DNA of 64,000 bases, taken from assembly GCF_025602895.1 (NCBI RefSeq), contig NW_026516335.1, positions 47,868 to 111,867 on the forward strand, written 5' to 3'. Below, piece after piece: positions 1 through 64,000 of this stretch (within the stretch, counting starts at the first letter, position 1; the number at the start of each line of letters is the position of its first letter). Under the pieces are notes generated by a model. It had not been told where the DNA came from. It did no database searches and saw nothing but the letters and a program-made list of their open reading frames with translations. The translations under genes and the position numbers were made by a program. This stretch comes from Polychytrium aggregatum. Its lineage: Eukaryota; Chytridiomycota; Chytridiomycetes; Polychytriales.

Positions 1-79
1 GCGTCGCCCAGGATGTCCACTGACGTTGACAGACGTCCGGCGATATGAACTCCATTCCTGACCGCCTCCCGCTCCACAG

Positions 80-3000
80 ACCGACTTTGTCGGAACTCAG
101 GACACCAGCGGCTGCATTGCTGTCCCTGCTAACCAGCAGTGCAGCACCGGCGCCAACCCCCTCTTGGCTATGGTTCCCTACAGTAAGACAGCTCGCCACC
201 GCCAGCCTCGCTGCATCCATCTGCTGCATCCATCTGCTGCATCCATCTGCTGCTCCACACGACGCATCTTCGGCAGCAAGCCCCAATCCTGTCCTTCTGC
301 CTGAACCCAACGTCATTCCCATCTCCCCAGTCGGCGCCAGCGGCAACTGCCCTGATTCCAGCTGCTTCAACCCCAATGGCCAATGCACGTCTGTTGCCAA
401 CAGCGTACGACATCTGCCTCCGCCTGGTGCTGCTCCTGGCTGCGGCGCTGCTATCGCCTCGTTGCTTCGTCGCTCTTCTACCTCTCGCCGCTCTATTAAT
501 GCCTCCCATGTTCTCAGGGCAAGTTCATCAACGGCAACACCCCGGTGATCTGCGGCAGCTATGCGTATCTGTAAGCCGCTGACTCTGCTCATCCAACTTG
601 CCTCGACAATGTTCATGGCACCAGTCGCTAATTGACTCGATCTGTATCAACTGGCTCTCTTCCACACTGATACCCATGCAAATCTTCCATGCTGATACCC
701 ATGGCAAACCTCTGCCCTGATACTGCGCTCATTCTCGTCCACTCTCTAGGATGAAGCAGGTCAAGAGCGCTTCGCCCAACCTCCGATTCCTTATCAGCAT
801 CGGTGGTTGGACCGACTCCAACCTCTTTTCGCCTGCCACCGAAGCCAAGTACATTGACAAGTTTGTCACCAGCATCGTCAAGTTTGTCCAGTTCTTTGGC
901 TTCGATGGCGTCGACTTTGACTGGGAGTACCCTGTCTTTGAGCATGGCGGTCAGGCCGTCACCGCCTCTTCACCTGTTCCCGGCGGCACCGTTGACTCGG
1001 TCTCGGACTGCTCTTCAAGCGGCTGTGCCTATCCTGGACGTGTTAACGACCGTGCCAAGTTCAACAACCTGCTCTCCAAGACCCGTGCTGCCTTCAATGC
1101 CATCGGCAAGACTGCCAACAACGAAAACTACCTGATCAGTATTGCCGCCCCTGCCGGAGACGAGAGCTCCAAAATGGATCTCCCGACCGTCTGTGGCATC
1201 GTGGACTATGTCAACGTGGGTGGTTCTTGGGCCCCATTCACCTTGTATCGGCAACATGCGCTACTGCACTGCACTGCTGGCTCTGATGACATGAGTGTAT
1301 CGCGTTGCTCGCCGACCCGTTCACTGAGCAAGCTCGTGTTGTTTGTCGCCCGCAATTTCACCGTTCGCTGATCCAAACTGCATCACCTGCTCTGTCTGTT
1401 GCAGCTGATGACCTACGACATGGCTGGATCTTGGGACTCCAACACTGGGCACCACGCTCCTCTGTATTCAAGTACGTCTTGCTTCCACCGCAACGTACTC
1501 GTGCATTCCCTATTCTGTATTCCCTAGCTGTCGCCACAGACGCTGCACTCCCTATGGCCTCGCCTCTACAGCCGTTGCATGTGCCGTGCGCTCCTCTCGT
1601 TGAATGTAAGCTGATATGAATCCACCTACTTTCGCTGCGGGCATATCCATCAGCCGGTGGCAGTCTCTCCGTCGACACTACGGTCTCGACTTACCTCTCC
1701 CAAGGCTGTCCCTCCAACAAGCTTGTTGTCGGCATTCCGTTCTATGGCCATGCCTGGTGAGTACCGCATCTCATTGTCTACTTGAGAGCTCGTGTCTTGC
1801 GTCCTGGCTTGCCGCTGGCAACACCAAACCAAGAATATTGACATGCCCATTAACACATTACCCCTATCATCGTTTAGGTTTGGCGTGGCCGATGGCGGAA
1901 CTCACGGCCTCGGTCAAGCGGGTACCTCTCCACCCGCCTCGCTCAACTGGGACTATCACAGCATTATCGCAGATACCACCTACTCGACGTACTGGGACAA
2001 TCAAGCCTACGCCAGTTTTGGATACAGCGCGGCCGAGTCGCGGTTTGTCTCGTTCGATGACACGGAGGCAATCACGGGCAAAGTTCAATACTCGAACGCC
2101 AGAAACCTCGGGGGCTTCATGGTGAAGTATCGTCGGCGGCTGCCACCCCATATCTCAACCCTCGGACACACTGTAGAGTCGCTACTATGCTGACAGTCAG
2201 TGCATCCCTTCATTCCAGATCTACCCCAACAACGGCGATGACGCATCGAACACCTTGCTGTCTGCTCTTCCGGGCCGTTACGCCGGGTGCTATGTTGACG
2301 GTCCCACTCGCGTCCTGTCGTACTCTGCTGGGGTATGGTGCTCGAACAGCATATGTGGCTGTTGTATAGGATTGCAGCCATACAGCGGTACAGCGATACA
2401 GCGGTACAGCGATACAGCCATACAGCCATACAGCCATACAGCCATACAGCCATACAGCCATACAGCCATACAGCCATACAGCCATACAGCCATACAGCCA
2501 TACAGTGGATTAGAAGAGCGAACTTTGGAAAAATGATCTTTGTGCTCGTACTGACCGATTGCCAATACGTATACCCACACAGCAATCGTCCTCGATGACA
2601 CTCCAATCCTGTTCCAGCATCTGCTCCAGCAACGGATACAAGTAAGTGCGACAGCATGCCTGCAAGCACAACATGGACTCGTTCCGTTGTCGTGACGGCT
2701 CACCATGGGACATTTAGTTGATGCTAAATGATCCAATCTCTATCGCCAGACTCTTTGGAGTTGAAAACGGCAGCGAGTGCTATTGTGGCAACAGCATCGT
2801 CTCGGGCACTGCTGGCGGCAACGGCGGAGTCGCCGGCACCTTGGCTCCGACCAGCGACTGCAACACGCCCTGCAGTGGAAGCTCCAGCGACATGTGTGGA
2901 GGTGGCTGGCGAATGTCTGTCGACTTGGTTGCTGCACCTCTACAGATTCCTGGTTGCTTCGTCGACGGTAGCAGCCGCGTCCTCTCTGGATACAGCACGG

Positions 3001-5023
3001 TGAGTAGGATGTCAATCCGTTCTATCATGATCAGAGACAGGTGTGACCATGCAATATGATGACGGGTACTTGCACCGCAGTGCCATGATGCTTATCGACT
3101 CCTTTTCTTCCTGCACTGCCAGACATTGAGCTCGATGACTCCATCTTCGTGCAGTCAAATCTGCGCCGGCAAGTCTTTCAAGTATGCGCATTACGAGTCA
3201 TTTGGGTTTAGCAACGTCGAGCGATCGACTGCAATCGCTGCCACTTGGTCGCTGTCTCACTGCAATCCAACAGATTCCATGCCACTAACACAACTCCCTT
3301 CGCGATTACATAGGTACTATGGCGTCGAGTATGGATCCGAATGCTACTGCGGCAACTCCATCAACTCAGGCAGTCCTGGTGGCGATGGTGGCGTCGAAGG
3401 TGTCAATGTTGCCACCTCGCAGTGCAACGTTGCATGTTCTGGTGATTCCACCCAAGCTTGTGGAGGCTCCTGGAGAGTGTGGGTTGCCCCTGTCTCCTCC
3501 ACGCCTCCTCCGCCTCCCCCGCCACCTCCGCCGCCGCCGCCGCCGCCTCCTCCAACCAACAATCCGATTCCTGGATGCTACATCGACGGTTCGGCCCGAG
3601 TTTTGAAGGACTTTTCTACGGTACGCTGCCTCCTCGGATATCGAACGCATCCCACACAGCATGTCATCAACTAACCTTCGTGTCTCCCCCCCTCCTTCCT
3701 TCCAGCAATCCTCCTCGATGACGCCAGCAACCTGCAACAGCTTCTGCGCCAGCAAGGGATCCACGTGAGTTGAGCCACACCTATTCAGCGTTTGTACACG
3801 TCAGTCATATTCATTGCACTCACAGTCGACGTTCTAACCTCCATCAGGTACTACGGCGTTGAATACGGAGTGGAATGCTACTGTGGCAGTACCATTACTT
3901 CTGGTTCAGCCGGCGGCAACGGCGGCACCACTGGAACCAACGTTGCCTCGAGCCAGTGCAACACGGCTTGTGCCGGCGACTCAACCAAGACTTGCGGCGC
4001 TGCATGGAGAGTTTGGATCGCTCAAGTATCCTCGACGCCACCTGCGCCGCCGCCTCCCCCCACCAACAATCCGATTCCTGGATGCTACATCGACGGTTCG
4101 GCCCGAGTTTTGAAGGACTTTTCTACGGTACGCTGCCTCCTCGGATATCGAACGCATCCCACACAGCATGTCATCAACTAACCTTCGTGTCTCCCCCCCT
4201 CCTTCCTTCCAGCAATCCTCCTCGATGACGCCAGCAACCTGCAACAGCTTCTGCGCCAGCAAGGGATCCACGTGAGTTGAGCCACACCTATTCAGCGTTT
4301 GTACACGTCAGTCATATTCATTGCACTCACAGTCGACGTTCTAACCTCCATCAGGTACTACGGCGTTGAATACGGAGTGGAATGCTACTGTGGCAGTACC
4401 ATTACTTCTGGTTCAGCCGGCGGCAACGGCGGCACCACTGGAACCAACGTCGCCTCGAGCCAGTGCAGCATGGCTTGCTCTGGCGATTCGACCAAGACCT
4501 GCGGCGCTGCATGGAGAGTTTGGATTGCCCAAGTCACTGTCGCCCCGCCTCCGACCAATCCCGTTCCCGGCTGCTATATCGATGGCTCGGCTCGTGTTTT
4601 GGCCGACTACAGCGAGGTAATGCTCCTTCCCCATAGCTTGCCATCCATGTTGTGTTGATGGCTGGAAAGTTGATCGGACGGCCTCTCTTGCTTCAGGTCT
4701 CGAGCTCTATGACTCCCGCAGTTTGCAACAGCTTCTGTTCGAGCAAAAAGTCCAAGTAAGTGCCATCCATGTTGAGCGCTTTCTGGTAATCGGATGCTGA
4801 GCACGATCATTGACGATGAGCAATCGTGCGGATTAGGTACTACGGCCTGGAGTACGGCTCGGAGTGCTACTGTGGCAACACCATCACCTCTGGCTCAGCC
4901 GGCGGCAACGGCGGCACCACCGGCACCAACGTTGCCTCGAGCCAGTGCAACATGGCTTGCTCTGGCGATTCGACCAAGACCTGCGGTGCTGCATGGAAAG
5001 TGTGGATTGCAACGGTTGCATAA
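80..5023 (+). CDS. GH18 chitinase with five WSC domains (5' partial)
   Basis: Secreted chitin hydrolase, cut by the left window edge; the first 79 bases look like the end of an intron. Short Cys-rich exons (80-181, about 333-406, 520-571) precede a GH18 catalytic domain: SIGGW near 795-810, the catalytic motif DGVDFDWEYP near 904-933 with its Glu, then MTYDMAGSWD near 1407 and the strand ending FYGHAW near 1740. The barrel ends near 2260. Five WSC modules follow, each starting GCY/FxDG and containing ECYCGN/S and C-rich WR/KVW ends (about 2278-2940, 2951-3490, 3574-4025, 4078-4530, 4567-5020). Each is split by one intron before the YYG(V/L)EYG exon, and proline-rich linkers separate some modules. 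WSC domains bind glycans, so the tail probably anchors the enzyme on chitin or cell wall. The stop is at 5021. GH18 and WSC assignments are firm; the upstream part is missing. Confidence 0.88.
2374..2508. repeat. 8-bp minisatellite (ATACAGCC) in chitinase intron
   Basis: Tandem array of ATACAGCC and variants (GTACAGCG, ATACAGCG at the left end), about 16 units. It lies in the intron that splits the first WSC domain, between a GT near 2334 and the exon near 2590. Open frames through it on both strands are just translated repeat. Confidence 0.9.
3555..4450 (+). repeat. Exact direct duplication of a WSC module, period 507 bp
   Basis: Bases 3555-3943 recur at 4062-4450 with no difference seen over 389 bp, including two introns (for example from GTACGC at 3621 and GTGAGT near 3767). 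The copies diverge at 3944/4451 (T versus C). The unit encodes the third WSC domain and its linker, so the fourth WSC domain is a recent tandem copy of the third. Confidence 0.92.
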
Positions 5024-6047
5024 GCGGTGCGCTTCGGAAAGTCTCTATGGTGATTGTGTTGTGAAGTATCTATGCGAGTATTTTGACTCTCCGACGTTTG
5101 CGTCGGTAGTCGGTTGGTGTTACGCTATTCAGAAAAGCAAAATGGGACACGTCCATACGAAATGAACATGTATTCTGCGATAGGCTGAGCCCGACAAAGC
5201 CATATACAATGAAAACTGATCACCTTGGCGAATCCCTTGGCCCGGCGCATGCCTGCACACCACAGCGCATTTGGATGTCGTGAGATGGCTCCATTTTCAA
5301 GAGCCGCCGGCCCATTGAGCATCCTTGCAGTGCACCCGGCATGCATCCGCGACTGGCCGACGAAATGGTCTCCGCCGCTGGGCCGACCCAAAGATACCCA
5401 ACACCGCCGATGGCGTCGCCCCCCAGCCGTCCTGGGCGGGCGCAGCGGCGGGGTATCCGCATCATGCCTCATGATTCGTCACCTGCACCGTCACATCCTT
5501 CGGGCCGGTTGCGCCCAGAGTCGCTGTCAAACCCAGCCAGATGGCTGCGTTATGCGGGCTTTTGCTGCGATGCAGGGCATATCAATCACCGCGAGCTTGT
5601 TCGCTGCACATCTGGCCAGCAACAACGGATCTGCTCACAGGCGGGCCCAGACGGCGGTGCTGCTCCGTCGGCGGGCTTTGGCTGGTCATCATCGGCGGCC
5701 GACCTCCGAGCAGCGGCCGTCGCCACCGCTTCCGCCCTTGGTGGGTTGGCGGCGTTGAAACCTTCCTCTCTTGTGGCTCTTCTGGTTGCTCTGGTGATAC
5801 CCATCCAGCGAACGAACGAAATGCTCCAGAGAAGCTTGATGTCGCTATAAGAAGCGCCATCGCCGGCCTGACGCTTGCCCAGCAACGCCCTGCCTCCCGT
5901 CTTCCTCGGCTTTCTGACCGCACACCCGCCTGTCCTTGCGTCTTGCTCCTTGGCCCGTTTGCAGAAGCTTCTCTCTCTGCTCCCCTTGCCTGATCATCCC
6001 TTTGCTCTCGGAGCCCAAGCACTGGGCTGCCTCGCCTATCGTTCACC
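5024..6047. other. Intergenic spacer, no gene recognised
   Basis: About 1 kb between the chitinase stop and the TRP-like gene. Open frames exist on both strands but show no family motif or convincing exon structure. It presumably holds the promoter of the downstream gene. Confidence 0.5.
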
Positions 6048-9000
6048 ATGAGCGGCGACCTCGACCTTACCCAAACTTCAGGTGGGTGGCACTCGGTTTC
6101 CAACGGTCGCGCGGACCTGACTCCCAGAGTCAACGAATCCCTCGGGCTGGCTCTGTTGAGATGCCGCTGGCGGATGCAGCAACTGAGATCTGATCTTGCT
6201 TGATCGAACGCTGCACACCCAGCATTCGAGCAATTTTATCGCCTCACGCAGCCAAACTCCATCTGGGACGACATACAGGCAGGAGATGAGGCCGCCGTAT
6301 CCACAAAGATCAAGAGCCACTATATTACCTTTGATACCGTCGGCAAAGAAGGCGAAAGCCCACTCCACTTTGCCATTTTGAGCAACAGAGATGCAACGAA
6401 GGATTCGCCTTGGTACAAGATAGCCGTGATGCTCATCAAAGAATTCCCCGACCTCGTTCACAAGCCCTACGGCGTTGGGCGATACCAAGGCGAAACTGCC
6501 CTCCATCTCGCTGCCGCGAAGAACCAACCCCGCATGTTTGATTTGTTGATCAATAACGGTGCCGTGGAGACGATATGCTCCGGTGCCCCGGCGTGTCTCA
6601 GGAACGACTCGAACGCCGATGCCGCCTCAATCACCAGAATCCATTCCCCTGATCAGCTGTGCGGCAGCGCCTTCAAACCAGATGAAGAGAACGGCTACAT
6701 GTATTATGGGTAACTCCGAAACACTGTCGCAATGGCTTCGAAGACCCGGCTCTTGCTTGGTCCAAGTTGTGGGCCCTCGACACTCATATTCTCCACGATC
6801 TATTCCCTGTGGCTCGCTATCTCTCCGCTCCTCTGTCCACTTGGCGTCGCTACCGGATCACAGCAAATCGGTTCTGTAAGTGTCGGCTCCCCGTAAACAA
6901 CAAGAGGCTCCTGACTCCCAGTTTCCTGTCCGGGCCATGTCATCCGCATTGTACACCAGATTTGGCCTTGTTCTTGGATCTGGCTAACGTCAGTGTACTC
7001 TTCACCTGATAGCTCCTTTGCCGCAGTCGTCGGGTCAACCGAACTCGTCCAACTCCTGCTGGAAAGACACAAGGGGAGTGTGAAGCAGGATACAGATGTT
7101 ACTGTCGGTCCATCATGCCCAGTCGAAGGGAACGGTACGTGTTGCTGGACACACAGTCGATTCGATTAGAGTATCGCCCGCCTTCGTCCTCGATCTTATC
7201 GACCGATTGGATCGAGAGTCGCGGCGCGCTCACCCTGGATGGTAGAGTTGGCTGACGTGGATCCTCTTGGATGTCTGCTCGGGGTTCTCCACCCTACTAC
7301 CGACACCACCGTCCAGGCAACACGGTTCTACACGTAAGTGACATCCACCAGCCTGCCATTGCCGCAGCAGTCGACCAATAGGCTACAGTCATATGCTTAC
7401 AGGGGATGGAGATTCGGTTGATCAGTGATGTGCCGCTGCGCTGTGATGGTCGCATGCACATGCTCACTCTGATTGTGGGTATACTGCAACGACAGGTTCT
7501 TGCCTATTGGGGGCTATTCCAGTCCAATTGCATCGACCAGCAATCTTGCTGGGACATCATCGTCGCCTTTTGCGACAAAGAGTATGGCCGCGGATCCGAT
7601 CAACACCCCTTCAATATCTGCAACCATGATGACTATACCCCGTTCCGCCTCGCGATTAAGCGTGGCCATGTTGGTGCCATGGACACCATCAAGACCCAAA
7701 TGTGGGAGGTAAGCCGACGCGATCGAGCCCCTGACACCAGGCTTGCCTCGTACCAAATCAGAGATTGTGCTGCAATCGACCATGTCAACCGCCGGCGTTC
7801 CACCCGCCCGGCTGATGGCTGATGGCTGATGGCTGATGGCTGATGGCTGATGGCTGATGGCTGATGGCTGATGGCTGATGGCTGATGGCTGATGGCTGAT
7901 GGCTGATACCAAATGAGCGCCGTCTCCATAGTTTGGCATGTCGAGATCAATCCTCTACCGAGTCGATGAGATTGACACGACGAGAATCGAATTCGGGCCC
8001 ACCACACGCGGCGATCAAACCCCAGTCGATGAATTCAGCTCGCTGCACTACAAGCGCAACATATTCTCGCCCACGGTTGGGCAGAAATCCGCTCTCCAGA
8101 TTGCTGTTGAGCACAAGCACCATCACATTCTCACGCATCCGATCATGCATATCCTCCTGCGAATCAAATGGGAGACTCATGTCCGCAGAGCCTACCTTTT
8201 CGAGCTTGCCCTCCAAGTGCTCATGATGGTTTCCATCACCGTGGCATTCATGCTCCTGCCATCGGCGTATAGTACATGGAAGGACGTTGACGTCAACCTT
8301 CATCCCAACATCACGGCGATCCTCGCTCCAAATATGACCGTCAGCGTCGATCCCAACATCTTCGATCCCAGTGCCAACTTCACCACCAGCATCAGCTCCA
8401 ACTCCACCGCCAGCTTACTTTCGAGTATTTACGCAAAGAACTCCCGTGAAATCGCGCGAGCATCATTCGAATGTGTGATATGTGTCACCATCATCATCAT
8501 CACTTTCCGCGAGGTTATGTTCACCGCTGCTCGCTTCACTTGGCCCTACTACAAGGAAGCAAAGCCAAAGAAGAATGACGATGCGGTCGTGGGAGCCACA
8601 GCGATCAAGGCTCCACTCAGCCGAGTTGCCGTCAATCCCTTGGTTGTGTTCTACAACATTACGACCTGGTCTCTTCTTCCTTTGCTTTTGCTCAGCACTA
8701 CCATCCGCCGCGCTCCCATTTCTCTCGATCAGCCGACCCGATATCTAATCGATAGCATCGCCATTGGTCTTCTTGCCCTCTTGGGCTGGCTGCGCGCTTT
8801 CTACTTTGCCAACGGCTTCTCAAGCCTCGGAACGTTGGTCATCGTGATATGGACTTGCATTACCAAGGATTTGTTGATCTGGTCGACCATCTATGGCATC
8901 GTGCTCTTCTCCAGCGCACAGATCTTTAGTCTTCAGATGCGAAGCAGCATGGGCGACAACCAAAACGTGACGCACTGGTCCAGGGCATCCTCGGCCCTGC

Positions 9001-10676
9001 TGTCGCAGTTTGGGTATGTCTTCTCTCCCTCGGAACTGAAGGGTGGTGGTGTCCATGTTTGATCATCCCGCCCATGCAGGACCGCTGCTTGTTGCTGACT
9101 CTGCTCTCGAATCACCACCTCAGGTTTCTGTTTGGCCAAGGCTCGCCGCTCGACGACTTTTCCAACTCCCCGACTGAGCCCTTCATCCTGACCGCCTATG
9201 TCCTCTACCAAATCATAACAGGTTCGTCTTGCTCCTTGCATGACCATGCCATCGGTTATCTACTATCTGCCATATGCTATCGCTTGGTGTGCTCTCACTG
9301 CACGACCGAACGGCTCTAGTGCCCGCGATCATCAGGACGGATGCGGGCAACAATCCATCTGATTGAGTATCGCGGTGCACCTTCCGATCGATATCCAATT
9401 CGAGCAATCCTTTGATTCTCATTACGGCCCTCGGCCCCATATCGATTGCTGTCATTTTCCCAAACTATGTAGCCATCTTGCTTCTGAACATCTTCATTGC
9501 GCAGCTGAACAAGACCTTTGAGGACATTTATGATCGGGCTGAGCTTTATTGGCACTACCAATGGGCAAGGTATCCTGCCTGACATCCGGGCTTGCACATG
9601 TACACAAACCCCTTCCAGCTGATCTGATGCGGCAGGGACATGGTCCTTGATTGCGTGAGGTTCAATATCGCTCACGACTCTGTCTATCATGCTCGTTCAG
9701 CTTGGTCATGCACTTTGACAGTCGAACGCCCGTCCGGACATTGAGCCATGGCAAAGATTCACTTGCTGCCAAGATTCTTCGATGGATCTTTCTTTCGTTG
9801 AGGCTTGCGACCAAAGCATCCCTCCGAATGCCTACTGGTGTCCCGCTTCCACTCAACAGAGTTGCCAATTGGGCCTCGCGGACGTCTGCTTCAGGAGGCA
9901 TTGCCTCTGCGACGCCGATATCAGGAACATCAGCGGCATCGACAGCATCGACAGCATCAACAGCATCGACAGCATCGACAGCGTCGGCTACCCATGCTGC
10001 TGGTCAATCGACTCACGAGAACCATTCAGCCATCGGCTCTTCGTCTGGATCCGACCTCGCTCCACGACCTGAATCCTCCGCTAGCACCGTATCAAACGAC
10101 GTTCGCGGTTCTCACCCCTCCCTCTCCCCCTTGGCCGCCCATAATCCAAGCGCACTAAGCCCAAGCACGATCAACGTGCACACACACCCATCAAACGCAG
10201 CCCGTTTGTCAACGTCCGGCTCGAATAACCAGGGCCTGACTGACGACTGGACAACTGCCAATTACCTGATCATCCGTGAGCGGAAAGAGCCAAGTGGCTC
10301 CCAAATCGAATCTCCGGACTGCAAAGACGACACAACCACGGCCAAGTCCAAGCCTAAGTTTAAGCCGGTTAAACTTCTTACAGGCCGAGCCGAGTACCGC
10401 ATCGAAGGATTCAGTCCGTCGCGAATATGGTGGCGCTGGCAGGAAACAAGCGACGAGGCCTCCAGCGATAACCGGCCAGACCAAAGCGGAAGCCTCGAGC
10501 CGACCTCCGATGCCGGGGTAATCCCAGGCGCGACCACGGCTCCAAGCAGTGTGTCCATATCTATTGGGGAAATGAGGGCCACACCCAGTCCTCCCGGACT
10601 GGATAATCGACTTTCTCCTCACACCGACGCCAAAGATGGACAAGCCCTGCGCGAGAACGCCGGGCAAACCGCTTGA
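6048..10676 (+). CDS. Ankyrin-repeat TRP-like cation channel
   Basis: Plasma-membrane ion channel of the ankyrin plus six-helix type (TRPV-like layout). The start ATG at 6048 follows TTCACC; exon 1 ends at 6081 and exon 2 begins at 6223. Ankyrin-type helices are visible: GESPLHFAIL near 6352, GETALHLAAA near 6490, STELVQLLLERH near 7030 and YTPFRLAIKRGH near 7635. The large exon from about 7938 holds a further ankyrin-like helix and then the membrane domain: S1 (LQVLMMVSITVAFMLL), an extracellular loop with four N-glycosylation sequons (8308-8420), more helices to about 9010, a pore-side exon (9125-9221) and S6 (VAILLLNIFIAQL, about 9472-9510). The cytosolic tail is Ser/Thr-rich with an ASTAST repeat and ends at 10676. 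The intron arrangement between 9553 and 9760 is not resolved, so the join to the tail is uncertain. Ion selectivity and gating stimulus cannot be told from sequence. Confidence 0.75.
7811..7907. repeat. 7-bp minisatellite (CTGATGG) in TRP-like gene intron
   Basis: About 14 nearly perfect copies of a 7-bp unit, in the intron after the exon ending MWE (GTAAGC near 7709) and before the exon near 7938. There are no spacers between units, so it is not CRISPR-like. Confidence 0.93.
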
Positions 10677-11030
10677 GTCTCGATCCGAGGGGTGGGGTGG
10701 GTGGTTGCTCTATAGCCATCGGAGTTCAGAGTCGGAATTCCGTGCGAGGCAGTGGTTCAGAAATATACAGCACTATCATATACAGCACATTCATAGAAGG
10801 TATGGGGGATTTATTTGAGACGGTGGGCAAACATTCATTGCTTCCAGCTCCGATTGCACAGCAGAGGGAGAGAAGGAACGGAAGGAGCCATAGACAGTGG
10901 AAATTACACCATCTCTACTGCATTATTGTCTGAGCAATGCGGGGAGGTGTGTTTCTCGTGAGTGGGAAGGGGGTGTGGGAAGGGCGTGTTGGATGGATGG
11001 ATCCGGTGAATGCCAGCAGCAAGGACCTCT

Positions 11031-12404
11031 TTACTGGGTCTTGGGCTTCTTGGTCTTAGGCTTCTTGGTCTTGGTGGTCTTGGTCTTGGTGGTCTTGGTC
11101 TTCTTGGTGTGGGTGACAGGGACGGTGGTGGTGGCGGGCGGGGGAGGGGCAGGGCCGGAGGGAGGAATGACACCGAGGGTCTCGCTGAGCGAGTTGATGC
11201 CGGCCTCACCATAGCCGATCCAGAAGAAGCCGTTGGTACCCCAGGTGGCGGTCCAGTGGTTGCGGCAGAGCCAAGCCTTCTTGCTGTCGTCCCAGCCGAT
11301 GATGGAGACGGCGTGGCCACCGAGCTGCTTGCTGGAGGTCTTGTGGTAGACGGCGTTGTTGGTGCAGCAGTGGGGGAAGTCATCGTAGACGGTGAAGGCA
11401 GTGATGGCCGAGCCGTAGACAGCGACGTGCTGCTTGATGTCGTTGATCGAGGCAAAGTTGGCCTCCTGGAGACCAGTGTGGCGCGAGCAGCCCTTCTTGC
11501 AGGGCAGATCCTGGCCAGAGAGGGCGGCGCCGTAGGGGAAGCACGAGTCGTCGACCCAGCCCTGAGAAGAGACATCGGCGACGGCGTGGCTGGGGTACCA
11601 GCCGGTGGAGCACGAAGCCTGGTCGGCGGCGCCAAGGCAGAAGAAGAGGTCGGCCTCGGAGACGGAGACGGTCTCGCCCTTGGTGGCAAGAGCAACCTCA
11701 ACAATCTCGGCGGTGGAGAAGGCGACACAGCTGCCGCACTGGCCCTGGTTCTTGATGGCGCCAACCCAGCCCTTGGTGCGGGCGTCGAAGGAGGAGGGGA
11801 GGACAGCAGAGAGGACAGCCTCGCGCTGAGTATCGGTGCCATCGGCGGTGACACTGTCGCCCTACATAACCAGATCGATGCGAGAGGTCAGCATTCAGTT
11901 CCAACCAGGATGGCGTGGAACATGCCAGCGGGTCCAAGTGAACGAGCCAGCAACCAGGGCAGGGATATGCCGGGATGGCACATTTGCCGATGAACAGGTG
12001 TGGCCCGCTCCCGCCACCACCTTCGCTGCCACCGCCACAAGATATACACAGAGCCAGGAACAGCGCGGGCAAGACAGGACAGCGAATCAAGAACTTACAA
12101 AGACGGTGCCGATGAGGCTCGAGATGCTCTCATCGGAGTAGAGGTCCATCTCGTCATCAACGAGGTGGTTCTCGGAGTCGACGTGGTCCTTGACCTTCTG
12201 GACGAGGCCCTGGAAGGTCGAGTCGTTGGACTGGTCGACGTGAGCCTGGTAGGCACCCGAGGCATCGGTGTTCAGCTGCTCGGTGATGGAGCCGATGCGG
12301 GCATCGAGGTACTTGGTGTACTGGGAGAACTTGGTGCCGCGAGCAAAGGTGCTGCTGGCAAAGGTCAGGGCCAGACACAGGGTTGTGCAGGACTTGAAGA
12401 GCAT
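11031..12404 (-). CDS. Secreted papain-family (C1A) cysteine protease
   Basis: Two exons: 12099-12404 and 11031-11861, joined across a GT-AG intron. The product begins MLFKSCTTLCLALTFASSTFA, a clear signal peptide. An N-terminal prodomain-like segment follows (tyrosines and acidic helices, about residues 22-110). The mature peptidase carries the oxyanion Gln and nucleophile in NQGQCGSCVAFS, the His in GGHAVSIIGW and the Asn in RNHWTATWGTNGFFWIGYG. Two details are unusual: the residue after the catalytic Cys is Val instead of the usual Trp, and the Asn is followed by His instead of Ser. The C-terminus is a Pro-rich hinge and a Lys/Thr-rich repeat tail (KKTKTTKTK type) ending in Gln. The enzyme is probably exported to digest protein or host/substrate material. 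The family call is firm; substrate unknown. Confidence 0.9.
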
Positions 12405-15400
12405 GGCGGGCACGGTAAGAGGCTGAGGAGGAAGATTTGCCGGTGGTGGTGGTGGTGGGGGATATGGGAGGGCGGGCGTCCTCGAAGAGTCGGATGGTGA
12501 TGTACATGGCGAGGGCGACGCCAGGACATTTATAGACCTGGTCGAGGGCGCAATGGGCCCCCGATGCAAGTTGGGCTGGGAGTGCCGCCAACAAGCGCAG
12601 GGTGGATTGCCCACAAGGTCTTTTCTTTTTCGACGCGTCCCTTTCTTTTCTGTTTGGCGACGAATGCCGCTTATGGACTGCCGATCGACAAGGAGACGGA
12701 CCACCGATGGACAAGCGACGGGTGGGCAATGGATCATTAACGAACAAGCGGTGGAGCGCCGATGCACAAACAACAAACGAGTGACGACCCACCGACGGAC
12801 AAGCAGAGGTTGTGCGCTGTCCCCACCAGCCCCCTTGGTCGCCACAAGGGGTGGGGCAGTGCTTGGGCGGCGCGGACAGGGCGCTCTGGGGACATGCGAG
12901 CGCTTGCCCTGCGAAGACAGGGTGCCGCAAGCAGGCGACTGGGGACTGTGTGCCAATGTTCTTTGGTGCAGAAAGATGGGGGGGGACTGAGGATACATTA
13001 TGTGGATGTTCATCGCCGATGGTGATAACAAGTGCATGCGATCGATATCGACCACAGACGGACGCTGTCGGTGGATGCTGTTGTTGCATGCTGTCGGTGC
13101 TGTCGGTGCTGTCGGTGCTGTCGGTGCTGTCGGTGCTGTCGGTGCTGTCGGTGCTGTCGGTGCTGTCGGTGCTGTCGGTGCTGTCGGTGCTGTCGGTGCA
13201 AGCCGCACACACACTGCCCAACCGCCGCTCGCATACAGGTCTTTCTCATGACCGGCCTCGTGATCCGCGTGCATACAGTGGGCCGCGCTGGTTGGCGTCG
13301 TTGGCGGCCTCCGGGTTCCATGGTGGGTCCTTGTGTGGGTCCACGAGCACCCTCAGCCCAGCGACCGAGCGATGTGTGCGGCCGTGGCCCTGCGTTTCAG
13401 GCAAGGGCCGTGCGTGTCGGCAACCGGCGGTGTTGAAAAGTGTGGCTCCTCCGCCGAGATGCTCGTTCCGCCAACTCTAATCGACGGCTTCGATCCACAC
13501 CTTTGGCGAGAAACACCCGAGCGCTGTCTCGCCGTCGATAGCAACATTGCCTGCTTTTGAGTTCATGTTGCGACCAGCACCGCCTGGGGAGATGCGGGCC
13601 GCAACCAGCACCGCCTGCCTCCCTGCCTGCACCGCCCGGCCCAGACCATCGCCTGGCTCGGCCACGGCCAAAAGGGAAAGGAAAAGGAAAGATCGCCAGC
13701 CCGAATGACCAATGTCCCTCCCTTTCCTGGCGGCGCGCTGGTCCCTGGCCCATCTCAAGCGCACGGAAGACACGCTCCCGATTCCCACGCAGCAGTTCAA
13801 TCAACCATCTCCGTCACACCCCCCCCCTCATCCAATCACAATCATCTGATCACCCTGTCTGAGATCCGTCAGCACCTCGGCACTCGCTCTGGTCCGTCTC
13901 AGTTGCCATCCCTCAGCCACCGGCTCGCCACTGGCCGGATCATCCGACATTTCACGATGCCCCCATTCCCGGCCATCTCCATCGATGCCGCCCAATGTCG
14001 CAGAGGCCCCATCTTCGCCACCCGCAGGGAGCCATGGTGGCATGCCGTCAGCTGAGAACGGAGCTTGCTCTTCCACGGCCCATGGCCCGATGCACCGTCG
14101 CTCGCCGCTACTGGCTTATCGAGGCTGCTTATCCATCGAGGGCCGCGGGCGTGTCGAGGCCACCGGTCGTTCAGCGTCGTCCCGAACGAAAGCACCAGTA
14201 TCCCAAGGAGAGGCGGGGTCTCAGCAGGCGTGATTTGAGCTCATCACCTTTTCGAGCGCAAGCCCAGCTTGTCGGGGGTGAGGCGAGGCCCGTAACGGAC
14301 CTGGTTGAAGCTTCCAACAACTCTATGTCTGAGAACCAGGTCAACATTGATGCCCTGCCTCGTCTGTGAGTCCAACAACAATACCCCGGCCGATGACCGT
14401 AATCGGAGCCCAATGCCGCTGGGGCTTGACTCGAGCTCATCGGCAGACTCTGCGCCCAGCCACCGCTCGGAACACAGTACAAGCGCTCTCCCAAACAAAC
14501 CATCTGCCTCCGGAGCCGCCACCACTCGATCGCCCACCACTCCGCCAGCTTAGTGGCTCCCGTCTCATCATTCGCACTGCTACAAGTATCTCTTGCCGTT
14601 CAGGCGGGTGCTGAGATTTGTTTTGCTGGGGCTGCCCCTCCAGACCATTGGCTACCCTGCATATCAATCGATCCAACCCTATGTCAACCATTCCCACGCC
14701 GCTTGCAGGCCTATAGACAGTGTTCTCCCTACAGATCAGTTCCTGTCGATGCCATATGACACACATTTACGCGCAAAGGGATGCCTTTGAAACTTGCACA
14801 CGACGCCAAGTGTGCTCTGTTGCCTTTGTAAACATCGCCTCTCGATGATAAGAAGATGTTTTCCCTGCTGCTGCTGGGGCTGCTGGACCTCGGTTGTATT
14901 TGTCTTCACCGCGACCGACCATCTTCACCAATCTCACATCGTTTCAAATTCCACTTGTCTGTATCCGCTCCCGGTCTGGTGTTGTTTCGCGCATGAGTGG
15001 ATTCAGATGGAGGAATGAATGGAGTTGCTTCGGATGGAGGGACAGAGGGGCGAATCCAGATGGAGGAGTGAATGGAGCGATCTGGATGGAACGCTCTGGA
15101 TGGAGGAATGAATGAGTTGGATGCGATGGATGAGTTGGATGCGATGGATGCGGATGCCCTCTTCGCCTCGACCCACCAGGGACCGCAATCGGTCAATTGT
15201 CGCCGCCGATTGGGAGCAAATCACAGATTCTAATTGAACGTACACTTCTTCTTTCCCCCGTCACTCAAACGCACCTTTCCTGTTGGATGCGCTTGAATCC
15301 GAATGCGTCTCGGTGACTCCACCGATTCGCCCTCGTCTCCAAACCAGTCGCACGCAATTGAGACTGGCTACCTCGCTTGTCCGCCCTGCATCTACCGCCA

Positions 15401-15411
15401 CGTTGCAAAAA
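12405..15411. other. Gene-poor 3-kb spacer with repeats
   Basis: No conserved protein is visible on either strand. It holds a 9-bp minisatellite (13089-13198) and a degenerate GGATG-rich tract (about 15003-15160, GATGGAGGAATGAATGG type). Long frames on both strands around 12.5-13.3 kb read through repeat sequence and lack family motifs. Confidence 0.5.
13089..13198. repeat. 9-bp minisatellite (TGCTGTCGG)
   Basis: Twelve near-perfect copies of a 9-bp unit. Since 9 is a multiple of 3, all six frames stay open across it (Ala-Val-Gly, Thr-Asp-Ser and similar peptides), which creates spurious long ORFs. Confidence 0.93.
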
Positions 15412-15879
15412 ATGGACCCGTCGCAATTCGACGACGACTTCACTCCCCTCTTGAGTATCTCTGCGGAACACTGTCTTATCGAATACGAACTGGAGGTGTC
15501 CCTTCAGGTCAACTACGTCAAGGCCTATCGAATGCTGCAAAACTCGGAAGAGCCGGCTGATTCGGATCCGCTTGAGCTACGGACGGCTTTCAACACCATG
15601 GTCAATAGCGCATACTTTGGCACGACCTTGTCACGGATAACATCCGACCCACTCCTGTCGATGACCCCGCTCTCCACATACGGAAATAGCGAAGAACGGC
15701 GAGTGGCTTTCCAAGACGAGACCCTGGGCCACCGCAACAAGCGGCTCTTTCTCATCCGGCTCAGCCGGTCCAGGATCGGTGCGTTTCTGATCAGGCTCGT
15801 CAGCAGGTTCACCTGCTACGGGTCACTTCCGTGCACTCGGCGGTGGTCCCGCCAGAGCGAGTATGTGCCCGTGGAGTGA
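15412..15879 (+). CDS. Hypothetical protein, possibly one exon
   Basis: Open frame of 155 codons from an ATG in good context (AAAAATGG) with protein-like composition: an acidic start (MDPSQFDDDFTPLL), a hydrophobic/amphipathic middle, and a basic end after a possible splice donor at GTGCGT near 15779. No family was recognised. A small open frame downstream (16242-16397, starting MSKETDNVV) could be a later exon of the same gene, but no splice path was proven. It may also be non-coding. Confidence 0.25.
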   Translation: MDPSQFDDDFTPLLSISAEHCLIEYELEVSLQVNYVKAYRMLQNSEEPADSDPLELRTAFNTMVNSAYFGTTLSRITSDPLLSMTPLSTYGNSEERRVAFQDETLGHRNKRLFLIRLSRSRIGAFLIRLVSRFTCYGSLPCTRRWSRQSEYVPVE

Positions 15880-16396
15880 CGCTCACGCCAACGCGATATT
15901 GGCATCTGTGGGCGAGGGGGATTGTACAAAGCTGTCACGCTGTGGGATCTCCTGGTGGCACCGAGCCGACAACAGGAGCCAAGCACAGGACCGGAATCGC
16001 TCATGAACCCTTGGGCACTCGGGTTCTTGGTGGCCTGCCGCAATGTCCAAAGATCCAAGGTCGGTGCTCCGAATAGATCCCCAGTATGACCGATCTCGTC
16101 CGAGTGGCCGAGAATGGCGCTTTCTGGACCCCCTGCGGCTGCATCGAACATGCTCATTCGAAACGGGACACCCTGGTTTGAGTCGGGGCTGTCACAGGTC
16201 CCTAATACACATTCGCCCGTCGCCCGTCATAACCAAACAGTATGTCTAAGGAAACCGACAATGTGGTTGCCTTGGAAATGCCTCCTGGAAGCAAGGGAAG
16301 GGATATGCTTCCAGTCCCAGGAGACTCAGGTTCACTCGGTACTCTGAGCAATTCATCCACCACCAGATCCGTCTCCAAGACCATGTATGCTCAGTG

Positions 16397-16490
16397 AACG
16401 AGTTCAACACATCCCAGGTGGGCTCACAGTGCCGGGAAGCCAAGAGACTCGAGAAGGCCGAGTCTCTTGATGTCGATGCACCATGGAACT
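16397..16490 (+). pseudogene. Fossil fragment of a Fanzor C-terminal zinc-finger region
   Basis: Reads NEFNTSQVGSQCREAKRLE, which aligns with NEFNTSQVCSKCLEPVRLE of the intact Fanzor at 28071-30491 (minus). The first Cys of the CxxC finger is Gly here, similarity fades after about 30 codons, and no RuvC motif is found upstream. It is a decayed element end about 260 bp upstream of the cobyrinate synthase start. The match is short but covers the most diagnostic stretch of the family. Confidence 0.7.
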
Positions 16491-16748
16491 GTCCAGAGAG
16501 TGGAGTGGATGCATCCTACTTCTGCATCACACCCTGCATAGCAGTGGATCCATCAGCAATCCCACCGGCAATCCCACGCCGACCGAGTTGTGGAAACAGC
16601 ATGCGCCTGGTTTGTTCAAGCATCCTATCGAGCCGGGGTCACTGTGGGGCGGATCCGAGACCGGCCGCCCCGGCTGAAACTGGGTCAAGGTGTGGGCTGT
16701 GGGTCCCGCCCATGTCTGGCTTCATCTCAGCGACCAAGACCCACAGCG

Positions 16749-18999
16749 ATGCCGAGCAGACCGCAACGGGCCCTGGTGGTTGCAGCTCCATCGTCCGGCT
16801 CCGGAAAGACATCCGTGACCCTCGGCCTGATTAACGCCCTCACCCGCAGAGGACTTCGGGTCCAGCCCTTCAAAGTCGGGCCAGACTTCATCGACCCGCT
16901 TCACCACACCAAAGCGGTCTCGCTGGCTTCTTCGAACCTGTGCGGCGACTCAAACTCGCAGAACCAGCCTGGCTGCCAAAGCATACAGGGCGAACCCAAT
17001 CGCCAGAGCCATCGGGATAAGTCGGGCCGCCATACCGCCGCCTCATTCAACCTTGATGGGTGGATGCTGTCCAAGGAAACAGCCCTTCGCTGTTTCCAGC
17101 AAAACTCGGCCGACGCCGACATATCGATTATCGAAGGGTGAGCAGAACCCCAGCTATCCATCCGTCCATCCATTCGTTCGCTCGCCCCTCAAAGATATCC
17201 TCGTCCTAGTCACCCGCACGATCGCCTCATCTCTGACGCTACCTTGTTGTGCCCTTCGACTCCTCGATCCCTCAGCGTCATGGGGCTCTTTGACGGCAGA
17301 GACGGCAAGACAGAAACCGGCAGCACCGCGGAGGTGAGAGAATTGCCATCGACCACCTCCCTTGAGCCATCTTCATCTTGCCTGCACCCTTGATTCCGAT
17401 CGCCCCGGCCGTGCTTTGGCAGAGCAGCAGGCCTTGATCTATCTCCCTGCCCCGACCAATGCATCGCCCGGAATCGATCCGACCGCCGCCTTCTTGATCC
17501 CTGACGGAAATGCGCAATTTCTCCGAATCCTTCTGAACTCGAACAGATGGCCAAATGGCTCGGGGCTCCGGTCGTCCTCGTCTTGGACTGCTGGGCACTG
17601 TCGAGATCGGTGGCGGCGTTTGTCAAAGGATTCGCCGAGTTTGATCCAGAGCTCAACCTGGCCGGTGTTGTCCTGAACAGAACCGGAGGTATGTCTTGCA
17701 TTGGAGCCCCGGCTCAATATGAGTATAGCTGCGACAAACCGCCGTTGCGGTGAACCAAGTCACTGGCAGCCGAGTGCCGAGTGCCGAGTGAATCGAGGCA
17801 CCGTTGGCACATTTGTCTCATTTCTCGCCTTCTGGCAGGCGACATCCACACAACATGGCTCAAGGACGCTATCCACACATACGACCCTGCAGTCCATGTA
17901 TTCGGAGGAATTCCCCGAGAAAGCAGAGTGCAGATTCCTGAGCGACACCTCGGTAAGTGAGCACACCCTCCCACCAAGCGACCACCAGAGCAACCTATGC
18001 CCGACATTCCTCTGACGATGTCCATCGCCTGCTCTAGGACTCCATCTGCCCACTGATTTCCAAAGCACCGAGTACATCAACAAGCTCGGCGATCTCATCG
18101 AAAAGCATCTAGATCTGGACCAGTTGCTTGAGGTGTCGGTACTCCCCGATCTCGACTTGGTAGCTGAGATCGAGCACCCCTTGGCCGGGTCGCTGGCACC
18201 GGTCCGTATTGGTGTGGCCAAGGACGAAGCATTCTGGTGAGACGCTTTCCCAGTCATTGGATAGCAGCGTAAGCACACGAGCACGGGCAGCACTATCCCA
18301 AACTGACCGTCGTATTGGTGCATCAGCTTCTATTATCAGGACAATATCTCGCTGCTAGCCCGCTATGGTGCCACCATTGTCTTCTTTTCGCCAATCCACG
18401 ATGCTTGTCTTCCCACGGATATCGATGGGCTGTACTTTGGCGGCGGCTATCCCGAGCTGCATGCCAAGCAGCTCTCCGATAACCACGCCATCCTCGAGGC
18501 CGTCAAAACTTTCCCTGGATGCATCTATGGGGAATGCGGAGGGCTCATGTATCTTGCCAAGACTCTTTCGTGTCCAACAGATATGGCCCATCCCACCGAA
18601 ACAGATCGGGCTACTTATCCAATGTCCGGAGTTTGGAACGGAGCCGTCGCCATGACCAAGAAGATGGAGATGTCATATGTTCAGGTTACCTCGAAGAGCC
18701 CCTTATTCGGGGTTGGAGAACAGGCTCGCGGGCATGTCTTCCATTTCTCGAGCGTCATCGAAAACAACGAACCCGAGCACGCCTTTTCGATGGAAATGCA
18801 GCGCCCCGGATCCACCCCGGTCCTTGCTGGCATCCAAGTCGCCGACCGTGTTGTAGCAAGCTACGTACACCTCCATTGGGGGAGCAATCCCGTTTTTGCC
18901 CGGAATTTTGTTGCCCAATGCCACATCGTCAAGCTGCGCCCGGGCAGCCCTGACGAGCCGCAGGTGGAACTCCTGCCGCACGAGGCCCCCACAGCATGA
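16749..18999 (+). CDS. cobB/cbiA-like: Cobyrinate a,c-diamide synthase (CobB/CbiA family)
   Basis: ATP- and glutamine-dependent amidation of the a and c side chains of a cobyrinic-acid-type corrinoid, a step of cobalamin synthesis known from prokaryotes. Six exons join in frame: 16749-17137, 17276-17333, 17547-17689, 17839-17952, 18038-18236 and 18327-18999. Motifs run in family order: P-loop APSSGSGKT, then QPFKVGPDFIDP and NLDGWML in exon 1; EGVMGLFDG across the exon 1/2 junction; GSTAEMAKWLGAPVVLV across 2/3; KDEAFCFYYQDN across 5/6; GGGYPE; the glutaminase Cys in YGECGGLMYL; and the glutaminase His in SYVHLHWGSNP. About 40 polar residues are inserted between DP..H and NLDGWML, where bacterial proteins have a short GRPSR-type turn. 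No mitochondrial presequence is obvious. Introns argue against bacterial contamination. The next gene encodes a corrinoid-binding-type protein. Actual substrate and pathway role are inferred. Confidence 0.9.
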
Positions 19000-19219
19000 T
19001 CCATGCAAATGCGTAATGATCCGCAGCACGCAACTTATGCGAGACATATCCAACACGGTTTCTCACCCTTTGTATTTGACCTTGCCTCCAACCTCCCGTC
19101 TTGCCACCTTGGTTCGCCGTTTGCGTATGTTGAAACCATTGCACTTGCCCCAATGGCTGGATATCTCCACTGCACTCGTGGAAACCTTCCCGCTCCCCCG
19201 GCGCACTTAATTTCTGTAG

Positions 19220-21060
19220 CACGAACAAATATGCATACCCTCGGCAAAGTCAGATCAAACCATTTGCTCGTTTCTGCCAAGCGGCACGGAGGTACGGTTG
19301 TTTGACTCATACTGTATCGGATATTGTGATAGTGTATACTCGCTTACCGATAGCTGGCCAGCAACTTGATGTTTTGTTACGAGCTGCTTGCGCGCCATTG
19401 CTTTGGTCTCGAGTCGAAACTGTCCCCCGCGGTTGTCTGATCCCAATCCTCGTCTCTGGGCTCGCGGTTGTATTTCATGGCCCCACTTATTGACGAACCG
19501 ATGCCTCCAAGATCTGCATTGCCCTTGGATTGGCGGACCGGCTCATCGGCATCACATCTCTCTGTGACTTTCCTCCGGGTTTGATCGAAAACACCTATGA
19601 TAGCGTCACTCGCCATCTGGTGTCGCGCTCGCTGATCGATACCTCCATAATGACGAGCCAAGAGGTGGAACGTGTCATGCAAGAGTACATGAAGGCTGGC
19701 CGTTCGACCTTTGAGATTGACCGGCACTGGCTCGGACAAGCCCAGCCCGGAATAATCCTGACTCAAGACTTGTGTCTGGCCTGTGATGCAAATGCAAAGT
19801 GAGCCTCTACTCCAATACGCACTTGGTTCCAGCGTCCTGCACCAGCTCTCTGATAGTCGGCCAAGAAAATAACACAGCAATACGTCCGTGGAAACTTTGG
19901 CTACCTCAGGGATGTTTGTTCTGCAATTCATTGCAATAGCTGCGCAAAGGCCCTGATTCTGAATCCCCGGACAATCCAAGGCATCATGGATACCGTTATG
20001 GATATCGGGCGAGCTGCCGATGCACACGACGCCGCCAACACCTTGGTTCTCGAAATGAAGGATCGCCTGCAACGTATCCGCGACCTGGTGAGCGCGAAAC
20101 CACGGCTTAAAGTCATTTCCCTCGAAGGCGTGAATCCTCTCGTCGGCGGAGGACACTGGGTAAGTGAACACACAAGTTCCGGTTCATCAGCCGAGGCAAA
20201 GAAACCATAGTGGCCGGGCAGCAGGACCCGGTGACTCAAGGAAAATCGGTTGTATCACAATCAGCATCAATGTCCATCAAGTAATATCAAGCGGCCGTCG
20301 GAGATAGAGCGTCGGAGAGGGACTCGAGCATCACTGAACTCACCCGCGCTCATCTGGAGCGAACAAAACCAGCTCAAGAGCTGCGCCGAGCGATTCTAAT
20401 CCGAGTGGTCGCATCACCTTCCCTCCTGTCTTGCCTCTCATTTCTTCTCTCCTTTACATCCATAGATTCCGGAGATGAAGATCTGGGCCGGTGGATACGA
20501 TCCGCTCTTTGAGCCAGGCTGCAACGCGCGCAAGCTGGAATGGAAGGATATTGTCAGCGCCAACCCAGAGGTCTTGATCCTGTGTCCGTGTTCGCGGTAT
20601 GCCCATGCACTGTCCCCAGTTGAGTGGAGTGCTGGATTTAAGGCTCGTCTTGGGAGCTGTGATGTCGTCTCGACTAATGCAGGGACCTGGGTTTATGCAC
20701 CTCTTGCCCACCCTTCAACATCGGTCGCTACGTCTCATGATTCGCTCCAGCAACCCGCGCTCGACTTTGGACGACACCGCGCACTTTCCATCCCTGCCGG
20801 AATTTACCCGCCTGGACTTTTTTAGGCGTGGCAATCTCTTCCTCGTCGACCATGCAATCTATTCGCGTCCTGGACCAAGAGTCGTCGATGGCATCGCCGC
20901 ACTTGCATTCATACTCCATGGCGTCGAAGTCGATATCCGGACACCCGTCCATATCATGCGGCTGAAGCAAAGTGTCGTCGAAGCTGTTTTGACAGGCAGT
21001 GCCGATGCCATGGGCAGCTGGCGGGATTGGTTTGAGGATTTGCGTGTTGGTAGTCTCTGA
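19220..21060 (+). CDS. BtuF-like cobalamin/Fe-siderophore-type substrate-binding protein
   Basis: Type III periplasmic-binding-protein fold (COG0614, BtuF branch), assembled from exons 19220-19291, 19512-19798, about 19876-20161, 20466-20596 and 20688-21060. Joining them gives family signatures: FLPSGTE then ICIALGLADRLIGITSLCD across the first junction (bacterial: LLPSATE..ALGLGDRLVGVT..CD), GGGHWIPEMKIWAGG across the third, NPEVLILCPC, and near the end VDHAIYSRPGPRVVDG followed by LAFILHG. In bacteria this family delivers vitamin B12 to BtuCD. Here no ABC permease or ATPase is visible, so the protein may bind corrinoids in another compartment. It sits about 220 bp downstream of the cobyrinate synthase, same strand. 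The true N-terminus lies in an upstream exon that I could not fix; a stop precedes the first exon after its acceptor. Confidence 0.8.
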
Positions 21061-21754
21061 CGCTTTCGCTTATCACAAAAGGACAGCGTCTGAGTAGCCG
21101 TCAGTCGTTGTCGAAATGGGCTGCGCTTGAAACGATAGCTCTGTCACCGATATTTTCCAAGCAAATAGCCTCTGGATATAGCAGCTTCGACCCGAATAAT
21201 CCGGATGTCTGGTGGCTGCTTGTAGGATTGCAACCACGGCGTTCAATCCATGGCAGTCATAAAGGTTGATCGAGCGGCATTTGATCCAGAGTTGGCGAGA
21301 TCACCTCCGGCTCGGCGCACTGACGGCATCAACGACACGGAAGTGGACAAGTGCCATCTTGACTAATCTGTATAGACACCGTGGCGTTGGGATTGGATCT
21401 TGGGCCCGCATCAAGTATCATCCATTCGCGGCACCGAGCTATCTATCCTGCCAAGATTTCCTCATTTTGCCCCAGTGTCGCTGAAACACATGTCATCGGT
21501 TGTTGGGAGCGGCAACAACGGGAACGGATCACAAAAGCGTTGCTTCTGAGCGTCACTCACCATTCCACATAATCAACCCCGAATATCCCCGTTCTATATT
21601 GCTATTTCGAGGTGAAGATCCATAATTTATGCCCCGACCTTGCTCCTTCCCCTCCCGAGATGACCTGGCACCGACTTCACCAGCCTTGTTCTGAGCACGG
21701 GGTCAGTTGCCGACAGACGCTCCACACGCTCATCGGCCCAATATGCCCACGCTG
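21061..21754. other. Spacer between convergent genes
   Basis: About 690 bp between the BtuF-like gene (plus) and the 3' end of DNAI1 (minus). No gene or RNA seen. Confidence 0.5.
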
Positions 21755-24700
21755 CTAGACAAGTTGAAGAGCGATTTTGCCCATGGCAATCGCCAGGATG
21801 CTGTCCAGTTTCCCCTTTTCGTCTTCGTTGCCGGTTCCCTGGGTCGTCTTTCGAAGGTTTGGGGAGAGTTTGAGCGAGATGACTGTTCCGTGGTCATCGC
21901 CCACAAGAAGAATGGGCTCAAATGGGTTGAAGGATATGTGTGTCAGCTTTGCCTTACGAGCGACTTGCTGCTCGCAGATCGGCTGGTACTTGTTTTCGTT
22001 GAGGTCAAACACATACACCTGGGTGGGAGAGGAATCAAATGTTAGTTCGATGGTCGTCTCTGCTGGTCGCGACGAAATGAACCGCTTATCGCGTTCCTGG
22101 CCTTCGTTACCAAAGTGGCAGAGTCAAGAAACCGCTAAGCACAGGCACCAGTTCACAGCAGATACCTTTCCATCAGACGTAGCAGCAGCAAAGACCGTAG
22201 AGGAGTACGGCGCCCAGGCAACATCTCCCACAGAGCTATTCAGGTCGAAGGTGAGCACGGGCTTTTCTTGGTCGTGATCCCAGAGCTTGACCGTCCAATC
22301 GGCGCTGGCGGACAGGAAAACGCTTGGGTGGAAGCGGTTGTATCGAACCGTGTACACGGCCATTTGGTGACCCTATGCGGGTCGTTGAATAATACGAACA
22401 GAACGGATCGGGATGAGAACGTAGCCGTGACGTACAAGCATCAATGTGGGATCGCACAGTGCTGCCTGCGGACTCAACGAGCTCCTACTCTCTCTATACA
22501 AAGTTGTCCTAGGTCACATGCGCTGCCGAGTCCATGCGCTTGTGGACAAGTGTAACCATTACCTCAAACGAGAGAAGGTACTGATTATTGTAAGACTTTG
22601 AGCACTTGTGAATCTTGCCTTCCTCGGTGCCAACAACAAACAGATGGTCAACCGTTTTGTGGAAGTCGAAGCAGAATCCACCAGCGAGATTGAATACGAT
22701 GCTTTCCGGGTTCGGCGGCTCGACAACGGGCTCGGACAAATCGTAACGAAGGGCGATGATATCCTGAGAGTGAAACGAGCTGATGTCAGTTCAGCACCAA
22801 GAGGGAGATCCAATCGATCGTCTCGTGGATATGTGACCCAAGAGCCCATCTGGCATTGAGCATTCAGTTATGCTCCACTGACGGCGTGAATGATTGTCCA
22901 GCCTCCCATATCGATAAATATCATGAATGTCATGAATGTCCATCACAGATGGTCACTCGCACCCACCGTGTGCATCAATTCGCTCTTGAGGAGCGTCCAT
23001 TGTGTGACTCGACCGTCGGACGAGATCGAGAAGAAATTGGCATTGTCGTCAAGGTCATCTTTTTGCCAGCACACCTGAGCGAGAAGAACGTGTCGTGGCC
23101 GCATCAAAACAAGTCACGTAAGCCTTTCTATATATCGCCAGAAATCTCGACTTCCCTCGTGCCGTTGCTGATACAGCTCAATCGATGACCTCACCTGCCA
23201 AACAGGGTCGGTGTGTTTGCCGCCTTTTGAGTTTGACTTGTAAATGGGGCTGTCCATCTTTTTCTGCATATTGAAAACCGAGACTGTTCCGTCATAGAGT
23301 CCAACGGCAATCATGGACGGATGCTAGAGTTGCGGTTCAGGCATTTGTGCCAGTGATGAGTCAGAGCAGGTGAATTACCAAGCGGAACCATTGAGATCGA
23401 GAGAGGGGTGAGCATTTCGCACGTTTTGGGAGGAAGGGAGAGCCCAACATGTGGTTACATGCACCAACTGGCTGCTTGCACAGGCCCATAGATCGGCAAA
23501 TGGCGCATCCCCCATAAGCCACAAATCAAAGCCAGACTTTAGTGCAGCGGCTTGCAACGCCCATTATATACCTGAGGGTGGAAGTCGAGACACATGACGC
23601 CCGACTCGGTGACATACAGATACTCTGGATACGATGGATTCTTGAGCGTGAAGCAGGCAATAATCCCTGGGCCCTGCTTGCAAAAATCGTACGAGCCGTA
23701 TCCAACCGCAAATAAGTCCGGATTGGCTGGGTTCCAGCACAGAGTGGTGACTTGTTTCTTCTTGTCCTTCTCACAGATGAACGTCCAAAGCGGGAGGAGC
23801 GTGCCAGCTGTGGAGATGCAGGTCGATTAGTGCTGTGGCGCTGTCCCAGGGTGCACATCGAACTCCATTCCCACTATGGATGCAGCGAAAGGAACGGATT
23901 GATACACTTGCGATCGCCGAGCTCGTCAGAGGCATCTTCCCAGTACTTGTAGTCCTGGGATATATCATCAAAGGTGTTCTGGTTGGCCATGCGCTCGACG
24001 ATAGTGAATGCCTTGCGCAGCTCCTGATTCTTGAAGTACACGTCTTCTCCGTGGTTCTCCGAGGCCAAGAGTCCTGTTTTTTCGTCGTCCTTGTGTCCCT
24101 TTCCACTCACACCGGATGTCTGTTGGTGCGAACAGGTCCCAAGGATGCGTTAGCCAGGGTCAGGGAATTCCCGTGATGTCCTCGGCTCCATGATCCGTCG
24201 CACGCATCAACACCTTGGACTTATCCTTGAGGGCCTTTTCTTTCTGCTGAAGATCGTCCATATAGGCGTCGTATATGGACCATTGGTTGACAGTGTCGGA
24301 GAATGTTCGTGCTGGTGGGGGCTCGGTGTTAGTTGCACGCTCCTACATCACCAGGCGAACATATGCATTAGTGGCTGAACGCAGTACGATTCACAAGCTG
24401 GCCCAGATCATGAGCAACTTCCATCGGAGATGCCATACCCTGAACGGATTGTTTGTGGTTTGACTGGCACGCTCGCTGAAGTTGAACTGGTTGCGCAAAA
24501 GACCCTTGGGCTTCTTGTCGCCGTCGGCGGTGGCAGGCTGGGGTGCCTCACCCCCTTCGGCTGGTGGATTCTCGGGGTTAGTGCCCTCCTCAGTCTTCTC
24601 GCCATTTTCGCCGCTGGCGAGCGAGGCAAGTGTTACGCCTTGGGCTTCGTCAGCGTTCTTGTATACCAGATAACTATCGCACGCGGCAGTTCGGGAAAAT

Positions 24701-25604
24701 ATGGCGCGATTCGATCAATAAGTCGTATGTACAGGCTGCTACATCGCGCCACAACAGCGTAAATGAAGGAATTTGATCGCAATCGATCCATCCAGTGCAG
24801 CCAACGGAACTCGGCTATGAACGGTGCTCAGGATGTGACTCGGGTCGTTTCATGGAACCCTAGCCGATAGTCTGCTTCTCGCTCGGACTTTGTCTACGCT
24901 TTTGTCTCGACATACCCGTCAAACTCCAAATGCGTCACAAGATGGTCAACGTTCGGGCTCACTTTGAAGATTGACTCCTTGTGGTTGTAGCGCGCAATGT
25001 TTTGAGGGGCATGGGGGTTGTTTGCATTCAGGATGCGTGTGAACTCCTCCTCAAGCTCCTTCTCTGTTAGCTGCAGTTGTCCCGGAGGCTTCAGCAGGAC
25101 CTTGGGCTGGGTGGCACGCGAGATTAAAATCAAGACGTCCAAAAAGATAGGAGCATCTCAGCCAGGAATCCGGGGCGAGCGCAAGGCTTTGAGTGTCATA
25201 CGAGCTTATGCTGGGAAGATCATCCATCCCGAGTCACAGCCAACGTACCGGCAGCCAGTCGTCTGCCCCCGCGCCGCTCGGAGCCTCTGTGGCCCCCTCT
25301 CCTCTGTCGGACTTGAGTGAATGGGTCGACAGGGCTCGGCCCGAGAGCTGATTTTGCTCAGTAACCTGGAGGAGCCACGAGATACAGAAGGGGTAAGCAT
25401 GCAGAATGAACGAATTACGCGGCCGCTGGGTGTTCGACGCGGCCAGTGGTGAAACCGTATGGTGAAGAGCAATGCGAACGTTCAACTACTACGGATTTGA
25501 TCGAGAGGAGTCGACTCTGGTCAAGCATTATTGATAGTAGCCCGTGCGTCCCACTATGACAGGCGATCGGGGTTGGCTACCTTGGCCTTTCTCGTCGATC
25601 TCAT
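21755..25604 (-). CDS. DNAI1: Axonemal outer-arm dynein intermediate chain 1 (DNAI1/IC1)
   Basis: WD-repeat intermediate chain that anchors outer dynein arms on flagellar doublets. Start inferred at 25604 (MRSTRKAK then GTAGCC donor). The family block [16 protein letters not shown] and [13 protein letters not shown] follows (about 24895-25090), then [17 protein letters not shown] (about 24430-24510) and [15 protein letters not shown] (about 24250-24300). WD repeats run from 24.1 to 21.75 kb: [72 protein letters not shown] and [19 protein letters not shown]. The stop is at 21755. Many short GT-AG introns. The gene directly upstream on the same strand encodes a Tctex1-type light chain, a partner class of this subunit. 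The N-terminal exon is the least certain part. Confidence 0.88.
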
Positions 25605-26556
25605 GTCTTTGGAGCTGTTGGATATGCGGTCGAGAGCAGATGCGAGGAACGGGGGTGCCTTGGCGCGAAGGGATTCGTCCAGACGATGGCGGACAGATTT
25701 CTTGATTCAGCAATCGGCCAGGCTCCAACGGCGGCGGCAGCAGCGGAAGGTTTTCTCCCGCTTCCACAGGGGCGACGACCAGTTGATTGGCAGTGCATGC
25801 CGCCTTTCGCAGCAGGACCAAGACACCCGATATCTACTGCCCATTTTACAGCCAATCGAGACACCCCGGATTTTGGTCGTTGACAGAATATGTTTTCACT
25901 CAAAACATCGCGTGCTGGCCATGACCATTCAGTGGTGTGTTTCTGGGTCTGAATCAAGGACGCTTTCTCGCTCAGATGGTCCCCCGCAAGCGAAAGGCCA
26001 CCACCCAGGCGACGGCTACTCAAGTTAGTATGGAACTATCCAGAGGGTCGAGTGGATACACCGCACAAAGAGATTGCCAACCAGGACGGGAAACAATCGC
26101 ATGGCTTGCTCACTGGAGCCTGATGCCAGAACGTAACTGTCCCGTTTCTCTCTGGATTGGCTGTAGCCGAGTATGATATAATATGAACCGTCTGCGATGT
26201 GTTTTATCCAAACGAGCTGATGTGAACCATTATCTTTTCAACACGCTGTATGCCATGCTTTCCATGATGAGCTTGTCAACAACCGGCGATGGCAATTATG
26301 ATGACACCGGATGCACGCCAAGTCGCTGACGGGCACCACCCATGCGCATGCGATCTATTCTGGAACTGAAAGTGAATGGACACAATATTAACTATTCTGA
26401 CACACGTCCCCTTGATTCCGGGAGTGCTGTGCCGTGTTGTCCAGTGTTTCGCTCTCTCGGGTGTCGAGACAAGCACCTCAACCCAACCGAGATTGATGAA
26501 CCAAGTGCGTAGATTTATGCCCTGGGCAACCACACTCCAGGGGAGGGCCGCTGTCT
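25605..26556. other. Spacer between Tctex1-type gene and DNAI1
   Basis: No gene recognised. A plus-strand ATG at 25977 opens MVPRKRKATTQATATQ followed by a GTTAGT donor-like site, but nothing downstream supports an exon. Confidence 0.4.
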
Positions 26557-27691
26557 TCATTCATAGTAGCAGCCGAATACCATCGCAACGGCAAAGAGTG
26601 TGGCCTGAGCGCAATCATATGCAAAATGGGAATGGCACGTCAGTGAGTGGCTTACTGACCACAAGTCCCAACAAAATAGACCATCGGCGTCAAGTCGTGG
26701 CTGGGCAGAGACAAATCGTTCGCCCAAGTAAGCGACACGGATACTTTACGTTGCGGAACGAGGCGGATGCATACGAGTCTGTTGTCGCATCCCAGACTGC
26801 TCTGGAGGCAACACGGATGCCTTGACCCTTGAACTCGCCGATGGTGACATCGACGACAAATTTGTAGCGTTCAAACTCGAGCTCTGCTTGCAGCACCATT
26901 CGGAAAGCAGTCAGATGCAATCGAGGCGGTGCGACGGCTCCAACATGGCCAAACCCGGCGAACCTGTGTTCTTGAGCTGCTCGCTCACCCGCTTCTTCTA
27001 AACAAGCAAGATACTGCCCTTTACCACCACCACGACTCTCACTTACTTTTCACGGAAACAAGGATCTCGTTGGCGATTGATTTGCACAGCTCCGGCACCT
27101 TGTCGGGACTGTACTTGACTTTGGTGAGTTGCTTGGTCAGTTGCTCGGCGGCGATCTTTCGGACAAGCTCTGTTCCGAACCTATCGGCGCCAGCGGTCGC
27201 AGATACATTAGTCTGGTGCAGTCAAGCTCAAAGAGAGCAGGAACAGGAGCCTCGACTCGACTCGCCTCGGCTCGACTCGACCCCGCCCCACCAACCGTCG
27301 AACATCCAGTCCGGTCATGCAACGATCCAACGACGCGTCCTGCAATGGCTTTCCGACTCGCAGCAACTGCCTCCCTAAGACACACGCAGACGCACAGGCG
27401 GTCGGGCTTCAGCTTGTAAGTGTTTTCGTAGACGATGGCATTCGTGGGCGGAGCAGCTTCGCCCGGGGCTGGCTGTGAAGGCCCCGCGGGAGGAGGTGCA
27501 GCCTTGTTCAGTATCCGAACCGATCCCTTGCGGCTGAGCGTCCCGGCCAGATTCGCCTGGGAACCTCGCTCGCGTGAAGAGGCGGTAGCACCCTGGTTGT
27601 CGGTATTGGCTGTGCCGGGTGCGTTGGGACTGGTGGATTCTTCTTGCTTGGAGTTGGCCGTGCTGGGCGGGGATGCCACTTCACCGCTCAT
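26557..27691 (-). CDS. Tctex1-family dynein light chain
   Basis: Dimeric light chain of dynein, probably axonemal. Exon 1 from ATG 27691 (MSGEVASPP) encodes about 90 disordered Ser/Pro/Ala-rich residues ending VYENTYKLKPD, the usual beginning of the Tctex1 domain. Later exons hold KVPELCKSIANEILVSVK (27066-27120), then VTIGEFKGQGIRVASRAVWD and DSYASASFRN (about 26750-26860), and the terminal TLFAVAMVFGCYYE with stop at 26557. That terminal segment is the hallmark of the family. The long N-terminal extension resembles Tctex2/TCTEX1D members rather than the short cytoplasmic Tctex1. Same strand and next to DNAI1, with about 950 bp between them. Confidence 0.85.
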
Positions 27692-27985
27692 GATGGATGA
27701 ATGGGTGGGTGGATTGCGGCAGATGAGTGGACGGGTGTGTCGGTTGGCACCGATGGAGAGGAGCTTTCGTTCGATCAAAGGGCGATGGCTCGGTTGAAGC
27801 ACAGGCAAGGACAGCAGACGATCGAGGCAACGACCCGCTCTTGCTGGGGAGACGAGCAAAGAGTCTTTGGCCGCTGAGGATTCGCGGGATGCTCTCCTCC
27901 GGCAAGGTTGGCCCTCGTTTGGCGCCCTTTCTGGTCGGTACTCCAGGCCATCAGCGTCGCAGCGATGCTGTACACTTTATTCAGA

Positions 27986-27998
27986 AAAAAACGGGACA
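27986..27998 (+). repeat. Left terminal inverted repeat core
   Basis: AAAAAACGGGACA; reverse complement of 31733-31745. It lies 73 bp beyond the Fanzor stop codon. Confidence 0.7.
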
Positions 27999-28070
27999 AC
28001 ATAGTCGTTTCCATGAACATGTAGTATGTGCTGTGCTTGCGTCAAGCAAAGCCACAAGAAATAAAACAGA
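27999..28070 (-). ncRNA. Candidate Fanzor guide-RNA (omega/fRNA) scaffold region
   Basis: The 72 bp between the Fanzor stop and the transposon end are where known Fanzor and TnpB systems encode the 3' scaffold of their guide RNA, the guide itself being sequence beyond the element end. This stretch contains a 6-bp perfect hairpin with a 3-nt loop (28034-28048, TGCTTG/CAAGCA). Position and hairpin are seen; RNA function is inferred. Confidence 0.3.
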
Positions 28071-30491
28071 TCACTTTGGCAGCCTCCGAGTGAAGACCGC
28101 CGGTCGCTCTCCGATCTCCACAATCGACCTGCACACTATGATCATGTTGCGCGCCGCATTGACGCCGCGATTCCACACTGTCCGGCAGCTGGGATTCTTG
28201 CAGCTCCTGACAAAGTGGGAATTCGCAACACTGGGCGCATCGAGTCCTTCCAACCGAACTGGCTCCAGGCACTTGGAGCACACTTGCGAGGTGTTGAACT
28301 CGTTCGTCGAGACTACCTTGACGCTTCCATGATGGTGATTGGGACGGCGTCGGTGGTGCTCGAATTGCTCAAAGTACCGAGCAAACCGCTGCCTCCGAGG
28401 GCTGGATGCATAGCCCTTGCCTTGTCGCCATGACGCATTGCCAAAGGCGATCACCACATCGGTCCGTATCGGGGCGTGCTTCAGGACGGCCTTGCACATC
28501 TTGTCAACGGCCACTTGGCGCCTCTTGTGGCCCGTGAAGCGATGGTGACGGGCCTTCTTGCCAAGGTGGAAGTCGAGCTGCACTCGCAGCTCCGGTCGCA
28601 GGACATGGGTGAGATGGACCTTGAAGGCCTCCGAGGACGACACCTTGGGCGAGGGGGTGGTCGACATCCAGGTCTCGATGCTGAGTCGCTTCTTCATGGT
28701 ATTGTGCCACTTGGTATTGGACGTATGGCCACACATTTGCTGGTAGTGGCCATTGGAGAACGAGACCACCTCGTCTTGGTGGCCCGGTGCTTGGATGGCC
28801 GCCGTGAAGATGGAGCCGACTCCAGGATCGATGCCAATCCAAGTGGTGCGATCGGGGTCTGGGTCACCGATGTGGGCCTGGATGCGCTGCTCGGCAGTCG
28901 GAGGAGGCTCGATGGTCTCGGTGTGATCGGTTCGACGCACAAACTTGACGAGGCCGATGGTGCATCCAATGCCATCGGTGCTGATCTCGTAGTTGAACAG
29001 CTTCTTGTTCACGTCCCGCTCTTGGAAGAGGGAACTACGCAGCTTGAAGCAACTGCGCCAGAGACCATCCTGGTTGTTGATGCCGTCATCACCTTCTTCC
29101 TTGAGCATGTCCCTGGTGAGTCCAAGGCGCTTCTTTGGACCCAGGAGTTGCCAAAGAGTGACCGTATCAATCTTGATGTACTTGGCCTTGGTGGTGCATA
29201 GAGGAACCATCGTGCACACGGCCGGAGGAGTGTCGAGAGCGAGCTGCTTGAGTGCCCAGTTGAGTCGGGCGGCCAGCTTGTTGATCTTGGACTTGGTGGT
29301 GCCGAGCTCCGACTTGGCGTTGGTGAACCTCTTGTCGTCGGAGGGAATGCCTTGGGTAGTGAGCTTGTCCAGCTTGGCCTGGCGCTGCAGCTCGGTGACT
29401 CGGAGGGCGGGCATGTCATGGTCGATCCACTTGTGGACATTGTCGACCATCTTGTCCCGGGCGAGGATTCTCACATGGTGTGAGAGGCGATGGAGGGCCC
29501 GGAAGCGGTCCTGGTCGCTGCTGTACCGAAACTCGTCCAGGACGTGGCCAAAGTCCGGGTAGAGGAACTCGATATCGGCCTTGGGTGGAGTCTGCCCTGG
29601 TTTCTCGAAGAGTTCGAGACAGGCCTCGATGGCTTCGTGCTTGTGCTTGTTGGCTGGGAAGACGGCAGCGCAGAAGCGGCGAAGGAGTCGCCAGTAGGCC
29701 AGGTTGAGGTGGGTGGTGCAGTTGGTGGCATAGGCATTGACAGCGAGAGTGAGAAGCTGACTGTGAGCACCATCAGGCAGACGAGGGGCCGGAGGCAGGT
29801 CTGCGTGCCGAGTGGTCTGGTAGTCGCGAAAGGAAGCGACCAGATGCTCGTTGTACTGCTCGATGTCCCCGGTCGGGGAGAGGGCATCGGCCTCGACGAT
29901 CGTGAAGCATTGGCGGATGAAAGCAGGGGTGGCCTTGGAGATGACGGGGATGGGAAGATCCTGCTCGATGCACCGGAGGATGTGCAGGTTGAGCAGCCTG
30001 GATGCCTCGAACTCGATCTGGGTCATGGCCTCGACGGTGGCCTGGATCTGGGTCATGGCCTCGACGGTGGCCTGGATCTTGTCGCGGAGAGCGGGATTGA
30101 GACAACAGCCATCCATCGTCTGCTTGAAGCAGCTGAACTGAGGGGCGGATGACCTTCCACCCACGAGTGGGACGACAGAACTCTTGAGGGGCCGGTATTT
30201 GGGACATTTGCTGGTGTTGCTTCGCTGATGATCGGTGCCATCGCACTGGCGACATCGCTTGATGGGACCAGATGAGGGACCAGATGAGGGACCAGATGAG
30301 GGACCAGGCTCGGTGGGATCGACATCCATTGGATCTGCAGAAGCAGTGGTGGTGAGCGACGGAGCAACAGACGACCAAGCATGCGTGGGGTCAGAATACG
30401 AACCAGAGACAGGCTCCGACTGTGACTTGGCTTTCTTGGGCCTGGTAGGCTGAGGCTGGCCATCACCGGCACCCTTGCGCTTCGGAGGCAT
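28071..30491 (-). CDS. Fanzor (TnpB-like RNA-guided nuclease family), RuvC-III Asp replaced by Gly
   Basis: Single-exon, 806 codons from MPPKRKG (ATG at 30491; an in-frame ATG 43 codons upstream is less likely). Order of features: basic nuclear-localisation-like start (PKRK, RPKKAK); a run of GPSS repeats; an N-terminal zinc knuckle CRQCDGTDHQRSNTSKCP; helical recognition region with a tandem ATVEAMTQIQ duplication; RuvC-I Asp at residue 555 in WIGIDPGVGSIF; FGNASW and GKGYASSP; then STNEFNTSQVCSKC and SCKNPSC forming the C4 finger; and the last block VWNRGVNAARNM. Family members have RD at that place; here residue 776 is Gly (codon GGC at 28166-28164), one A-to-G step from GAC. Known Fanzors are RNA-guided DNA endonucleases with DED-type RuvC sites, so this copy is probably catalytically impaired though otherwise intact. 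Confidence 0.9.
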   Translation of the reverse strand: MPPKRKGAGDGQPQPTRPKKAKSQSEPVSGSYSDPTHAWSSVAPSLTTTASADPMDVDPTEPGPSSGPSSGPSSGPIKRCRQCDGTDHQRSNTSKCPKYRPLKSSVVPLVGGRSSAPQFSCFKQTMDGCCLNPALRDKIQATVEAMTQIQATVEAMTQIEFEASRLLNLHILRCIEQDLPIPVISKATPAFIRQCFTIVEADALSPTGDIEQYNEHLVASFRDYQTTRHADLPPAPRLPDGAHSQLLTLAVNAYATNCTTHLNLAYWRLLRRFCAAVFPANKHKHEAIEACLELFEKPGQTPPKADIEFLYPDFGHVLDEFRYSSDQDRFRALHRLSHHVRILARDKMVDNVHKWIDHDMPALRVTELQRQAKLDKLTTQGIPSDDKRFTNAKSELGTTKSKINKLAARLNWALKQLALDTPPAVCTMVPLCTTKAKYIKIDTVTLWQLLGPKKRLGLTRDMLKEEGDDGINNQDGLWRSCFKLRSSLFQERDVNKKLFNYEISTDGIGCTIGLVKFVRRTDHTETIEPPPTAEQRIQAHIGDPDPDRTTWIGIDPGVGSIFTAAIQAPGHQDEVVSFSNGHYQQMCGHTSNTKWHNTMKKRLSIETWMSTTPSPKVSSSEAFKVHLTHVLRPELRVQLDFHLGKKARHHRFTGHKRRQVAVDKMCKAVLKHAPIRTDVVIAFGNASWRQGKGYASSPRRQRFARYFEQFEHHRRRPNHHHGSVKVVSTNEFNTSQVCSKCLEPVRLEGLDAPSVANSHFVRSCKNPSCRTVWNRGVNAARNMIIVCRSIVEIGERPAVFTRRLPK

Positions 30492-30741
30492 GGGGACAGA
30501 GAATGCTGGATGCCTGCCAGTGGTACTGGTCAGAGCAGAGACTTTTTTTATCGTACAATGGCGCGATGATCCGATCAAGGCGAGATGAGGGAAGAAAGCA
30601 GCAGGACGAAGGTGTGGCATTTATACCCGAGAGCAGGAACCCGTCTTTGCGGGCTGGTTGGGAAGCGACCCTGTTCAAAAATCGCCGAGAGGTTCAAGCC
30701 AGGGATGTGAACGCGAAAATGGCGGCTTGATTGGAGGGAAC

Positions 30742-31674
30742 TCAACCCCAGAAGCGCATCGCTCGCTCAATCAGCCGTGGGAAGACATCTGGAAGCACCC
30801 TCCGCACGGCGGACTCGAACAGGGTCACCATCCCGACCCTGAACCCCTCGGAGGCATTCAGCGCTGCTGCCTTCCTGTACTGATGCTTCACAACCCCAAA
30901 GAAGTTCTCGATGGGATTGAAGTCGGGCGAGGCAGGTGGGGTGAAGATCACTGACCATCCTCGGCGCTCGATGCAGTCCAGGACAGCCCTTGTCTTGTGC
31001 ATGCTGACATTGTCCATCACAATCACAGAGTCGTCTGGGAAGGTCGCTCGCTCAAAGAACTCGACCATCGAGTGTGTCTTGAATGATGTGGGGATGTACA
31101 TGCGATGCAGCACACCAGAGTGGTTGATGGCAAATGCAGCCGAGACAGACTTGTGCTTCATGTTGTGGCGCCTCTGCAGTCGGGCACCTCTCTCAGAGTA
31201 CCCATGGAGGGGGAAAATGGATTTCCTGATCCCCGTCTCATCGACAAAAACGAATCGCCGCGGGTCGATGGAGCGGACCTGGTCCCTGAACTGTGCCACT
31301 CGCTCATCCAGTCGCTTGGACTTGTAGAGGTGTGTTGCCCTCTTGTGTGAGAGACCTGCTCGGTGGATGGCAGTGTGGCAGAGTGAGAGCGACACTTTCC
31401 TCTGGAGGATGGACTCGAGCTTGCATCGCAACACAGGACCAGTCTGGAACGGGTCCTGTTCAATCAGGGTGCGAATGACTGGACATGCCTGCTCGAAGAA
31501 AGTGGATCTGCGAGCTGGGACCCGGGATGGGTCATCCAGCTTGCATCCTCGGTGCCATCGATGGATGGTGCTCTTGGACACACTGAATATGGAGGCAACT
31601 TTACGCAGGCTATGGATGAGGGTGTAGCATCGCAATGCGGCGGTGCGAAAGTCGGATGTGTGGCGAATGGTCAT
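30742..31674 (-). CDS. Tc1/mariner (IS630 superfamily) DD34E transposase
   Basis: Intact single-exon protein of 310 residues. The N-terminus is a helix-turn-helix (SLRKVASIFSVSKSTIHRWH), followed by a second DNA-binding part (LSLCHTAIHRAGLSHKR). The DDE catalytic core is complete: first Asp in FVFVDETGI, second Asp in VIVMDNVSMHK and Glu in SPDFNPIENFFGVVK. There are 34 residues between second Asp and Glu, which assigns it to the DD34E group. Length is normal for the family. It cuts and pastes the surrounding element at TA sites. No frame damage is seen, so the element could be recently active. Confidence 0.93.
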   Translation of the reverse strand: MTIRHTSDFRTAALRCYTLIHSLRKVASIFSVSKSTIHRWHRGCKLDDPSRVPARRSTFFEQACPVIRTLIEQDPFQTGPVLRCKLESILQRKVSLSLCHTAIHRAGLSHKRATHLYKSKRLDERVAQFRDQVRSIDPRRFVFVDETGIRKSIFPLHGYSERGARLQRRHNMKHKSVSAAFAINHSGVLHRMYIPTSFKTHSMVEFFERATFPDDSVIVMDNVSMHKTRAVLDCIERRGWSVIFTPPASPDFNPIENFFGVVKHQYRKAAALNASEGFRVGMVTLFESAVRRVLPDVFPRLIERAMRFWG

Positions 31675-31732
31675 GGCCAGCCCGCGATAACATTGGGTAA
31701 CAAAATATTCGATGAATGGTCAAAAACCCGGG

Positions 31733-31745
31733 TGTCCCGTTTTTT
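31733..31745 (-). repeat. Right terminal inverted repeat core
   Basis: TGTCCCGTTTTTT; reverse complement of 27986-27998. It is 59 bp upstream of the transposase start. Confidence 0.7.
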
Positions 31746-32111
31746 ATTGGATTGCCTGTAATAGCGGATCGGCGCAAGACGTAGTCATGGGGGCTCTCGG
31801 GCATGCTGGATAGTGCCGTCCCAGGGCCATGTAGCCCTGCTGATGCCAGCATCAGGACCCAGCCGCTGTTCGCAGTCCTGGCGATCCAGCCGGTGCCGAT
31901 ACGACGGGCTCCATAAGCCGCCTTGGATCGTCCCGCGCTCGAAAGGTCGGCTGCGTCCTGCTTGGTCTCTGATCTCTCCTCCTCGGGCTCGTTCCGCCTG
32001 ATCGACGACACTCGCCCAGTCGCCAGGCCTCAAATCAACATCAACATCAACATCGTCAGCAGCAGCATCAAAACACCCCGGCAGTCCCATCGCAACCGCC
32101 ACATCACAGCC

Positions 32112-32733
32112 ATGCCCAGCTCCTCAACGGCGACCGGCTCATCGCCTCGCAAGACCGAGACAACCATCCGGCGCCTTGCCGAGAAGGTCTTCTGGATAGC
32201 AGCAGCGCTCGTACTGGGATACTACACCGAGCTACCGAATGCGCTGCTCGAATATGGATATGGGTGAGCATCCACTGGCCCATGGACTAGATCGCAAGGT
32301 GCTACCCAGATGCCGGGCAGCACCTGCAGACGGCGTGTGAGCCCTGTTTCGATTTGCACCAGCCCGTCTGCTTCGATCAAAGCCGAGGCACCTGCCCCTC
32401 GGCCCATGATCGCCCGAGAGCCTGCCAAACCACTCGCTAACTTTGATCCCGTACAGCTGGCCGATCTACGTTTCCATGCTGTGCCTCACTGGCATCGGTG
32501 GCATCTTTGCCTACCTTACCTTCTACCTCCCCTATTTCACCCTCGACCGAACCCGGATCAACCTGAGCAACTGGGAGAGGGAGGCCCCGAGGTCGATCCA
32601 AACAGCAACGGTGCTGGGACTCACGTTGACCGTCTGTGTCAACGTCTGGCTCTGGCCAGCATTTGGCATCCTGACGCCCGTCATTCTCTTTGTGGAATTT
32701 CTGGGGTTTATATGCCTCCTCGCCATGTTCTGA
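32112..32733 (+). CDS. TMEM128: TMEM128-like four-helix membrane protein
   Basis: Two exons: 32112-32263 and 32457-32733. The start ATG at 32112 follows ACAGCC. A Ser/Thr-rich cytosolic N-terminus precedes helix 1 (KVFWIAAALVLGYYTELP). Exon 2 gives helix 2 (YVSMLCLTGIGGIFAYLTFY), a charged loop, helix 3 (ATVLGLTLTVCVNVWLWPAF) and helix 4 (TPVILFVEFLGFICLLAMF). The WPxFGxxTPxxLFxxFxG segment is characteristic of TMEM128, a small ER-membrane family of unknown function. Size (142 residues) fits the family. Confidence 0.8.
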
Positions 32734-33124
32734 GACAAATGGATCCTGGCAGCAACAGGCTGCCGTAGCCAGTGCAGCGCCGGGTCATATCGGATCATAG
32801 AAGGCGGTCGTCAGACCTGGCGGCCGAGCATGATACTCCAAAGGGGCTGGGCCATCTCGTTTGTGGCAAGGGCGGTCGCTCCATTCCATATCGTGAATAT
32901 ACATGGCGACCCTGTGGAGTCGGCACCACTTCTCAATGTCACCGCATAGCTAGAGCCTTTGCAAATGTGCTTTGGTCTTGATTGCACCCAGAGCACTACC
33001 CACGACGAACAACGCTCGCCCCGAGCGCAGCACCCTCCTCGGCAACAATCTGGTCGTCCTGGGCAAAGATGCCCCAAAGGCGAGGCAAGGGAGGCACGAG
33101 CAATCGCTCATTGCGACGGGTGCT

Positions 33125-36100
33125 TTATTCCGGTGGCGTCAAGACCCGCAGAATATCGGTCAGAGACACCTGAATGAGACGACAGTAGCGGAGAAGGGAA
33201 GGAAGAGGATTTCGCAAAGAAGAGGATTTTGCAAGGGTTAGTCCACGGCATCGCGGGTTTGTTTTGGTGGCCATCGCGGCCATCGCATCACCACAGTCCG
33301 GGCCACATGGGAAGGCACGCTCGAGCTGCATGTGGAAATCGATGGGGTGGCGGCAAATGCAGGGCACAATGCCGCTTGTCCAGGAGGTCAACCTACAACA
33401 GAGACGACGTGGTTGTGGGTCTTTTCGACGACCCAGACCCGGTGGGCGCGCGTCGAGATCAGCTTGCCAATGGTATGTTCGAGTGTGGAGGATTCCGTGA
33501 CATCAAAGACAGGGGTCTTGTCCTGGAGTATCAAACCAATCCGAAATTCCGGCAAACAGATATGTGAGACGTGAGCAGAGCTCGCCCAGTAGCAGACAAC
33601 AGTGCGTTGTGCGCGCGCAAATTCATCGAGATGGGAATATGACGCATACTCGACCGTCGGCAATGCCCTAAAATAGACCACGAGCTGGGATTAGTACTGA
33701 TCTATGGTGTGCTGTCGACATGCACCAAGGGAGCACTGCTGCGTCAAAGCAAGAGAGCAACTCCAAGCCGACGGCCACCCGGTTCACTCCGCCAATCGTC
33801 CGAGAGGCCGGTATACATGCAAACGATCTGGAACGAGGACACCCGCGCGCCTCTCGAGCCAGAAGGAGAAAGGGAGCCAAGAAGAGAGCGGGTGGTACAG
33901 CAGCCTACCTGCTGTTGATCCACAAAGCTGACAAACTTGATGCAGCTTTCCCAGAGCATCGGGAAACGCTCCGCTCGCATCAGCCACTTGATGTCGGTCA
34001 TCGACAGATTGGCAACAATAGCGCCGCGGGGGTTCAGGATGGCGACCGAGGAAATATCGCTGTTGACTGTGGTGGCGAAGTAATTGTGGATGATCAGAGA
34101 AAGATACTCAGCAAATGACACGAACGCTATCGAACCGGATTGTTGCTGGGGGGGCAATGGGGAGTTTCCGAGGATGGACACTATGCTCGAGCTTGCATCG
34201 GCACCCGCGGGCAGCTTAAAGACGAGCACGCGCAATCTTACCCATGATTCGAAGGGCCTCGATAACAGACAGGTCGGCAGGAACCGATATCACAGTCTTG
34301 GCGCCCAAGCCAAGCTCCTTAAGCTATAAATGGAAGATCAATGAGACAGACGTCAGTGTCATGACAGCTTACCAACTGGCTTGCTTGTATGCTGGTGAGG
34401 GACTTACTGTCTTTTTGAAGATTTGCTGGAGCTCAGCGTATTTGCTGGCCTGGAAAGAGCCACACCAGGGTCAATTTGAATATGCGGCGCGCATTCCGAA
34501 TCATCACTCAACGCCGGCGGCAGAGAGTCGGCGCAGACTTACATTGTTCCACAGGTACTTCAAGAGTGTACTTTGTGAAATGATGCCCTAATCGATATTG
34601 ACCGAGGCGGTGTGGGAATGCAGGTTGTAGTGAGAGCCGGGGAGAGCACATCATTGGGCATTGATGAGATATCGGACATTTGCCGCTGTTGACAGGCGAG
34701 TAATCCGGTATCGTTCACGACCTTGCCGTCCTGGTAATGCTTCATAGGACAAGTCTACATTGATTCCACTAAAGACACTTACTGCAAGACCATCGCTCAT
34801 AACGGCAACACGATGGACACCCTTTCCAAAGACATCCACCTTTGCCACGATTGATGCGTGGAGGGCGATATTCCGAAAGTTGTCGGTATGAGAGGCAAGG
34901 CAAATCCGCCAATAGCCATATGATGATAGGGTAGTAGGAAGTTGTGCAATGGACGATGAGAATACATCCGCAGCACCAAACAGCTCCCAAGCAAAGGAGC
35001 CTTTCTGGATCCACCTCTGGATTCACTTTTGGACCAGTGCTCGATCAACGAGAGCTGAAGGGACATCCCGATCCCCGCTCCATCGGCGCACGACCACTAC
35101 CAGTTGTGAGAGAGGGGTTTCCCCCATGACGGAGAAAAACGGGTTCTTCTGTGATAGATCTTGAGCGATGGTTCGGTTGTGGGAAGGGTTTGACAAGAAT
35201 CGATTCGAGTTGTATAATCCGGCGAACGTGTGGAATAGAACATGTATGAAACGTCAGTAACACTGCTCAGGCAGCCGGGCATCGATTCAAAGGTCCAGGA
35301 ACATGAGTCCGGCTGTATCAGCATCCCAGGAGGCGTGTCCGTCACCGTCTGCCGTGGGAGTGTCCAGTTGAACAGAGCGGCACAGTCGATAGCATTGCCA
35401 ACCATGGGATATAATGGACATTCGAAGCGAGAAGGGTGCGTCCACACACCAGCGGCCAGTTTGGCGGGAATGGGCTTTTGGGCTCGGGCAAGACGGAGAA
35501 GCTCCTGGAACTCGTACGACTCGTTATCGGGGTTGATTTCGCGCTTGAGCGAGAGGAGAACGTAGGTGACAATGTCGCTGCGGATCATAGAGCGACGAGG
35601 GTCGATTCAAGTTAATGAGAGTGAGTCGGTGCTGGCCGCCAGTTTGCCCAGAATGTCCACAGCCAGTGGAGTTTGCACGGCTATGTGTTTTGGAAGTGGG
35701 AGCAGAGGCAGAGAGACTTCGTGACGAGTGGGTATAGGATCGATGCAATACGACGGTGGGCTGGAGAACTGCGGGGACGTACCGGTAATCAAACATGCCA
35801 ACAAACTGCTTCCTGGACTCGTCCCAGACCGGCGCGGAGATGATGCCGTTCTGGATCAGGACTTCACATGCACGCTCGACGGGGGTTTCACCATTGATGA
35901 CGACGACTTTTTGGTTTGGAATCATGATGGCCTTGCAGGGAATGTTGTACCAGTGGCCGTGGTAGGCGAGGCCCTCATGCTACAAACGAAGGAAGCGGGT
36001 CAGAGAGGTGGGCGCTCAAACACGAATACAGGCTGATGAGGGACATGGTACCGGGGAGGCAACGGCGGGGAATCCCTGCAATTGACTGTGGTGGTATCAC

Positions 36101-36655
36101 ACAGAGACCGGGGGGATCGATATGCCACAACCAAACAATGCGATGCAAACGATCATGAAGATTGCCGTGGCGGAATGAGGGCCAGCCAGGGTGGGGGTGG
36201 CATGTGGACGCATGGCGAGTAGCGGCCTCTGTGGCGAGACTATAGCGAGTCCGAGCGAGAGACTGCAACAGGTTTTGAAGGCTGTTGCGTGATCTCCGAG
36301 GCCGTGAACAACGCCATTCCGGGGACATGAGTACATATCGTGGATCAACAGGGAGATATCGAAAGAAATGCAAATGACCAGGGACGCGCCATAGGCAGAT
36401 ACAGAAGGCGACAAAGGAGTTCAAGAAGGTGCCAGGCGATGTGGGGGGCTGGATGGTGGAGGTGGAAGGTGAATGAAGGGAAGGAAAACATGGGATGAAC
36501 CGGATCGGAAGAGGGAAACCGCAGCCGAGTCAAAAGAGCTCAAGCAACGAAGCCAAGCGGGGTGGGAGTGAGGGAGCGGCAAGGCAAGGGAAGCACGGCA
36601 AGCGATGCGATACCTCACGATGGAAATCCCTGTCGACAAGATCGGCGTCGGACAT
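33125..36655 (-). CDS. CBS-domain protein, AMPK gamma/SNF4-like
   Basis: Tandem CBS-domain protein likely to sense adenine nucleotides in an AMPK/SNF1-type complex. Exons read: putative start MSDADLVDRDFHR (ATG 36655, CCGCC before it); AIMIPNQKVVVINGETPVER and GIISAPVWD (35780-35930); DIVTYVLLSLKREINPDN (35470-35580); VDVFGKGVHRVAVMSDG (34790-34850); GIISQSTLLKYLWNN (34545-34590); LGAKTVISVPADLSVIEALR (34230-34310); SSVAILNPRGAIVANLSMTD (33990-34070); DKTPVFDVTESSTLEH and RAHRVWVVEKTHNHVVSV (33390-33530); and the last exon VSLTDILRVLTPPE with stop at 33125. Four CBS modules fit the gamma subunit. The first exon and several small introns are inferred. It could instead be a stand-alone four-CBS protein. 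Confidence 0.7.
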
Positions 36656-36956
36656 GGCGGATGGGCGAGATAGACGGCGGAAGGACAGGCGGGTGGATTG
36701 ATCAACAGATCGATGGATCGATGGACAGACGAAGGAAAGGCGATCGGATCGATGGAGAGAGACGGGGGGAGGGATGAGTCAAGCGCAGGGGAGGGATGAG
36801 CTGGAGGGGAGAATGCCTTCTCGCTCGGCCCCGCCGTGGCGCCTCCGATGGCGATCACCGTCCCATCCCATCACACCCCATCTCGCCATCGGCCTTGGTC
36901 GATCGTCGCCGCTCCCATCGGCCGTGCACGATCACAATCACCATCCTCCCGCTGCC
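36656..36956. promoter_or_regulatory. Short divergent intergenic region (CBS gene / LEO1)
   Basis: About 300 bp separate the inferred start codon of the minus-strand CBS gene from the plus-strand LEO1 start. Any promoter here must serve both directions. No TATA element was identified; the CGATGGATCGATGG-like tract at 36710-36760 is a simple repeat. Confidence 0.4.
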
Positions 36957-39900
36957 ATGTCGCACTCCTCGGCCTCGCATGACGACGACGAGCTCTTTGG
37001 CTCGCCCGCGCCGTCCTCCCCTCCCTCGTCCCCGTCGCGAACCGCTGACCCTGCTGATCAAGATCCGCTCTCGAGCCCAGCCTCTTCTCCCCTGCCCCCG
37101 CCGCCTCGACTCTCCAAGCTCGACTCGGACGCTCTCTCGGACCTCGACAGCGGCAGCGACGCCGATCTTCCGCGGCCCGGACGCATCCGACGGGACAATG
37201 GTCAAGCTGGCTCGAGCGATAACGACGGCGAGCACGATGGCGAGGGCAGTGACGAGCATCTGCTTGGCAGCCTGGACGAGTTATCCGAGTATCCGTCGTT
37301 CTGCATCTCGCAAAGATCAGCATTATTCTACTTCCACTATTTTCTGTGAACTCTTGCTCTCCTTCCTATCGGCGCTGTACCTGCTATCATAATCAGTACT
37401 GCTCAAACCCGGTCTTCGGCTCCCGCTTCTGTTGCACATCCCTCACGCTCGAATCGATCGAATGAATGTGCTGTTGGGCAGCAACCCACTCCGACTTGGT
37501 CCTGCTGGCCAAAATAAGGCATTGGCTTCGTATAGCCAGAGGGGCCCTTCGGTTAACACTCGCTCCTCGCTTACCTCTCGCCGCTCTTGAATCACTCAGG
37601 GACGAATCGTCAAAGAAGACTCGGAAGCGTCATGACGAGAACGCTGTCGCCATAGATGTGCCCAGCATCGGATCCGCTACCGGCTCCGGGTCCACGGCAA
37701 GTATCTCTTCCCGCCCATGCATCCAGTCAATCCCAGACAGCTCCACCAGCACACATAGATCACCGTGGCCAACGCGGCTCCAGAGCCCCGGAGCTCTGGC
37801 TTAAGCTAACAACTATTCCGCTCGACTTTGGCCCCAACCTTGTACTTGCGATCGGCGTTGGCTGATGTGCATGCGAATCCAACCCCAACCGTACCTATGA
37901 TGGTGATGTTGCTCTTATTTTCTGTATCTACACCGCAACCGCGGTGGTCTCGGTTGATTGCCGCATTTCGATATCGTGCAATCCATCCGTGCTTCATTCC
38001 CTCAACTCCGATGGGGGCTTGGTTGTGGACGGGCTCGATTGATCTGCCTCACTTTGACGCCGACCCATAAACGAATCGATGCTGCCCGCCATCGTCGTGG
38101 GACATGGCTGGTGCAAATCGGACTGCCTCACGATCCAGATTTTCTTGGCCAAGCTGCCAAACTACATTGACGTTGCTCCGAAGCCCTTCACTCGAGAATC
38201 GTATATCGATTCCATTAAATCGCACACCGAAGAGAAGATCGATGACGAGATGCTCTACCGCCTCAGGATTGAGAATACCATTCGGTGGAGATATGAAGGC
38301 AAAACCGAGGACGGGACGGTACGAGAGCAAGCGAGTCGCCAGCCCCGCGATCACGGTCCATCATTAGTATCGCATGAACATTGGCAAATGGCCGTAAGAA
38401 TTCTAGAAACACTTGCCTAATCATTTCGAGCTTTCTCTTCCACTCGTCCTTTATTCCCCATGGGCCCACAGCCGTTGATGGAATCCAATGCTCGACTCAT
38501 TCGCTGGTCGGACGGCACTTTTTCGATGCTGCTTGGTGAAGAAATGTTTGATGTCGACATCAAGAATATCGAGAACGAGCATCAATACCTGGTTGCCAAG
38601 CTCGATGATCCTGACATTCTGCAGACCCAGGCGCGCTTCGGAAGCATGATGACCCTCAAGCCCACATCAATGGGTGCCTCAACTCATAGGAAGCTCACCA
38701 TGGCCGTGGCCAACAAGCATAAGAAGGAGGGCCGCATCAAATTTTCCACAGCTGGAGTGGCACCGACTCTCCTCATTGAGCAGCAGGAGCAGGTGAGCTG
38801 TGTGTGGACCGCACCCGGAGCGTTCGAGCGCACGCAGCGACGACGCTATCCTGATCGCCTCTCATGCGCGTCTTCCGATGCGCAAGACCTCGACCTTCCG
38901 GAGGGCAGATCACACAGATTATTGGAGACAGCATGGTTGGCGATATATCGTCCGCCAGGGTCAACCCAGTCGACAGTGTCACTTTGAAACGGATCGAAAA
39001 CAGAGTCTACCTTTGGTATATATAATTGCTTACCATCAACGCTTTCCTGCAGGCCGAGGCCCTCAGGATCAAGGAGCGAGCCAAGATTCGGAGGGAAAAG
39101 GAGCGGTCCTCGGATAAATTCAGGGGAGATGAAGGCTATGGTCGCGATAGTCTCAGGTCATCGGGCTCGTTCTTCCGGTCCAAAAGCGGCTATCACGATA
39201 GCTACGAAGACAGCTACGGACGATCGACAATGAACAACGAAGAATACGACGATGGCGATGGCTTTGGTGAGCAAGGCTGGTGATTCCCGCGTGTCACTGG
39301 AGCGACGACAAATCTGGGCGATGCTCAGGAACCTACTCTCGCGTTGGAGTCATTCCGATTCGTACTGGGCGATGGAGTAAAGCGCCCAATCGAGGTCCAC
39401 TTACCGACACTTCTTGCCCCCGTGGTAATAATGGGTTTCGTGCGACCGGATTACATCTCATCGAATCTCGTCAAACTCGGTTGAACGTCGTCCGAATGAC
39501 ACGCACTCACCTGAATGATGCAGTTGTCCAGGACCACGACGACGAGGACGATCGCCGCGACGCTCGACTCCAACAGGCCAAATCCGGAAAGCCCGGCTCC
39601 TCGCGACGCCATACCTTTACGTCTTCTGAAGACGAGATGTCATTGGATGGCAGCGACGAGGATGGCGACGATGGTAACGAGAGCGAAGACCCCGACCGCG
39701 ATCATAAACGAAGCAGCCGAAATAGTGACTTTGATCGCAAATCCAAGAGGCACAAGCGCGAGGGCGTGGACCGCGATCGTGATTCAAACCGCAGCCGTGG
39801 TCAAATCCGTGACGATGACGAGAATGGAAGCGACCAAAGCAGCCGATCGCCCAGGTCACCAGCTGCGCGGTACGACGACGACGATGAAGACGAAGTCGAA

Positions 39901-39960
39901 AAGATTGTGCGCAGAAGCTCGAACAATAAGCGGCAGGTTGTCGAGAGTGACGACGACTGA
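36957..39960 (+). CDS. LEO1: LEO1, Paf1 transcription-elongation complex subunit
   Basis: Nuclear subunit of the Paf1 complex that travels with RNA polymerase II. Start ATG 36957 (GCTGCCATGT). The N-terminus is a long acidic, Ser/Asp-rich region (SDLDSGSDADL and similar). The conserved LEO1 core spans later exons: LPNYIDVAPKPFTRESYIDS (38157-38216), NTIRWRYEGKTEDGT (38276-38318), ESNARLIRWSDGTFSMLLG and EEMFDVDI (38478-38560), then HQYLVAKLDD and LTMAVANKHKKEGRIKF (38580-38745). The C-terminus is rich in Lys/Arg/Asp/Ser (AEALRIKERAKIRREKERSS; DRDHKRSSRNSDFDRKSK) and ends in SDDD at 39960. Order and motifs match LEO1 throughout. Intron positions near 37.3-37.6 and 37.7-38.1 kb are approximate. 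Confidence 0.9.
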
Positions 39961-40757
39961 GCGACGACAACAGGCCCTCCTCGGCTGCCCCGGCGATTCC
40001 ATGGAGTATTGGGATTATCTGCACCAACGAGTGCTGCAGACATGACTCAAGCGTTAAATCAGTCGCGATACATCGCCTACAGTGAGTCAGAACCCACGAG
40101 GCCAAACAGATCGAGCTTGTGGGTGAGCGCGAGGTGCTGACATCCAGAGGATGAAGAACAAAAGTTACAGCCTTGGAGAAAATCCTGAATAAATACTCGG
40201 TCTCCGACCTACTCGATAGCGCACTCAGGAACTTGGGGAAATGTATGATTTGCTGTATGTGATTTGTGACGATCATGTCGGTGGCAAGGAGCGTCCGAAA
40301 ACAGTTGATGATTACTCTCCACCGATTGAGCAGCTTCATAAAGCCTATTCAGAATGGAACGAGATTGTGATGTCTCGGGTGGTGACGGGAGTGCTCAAAG
40401 TACTTGGCGACCCTGAGTCTGCGTGGACTCAATGCAAGCCATTGACTTGCTTCCGCTAGGGATTCCGAACGGCAGTCACAATGTCGGTCTCAATTGGACA
40501 TAGTGTTTGGTCAGCGCTGGTGATGGATGAGCGAGTATTCAAAAAACAGTGTCAAGCCAACCTCAAACATGAGCGTCGATTTCGTTTCAGGTGCGAACTA
40601 TGGGAATCAAAATCTTGATGAACCACAGGAACCGACTGAACAAGAGAAGCTCGAAAGAAAGACAGGTACTCTGGATGGTCCGGCAGACCAAGATCTTTGA
40701 TCCCGGCGCAGTGAGGAATAACGGAAGCGGACCAACAAAACAGAGGAGCAAAAAGAG
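39961..40757. other. Spacer, no clear gene
   Basis: Downstream of LEO1. A 72-codon plus-strand frame at 40241-40459 (MYDLLYVICDDH...) was not recognised and has no exon support. Confidence 0.35.
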
Positions 40758-40830
40758 CGACCACACCAGGGGTCGAACCTGGAATCTCTTGATTCGTAGT
40801 CAAGCGCCTTATCCATTTGGCCATGCGGCC
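40758..40830 (-). tRNA. tRNA-Arg(ACG), cassette copy 1
   Basis: 73-nt cloverleaf on the minus strand: 7-bp acceptor stem GGCCGCA/TGTGGTC with G-T pairs, anticodon ACG in CTTGACTACGAATCAAG, T loop GTTCGAC. A T-run follows (TTTTT after the 3' end). It is 8 nt downstream of a tRNA-Trp. Confidence 0.95.
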
Positions 40831-40838
40831 GAGAGGGT

Positions 40839-40910
40839 TGAGGCCTGCCGGATTTGAACCGACAACCTTCTGATCTGGAGTCAGACGCGCTACCGTTGCG
40901 CCAAGGCCCC
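40839..40910 (-). tRNA. tRNA-Trp(CCA), cassette copy 1
   Basis: 72-nt cloverleaf: acceptor GGGGCCT/AGGCCTC, anticodon CCA in TCTGACTCCAGATCAGA, T loop GTTCAAA. No poly-T between it and the following tRNA-Arg, so the two are probably one Pol III transcript. Confidence 0.95.
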
Positions 40911-41487
40911 ACCTTGTCGCTGAATATCTGATATGGATATATAATCTATAGACCATCAACCCGTAACAACGACAATAATCTATCCGCCTTCGACCCCACA
41001 AAGAGAAACAAGGCAGTCCGTCGTGGCCAGTGACTCGGGGATGACATCCACAGTTCGCCCAATGTTCAAATAACGAGCTATCCCTTTGGTGGACATTGAT
41101 TCTGGTGATCATGGGAGCGTCGCTCACCAACAACGATCTATGAAGTCAAACAGGAATCCGCATTTCGAAATCATGACCCAAACAATAACAAATCTGCAGT
41201 GACTTCTTTGATATTTGGCCACAAGCACATCAGAGAGGTATGTCGTCCCGGTGTATGTGGCCGAACATACGCCTTCATCAATCTTGAACAGCTCTGTATC
41301 AGGACACGAGGCTCATAGGCGTCATATTATGACTTCATTTCAAGCTAACAATCACAACCAAAGGTACCCCTTGGCTCTTTTCGACAACAGAGTGCGACCT
41401 CTGTTAGCTCTGATACGATGGAGAAAGATTATCATGGCTCACATATTCAGATCAATTTCGATGGCCTCATACTCCCATCCAGGCGGA

Positions 41488-44400
41488 TTATGGACGATGT
41501 GCTGGAAGGAAGGGCGGTATGTTGATCGTTAGCGAGTCTGCTGCAACAGTCCAGCTCTGCTTCTTATACTTGGACTCTCTCCAAGTCAACAAACGCTGCG
41601 AGATTAATGGCACAGTATCATCGCAATACATGCGCAATTGGATTCGCTCTGGTTTCGAACCACACCTGCAGGCGATCCACTTCCATCGGGCACTCACTTC
41701 AGCGGCACCGTCGGATTGATTTTGAAGGATGCTTGATTTAGCGTCGATCATGGCCAGTCCACAATGATCTTCCCATCCATATTGCTGAAAAGGGTTGCAT
41801 TCGTCGTGGGTATAATCAGAGAAACCAGAATTGGAGAATTCTGTGCCCAATTCGCGGAGGGGAGATTTCTCATGCAGCGGTAGTACTGCCGCTGACACCG
41901 AGAAACAGATGCAGCGATGTTAGCACATAATACGGACCCATCGAACACGACACCACTACGCTTCCAACCCACGCGGAAGCGAAAACCTGCAGCCTCGACA
42001 GACAAGTATAGCACGCCAAGGATTTGGTCGTGCCTTCAAAGGCGTCGAACATATCGGCAAATGGTGGTGGAATGGGTCCTACCACTGTTACTGTGAAGCG
42101 AATGCTTTGAGTTCGCCATTCTCTTGTTTTCTTGAGAGCCATCGCCCGTCCAGTCGGTAATATGATGGACTGACTCAGTCGTTTCGGCTGGTGAACCGCT
42201 GCTGATTCCGTCAACGCTTGGGCCTTCGAGCCTTCTTGGTCCCGATCTCACAAAAATATGAGAGTCTCGCGAGAGTTTCCTGTAAGCGTGCCTCAACTTT
42301 TGCAGAAGATCCACGTATGCATCGCCACTCTTGTCGATGCCAATGAGCGGCGCGGGGAGGAGCTCCATAATATTGGAAAGAGCAGTTGTATGTTTGATAA
42401 GGAGATTGGCAGCAAGCCGGCGCACATCCCTGAGGCCCCACGCAAGAGTTTGTCGAGATGATTAGTGCATTGGCATTACTCAGCCGCAAACTCGGACAAC
42501 AAAATCAAAACCCAGATCATAGCTTATCGTGCGTTACCTTTCTCCATCGGTCAGAAAGGACACCAATATCTCCATGAATTGTGGTATGCAGTTGACTACA
42601 AACGCGTCTGAGTTGTGATCGCAGTCGCGCGAAATTGTATGCATCAGCTCAATCTTGGTCTCTGGAGATGCAATCTTGATCATCAGTTGAATGCACTTTG
42701 AGACTGACTTGACCAAAACTTTGAGCTCATTGAAACACTTTGCCTAGAAAGAGTGGCCATGGAATAGCCAAGTAAAATCGCGCAGTTGTAAGCTCGTGAG
42801 CCGAGCTCGACATCGACAATATGACTGGGATTTGGGACACACACTCATCGAATCTCCACGATCGATGCCAGGTGCATCAATTGGATGCATGGTTCAATTC
42901 ATACCTGCTTGCTTCTCAGAAGCGATCCCAATGTTTTCCAAAGCTCAACTACCGCGCGACTAATTGATTGTTTTGCCTCGCGCCCGATGTCCGAAATGCA
43001 AATCGATATACTATGTGGAATGACATAGCTCTCGATTAAAACATTGACGGATACTTTCGGCGGAGATGGAGCGGCGGGAAATCTTTTGACTGGCGGTGAG
43101 GGATCGTATTGCAGACGGGAAGGCTTCGGATGAGAACGACGAGACATAATTTTGGATTGAAATTCGTTGGGAAAGCTTGAATCTGCTGTTTGTGATGATG
43201 GTAATGTGGTCGCTTTGGCCAACTGAGACGCCACGTGAGGACCAGACACAGGGCTTTCCTTCACCGAGGAATGAGTGTAGACAACTTCGAATGACTTCTT
43301 TTTTCCAGCTATTTCAACTTCAGGGGACTCCACCATCACCCGCATCAAATGGCCGGCAGCGGATATAAGGCAAGTCAGTGACAGTAAATAGAGACTGTCA
43401 TCCTGCTCCTCGAGGCCAACAAGTAGCTGAAATAGCGCCGTAGCATGTCAGCATCATCAGCGAAGTAGTTTTGTCAGTAAGCCGACAGTTCACGTTTCTA
43501 TTGAGAGGTATGCGTAATACACGACCACCGATTTACGTGAAGTGAGCTCGTACCTCGGGAACAAGAACACCTCGGATTGTTTCGCGATCGAGATTTTGGA
43601 TGAGCAAGTCGATGTAATTATGGAATAATTTGAGGAGAGTAATGCGAACGTCGTAGGACCGCAACTTGAAGAGCTTCAAAATGTACGGAATTACGTATCG
43701 AATATAGAGGGCCTTGGGGATCACGGCAATGTCGTCGCAGCCTTCCTCAGGAACGGTGGTGTTGTACTTTTGCCCAAGGAGCAGTTGGTAGAAATGGAAG
43801 GCTTGGGGCTCGAGAAACATTTCAACAGAGAGAATGTAGGGTAGAGCATAGGCAGCGAGGGTCGAAGGGGGGAGAAGTGACAATCGCTGAGGCAGGGACC
43901 TGAATATGAATATAAATCAGTATTTTCTGAAGTCAATTGGTCGTCTGATTCTGCTCGATCGCGCCGGCTCCATTAACCACGTCACATATCGGCAACCATA
44001 GACGCTGACCACAGTGAAGCATTTCACCTACGCAAACATGGCCTCCTTCTGCTCTAATGGATACCCGCGTATCTGCTTCAGGAACTTTTCGATAACTTGA
44101 ATGAGCACATTGTCCTCAAAGCAGCTACTGGACATCACGTCCTTGGGCTTGAGGCGTCTTCGGGGACGCTCCAAGACCATTCGATCCGCAAGCCCTTGTA
44201 AAACGGCCCAGTTTATGAAAACTGTATCACCCTTTTTTTCATTGGTCGATATCCGGGAGGCGGGAGTGTAAGGAGCAATGAGATAGCTGATGAGAAATCC
44301 AAGAGAGTAGGAGTCTCGAGCCTCGACCGGGTTGAGATCCTGTTTGTTTGGATATGGGTTGAATGGTAAAGTAGAGTCACTTTCAGTAATTCAGGCACGA

Positions 44401-45316
44401 CCAAGATTAATCAAATGAAAATCCACCCAAACAACACGGCGACAGCTTTGGCGTTTTGGATTACCAGATCTTCGGATGAATCCTCGGGAGGAATTTGGTC
44501 CTTAGCGATAAACTCGTGAATCTTGTGGATAAGGGGGACGCTCATCTCGTGGATTGGTGTTGTGAGCTCCATCCCCCCAAGCATCCACTTACGCCCTGGT
44601 TGAAGTCGCTCATCAGAAATTCGTCGTGCATATAGTCCACGAAGAACATGCTCTGAGTGAAGTTAGCCCAAATGATTCATCATCCGAGCACCGAGACCGC
44701 TTACCAACATCGGAAACGTAAATGGAGGAGAGCTGGATGTTATTGTGGACCAGTCTCTGAGAGTGTAGAAAACTGACGGCTCTCTGTGAATATGAAGAGA
44801 TTTCAAACCGATGAGCTATGTGAATGCACATGCGCTACATCTAAAATATTCATTTTCTGTGGGCAGATGCACGGTTAGGTGCATACCAGAATACTATATA
44901 TTCCAAGGAATACCTCCTCTGGCGGGAGGACAGAGAGAAGCTGGGAGAGTGGAGTGACTGGCTCTGTGACAACAACGACATCTTGATCATGAAGCTCGGC
45001 ATGATGAAACTTGATAATGCCAGGGTGTCGAATGGTTTTGAGACGCTGACAAAAACAGCCGGATGGTAAGTCGATATGACGGAATGCAAACAACAGGAGT
45101 GCTGAAATTTGTAAAACTTACTTTGACGGCGTTGTGGAGAAGACCTCTGTCTGTGAGCACATTCTTTGTCTTGTAGATAAAGACACTGACTCGTCGCCCG
45201 GATTCTTTGTGGACAGCTCGATGGAGATCAAAGCTGGAAGCCTCAGAAATCCCATGGCTACTCGTGATTTCTTTGATTTCGTACAGGCTGCTCAGCTTGC
45301 TTTCCCCGGAACCCAT
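41488..45316 (-). CDS. SCY1-like pseudokinase, SCYL3-like
   Basis: Start ATG 45316 gives MGSGESKLSS, a Gly-2 N-myristoylation-type start as in SCYL3. Pseudokinase exons follow: FIYKTKNVL, LKTIRHPGIIKFHHAELHDQ, VVVVTEPVTPLSQLLSVLPP, EVFLGIYSIL, AVSFLHSQRLVHNNIQLSSI (His-Asn-Asn in place of HRD) and DSYSLGFLISYLI. HEAT-like repeats follow at 43.5-44.2 kb (LRSYDVRITLLKLFHNYIDL and neighbours). Further helical exons run down to about 42.0 kb (SVSKCIQLMIKIASPETKIE; RRLAANLLIKHTTALSNIME), and a last open segment ends at 41488. SCYL proteins act in Golgi/ER trafficking and adhesion contexts. The kinase-plus-HEAT part is solid; whether the segment 41488-43370 is the same gene or a second one is not settled. 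Confidence 0.65.
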
Positions 45317-46062
45317 TTGGAACGAAATGCCTTTTGATAGCCTTGAGTGCGAAGAGGGAGGATTCTGCAATGGAGGTTGGTCGGTGTGAGAAACCAGGTG
45401 ACAAAAGGCAGAAAATTATACGGAGTGCAGATTTTGAAAATGGAGAGGACGGGTGCATGAGGAGAGAGGCGACCATCAAGTGAGAGTATGCGATCGATCT
45501 TCGGGAAGGCTGAGCACAACATATTGCGAGTGGTGATTGGGGAGGAAACAGCACAATATGTCTTGAAATACAGGTATATGAATAGAATATGGAAGGCTGC
45601 AACATAGAGGGACAGATAGCAAGGAATGTGGAGGAGCTGAGAGACTCTGTCCTCAGCTCGCTCAAGAGTGTTGTGGCATCTGTCTCAACAAGAGTGCAGC
45701 TATATGATACCAACCAGAGACAGAGTCAGAGACAGAAGCCCAAAGAAGACGAAGAGGTGGATCAAGGCATGGGCGGCTCCGAAAAGCGAGCGAGGAGGAG
45801 GAGAGGGATTGGCTTGGGCCAACTCCAGAGAATGGGGGCAGGCTTTGATGGGAAGTGTGGCTCAAAGAGGAGCAGACTGATTGATAAAGGATCGCGAGCG
45901 ACACAATCGAAGCGATTAACAGAGCCGAGTCGGGGGAAGCTTGGGGACATTGAAAGGGCGTCGGTGAGACTCGGAGCCAGCACAGGAACGGGAAGAGAAG
46001 GATCAAAGTTCGACAGAAAATTAATAATTTATATACGATAAAAAATTTCCATTAGTATCCTC
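45317..46062. other. Spacer upstream of SCYL3-like gene
   Basis: About 750 bp, presumably with the minus-strand promoter. It becomes AT-rich close to the tRNA pair. No gene recognised. Confidence 0.4.
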
Positions 46063-46134
46063 GGGGCCTTGGCGCAACGGTAGCGCGTCTGACTCCAGAT
46101 CAGAAGGTTGTCGGTTCAAATCCGGCAGGCCTCA
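46063..46134 (+). tRNA. tRNA-Trp(CCA), cassette copy 2
   Basis: Same 72-nt sequence as the copies at 40839 and 48051, on the plus strand. Confidence 0.95.
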
Positions 46135-46142
46135 ACCCTCTC

Positions 46143-46215
46143 GGCCGCATGGCCAAATGGATAAGGCGCTTGACTACGAATCAAGAGATTCCAGGTTCGA
46201 CCCCTGGTGTGGTCG
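46143..46215 (+). tRNA. tRNA-Arg(ACG), cassette copy 2
   Basis: 73 nt, identical in structure to the other copies; 8-nt gap after tRNA-Trp; followed by CTCTTTTTCTTTT, a Pol III terminator. Confidence 0.95.
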
Positions 46216-47969
46216 CTCTTTTTCTTTTGCTTCTGAGGGATTTTTTTTTTCTTTCTTCATTGTGCGCCGCCGTGGCGATGCACTAGTCATCAGGACCCCG
46301 TTTCTCGGGTCTGGTCCATCGTCAATTTGTTCGCTTATCGGAAATTTTGACCTTTTGCTTTAGTGCTCAGTTCCTGGTTCAAGTGTTGAGTCTGGACGTT
46401 TGCTGGCTGATCAATATCGGGCGCTGCATACATTCGAATATTCAAGCGGCTGACAGAGGCCCGACGACGCCATGATTTGCGGGCAATCACTCACTCATTA
46501 GAACAATAGCATTGTGGATTCGACCCCTCGCCCCAACACACTTTCTTATCGGCAAATAACACACAAGCACGCACACTCACACACACATATATATATATAC
46601 CCAAGGTTATTGAGTACTCTTGAATCTTTGTGTTGCTGGTACATTATCATCCGATAGTTGAACCGCACTGGGCGCTGAGTAGTGATTGCATCCAAGATTT
46701 TCGACAATCACCTTCGACAGATATGGATCTTGGTCAAAATTTGTCGTTGTTCAATGCACTATTCTATTAGCCTAGCTTTATCAATCTTGAATGGCCTTTT
46801 TGGGACTCGTATCAACCCAAGGCAGATATCGATGGCTTGTCCAATATAAGCAATATCATCCAGCAGGTAGCGTGCCCTCGGGGGTTCAGAAGCATTTTTG
46901 GTGTTGATGCTCTCTATATCGTTCCGTATATTGATATTGGCGTCTTGGGTGGCCGTCTCACCCACAAGTATTGAAAATCCTGTCAGGTCGAGTGAGAGGA
47001 GCCCAAATTATTACAGGAATATCGGGCAAACTCGGCCAACGAAGGTTACCGCTTTTTTTATCACTGAAAATTGACCACCTTTGCACCGAACGTTCTGAAA
47101 TCAATATAATTTTGTTTAGGCCTCTTCGGTCTTCAAAGTAGAGTATAGACGCGAATTCAAATTTTAATAAAAAAATATTCCGCCTTCGAACAGCCTGGTG
47201 TCCATCATTCACCCAAGGGCAGTGGTTCCAATGGGTCCCTTTCGAACAGGCTGGCTCGCGATTTTGTCGGTCAATGAATCTCCAGGTTGGCTAGCTTTTT
47301 GCACCAACCACCATGGAAGACCGGCTGGAGCATCGCGTTGTTGGTATATTTGTTAGAACTCAGATAGGTACCTTACTCGGGAGCTGAGGTCGTTTCTTGC
47401 CCTGAATCATCGACTGCAGCACTTGAGGTAGATCCATTTTTGATGGACTGTAGTCGGAAGAGTAATAATGGAAGTGCTGGAAAATAGAATGAGAAAAAAG
47501 ATTCATTTGAGCGACAGCACAATCAACATGCGATAGAGCCCCGCTTAGGCATAGAGTAGAACCAGCTCTGTGTACGAGGCTCACGTGAGGGACAGATCCA
47601 CTCAGTTTGCTCGAGTGTACAAGTCAAGGCCAACTCTATGCTTGTATAGGACGATTGCCAGTATTGCTCTTCACCTTTAGGGATCAACTAAACGATCAAT
47701 CCAACTAGCCATCTTGTCGATTTCTGCTCATCTTGACGCGATGTTGGAAATCGAAAGCACTAGAATAGTCTCTCCGGCTCAATTGTAGTTTGGGTAGTGG
47801 CCGAAGCGGATACTCAGAAAACATAATATCAGAACATCAGACTATCATATTATTATACCGTCAATGCAAATAGATAGGGTATATCCGTGCAACCAGGGAT
47901 ATCATAAAAGGCTATTCGGATTGGGAGGAATAATGGAAGCGGACCAACAGAACAGAGGAGCAAAAAGAG
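46216..47969. other. AT-rich spacer between tRNA pairs
   Basis: About 1.75 kb without a recognised gene. It holds a CA/TA microsatellite (46571-46600). Two overlapping minus-strand frames (46759-46965 and 46958-47212) look protein-like but match nothing I know. Confidence 0.45.
46571..46600. repeat. CA/TA microsatellite
   Basis: Run of CACACTCACACACACATATATATATATA, simple dinucleotide repeat. Confidence 0.85.
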
Positions 47970-48042
47970 CGACCACACCAGGGGTCGAACCTGGAATCTC
48001 TTGATTCGTAGTCAAGCGCCTTATCCATTTGGCCATGCGGCC
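47970..48042 (-). tRNA. tRNA-Arg(ACG), cassette copy 3
   Basis: 73 nt on the minus strand. Its 3' flank (GGAAGCGGACCAACAGAACAG, 47935-47955) nearly matches that of copy 1 (40728-40748), so flank and tRNAs were duplicated together. Confidence 0.95.
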
Positions 48043-48050
48043 GAGAGGGT

Positions 48051-48122
48051 TGAGGCCTGCCGGATTTGAACCGACAACCTTCTGATCTGGAGTCAGACGC
48101 GCTACCGTTGCGCCAAGGCCCC
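48051..48122 (-). tRNA. tRNA-Trp(CCA), cassette copy 3
   Basis: 72 nt, same sequence as the other copies, 8 nt from tRNA-Arg. Confidence 0.95.
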
Positions 48123-49845
48123 GCCTTTTCACTCGATATTCAAAAAGTGTATATATACTTTACATAATACTGTTTTAATCGATACTTTATTATTCACCCT
48201 CTGCTCCATTGCTGCAGGGCGATTGAAAAGACTTATGGATTCTGCTATATTTTTTATTTTATAATATAAATTTTCTTAAGCTTTTGGTACGATGAAGTTC
48301 ACCCCACTTTATCATATGATCAATGTGGATAATATTCAACACCGACAATAATTCGTACCACCAAATAATTAGATTGTCTGGAAAATATTTAGTGTAATCA
48401 CTGCCCAACTGCAATGCTAAAATTATGAGCCACAAATATACCCAAGACCTCCAGAGATCTAATATGTGAACATGGCGAAGGATCAATTGCAACCAAAAGT
48501 CATCAGTCCAAAACAATCGCCCCAACTTTTGAGGGCATCATGGAGTATAAAGTGCCCTCTGTTCCTCCCCGATGTGTTAGTACTCCGAAACAATCTTCTA
48601 AAATAAATCTATCATCTCTTCCTTGAATGCTTTCACGTTTCAACCTTGAATTTCACGGTACTCCCCGCTGGTTCGGCCTCTCAGCTCTTCAGCAATACAG
48701 AGAGCCCCAACAACGCCTCGTCCACCATGTTAATTAGAATGTATAGCCTATCTTTCCAAAAAATATTTTTCGAATAAACTCTGTTCTATCAAATCATCCA
48801 TGCCGTGTCGTCTTTGTCTTTGTCTTGAATAATCTAGCAGCTCTGTACACTCCACAGCAATAAAGACTATTCTAAAGGGATTAATACTGACGATCAAAGT
48901 CATTATATATACCTCAACAATGTCTATTCGATGTTGAGATAGTTGGATCTTTGGATAATTGGCGAAATGTACGATACAAATACACTTCAGAAAGCTTTTG
49001 TCTCTACTTATATGGTCCTATTCAACATTTAAACTCAGGTGATACTGAATACGTTGAAGAAAGAGTAAAGTTATTACAGATCGTTGATCAAAAAAATTTC
49101 TTGAGAGAGTACAGAGTACATCTATAATACCTTTATCTAAAATGTGCCATGTATTAACAGTTACAGATGTGTGATTTTAATATTGATTTACTGGTCGACA
49201 GAAGGCCGTAGTGATGATTAGGTCTGCTAAGCTGGGTAAATGAGACGTTCTCAAAGTAATCACTGCTTCTACTACCAAGCACGAAATTTTATATCGAGGA
49301 GGTTCCAACATGGTGCACAGTACACATCATCGTGCATCATTGATTTAATCATAAAAGTGCGTAGCACAGACAGCCATGTAAAATAAATAAACAAATAAAA
49401 TATGCGTATAATTAAATACTTTGCTGTCTCGCGTCAATATGAAGTATATAGAGTACTGTGCGGTAGGACGATAAACAAATATTTGAATGGTGAGTTTAAT
49501 GAAATTTTGATTCAGTATTGGCTTCGTTAATTCAAGACCTATATTGTTTATTAATGCTCATTAGCATAATTATATTTTATCCCACTTAATCTTTTAGTCT
49601 GAATGCATAATATATTGATACGTGCACTGCTGAGCAGTTTGTTGATTTCCCTCACACATTATGACCTAATATGATAGTTATTCAGTGGCTAGTTCAGCTC
49701 TAGATCTGGTTCAAAAAAGACATTAGCCAAAACAGTAGGATAATTTGTCTAGCGTAGTATAGTGATTCGGTCGTCAGGCCCGTGTCATAACGACTTGAAT
49801 TTCGGAAGTTAGCCTATCTATTATTCAACACAATCTATATGTTAC
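48123..49845. other. AT-rich gene-free stretch
   Basis: Composition shifts abruptly to AT-rich with many stop codons in every frame. No gene, RNA or repeat array recognised. It ends where the LINE remnant begins. Confidence 0.5.
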
Positions 49846-49849
49846 TTGT

Positions 49850-50630
49850 TCTCTTATCAACGGGTCACTTGGTTTCTTCTGATTTGTTCGGCTACATCCA
49901 GCGGTTGTTTGAGTTGGGCTGCTCTATCACAACGGATTTCCGTCCCTATCTGCCGCTTGGATTTCCATGGGCTTTTGCACAGTTCGGGCAGCGGACGATA
50001 CTGGCCAGGATGGCCATCGCGAAGCGGAAGCGGCGGTAGGTGATGTGGTTCGTGGGGATGGTGCTAAAGTCCGAGTCGCTAATGGCCCTGTCCCTAACCC
50101 CCCCCCCGATAATGAACAAGGCCCATGCCCTCTCCTTCTCCACGAAACGTGGGTTGGGGAGGCTGGGAGAGTCGCCGTAGAGATCGTGGATAAGTTTGCC
50201 GAAATCAAATTTGGGTAGGTCATGCATATCGTGTTCGGGTTGAGCGGGGTCGATGCTAGGGCCAGTGTTGTCTTCAGGCGCCTTTCACTTCTTAACAGCA
50301 ATACCGGCATACTGGCCAGGGGTCCGGGTGTTAGTGCTATCAGGCATCAAAGTGTTGGTGTTAGTCTTGGTCTTGGTCATGGTCTTGGGGTTGGGCTGGG
50401 CTGGGCTGGGCTGGGGAGAGGGTGGGCTGGGTGGGCTGGAGAGGCTGGTTGTTCTGGGCTTTAGTCTTTGATATTAATGGAATTACGGAGGGTCTTGGTC
50501 CATTTCTGTGTCTCCAAGGTCCTGGTGGTGGTTGCGGGTCATGAAGAGCGGAGGAGAGTCGGTATTGTGAAGTGGGTTTGTCGATTGGTGCTGTAAAGAG
50601 CTCGGTATCGTCTAGATCCCAAAAAATGAT
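49850..50630 (-). pseudogene. Decayed 5' part of a second, divergent LINE (ORF1 remnant)
   Basis: Minus-strand frame 50227-49946 reads DFGKLIHDLYGDSPSLPNP...ITYRRFRFAMAI...CPNCAKAHG. It matches ORF1 of the neighbouring LINE (IIEELYADSAIFPNP...ITYRRFRFVFAL...CSRCRG) at clearly lower identity. Stops and frameshifts interrupt it (for example a stop at the end of ...GIAVKK), and similarity is lost by about 49850. Its 5' end at 50630 abuts the same tRNA-derived target sequence as the intact LINE. A GGGCTGGGCTGGG run lies at about 50393-50440. Confidence 0.75.
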
Positions 50631-50661
50631 ATCAAGGTCAAGCTCGCATGGTTGGTCCAGT
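50631..50661 (+). repeat. Target-site duplication, downstream copy (31 bp)
   Basis: Identical over 31 bp to 56111-56141. It contains 15 bp of flank plus the first 16 nt of tRNA-Gly (GCATGGTTGGTCCAGT), then breaks off into LINE 3' sequence at 50662. Confidence 0.9.
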
Positions 50662-50909
50662 CAGTCAATAGGTGGGTCTTTATTAAAGACTTTGCCTTAG
50701 CGTCCCTTTTGGGCTCTGGCACTGGGTGTTGGCTTTGCCAACCGGGACATTTGGGTCGTCGGTGTACAGCTCTCTATCCCATGGGGCCTGTTTGCGGAGG
50801 GACGGCGATGTCAAGTTTTGCCGAACTCATCCATTCAGTGACAGTTTGGGACTCCAGCTCCGGCTTCCCTGTCCAAGTGTCTGCTCATGCGTCTGGGAGG
50901 GTTTCTTTC

Positions 50910-53900
50910 TCAGGTACTTGTTTGCTGCGATTGGTCAGCCCGAGGGGCTGCTGTCCACGACAGACATTTGGTTGCGATGTCATCCAGCACCGCCACGACA
51001 TCCAGCCAGATCGCTGGTCTGTTGTTCAGTACTCGGCTGCGCTTGGCACGCCATCTTCTCTGTTTTTCAGGATCGGTGGTGAGTGGTCTTGTTGGCACTC
51101 GAGCCAACTTGGGGAGTGCGTCGATTGCAAGGTCGATGTAGGTGATGCCTTCGGGGATCGATGTGGGGTGAACATATTTCTCGAGTCGGTCCTTGGCTCG
51201 GACACATTCTGCTGCATGTTTTCTGTTGACATACACCTTGGGGCCGTTGGGTCCGGTCTTTTTGCACTCCTTGTCGGGTTTAGGTGGGAAACACCCGACT
51301 CGCCACAGGAGTATTCTCCTTGCTTGGGCAACTGTTGCTACTGGCATCCGCGCTGTCAGGATGGGGTCGCCTTCCCACTTGTAGGTGCCTGCGATCGACA
51401 TTACTTTCTCGGGCTTCCGCTCTTTTTCAAAACTGTGAACGATCACCGCCTTCTTGATGGGTGTGCCGGTGCCAGTTCCAGATTCAAACAGGTCCAGTCT
51501 TGTTCTGTCTGGGGAGTCTCGGTGCTGTCTCTCGAGCTCCTTCCATGCGGCGCTTCCGGTCAGCTTGGAGAGTATCTTCTTGTTTGGGTTTCTTGGGGGC
51601 AACTCGGTGATGTACTTGAGCACGTGGGATCCAAGATATCCTGGGTCGTCTTTCCTGTCGAACCACCGTCCGAAGCACTTGATCATCAGTATCTGTTTTC
51701 TGGTCGCCATGGTGTAGATTCCTGTGGCTGTCATGACAGCCGGACCAGACGCGTTCTGGCGGATGTTGAGTGCCGATCGCAGTGTGTCCAGCATGCACCC
51801 CTGTAGAGTGTTCATTATCGGGCCCTTCATGTTGACGATGGCAAGGCCGTACTCCAGACGGGGCCGGATGAAAGCCTTGTAGATTTTGACGATCAGTCCA
51901 GGGTAGACTGACTTGCTGAAGATGCCGTGTTCCTTGAGCTCTTTGGTTCGGAACTGGGCTTTGTGCTTTAGTTGAGTGACGTGGGCCTCTGCGTCGATGC
52001 CATCAGGGCCGAACTGCACCCCGAGGTACTTGTAGGTGCTGGTGACGAAGCTAAGAGGTGTTCCCTTGAGTGTGATTGGGGTCGGGTTTGCTTCCGCGGT
52101 AAGCACTTCGCATTTGGTCGGAGAGAAAGCGTAATTGTTTTCGTCTGCGTGTGCTTCGGAGATGTCAACAAGTCTTTGGAGGTCTTCTTGGTTTTTTGCT
52201 ACCAACGCCATGTCGTCCGCGTACATGATATTGTTGATGATGAGGTTCCCTATTCTGGGTGATGTGACTGCTCGTAGGTTCTGTGCGAGGTCATCCATGA
52301 AGAGGCTGTAGAGGGTGGGTGAAAGAACCGACCCTTGCAGCAGCCCGATCTCCAGCCAGTACGGCCGGGATTTGGTGCCGCTCACGAGAACAGCGGTGGT
52401 CACGTTGTCGAAGAGCGCGCGTAGGATGCGGATGGTATGCGGGGGGATGTCTCGTTGCTCGAGTTTGTGCCAGAGCCGATCCCGGTCAACTGAGTCGTAC
52501 GCGGCTTTGATGTCCATGAACGCGATCCACGGGGTGTGGCCGTCGTTCTGTAGGAACTTGACGATTGAATCGAGTGCGAATACCTGGTCCAGGGTTCCCC
52601 TGTTGCTGCGGAAGCCTCCTTGGGAGATGTCGATGGGGCCCATCTCCTGGAGGAGTCGGCTATGTAAGATCCTTTCGAATACCTTTCGGACAACTTGTAG
52701 CAGAGAGATCGGGCGATAGTTCTTGATGTCCTCTTCTTCGCCCTTCTTCTTCCAGATGGGGTGGTTGATGGCGACATTCCATTCTTGAGGGACGATGCCG
52801 GTCCACATGCACCAGTTGAAGAGCTGACGCAGCCAATCCGAGACTTGGTCGGTTACTGGGTGTAGGAGCTCGGCACTGATCCCGTCGGACCCAGGGGCCT
52901 TGTGTTTCCCCATGCGTCGGATGGCTGTTTTTACTTCTTCTGCTGTGATTTCGCGGCCCAAGAGGCGACTGAATAGTATTTCCTGAGGACGCGGTGTATC
53001 GTTGGCTTCTTGAACACCGAGACGACTTGAGATGTTCCCAAAGTGGGCCCGGTACTGGTCCATGCTGTCTTGGTCTTCGGAAGAATCGACCGGTTGAAGA
53101 AGCCGCTTTTGACCTTGTCTCGCTTGCTGATTTCCTTGAGGAGCTCAGAGTCCGATTTGGTGGAGAGAGACTGGGCCCAGGTGTTGTAGAAGGCGCGTTT
53201 CTGTCGTCGTATGAGGTCCTTGAGTTTGTTGTTCATGTTTTCGTAGTCGGCCATGGCCTGCAGTTGGATTCTCGAGCCTTGTGGCGACTGGTTCACGATT
53301 CGATAAGCCGTGTTTCGTCGTTTCTTGATGTCAGCCATTTCCGGGGTCCAAAAGCCGTTGCGGGGAGCCGGGCCATCCTTCTTTCGCTTCCCAATGACGA
53401 TTTGTGCCACCGCTGTGACGTGGTTCTTGATGATATTCCACCCAGATTCAACGAGGGCTTCGGCGTCTTCGCGTGCCATGGGTCCATCCTCTTGTGGTAG
53501 CCGGGTTCCCAGCTGTGTGATCTGCTCTACGACTACTGGGTGGTGGACTCTAAAGGCTTCCGTGTATTGCTGGAGGGTTTCGGGATCTTCGAGCTTGTTG
53601 GTTCGCCACACGAGGATTGGTGGGCGGGCAGGCTCTCTGGCGGCGTTCCATTCAAGTTCCATCGACACCATGCGGTGGTCTGAGTTACAGGTATCGTTGG
53701 AGTGGACCGTCACCGTCTTGGCGTTGTGTCTCAGTGCCGTCGAGACAAAGAAGAGGTCCAGTACTGAGTGTTGTGGTTTCTTCCCGTTGACGACGTGGGT
53801 CCAGTGTTGCCCCGTGGGGTTGGTCGAATCCACGAATTCCAGGAAGCCGCCCGCTACAGCTGTCCGCAGTGGTTGCAAACGGTTGGCGGTTTCATGGGTG

Positions 53901-54409
53901 TCTCTGCTTGTCTGGCCCATGCGGGTGTTGAAGTCGCCCATGATCACAGATGGGATAGGATTGTTCATTTCTGTGGTGTTGGTCTTGATGGCCGACAGGG
54001 CTTCTCGGAACTTTTGCAGGGCTGCCGCATTGGCTGATAGAGCAGGCTTGAGGTAGAAAGATCCAAAGACGATGCCTCGGAACTTGAACCAGATGCTCGT
54101 GTGATGAGGTCCAACGCGGAAGTTGCTAAAGTCTTCGAGGTTGGTGGTTTTCGGGTTCCGAATGAGGGCGATTCCTCCGGTGCCTCTTGCGAGGCCGTCG
54201 ACAGAGACATACGGCTCTCGGGTTTCGAAAACTATGAGGTTCTTGTAAGGTCCGATGGATTGCTGTGGTTTGAGCCACGTTTCTTGGACTGTTATAAAGT
54301 CGAGGTCTTTTGCTTTTACCATTTCGATAACCTCGTGTATAGAGGTTTCAAGTCCGCAGACATTCAGGGTCGCGAACCTAATAGTGGGCGTAGGTTGGGG
54401 CTGCATCAT
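50910..54409 (-). CDS. LINE ORF2: APE-type endonuclease and reverse transcriptase, one frameshift
   Basis: The endonuclease frame starts at ATG 54409 (MMQPQPTPTIRFATLNVCGL) and holds the APE signatures VQETWL, GDFNTR, LDLFFVS and SDHRMVS. The RT frame ends at 50910 and contains KAPGSDGISAELL, NYRPISLLQVVRKVFERIL, GGFRSNRGTLDQVF, FMDIKAAYDSVDRD, GLLQGSVLSPTLYSLFMDDL and the catalytic YADDMALV. A C-terminal Cys/His knuckle follows (CFPPKP..EC...HAAEC). Between about 53145 and 53060 the reading frame must move by -1 to join the two; no classical slippery heptamer is present there, so mutation or sequence error is the simplest reading. No RNase H was seen. Confidence 0.88.
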
Positions 54410-56022
54410 TTGCGGGGAGGAGTGGTTCCTTCGCGTCCGCCTTTTTCTTGGCGGCCTGGTTTGTTGCGAGCCAGTTCCTTCGCCTTAGCAGTGATCTGCT
54501 CGGCGACGGCTGGGTCGTTCATCTTCCGTTGGTACAAGGTCGCCGTGAGGAGGTCATTGGATTCCGCACATATCCTGGCAGCGCGTTCAATGAAGCTCTT
54601 GATTTGGAGCTTCTTGGACTCCTTCTCGGCCTCGGTGATCTTCGACACGTCCATGTGTGCGACTTCAGTGAATTTCATGTCCGTAATGTGCTTCAAGAAT
54701 TCTTCTCTCGAGCTCTTGTCTCTGAGAACAAACTCACAGACGCTGTTGTTGACAAAGCTGATATTGAGAATCTGGTTGGTGGCAAAGCCCCTCTCCTTGA
54801 AAGCTTGTCTGATCGTACGGTAGCTACCCCGAGGGATACCCTTGACGTAAACCCAAGCGGCGTTGTCCATCCTATCCTTTAAGGGTCCTTCCTCGACAGG
54901 GACCGAGGATCTGATCATCCTGAATGGCGTGGCAGTCTTGGGCACCAGCCACTTGCCGTCGGTGGGGTCACGGCCGCGGAGGATGGCGCCGATGGCCTCG
55001 TTCTTCTTGCCGGCATCGGCCTCCTGGTGGACTTTTTCGAGGGCCGCCAGCTTGCGCGCGTCGATTGTCTTGTTGTCGGGCTGCTTCTTGGCACCCCGCT
55101 GGGCGGCTGCTGCGTAGGATGTCGGAGCTGGGCGTTCCGAGATGGCCCGGGACGCATGCTCCAGCTCGGAGGCGAGCGTCTGCATGCACTCGGTGGCGCT
55201 CTGGGTCAGGGCCTTGATTCTAGCAGCTTCCTCGGGTTTGCTGAGGTCCAGCTTGGCGAGTTCTTCGTTAATCTTCTGAGCTTTCTTGAGAAGCTCACTC
55301 TGGATGTGCTGAAGCTGCTGTTGGGGACTCTGCTTCTTGCGCATGTCGGTGGCGCAGACGCGCTTCCCGACAGCCCTGGCATCGGCGAGGGAGGCCCGTT
55401 GTTCGAAAAGCTTCCATCCGGCTTCGTCATGGCGGGTCATCAGGCCCCAGAATACGAGGATGGAAAAATGCTTCCCGCATTCTTCCACCTTGGTGGCGGC
55501 GTCCGGGCTCATCAGCATGTTCTTGCAGACGACCGAGTGCTGGGCGTCGTCGATACGCCAGGCGGGGGGCTTGCTCCCTCTGCAACGGGAGCATTGAACT
55601 TGGTCTGCCTTCAGAGCGAAGACAAACCTAAAGCGGCGGTAGGTGATGTCTTTGAAATCGACCGGGATGAAGTCCTGGTCGGTGAGAGTGTTGTTCTTGG
55701 CCTTCTCGAGGATCGAGAGGGCCCACTTCTTTTCTTCAACCACGTCGGGCGGGTTGGGAAAGATTGCCGAATCTGCATAGAGCTCTTCGATAATTTCTTC
55801 GACGGTCTTCTTGCGACCGACGTGCAGCTGGATGGGCTCACCATCCCTGCGGTGCTTTTTGGTGGGTGCTGATTCGGTGGCCTCGGTGATACTGGCGCTA
55901 CTGACCTGATGGCCGTTGCTTTCTAGGCTGCGATTTTCGTCCGTTTGGCCTGGTTCTTGGGCAGCAGGGCTGCCCGAGGTGTCTATGGCCATCTCGTTGA
56001 TGGCCGTTTGGGTCGGGGGCAT
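54406..56022 (-). CDS. LINE ORF1 nucleic-acid-binding protein
   Basis: 538 codons from ATG 56022 (MPPTQTAINEMAIDTSG) to a stop at 54406-54408. Features in order: disordered acidic start; a conserved block around EIIEELYADSAIFPNP and ITYRRFRFVFAL; a Cys cluster (CSRCRGSKPP ... CKN ... ECGKHF); a long coiled coil (LQHIQSELLKKAQKINEELA); and an RRM-like C-terminal domain (AWVYVKGIPRGSYRTIRQAF ... CEFVLRDKSSREEFL). It resembles ORF1 proteins that package LINE RNA. Its TGA stop overlaps the ORF2 start as ATGA. An in-frame extension upstream to 56286 runs through the tRNA and is not coding. Confidence 0.82.
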   Translation of the reverse strand: MPPTQTAINEMAIDTSGSPAAQEPGQTDENRSLESNGHQVSSASITEATESAPTKKHRRDGEPIQLHVGRKKTVEEIIEELYADSAIFPNPPDVVEEKKWALSILEKAKNNTLTDQDFIPVDFKDITYRRFRFVFALKADQVQCSRCRGSKPPAWRIDDAQHSVVCKNMLMSPDAATKVEECGKHFSILVFWGLMTRHDEAGWKLFEQRASLADARAVGKRVCATDMRKKQSPQQQLQHIQSELLKKAQKINEELAKLDLSKPEEAARIKALTQSATECMQTLASELEHASRAISERPAPTSYAAAAQRGAKKQPDNKTIDARKLAALEKVHQEADAGKKNEAIGAILRGRDPTDGKWLVPKTATPFRMIRSSVPVEEGPLKDRMDNAAWVYVKGIPRGSYRTIRQAFKERGFATNQILNISFVNNSVCEFVLRDKSSREEFLKHITDMKFTEVAHMDVSKITEAEKESKKLQIKSFIERAARICAESNDLLTATLYQRKMNDPAVAEQITAKAKELARNKPGRQEKGGREGTTPPRK

Positions 56023-56110
56023 GTGGAGGGGGTCGTTGGTTGAGAGTGTTGAGCGGTTTGTTGATAAAAAGAGCGACGGAGAGCCTGTGCCTGTGGATCC
56101 AAAAGTTGAG

Positions 56111-56141
56111 ATCAAGGTCAAGCTCGCATGGTTGGTCCAGT
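56111..56141 (+). repeat. Target-site duplication, tRNA-side copy (31 bp)
   Basis: Same 31 bp as 50631-50661; here it continues into the complete tRNA-Gly gene. Confidence 0.9.
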
Positions 56142-56196
56142 GGTAGAATTGCCGCCTGCCACGCGGCAGACCCGGGTTCGATTCCCGGACCATGCA
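56126..56196 (+). tRNA. tRNA-Gly(GCC)
   Basis: 71-nt cloverleaf: acceptor GCATGGT/ACCATGC, anticodon GCC in CCGCCTGCCACGCGG, T loop GTTCGATTC, discriminator A. ATTTTT follows as terminator. The LINE lies 15 bp upstream and is transcribed away from it. Confidence 0.96.
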
Positions 56197-56445
56197 CATT
56201 ATTTTTCGCCTCCAGCAGACATCCCTGCCGGCTGGGTCGGTCAGTATCATCTCCCAGGATTTGCTTGTCGGGCTTGTGTGCCACAAAAGATCGCAGCTTC
56301 TTAATAATCTAATGGGTCATATCTCATATCGATTAATTGTCTTGGATTACGCTGCGTCCAGCTTTCTTTCTTTTTTCGATTCGGGATTGCGAACATACCT
56401 TCTGGACATACACGAGCCACCGGGGTCGTGTGACACCTCGATCTT

Positions 56446-57236
56446 ATGCTGTTCATTTTACGTGGAATTTGGATAGCTCGATTTGCGACCGAGACTAAGA
56501 GTCAGTTAAAAGCTATTGTACTGCAACAGTGCGTTGGTGAGGCTTTGAATCGGGGTTTTCATCCTGAAGGTACTGATATTGGTGGGACTGAAACATCTTC
56601 ACGTTCAGATTTGGAAGGAGCGGATTTTATTGCCAAATGTAAAGCTTGGATGCAAATTCGGACCGCTAGACAGTATGGTTTCAGTGTACTGCATATTTTA
56701 TCGAGTACCTTTTTATGGAAGTGCTCTATGCGTACCTAATCTTGCTACACAGGCGCTCTCAGGATCGGGCCCTGTCCAGACCGGGACCAAATCAGGCCGA
56801 CATCCATGCAAGCGCACAGCTCCATCTCGTAACCGGCGTTTTCACCGTCGATGGCTTTCTTTTTAAGAGCGCTCGAGTGTCATTTGTGTTTAACTCGAAT
56901 GGATCGCCAGTTTGTCCTTTATGTGCATCTCTTCCACAGCGTGCGCGTCGGTCGTACGTCATAACAACGATCGTGTTCACGACCAAACAACCGAGCAGTC
57001 GGGATCAGCATCGCAGACTGTTTCTTTTGTTTGGGTATGACATCATCCACTCCTGGGGTGTCTCGTCGTCCTCTTTGTCCTGGTACAGCTGTATGTGGGA
57101 TTCCCTGAGGTGTTCCAGCCTTTGCCTTTATACTAACATTTGGCACCCAAGCAGTGTCCATCAAAACGTTGCATGGAAGGCATCCGTATTCCACCACACC
57201 AGCCTCACGGCTATCGGTGTGGTATTCACGATCTGA
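56446..57236 (+). pseudogene. Possible remnant of another LINE reverse-transcriptase C-terminus
   Basis: The frame from 56715 reads AQLHLVTGVFTVDGF ... SPVCPLCASLPQ, which resembles the conserved LLTGxYxL...CPLC zinc-knuckle end of many LINE ORF2 proteins. No catalytic RT motif is seen upstream, and frames shift repeatedly. The left two thirds lie within the inverted-repeat arm and so recur at 61719-62322. Confidence 0.3.
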
Positions 57237-57527
57237 ACTGGGTCCAAGCTGGTCCAAATACTCTTCATATTCTTCCCAACGTTCAAGCTGTTGGCAGTTG
57301 CTCTCTATAGTGAACGATATGTGTGGGTTTCAGATCATCATCGATCCCTTGAAGGGGAGGATATTAAGGCCCGATTCGCTACCAAATCATTGTTCTTGCC
57401 TAAGGTCATGATTGATACTAATGATATATTTGAATCCATGGCCCTGGTCTGTGCAGCGCCCGCCAGTTCGGCCATGTGGTGCCTGAGGATGGCCCGCATC
57501 CGATCCATCAAGCTCGGTGCCCATTGA

Positions 57528-60500
57528 TCACTCCGACTGGTCGTTCGCTGATTTGCGATCTCTGGGTTCATTGGTGCCGGTGACGCTTGCCTCGAGCAGC
57601 CCAAAGACGGTCTTGTCTCGCTTTGCGGCTCCTCCAAGGCCGCTGATTCCGCCGACACCCTTCACGGCGGCAGTGCCGGCCTTTGCCTTGACGTCGGCAT
57701 AGTTGGCCATGAACGAGCCGGCGGTGTCCTTTGACCCAAACTCGAGTGTATACGTCACCTTGTTGCGGCGGACCCGGACACTTCGAGCCAGGACCTTCTC
57801 TGCATCGGGGTCGCTCTCGGGGTCGCAGAGCTCGCACTCGCACGATGAGAATCGGAAGCTGACCTGGATGGTCCCGTCCATGTCGGACTCCCGCATCTCG
57901 ATCAGATCCAGGTTGGTGAAGACCAGGACCGTCGACGACACCCAGGCGCCTCCAAACTTGAGGCCCTGCAGGCCGCAGTCGTAAGCATAGGCGACGATCG
58001 AGGCTCTGGCCATGCCTTGGCTTGTGACGGACGACCGGTTGGTGGCAGCCGGGGACGATCTCTGCGTTTGCTTCTCGCTGTCGTTCCCGACTGGCTTGTG
58101 CTGGAGCACCTTGAAGAGCCTTGTGCTGAAGAGGATGATCGGGATCAAGGACGAGACCATGATGACCAGACACGAGAGAATGATCCTCCCGACGACATAG
58201 AGGCCCTGCGAGCTCAGCTCCTCCGAGAGCGCATACACCATCGGCAGACACAGCAGCAGCGTCATCGACACCACATAGCTGCACAGTCCGATGACCCTGG
58301 ACTCTTGGAAGCGCTCGTGGGCGCCTCTGGTCAGATATGCAAACACCACACAGCCAATCAGGATGGCTCCGTTCAGGACATAGATCAGGATCTCGGGGGC
58401 GGCCATGGAGCCGTGAGCCGAAGCGCACACCAGGGCGTAGAAGCTGCCCTCGACCACGGCGGTGGGACTGCCGATGGCGACCCAGGCGACGCAGACCACA
58501 ATCTCGATCCCGACGATCATGGCAGAGGCGAGGATGAGCTTCCAGTCGGGGGTCTTGATGGTGCGGATGCGCTTGTATCCAAAGATGATGTAGATGCGGA
58601 TCGACTTCATGAGCAGCATGCTGGATGCACAGGGAGTGAGTGAGTGAGTGAGTGAGTGGGTGAGTGAGTGAGTGGGTGAGTGCGATGGCCGATTGTATCG
58701 ACGACTGGTGCTGTCCACAAGTGAGTCCCAGCCATGTCGATGAAGCAACATTGCGGTGGTGTTCCAGAGCGTGAGACCCCAACAGCACCATACCTGAACA
58801 CGGACGAAAACGCAATCACCGGGAGGAAGATGCGGCCGGCACAGACCAGGGGACTCGGATCGGCCGAGAAGAAGAGTGCGGCAACCTGGCCAAACACTGG
58901 TTGTTCGAGGCAGCGAGCGAGTCGACGACGACATTGAGCAAGATGATGTAGCAATGCAGGACAGCACCAGCACCCATCGCACCCATCGCACCCATCGCAC
59001 CCATCGCACATCGGCAACTTACAGGCGCCGGCCATGATCACATAGCAGCAGTTGGGCGAGATCGCCTGTATGTCCGGCTTCTTCCTCCACAGGACAATCA
59101 GCGTCAAGATCCCGGTATTGATCAGCACCGTGACAATCAGCAACACCAGCATCACAATATTGTCCGAGTCCAGGTTGTTGAAATGGATCATGAATGGCGC
59201 CGATGGCTCCGAGCAGTCCAGTTGCTGGTTGTTGTAGTAGCCGACGTCGCAGATGCACTCGATTATCGACGACGACTGGAAGGGGCCGTCGATGATGCAG
59301 TATCCGTGCTTGCAAGAGCTGGCGCTGACATAGATGTTGTTTGAGTCAAAGTACGGATTGCAGGGCGAGGTTGGGTCATACAGAGACTGGCCGCCCTGGG
59401 TGACCAGCATGAAGGCATCGTAGGCGAACTGGCGGATGTTCGGGTCGGTGTAGTGGACAAAGTTGTATTGGTTGAAGTACGTGGCGGTGGACGGCGATGC
59501 GATCGGCTCGGTCGAGAGAGTCTGGCGATCGTATTTGCCAAGGCAAGGCCGGTGGTGCAGATGATGTTGATGATGTCGGTGGTGCCGATGGTAATGAAGT
59601 TGATGACAACACAGCAAGATGCCAGACCAGCGAGTATCGCAAATGGTATCGAATCGACCATGAGAACGGGCGGTGAGCAGGCGCGAGTCATGGTCAGTGC
59701 TTTGGTGCTGTCGGTGCTTTGGTGCTGTCAGCGCCGGCGCAACGATTGGAGTCAGGTCAACGACTACTCACCGTCTGAGTGCCGCCGAATATGATCCAAA
59801 ACAAGAATCGCAGGGTGGCTTGGATCTCTGCGGCGCTGACCCCATACAGCTGCGAGTCTTGGCGCAGAATGAAGAAGGTCGGTTCCATGAGGGGATAGGC
59901 ATTGGGGACACTCGAGTCGAGGTAGCTTGACTGGATGGCGTTTCCGATGTCGTTGGAGATGTGTCGCAGGGCCGAGATGTTGGTCGTGATGGGGGAAGAA
60001 AGAGCAGCCTGGGCGGGGAGGAGAGTCGGTGGCAGAGGACCATCAGCTCCGTGACTCGCTGGACTGTGGATGTGCGTTGATGTGTGCACACAATCACCAG
60101 CTCGAACAGGATATCCAGTGATGTGGGTGGGACGATCATGGTCGCGCTGATACCATCGAGGCATCGGGTGCGCAACGAATCCCAACCCACAACGGGGAGG
60201 GGCGAGTGGATCGCACTTGCCTTCATCGTCTGCACGGATGGAGCGACAGTGTCGCCGTTCTTGTTGATGATGTTAGCGATCCCGTACAGATTGAAGCTGG
60301 ATGCCATTCCAGATAGGGTGGCGTTCACATATGGCAAATCGACATACCCAATCGAAAACGGTACGACTTGGACGCCGTCCGACAGGATGCTGTCGCTTGA
60401 ACCATAAAGAGGAGTATTTGCAGGGCCCCAGGTTGGAAGCGGATAGTATCGCGTCCCAGTGAGATTCAGGGTGGGATCGAACTTGTTCAAAGCCGAGAGG

Positions 60501-61399
60501 AAGTTTGCCGTCAGTCCAGCAGTACCACTATTTACGATCGTTTGGATACGCGCAGTGATCGTGGTGAGGTTTGGATTGTTCTGGGTGAGGCGGGTGTCGT
60601 TCCAGAAGGCAATCTTGCCACTGAAGATGTCGGCCAGGTTCTGCCGAGTCAGCGTGAGATTGGTGACGTTGAGGTGATATACGATGGCAATGCAGCTGGT
60701 TTCCCCGTCATCGCGAGGATAATCAAGGAACAAGATTCAGTCCACGGGTCGCTGTGATTCCACGAGCCACAGCACCAGGCCGTGATTCCACTGAATCAAC
60801 AACGGCGAACACATGTCCATCCGGGCGTTGCCACAAGCACAACTTGGAATCGCAGTGCCCGGGCACATTCGAGCAAGGAATGCGGAGTCATTCCCCCATC
60901 AAGCAAACAATATTTCCAGCTGGTGCGATGGCAGTTAGATGAACGCGCACAACAACTGACCTTGCCGCAACTGGGACGGGAACAAAATGCCCGAGAGTGT
61001 TTCCTGGCCCCGTATACGAAACGTTGGAGGGAATCACATCGATAGCGGCCCATGTCAGGTTCGGAGCACCGGCCGCAAGAGCAGCTCGAGCTGCTCCGGA
61101 GCCGGCATTCGTATAATTGTAGTCCCAACCCGGATCATAATTCGAATAGACACCGGAGAGGGCCAAAAACAGGGATGAGGGGGGATTGGATCCGATTCCG
61201 CCAATGATCACGTTCGGTTGCTGACAGAATGCGCCTGTGAGACGTGTCCAGGTCATATCAAGGGAACAGTCCGAAAGAAATCAGCTTCTCGTGTTTGTAA
61301 TTCATGAGGGTGTGCTCAGTCCATATCATGCGACATCATGTTACCGAGGCCAGACAGCAAGGGCAGGAGCCAGAGCAGGCACGAGTTGAGGATGGTCAT
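57528..61399 (-). CDS. PstS-like ectodomain fused to class C GPCR-type 7TM domain
   Basis: Multi-exon membrane receptor. Exon 1 from ATG 61399 encodes the signal peptide MTILNSCLLWLLPLLSGLG. The ectodomain follows the PstS/type II binding-protein pattern: VIIGGIGSNPPSSLFLALS and NYTNAGSGAARAAL (60.99-61.24 kb), IVYHLNVTNLTLTRQNLADI then FSGKIAFWNDTRL and VNSGTAGLTANFLSAL (60.47-60.70 kb), VVPFSIGYVDL, and MEPTFFILRQDSQ with LRFLFWIIFGG (59.77-59.90 kb). A Cys-rich segment with EGF-like spacing (SCKHGYC...CICDVGYYNNQQLDC) precedes helix 1 (VMLVLLIVTVLINTGILTLI). Further helices include ADPSPLVCAGRIFLPVIAF, LILASAMIVGIEIVVCVAWV, IYVLNGAILIGCVVFAYL and IILSCLVIMVSSLIPIILF. A roughly 180-residue cytosolic tail ends at 57528. 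Ligand (phosphate or another oxyanion) is inferred only from the family. Confidence 0.78.
58638..58680. repeat. GAGT tetranucleotide repeat in receptor-gene intron
   Basis: About ten GTGA/GAGT units with occasional GGGT, in the intron that precedes the exon encoding MKSIRIYIIFGYKR. Confidence 0.85.
58975..59007. repeat. 9-bp minisatellite (CATCGCACC) in receptor-gene intron
   Basis: Between three and four copies of the unit, located between the exon ending at VIMAGA and the exon coding the second membrane region. Confidence 0.8.
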
Positions 61400-61718
61400 G
61401 ATAGCGACGCGACTTGAACAGCGATGGAGACCCGAACGAGAGGTGATAGTCTCAAAGCCTTTCGAATAAGCTCTTCAAGCGATGGAATGGATCGTCGGCG
61501 CGGAGGATCTTGATAACTTTCAATAGATATTGGACAGGAAGAATACTGGGTCAAGTCAAACAGCCGATGAAGGAAGGAGAATCTCCTTAGTTGGAAGTAT
61601 AATTGATGAGGCTCAGTGTCCAGGCCCGAGAAAAGGAGGTGATCACAAAGTCAAGCCTCATCCAGACGCAAGCTCCTTGACAGAGGCAGAAAACCCAGAA
61701 GATGATTCAATTCAAGAT
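61400..61718. other. Short spacer between receptor gene and inverted-repeat arm
   Basis: About 320 bp upstream of the receptor start, presumably its promoter; nothing else recognised. Confidence 0.4.
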
Positions 61719-62571
61719 TGGATGATGTCATACCCAAACAAAAGAAACAGTCTGCGATGCTGATCCCGACTGCTCGGTTGTTTGGTCGTGAACACGATCG
61801 TTGTTATGACGTACGACCGACGCGCACGCTGTGGAAGAGATGCACATAAAGGACAAACTGGCGATCCATTCGAGTTAAACACAAATGACACTCGAGCGCT
61901 CTTAAAAAGAAAGCCATCGACGGTGAAAACGCCGGTTACGAGATGGAGCTGTGCGCTTGCATGGATGTCGGCCTGATTTGGTCCCGGTCTGGACAGGGCC
62001 CGATCCTGAGAGCGCCTGTGTAGCAAGATTAGGTACGCATAGAGCACTTCCATAAAAAGGTACTCGATAAAATATGCAGTACACTGAAACCATACTGTCT
62101 AGCGGTCCGAATTTGCATCCAAGCTTTACATTTGGCAATAAAATCCGCTCCTTCCAAATCTGAACGTGAAGATGTTTCAGTCCCACCAATATCAGTACCT
62201 TCAGGATGAAAACCCCGATTCAAAGCCTCACCAACGCACTGTTGCAGTACAATAGCTTTTAACTGACTCTTAGTCTCGGTCGCAAATCGAGCTATCCAAA
62301 TTCCACGTAAAATGAACAGCATAAGATCGAGGTGTCACACGACCCCGGTGGCTCGTGTATGTCCAGAAGGTATGTTCGCAATCCCGAATCGAAAAAAGAA
62401 AGAAAGCTGGACGCAGCGTAATCCAAGACAATTAATCGATATGAGATATGACCCATTAGATTATTAAGAAGCTGCGATCTTTTGTGGCACACAAGCCCGA
62501 CAAGCAAATCCTGGGAGATGATACTGACCGACCCAGCCGGCAGGGATGTCTGCTGGAGGCGAAAAATAATG

Positions 62572-62642
62572 TGCATGGTCCGGGAATCGAACCCGGGTCT
62601 GCCGCGTGGCAGGCGGCAATTCTACCACTGGACCAACCATGC
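62572..62642 (-). tRNA. tRNA-Gly(GCC), second copy
   Basis: Exact reverse-complement counterpart of 56126-56196, with the same terminator and the same 15-bp gap to a LINE 5' end. Confidence 0.96.
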
Positions 62643-62657
62643 GAGCTTGACCTTGAT

Positions 62658-64000
62658 CTCAACTTTTGGATCCACAGGCACAGGCTCTCCGTCGCTCTTT
62701 TTATCAACAAACCGCTCAACACTCTCAACCAACGACCCCCTCCACATGCCCCCGACCCAAACGGCCATCAACGAGATGGCCATAGACACCTCGGGCAGCC
62801 CTGCTGCCCAAGAACCAGGCCAAACGGACGAAAATCGCAGCCTAGAAAGCAACGGCCATCAGGTCAGTAGCGCCAGTATCACCGAGGCCACCGAATCAGC
62901 ACCCACCAAAAAGCACCGCAGGGATGGTGAGCCCATCCAGCTGCACGTCGGTCGCAAGAAGACCGTCGAAGAAATTATCGAAGAGCTCTATGCAGATTCG
63001 GCAATCTTTCCCAACCCGCCCGACGTGGTTGAAGAAAAGAAGTGGGCCCTCTCGATCCTCGAGAAGGCCAAGAACAACACTCTCACCGACCAGGACTTCA
63101 TCCCGGTCGATTTCAAAGACATCACCTACCGCCGCTTTAGGTTTGTCTTCGCTCTGAAGGCAGACCAAGTTCAATGCTCCCGTTGCAGAGGGAGCAAGCC
63201 CCCCGCCTGGCGTATCGACGACGCCCAGCACTCGGTCGTCTGCAAGAACATGCTGATGAGCCCGGACGCCGCCACCAAGGTGGAAGAATGCGGGAAGCAT
63301 TTTTCCATCCTCGTATTCTGGGGCCTGATGACCCGCCATGACGAAGCCGGATGGAAGCTTTTCGAACAACGGGCCTCCCTCGCCGATGCCAGGGCTGTCG
63401 GGAAGCGCGTCTGCGCCACCGACATGCGCAAGAAGCAGAGTCCCCAACAGCAGCTTCAGCACATCCAGAGTGAGCTTCTCAAGAAAGCTCAGAAGATTAA
63501 CGAAGAACTCGCCAAGCTGGACCTCAGCAAACCCGAGGAAGCTGCTAGAATCAAGGCCCTGACCCAGAGCGCCACCGAGTGCATGCAGACGCTCGCCTCC
63601 GAGCTGGAGCATGCGTCCCGGGCCATCTCGGAACGCCCAGCTCCGACATCCTACGCAGCAGCCGCCCAGCGGGGTGCCAAGAAGCAGCCCGACAACAAGA
63701 CAATCGACGCGCGCAAGCTGGCGGCCCTCGAAAAAGTCCACCAGGAGGCCGATGCCGGCAAGAAGAACGAGGCCATCGGCGCCATCCTCCGCGGCCGTGA
63801 CCCCACCGACGGCAAGTGGCTGGTGCCCAAGACTGCCACGCCATTCAGGATGATCAGATCCTCGGTCCCTGTCGAGGAAGGACCCTTAAAGGATAGGATG
63901 GACAACGCCGCTTGGGTTTACGTCAAGGGTATCCCTCGGGGTAGCTACCGTACGATCAGACAAGCTTTCAAGGAGAGGGGCTTTGCCACCAACCAGATTC
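62658..64000 (+). mobile_element. Second LINE copy, 5' part (truncated by window)
   Basis: Mirror of the LINE at 50662-56110, starting 15 bp from tRNA-Gly and transcribed rightwards. Its 3' end and duplicated target copy lie outside the window. Confidence 0.88.
62746..64000 (+). CDS. LINE ORF1, second copy (3' partial)
   Basis: Begins MPPTQTAINEM at 62746 and runs open to the window end, identical to the counterpart at 56022-54768 in every segment compared. It covers the conserved N-terminal block, Cys cluster, coiled coil and the beginning of the RRM-like domain. Confidence 0.85.
   Translation, partial: MPPTQTAINEMAIDTSGSPAAQEPGQTDENRSLESNGHQVSSASITEATESAPTKKHRRDGEPIQLHVGRKKTVEEIIEELYADSAIFPNPPDVVEEKKWALSILEKAKNNTLTDQDFIPVDFKDITYRRFRFVFALKADQVQCSRCRGSKPPAWRIDDAQHSVVCKNMLMSPDAATKVEECGKHFSILVFWGLMTRHDEAGWKLFEQRASLADARAVGKRVCATDMRKKQSPQQQLQHIQSELLKKAQKINEELAKLDLSKPEEAARIKALTQSATECMQTLASELEHASRAISERPAPTSYAAAAQRGAKKQPDNKTIDARKLAALEKVHQEADAGKKNEAIGAILRGRDPTDGKWLVPKTATPFRMIRSSVPVEEGPLKDRMDNAAWVYVKGIPRGSYRTIRQAFKERGFATNQI

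Follow-up and report, generated by a model that had tools for sequence, protein, structure and literature searches.

Two genes of bacterial kinship lie side by side, on the forward strand, in the window (the whole stretch of 64,000 nucleotides that we analysed). The first, at positions 16749-18999, encodes a predicted CobB (cobyrinate a,c-diamide synthase) of 524 amino acids in six exons. The second encodes a putative binding protein with a BtuF-like fold. All exons are listed in Table 1. Together the genes have ten introns, each bounded by GT and AG. If retained, nine of these (including all five in the CobB gene) would give an in-frame stop codon and one would shift the reading frame. For the binding protein, unspliced bacterial homologues match the exons directly, and alignment with nine bacterial relatives has no gap at any splice junction.

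The conserved core of the binding protein, at 19254-21060, occupies five exons and the whole predicted gene has six. Enumeration of canonical splice sites gave a single candidate for the 5' exon, starting at 19016 or 19037 and ending at 19124. This places the predicted ATG 16 or 37 bases past the CobB stop codon, and the core begins about 255 bases past it. These distances replace the spacing of about 220 bp given by the initial annotation. The N-terminal extension of the binding protein has a hydrophobic moment of up to 0.63. Fusion of the two coding sequences was also considered, and none of the donor patterns tried gave a frame-keeping join.

Table 1. Predicted exons of the two genes, in window coordinates
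Feature	Position	Strand	Remarks
CobB exon 1	16749..17137	+	ATG at 16749; P-loop APSSGSGKT; contains the insert of about 34 aa
CobB exon 2	17276..17333	+	VMGLFDG
CobB exon 3	17547..17688	+	
CobB exon 4	17839..17952	+	
CobB exon 5	18038..18236	+	
CobB exon 6	18327..18999	+	glutaminase domain; GECGG Cys371, His482; stop at 18999
Binding-protein exon 1	19016 (or 19037)..19124	+	least certain of the exons; encodes a basic N-terminal extension that bacterial relatives lack
Binding-protein exon 2	19254..19291	+	ICSFLPSGTE
Binding-protein exon 3	19512..19798	+	TQDLCxxC motif
Binding-protein exon 4	19910..20159	+	SLEGVNPLVGGGHW
Binding-protein exon 5	20466..20596	+	
Binding-protein exon 6	20751..21060	+	SRPGPRVVDGI; stop at 21060

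The first gene encodes a predicted CobB

The product of the first gene scores 450.4 bits against the NCBIfam CobB equivalog NF002204 (cut-off 254) and 411 bits against TIGR00379 (cut-off 261). Two Pfam domains are also above their cut-offs: CbiA (PF01656, 69.2 bits) and GATase_3 (PF07685, 104.4 bits). The P-loop, the ECGG cysteine (C371) and the C-terminal histidine (H482) are all kept; we take the latter two to be the catalytic residues. So are 56 of 56 near-invariant columns, defined as those at least 95% conserved among 67 prokaryotic CobB rows. On this sequence evidence, we conclude that the protein is a predicted cobyrinate a,c-diamide synthase. The earlier description of a six-exon CobB/CbiA with complete motifs holds, since exons, GT-AG introns, P-loop, cysteine, histidine and equivalog cut-off all agree. 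As an alternative identity we considered CfbB, the Ni-sirohydrochlorin a,c-diamide synthase, and rejected it; the score of 408 bits is below the NCBIfam cut-off of 560. Comparison with solved structures returned nothing at E ≤ 0.01.

Domain order, like the features above, matches bacterial and archaeal CobB/CbiA. In contrast to those proteins, the window CobB is encoded in the nucleus of a flagellated eukaryote, is interrupted by five introns, has a long branch and carries an insert. The latter spans approximately residues 57-92 (about 34 extra amino acids) and could be a small intron missed by the exon model; GT-AG pairs with weak donors allow five excisions that keep the frame.

The locus is eukaryotic

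A gene for an axonemal dynein intermediate chain follows the binding-protein gene, about 0.7 kb downstream. Hence, the CobB and binding-protein genes are nuclear genes of a flagellate. Leo1, GH18 and WSC domains are encoded elsewhere in the window and, with the axonemal dynein, fit a chytrid-like fungus. Searches of the window with nine further reference proteins, one a fragment, detected no other corrin gene.

Both proteins belong to bacterial families, as would be seen if the contig were contaminated by bacterial DNA or chimeric. That the introns and the eukaryotic neighbours rule out, and we give it a negligible probability. Furthermore, the best prokaryotic matches are only about 41-49% identical, depending on stretch and method, and the base composition of the locus resembles that of the neighbouring window. 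The proposal that two bacterial-type genes truly reside in a eukaryotic genome is thus upheld.

Family and fold of the binding protein

The second protein passes the Pfam gathering cut-off for PF01497 (Peripla_BP_2; 31.3 bits against 27.5). Among 173 family rows, 30 columns reach a conservation of 93% or more, and the protein retains all 30. Its best bacterial match, encoded at a locus we call L008, is 41-44% identical (E 3e-77 at 44%). In trees, the two group with support of 97/90, within a Dehalococcoidia-type subfamily of Chloroflexota that forms a 22-row clade (support 100/100). The family is one of soluble 'cobalamin-binding proteins', and the subfamily, with the L008 protein as its representative, shares PSGTE, QDxCxxC, SxEGxNPLVxGGHW and PGPR motifs with the window protein. 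The SxEGxNP motif occurs in 19 of 21 bacterial subfamily rows, and in the window protein. The latter differs in having five introns, an N-terminal extension and a CobB neighbour. Furthermore, of the 105 columns with a conservation of 95% or more among the 21 bacterial rows, it keeps 73 and has lost 32. Hence, the ligand may have changed.

The subfamily was found in 32 of 197 genomes of the order to which the L008 bacterium belongs (E ≤ 1e-84, that bacterium counted). Across 301 genomes of the same phylum, 105 matched at E ≤ 1e-40 and only the L008 genome itself stood out. Searches of four other groups gave matches in 26 of 57 genomes (E ≤ 1e-70), 23 of 95 (1e-60), 8 of 376 (E ≤ 1e-75) and 18 of 376 (1e-75); none of the 25 top loci checked there has the subfamily motif.

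For structural comparison we used a model of the L008 protein (pLDDT 91.9). The best Foldseek match is Vibrio cholerae BtuF, the periplasmic B12-binding protein (E 1.1e-15), and cobinamide-bound BtuF is also among the matches. Heme-binding proteins rank right behind. As modelled, the BtuF-type fold does not single out B12 as the ligand. Sequence identity between BtuF and the L008 protein is about 20%, and the window protein scores 18 bits against the NCBIfam BtuF equivalog, where the cut-off is 234. Bacterial BtuF is exported by way of a signal peptide and works with the BtuC and BtuD transporter; the L008 protein begins, at its first ATG, with the first strand (MKICSLLPSG) and, read from sequence, has no evident export signal. 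The initial annotation had called the second gene a multi-exon BtuF-like binding protein. The exons, the fold and the PF01497 assignment stand, whereas the BtuF equivalog is missed by far; 'BtuF' is a fold label only.

Genes near the bacterial relatives

Of 20 subfamily loci, 8 are flanked by corrin-pathway genes (cbiD/T/L/F/G/H), with one CbiH and one CbiF passing NCBIfam cut-offs. In seven of these eight loci, a transporter gene on the opposite strand separates the corrin genes from the binding-protein gene. Hence, the proximity may reflect shared ancestry rather than an operon. L008 itself has no corrin-gene neighbour. CobB was seen beside none of the 20 subfamily loci, and within the fetched flank of 7 of 80 loci from the wider binding-protein family. 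A CobB match occurs in only 21 of 40 genomes carrying a wider-family member.

These neighbourhoods bear on two other readings of the pair. Ni-sirohydrochlorin is also a substrate of CbiA-type enzymes (CfbB). In the first reading, CobB would amidate a siroheme- or heme-like macrocycle, with its neighbour binding heme. The CfbB score, the closeness of heme-binding proteins in fold and the 32 lost subfamily columns are all compatible with this. We nevertheless think it unlikely, because the CfbB cut-off is missed while that for CobB is passed by a wide margin, and because corrin genes are close to some bacterial kin of the binding protein.

In the second reading, the neighbour would resemble CBA1, a B12 uptake protein of eukaryotes, and would lie next to CobB by chance. 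According to excerpts of PMC10828217, CBA1 has a BtuF-like fold and is reported from five fungi, Spizellomyces and Allomyces among them. The same excerpts describe a signal peptide in diatom CBA1, and little sequence similarity between CBA1 and BtuF, whereas the window protein shares 41-44% of its residues with a bacterial one. Furthermore, CobB proximity recurs among bacterial family loci. Inspection by eye for the conserved CrCBA1 residues FFN.E and WFE found no FFN in the window protein; WFE is present near its C terminus, and not at the ends of the L008 and L226 proteins. Altogether, we consider a CBA1-like protein very unlikely.

Ancestry of the two genes

Both proteins have long branches in trees. 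No clear donor emerges for CobB, whose position is poorly resolved and which scores higher against other phyla. Constraining CobB to group with two Dehalococcoidia-type CobBs was marginally rejected (AU p 0.0355). Joint acquisition, raised as a possibility by the initial annotation, is not supported by the trees: the binding protein is Dehalococcoidia-type, and neither the AU test nor the subfamily neighbourhoods place CobB with it.

A single transfer would require an unsampled bacterium with a Dehalococcoidia-type binding-protein gene beside CobB. At two wider-family loci, L059 and L060, CobB indeed precedes a same-strand gene of the family, in the window's order, and about 300-470 bp separate the two matches; the poor resolution of CobB also leaves room for such a donor. 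However, the L059 and L060 binding proteins are just 33-34% identical to that of the window and fall outside the subfamily (placed by rows of their genomes). Given this, and the AU result and empty subfamily flanks above, we judge one transfer rather improbable. Most likely, the genes came from different bacterial lineages, in two acquisitions, and have been kept adjacent since. The broader claim, of spliced genes with bacterial kinship from corrinoid-linked families, is borne out by trees, introns, equivalog and neighbour genes alike.

Mobile elements were also searched. Plasmid proteins gave matches below 60% identity only (8 and 238 records), and at the DNA level a 127-base stretch of CobB was all that matched (3 records). 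In viral contigs, 7 and 35 pattern matches were obtained, none encoding a relative.

Discussion

We modestly favour the view that the two genes form a corrinoid-handling module, of bacterial ancestry, in a flagellated and probably chytrid-like eukaryote. A corrinoid salvage or handling step, built from two bacterial acquisitions, is the most likely role. The salvage or remodelling proposed by the initial annotation is likewise an inference. The corrinoid would be supplied from outside, by bacteria or prey. In the cytosol, CobB would then turn two acetate side chains (a and c) of a corrinoid resembling cobyrinic acid into amides, with ATP and glutamine as co-substrates. The neighbour, a soluble intracellular protein of BtuF fold, would bind the corrinoid and hold, or pass on, substrate or product. 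The basic extension at its N terminus may target it to another part of the cell.

CobB by itself yields no usable cofactor. A possible, if doubtful, extension is that a flagellated fungus does part of corrin biosynthesis. Imported cobyrinic acid, or similar, would be amidated by the organism's own CobB, held by an intracellular carrier of Chloroflexota origin, and completed by further bacterial-type late-pathway genes elsewhere in the genome. If so, it would be the first eukaryote known to work on the corrin ring at a step that precedes cobinamide.

Eukaryotes are generally considered to import finished or nearly finished cobamides. B12 synthesis is regarded as prokaryote-only in excerpts of PMC8085122, and fungal gene losses are said to include 'cobalamin synthesis proteins' (excerpts of PMC10406608, citing PMC8085122). 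The literature searched, mostly titles and abstracts and with subscription journals largely outside it, held no report of a eukaryotic CobB/CbiA, which is weak evidence of absence. Bacterial-type corrinoid genes are described in eukaryotes, namely COBT, COBS and COBC for corrinoid remodelling in algae (excerpts of PMC4850488), and cobS and cbiX in Chrysochromulina (excerpts of PMC4580454). As described there, these differ from the window pair in having lower-ligand, loop-assembly or chelatase functions. The text of PMC4850488 has no occurrence of CobB or 'cobyrin-'.

Conservation of every near-invariant residue tested in a eukaryotic CobB implies selection for the ring-amidation step. If the genes work as they look, a eukaryote itself processes unfinished B12-like molecules, beyond mere uptake of the finished vitamin, and corrinoid salvage in early-diverging fungi would become directly testable. 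The pair is also an example of two functionally related, prokaryote-derived genes adjoining in a eukaryote.

Results

Two adjacent spliced genes of bacterial ancestry

The initial annotation described a spliced CobB/CbiA gene followed, on the same strand, by a multi-exon gene for a BtuF-like binding protein. Both genes withstand scrutiny (see table), and we conclude that the pair is real and of bacterial ancestry. CobB acts on cobyrinic or hydrogenobyrinic acid, amidating side chains a and c. The window gene encodes a 524 aa product, with Pfam domains CbiA and GATase_3 both above cut-off, that passes the NCBIfam CobB equivalog NF002204 (450 bits, cut-off 254). Its score for CfbB, the Ni-sirohydrochlorin a,c-diamide synthase, was 408 bits and did not reach the cut-off of 560. 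Across 67 prokaryotic CobBs, 56 columns reach at least 95% conservation; the window protein retains all 56, Cys371 and His482 among them. That every near-invariant residue survives speaks for an active enzyme. The introns are 138, 213, 150, 85, and 90 bases long and each, if retained, introduces an in-frame stop. Note that, since five in-frame GT-AG excisions with weak donors are possible in a ~34 aa stretch of exon 1 lacking a counterpart in the aligned bacterial protein, this stretch could represent either an insert or a sixth intron.

Exons of both genes are matched directly by unspliced bacterial proteins. For the binding protein, alignment with nine bacterial relatives leaves no gap at the junctions; intron retention would create a stop in four of five cases and a frame shift in the fifth. 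Because the predicted 5' exon has two possible starts, the coding regions are separated by only 16 or 37 bases.

Features of the window (positions are window coordinates)
Feature	Position	Strand	Remarks
CobB gene	16749-18999	+	six exons, five GT-AG introns
Binding-protein 5' exon	ATG 19016 or 19037, end 19124	+	sole one from canonical-site enumeration; least certain exon
Binding-protein exon	19254-19291	+	continuous frame
Binding-protein exon	19512-19798	+	continuous frame
Binding-protein exon	19910-20159	+	continuous frame
Binding-protein exon	20466-20596	+	continuous frame
Binding-protein exon	20751-21060	+	continuous frame
Decayed Fanzor-like fragment	16136-16483	+	ends ~270 bases upstream of CobB
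849 aa open frame	28071-30620	-	Cas12f1-like/TnpB nuclease domain (PF07282)
Open frame, DDE_3 transposase	30742-31719	-	IS630/mariner-like
tRNA-Trp/tRNA-Arg tandems	40757-40911, 46063-46216, 47969-48122		97-100% identical across ~160-215 bases
LINE-like element	50910-54484	-	reverse transcriptase (PF00078), another open frame adjoining
Inverted repeat arms	54768-57055, 61713-64000		2288 bases, 99.9% identity; tRNA-Gly gene in each
Class C GPCR (7tm_3)	57528-60736	-	adjoining PBP-like domain (PF12849)

Kinship and ligand of the binding protein

The binding protein reaches the Pfam PF01497 cut-off (31.3 bits, cut-off 27.5). The BtuF label itself is not supported, as the NCBIfam equivalog scored 18 bits against a cut-off of 234. 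We scanned prokaryotic genomes and kept the best 80 matches. Among these, the top relative is from L008, a Dehalococcoidia MAG locus (44% identity, E 3e-77); the other 79 are at most 37% identical. In a careful 37-row tree, L008 is the partner of the window protein (support 97/90); the two fall within a 22-row Dehalococcoidia-type subfamily (100/100), and the window protein's own branch is long (2.06). This subfamily occurs in 32 of 197 genomes of the L008 bacterium's order at E<=1e-84, the L008 genome counted. The motif SxE[GA]xNP is present in 19 of 21 relatives checked, L008 included, and absent from all 25 fetched top loci of four other groups. The window protein retains 30/30 columns conserved over 173 family rows, and only 73/105 of those conserved inside the bacterial subfamily. 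The family columns include four cysteines (C60, C130, C133, and C263); that these contact a metal or cobalt is speculation.

A structure model of the L008 protein (pLDDT 91.9) best matched Vibrio cholerae BtuF, then heme-binding proteins, with cobinamide-bound BtuF lower. The ligand is likely a tetrapyrrole; what speaks for a corrinoid is gene context rather than fold. Of 20 subfamily loci, 8 have corrin genes (cbiD, T, L, F, G, H) in the fetched flanks, and the one CbiH and one CbiF checked both pass NCBIfam cut-offs. An opposite-strand transporter gene intervenes in seven of the eight. At L225, L229, L231, L237, L238, L239, and L243, a conserved MFS transporter gene separates the corrin genes from the binding-protein gene, which is transcribed away from it. 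The L008 locus has no corrin gene as neighbour. The bacterial relative begins without an evident export signal, and the window protein is best read as a putative intracellular corrinoid-binding protein. The pair is probably functional and corrinoid-linked. Because CobB by itself gives no cofactor, the host would also have to carry late-pathway genes elsewhere or to use the amidated product in some unusual way.

Two acquisitions are favoured over one

It had also been proposed that the genes were perhaps acquired together. This is not supported. CobB was near the binding-protein gene in 0 of 20 subfamily loci. In the wider PF01497 family, 7 of 80 loci, from at least four named groups, have CobB in the flank (not counting L006 and L007, fetched for CobB), and none of the five plasmid loci (L001-L005) does. 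In two of the seven, L059 (8364-10855) and L060 (346-3000), a CobB gene immediately precedes the gene for a soluble cobalamin-binding protein and shares its strand, the arrangement found in the eukaryote. CobB matches occur in 21 of 40 genomes carrying a wider-family member (E<=1e-30) and 28 of 30 carrying the subfamily (E<=1e-20).

In those 28 genomes, 27 CobB E-values fall between 2.6e-82 and 1.2e-73, and one split gene gives 3.3e-39. Better scores come from other phyla: best are those of the L025 genome (17/118 genomes at E<=1e-85, best 1.1e-104) and of the Rokuibacteriota record L059 (40/95, best 3.5e-101), with lower scores in those of L087 (8/149 at E<=1e-75, best 6.8e-96) and L016 (6/118 at E<=1e-85, best 2.5e-89). 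All 238 plasmid CobB records were below 60% identity. In a 68-row tree, window CobB stands alone, without partner, on a branch of 1.25 in the starred 50-row group; its placement in the careful 37-row CobB tree is weak. Forcing it, a long branch, together with two Dehalococcoidia-type CobBs gave an AU p of 0.0355, a marginal rejection of that grouping. Given these scores, trees, and the AU result, two separate acquisitions are favoured, with a single unsampled donor of both genes as a less likely alternative.

Genomic setting and published context

About 0.7 kb downstream of the pair, on the opposite strand, is a spliced gene for an axonemal outer-arm dynein intermediate chain; in the PDB its product matches dynein axonemal intermediate chain 1 and the flagellar 78-kDa chain. 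The host is a flagellated eukaryote. Other window domains are Leo1, WSC, GH18, class-C GPCR, and reverse transcriptase; a chytrid-like fungus fits this gene content.

Orlowska et al. 2021 (PMC8085122) list eight B12-related enzymes in non-Dikarya fungi, all lacking from nine chytrid proteomes; the parts of that text covered here make no mention of CobB, CbiA, or BtuF. CBA1, a eukaryotic BtuF-like uptake protein, is reported in five fungi (PMC10828217), and COBT, COBS, and COBC are present in algae (PMC4850488). No published report of a eukaryotic CobB was found in the literature searched, mostly titles and abstract openings.

The 7tm_3 and PBP-like domains perhaps form a single spliced receptor. 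The 849 aa open frame resembles eukaryotic Fanzor proteins, and the decayed fragment matches the C-terminal portion of this Fanzor-like protein at 45% identity (E 1e-18).
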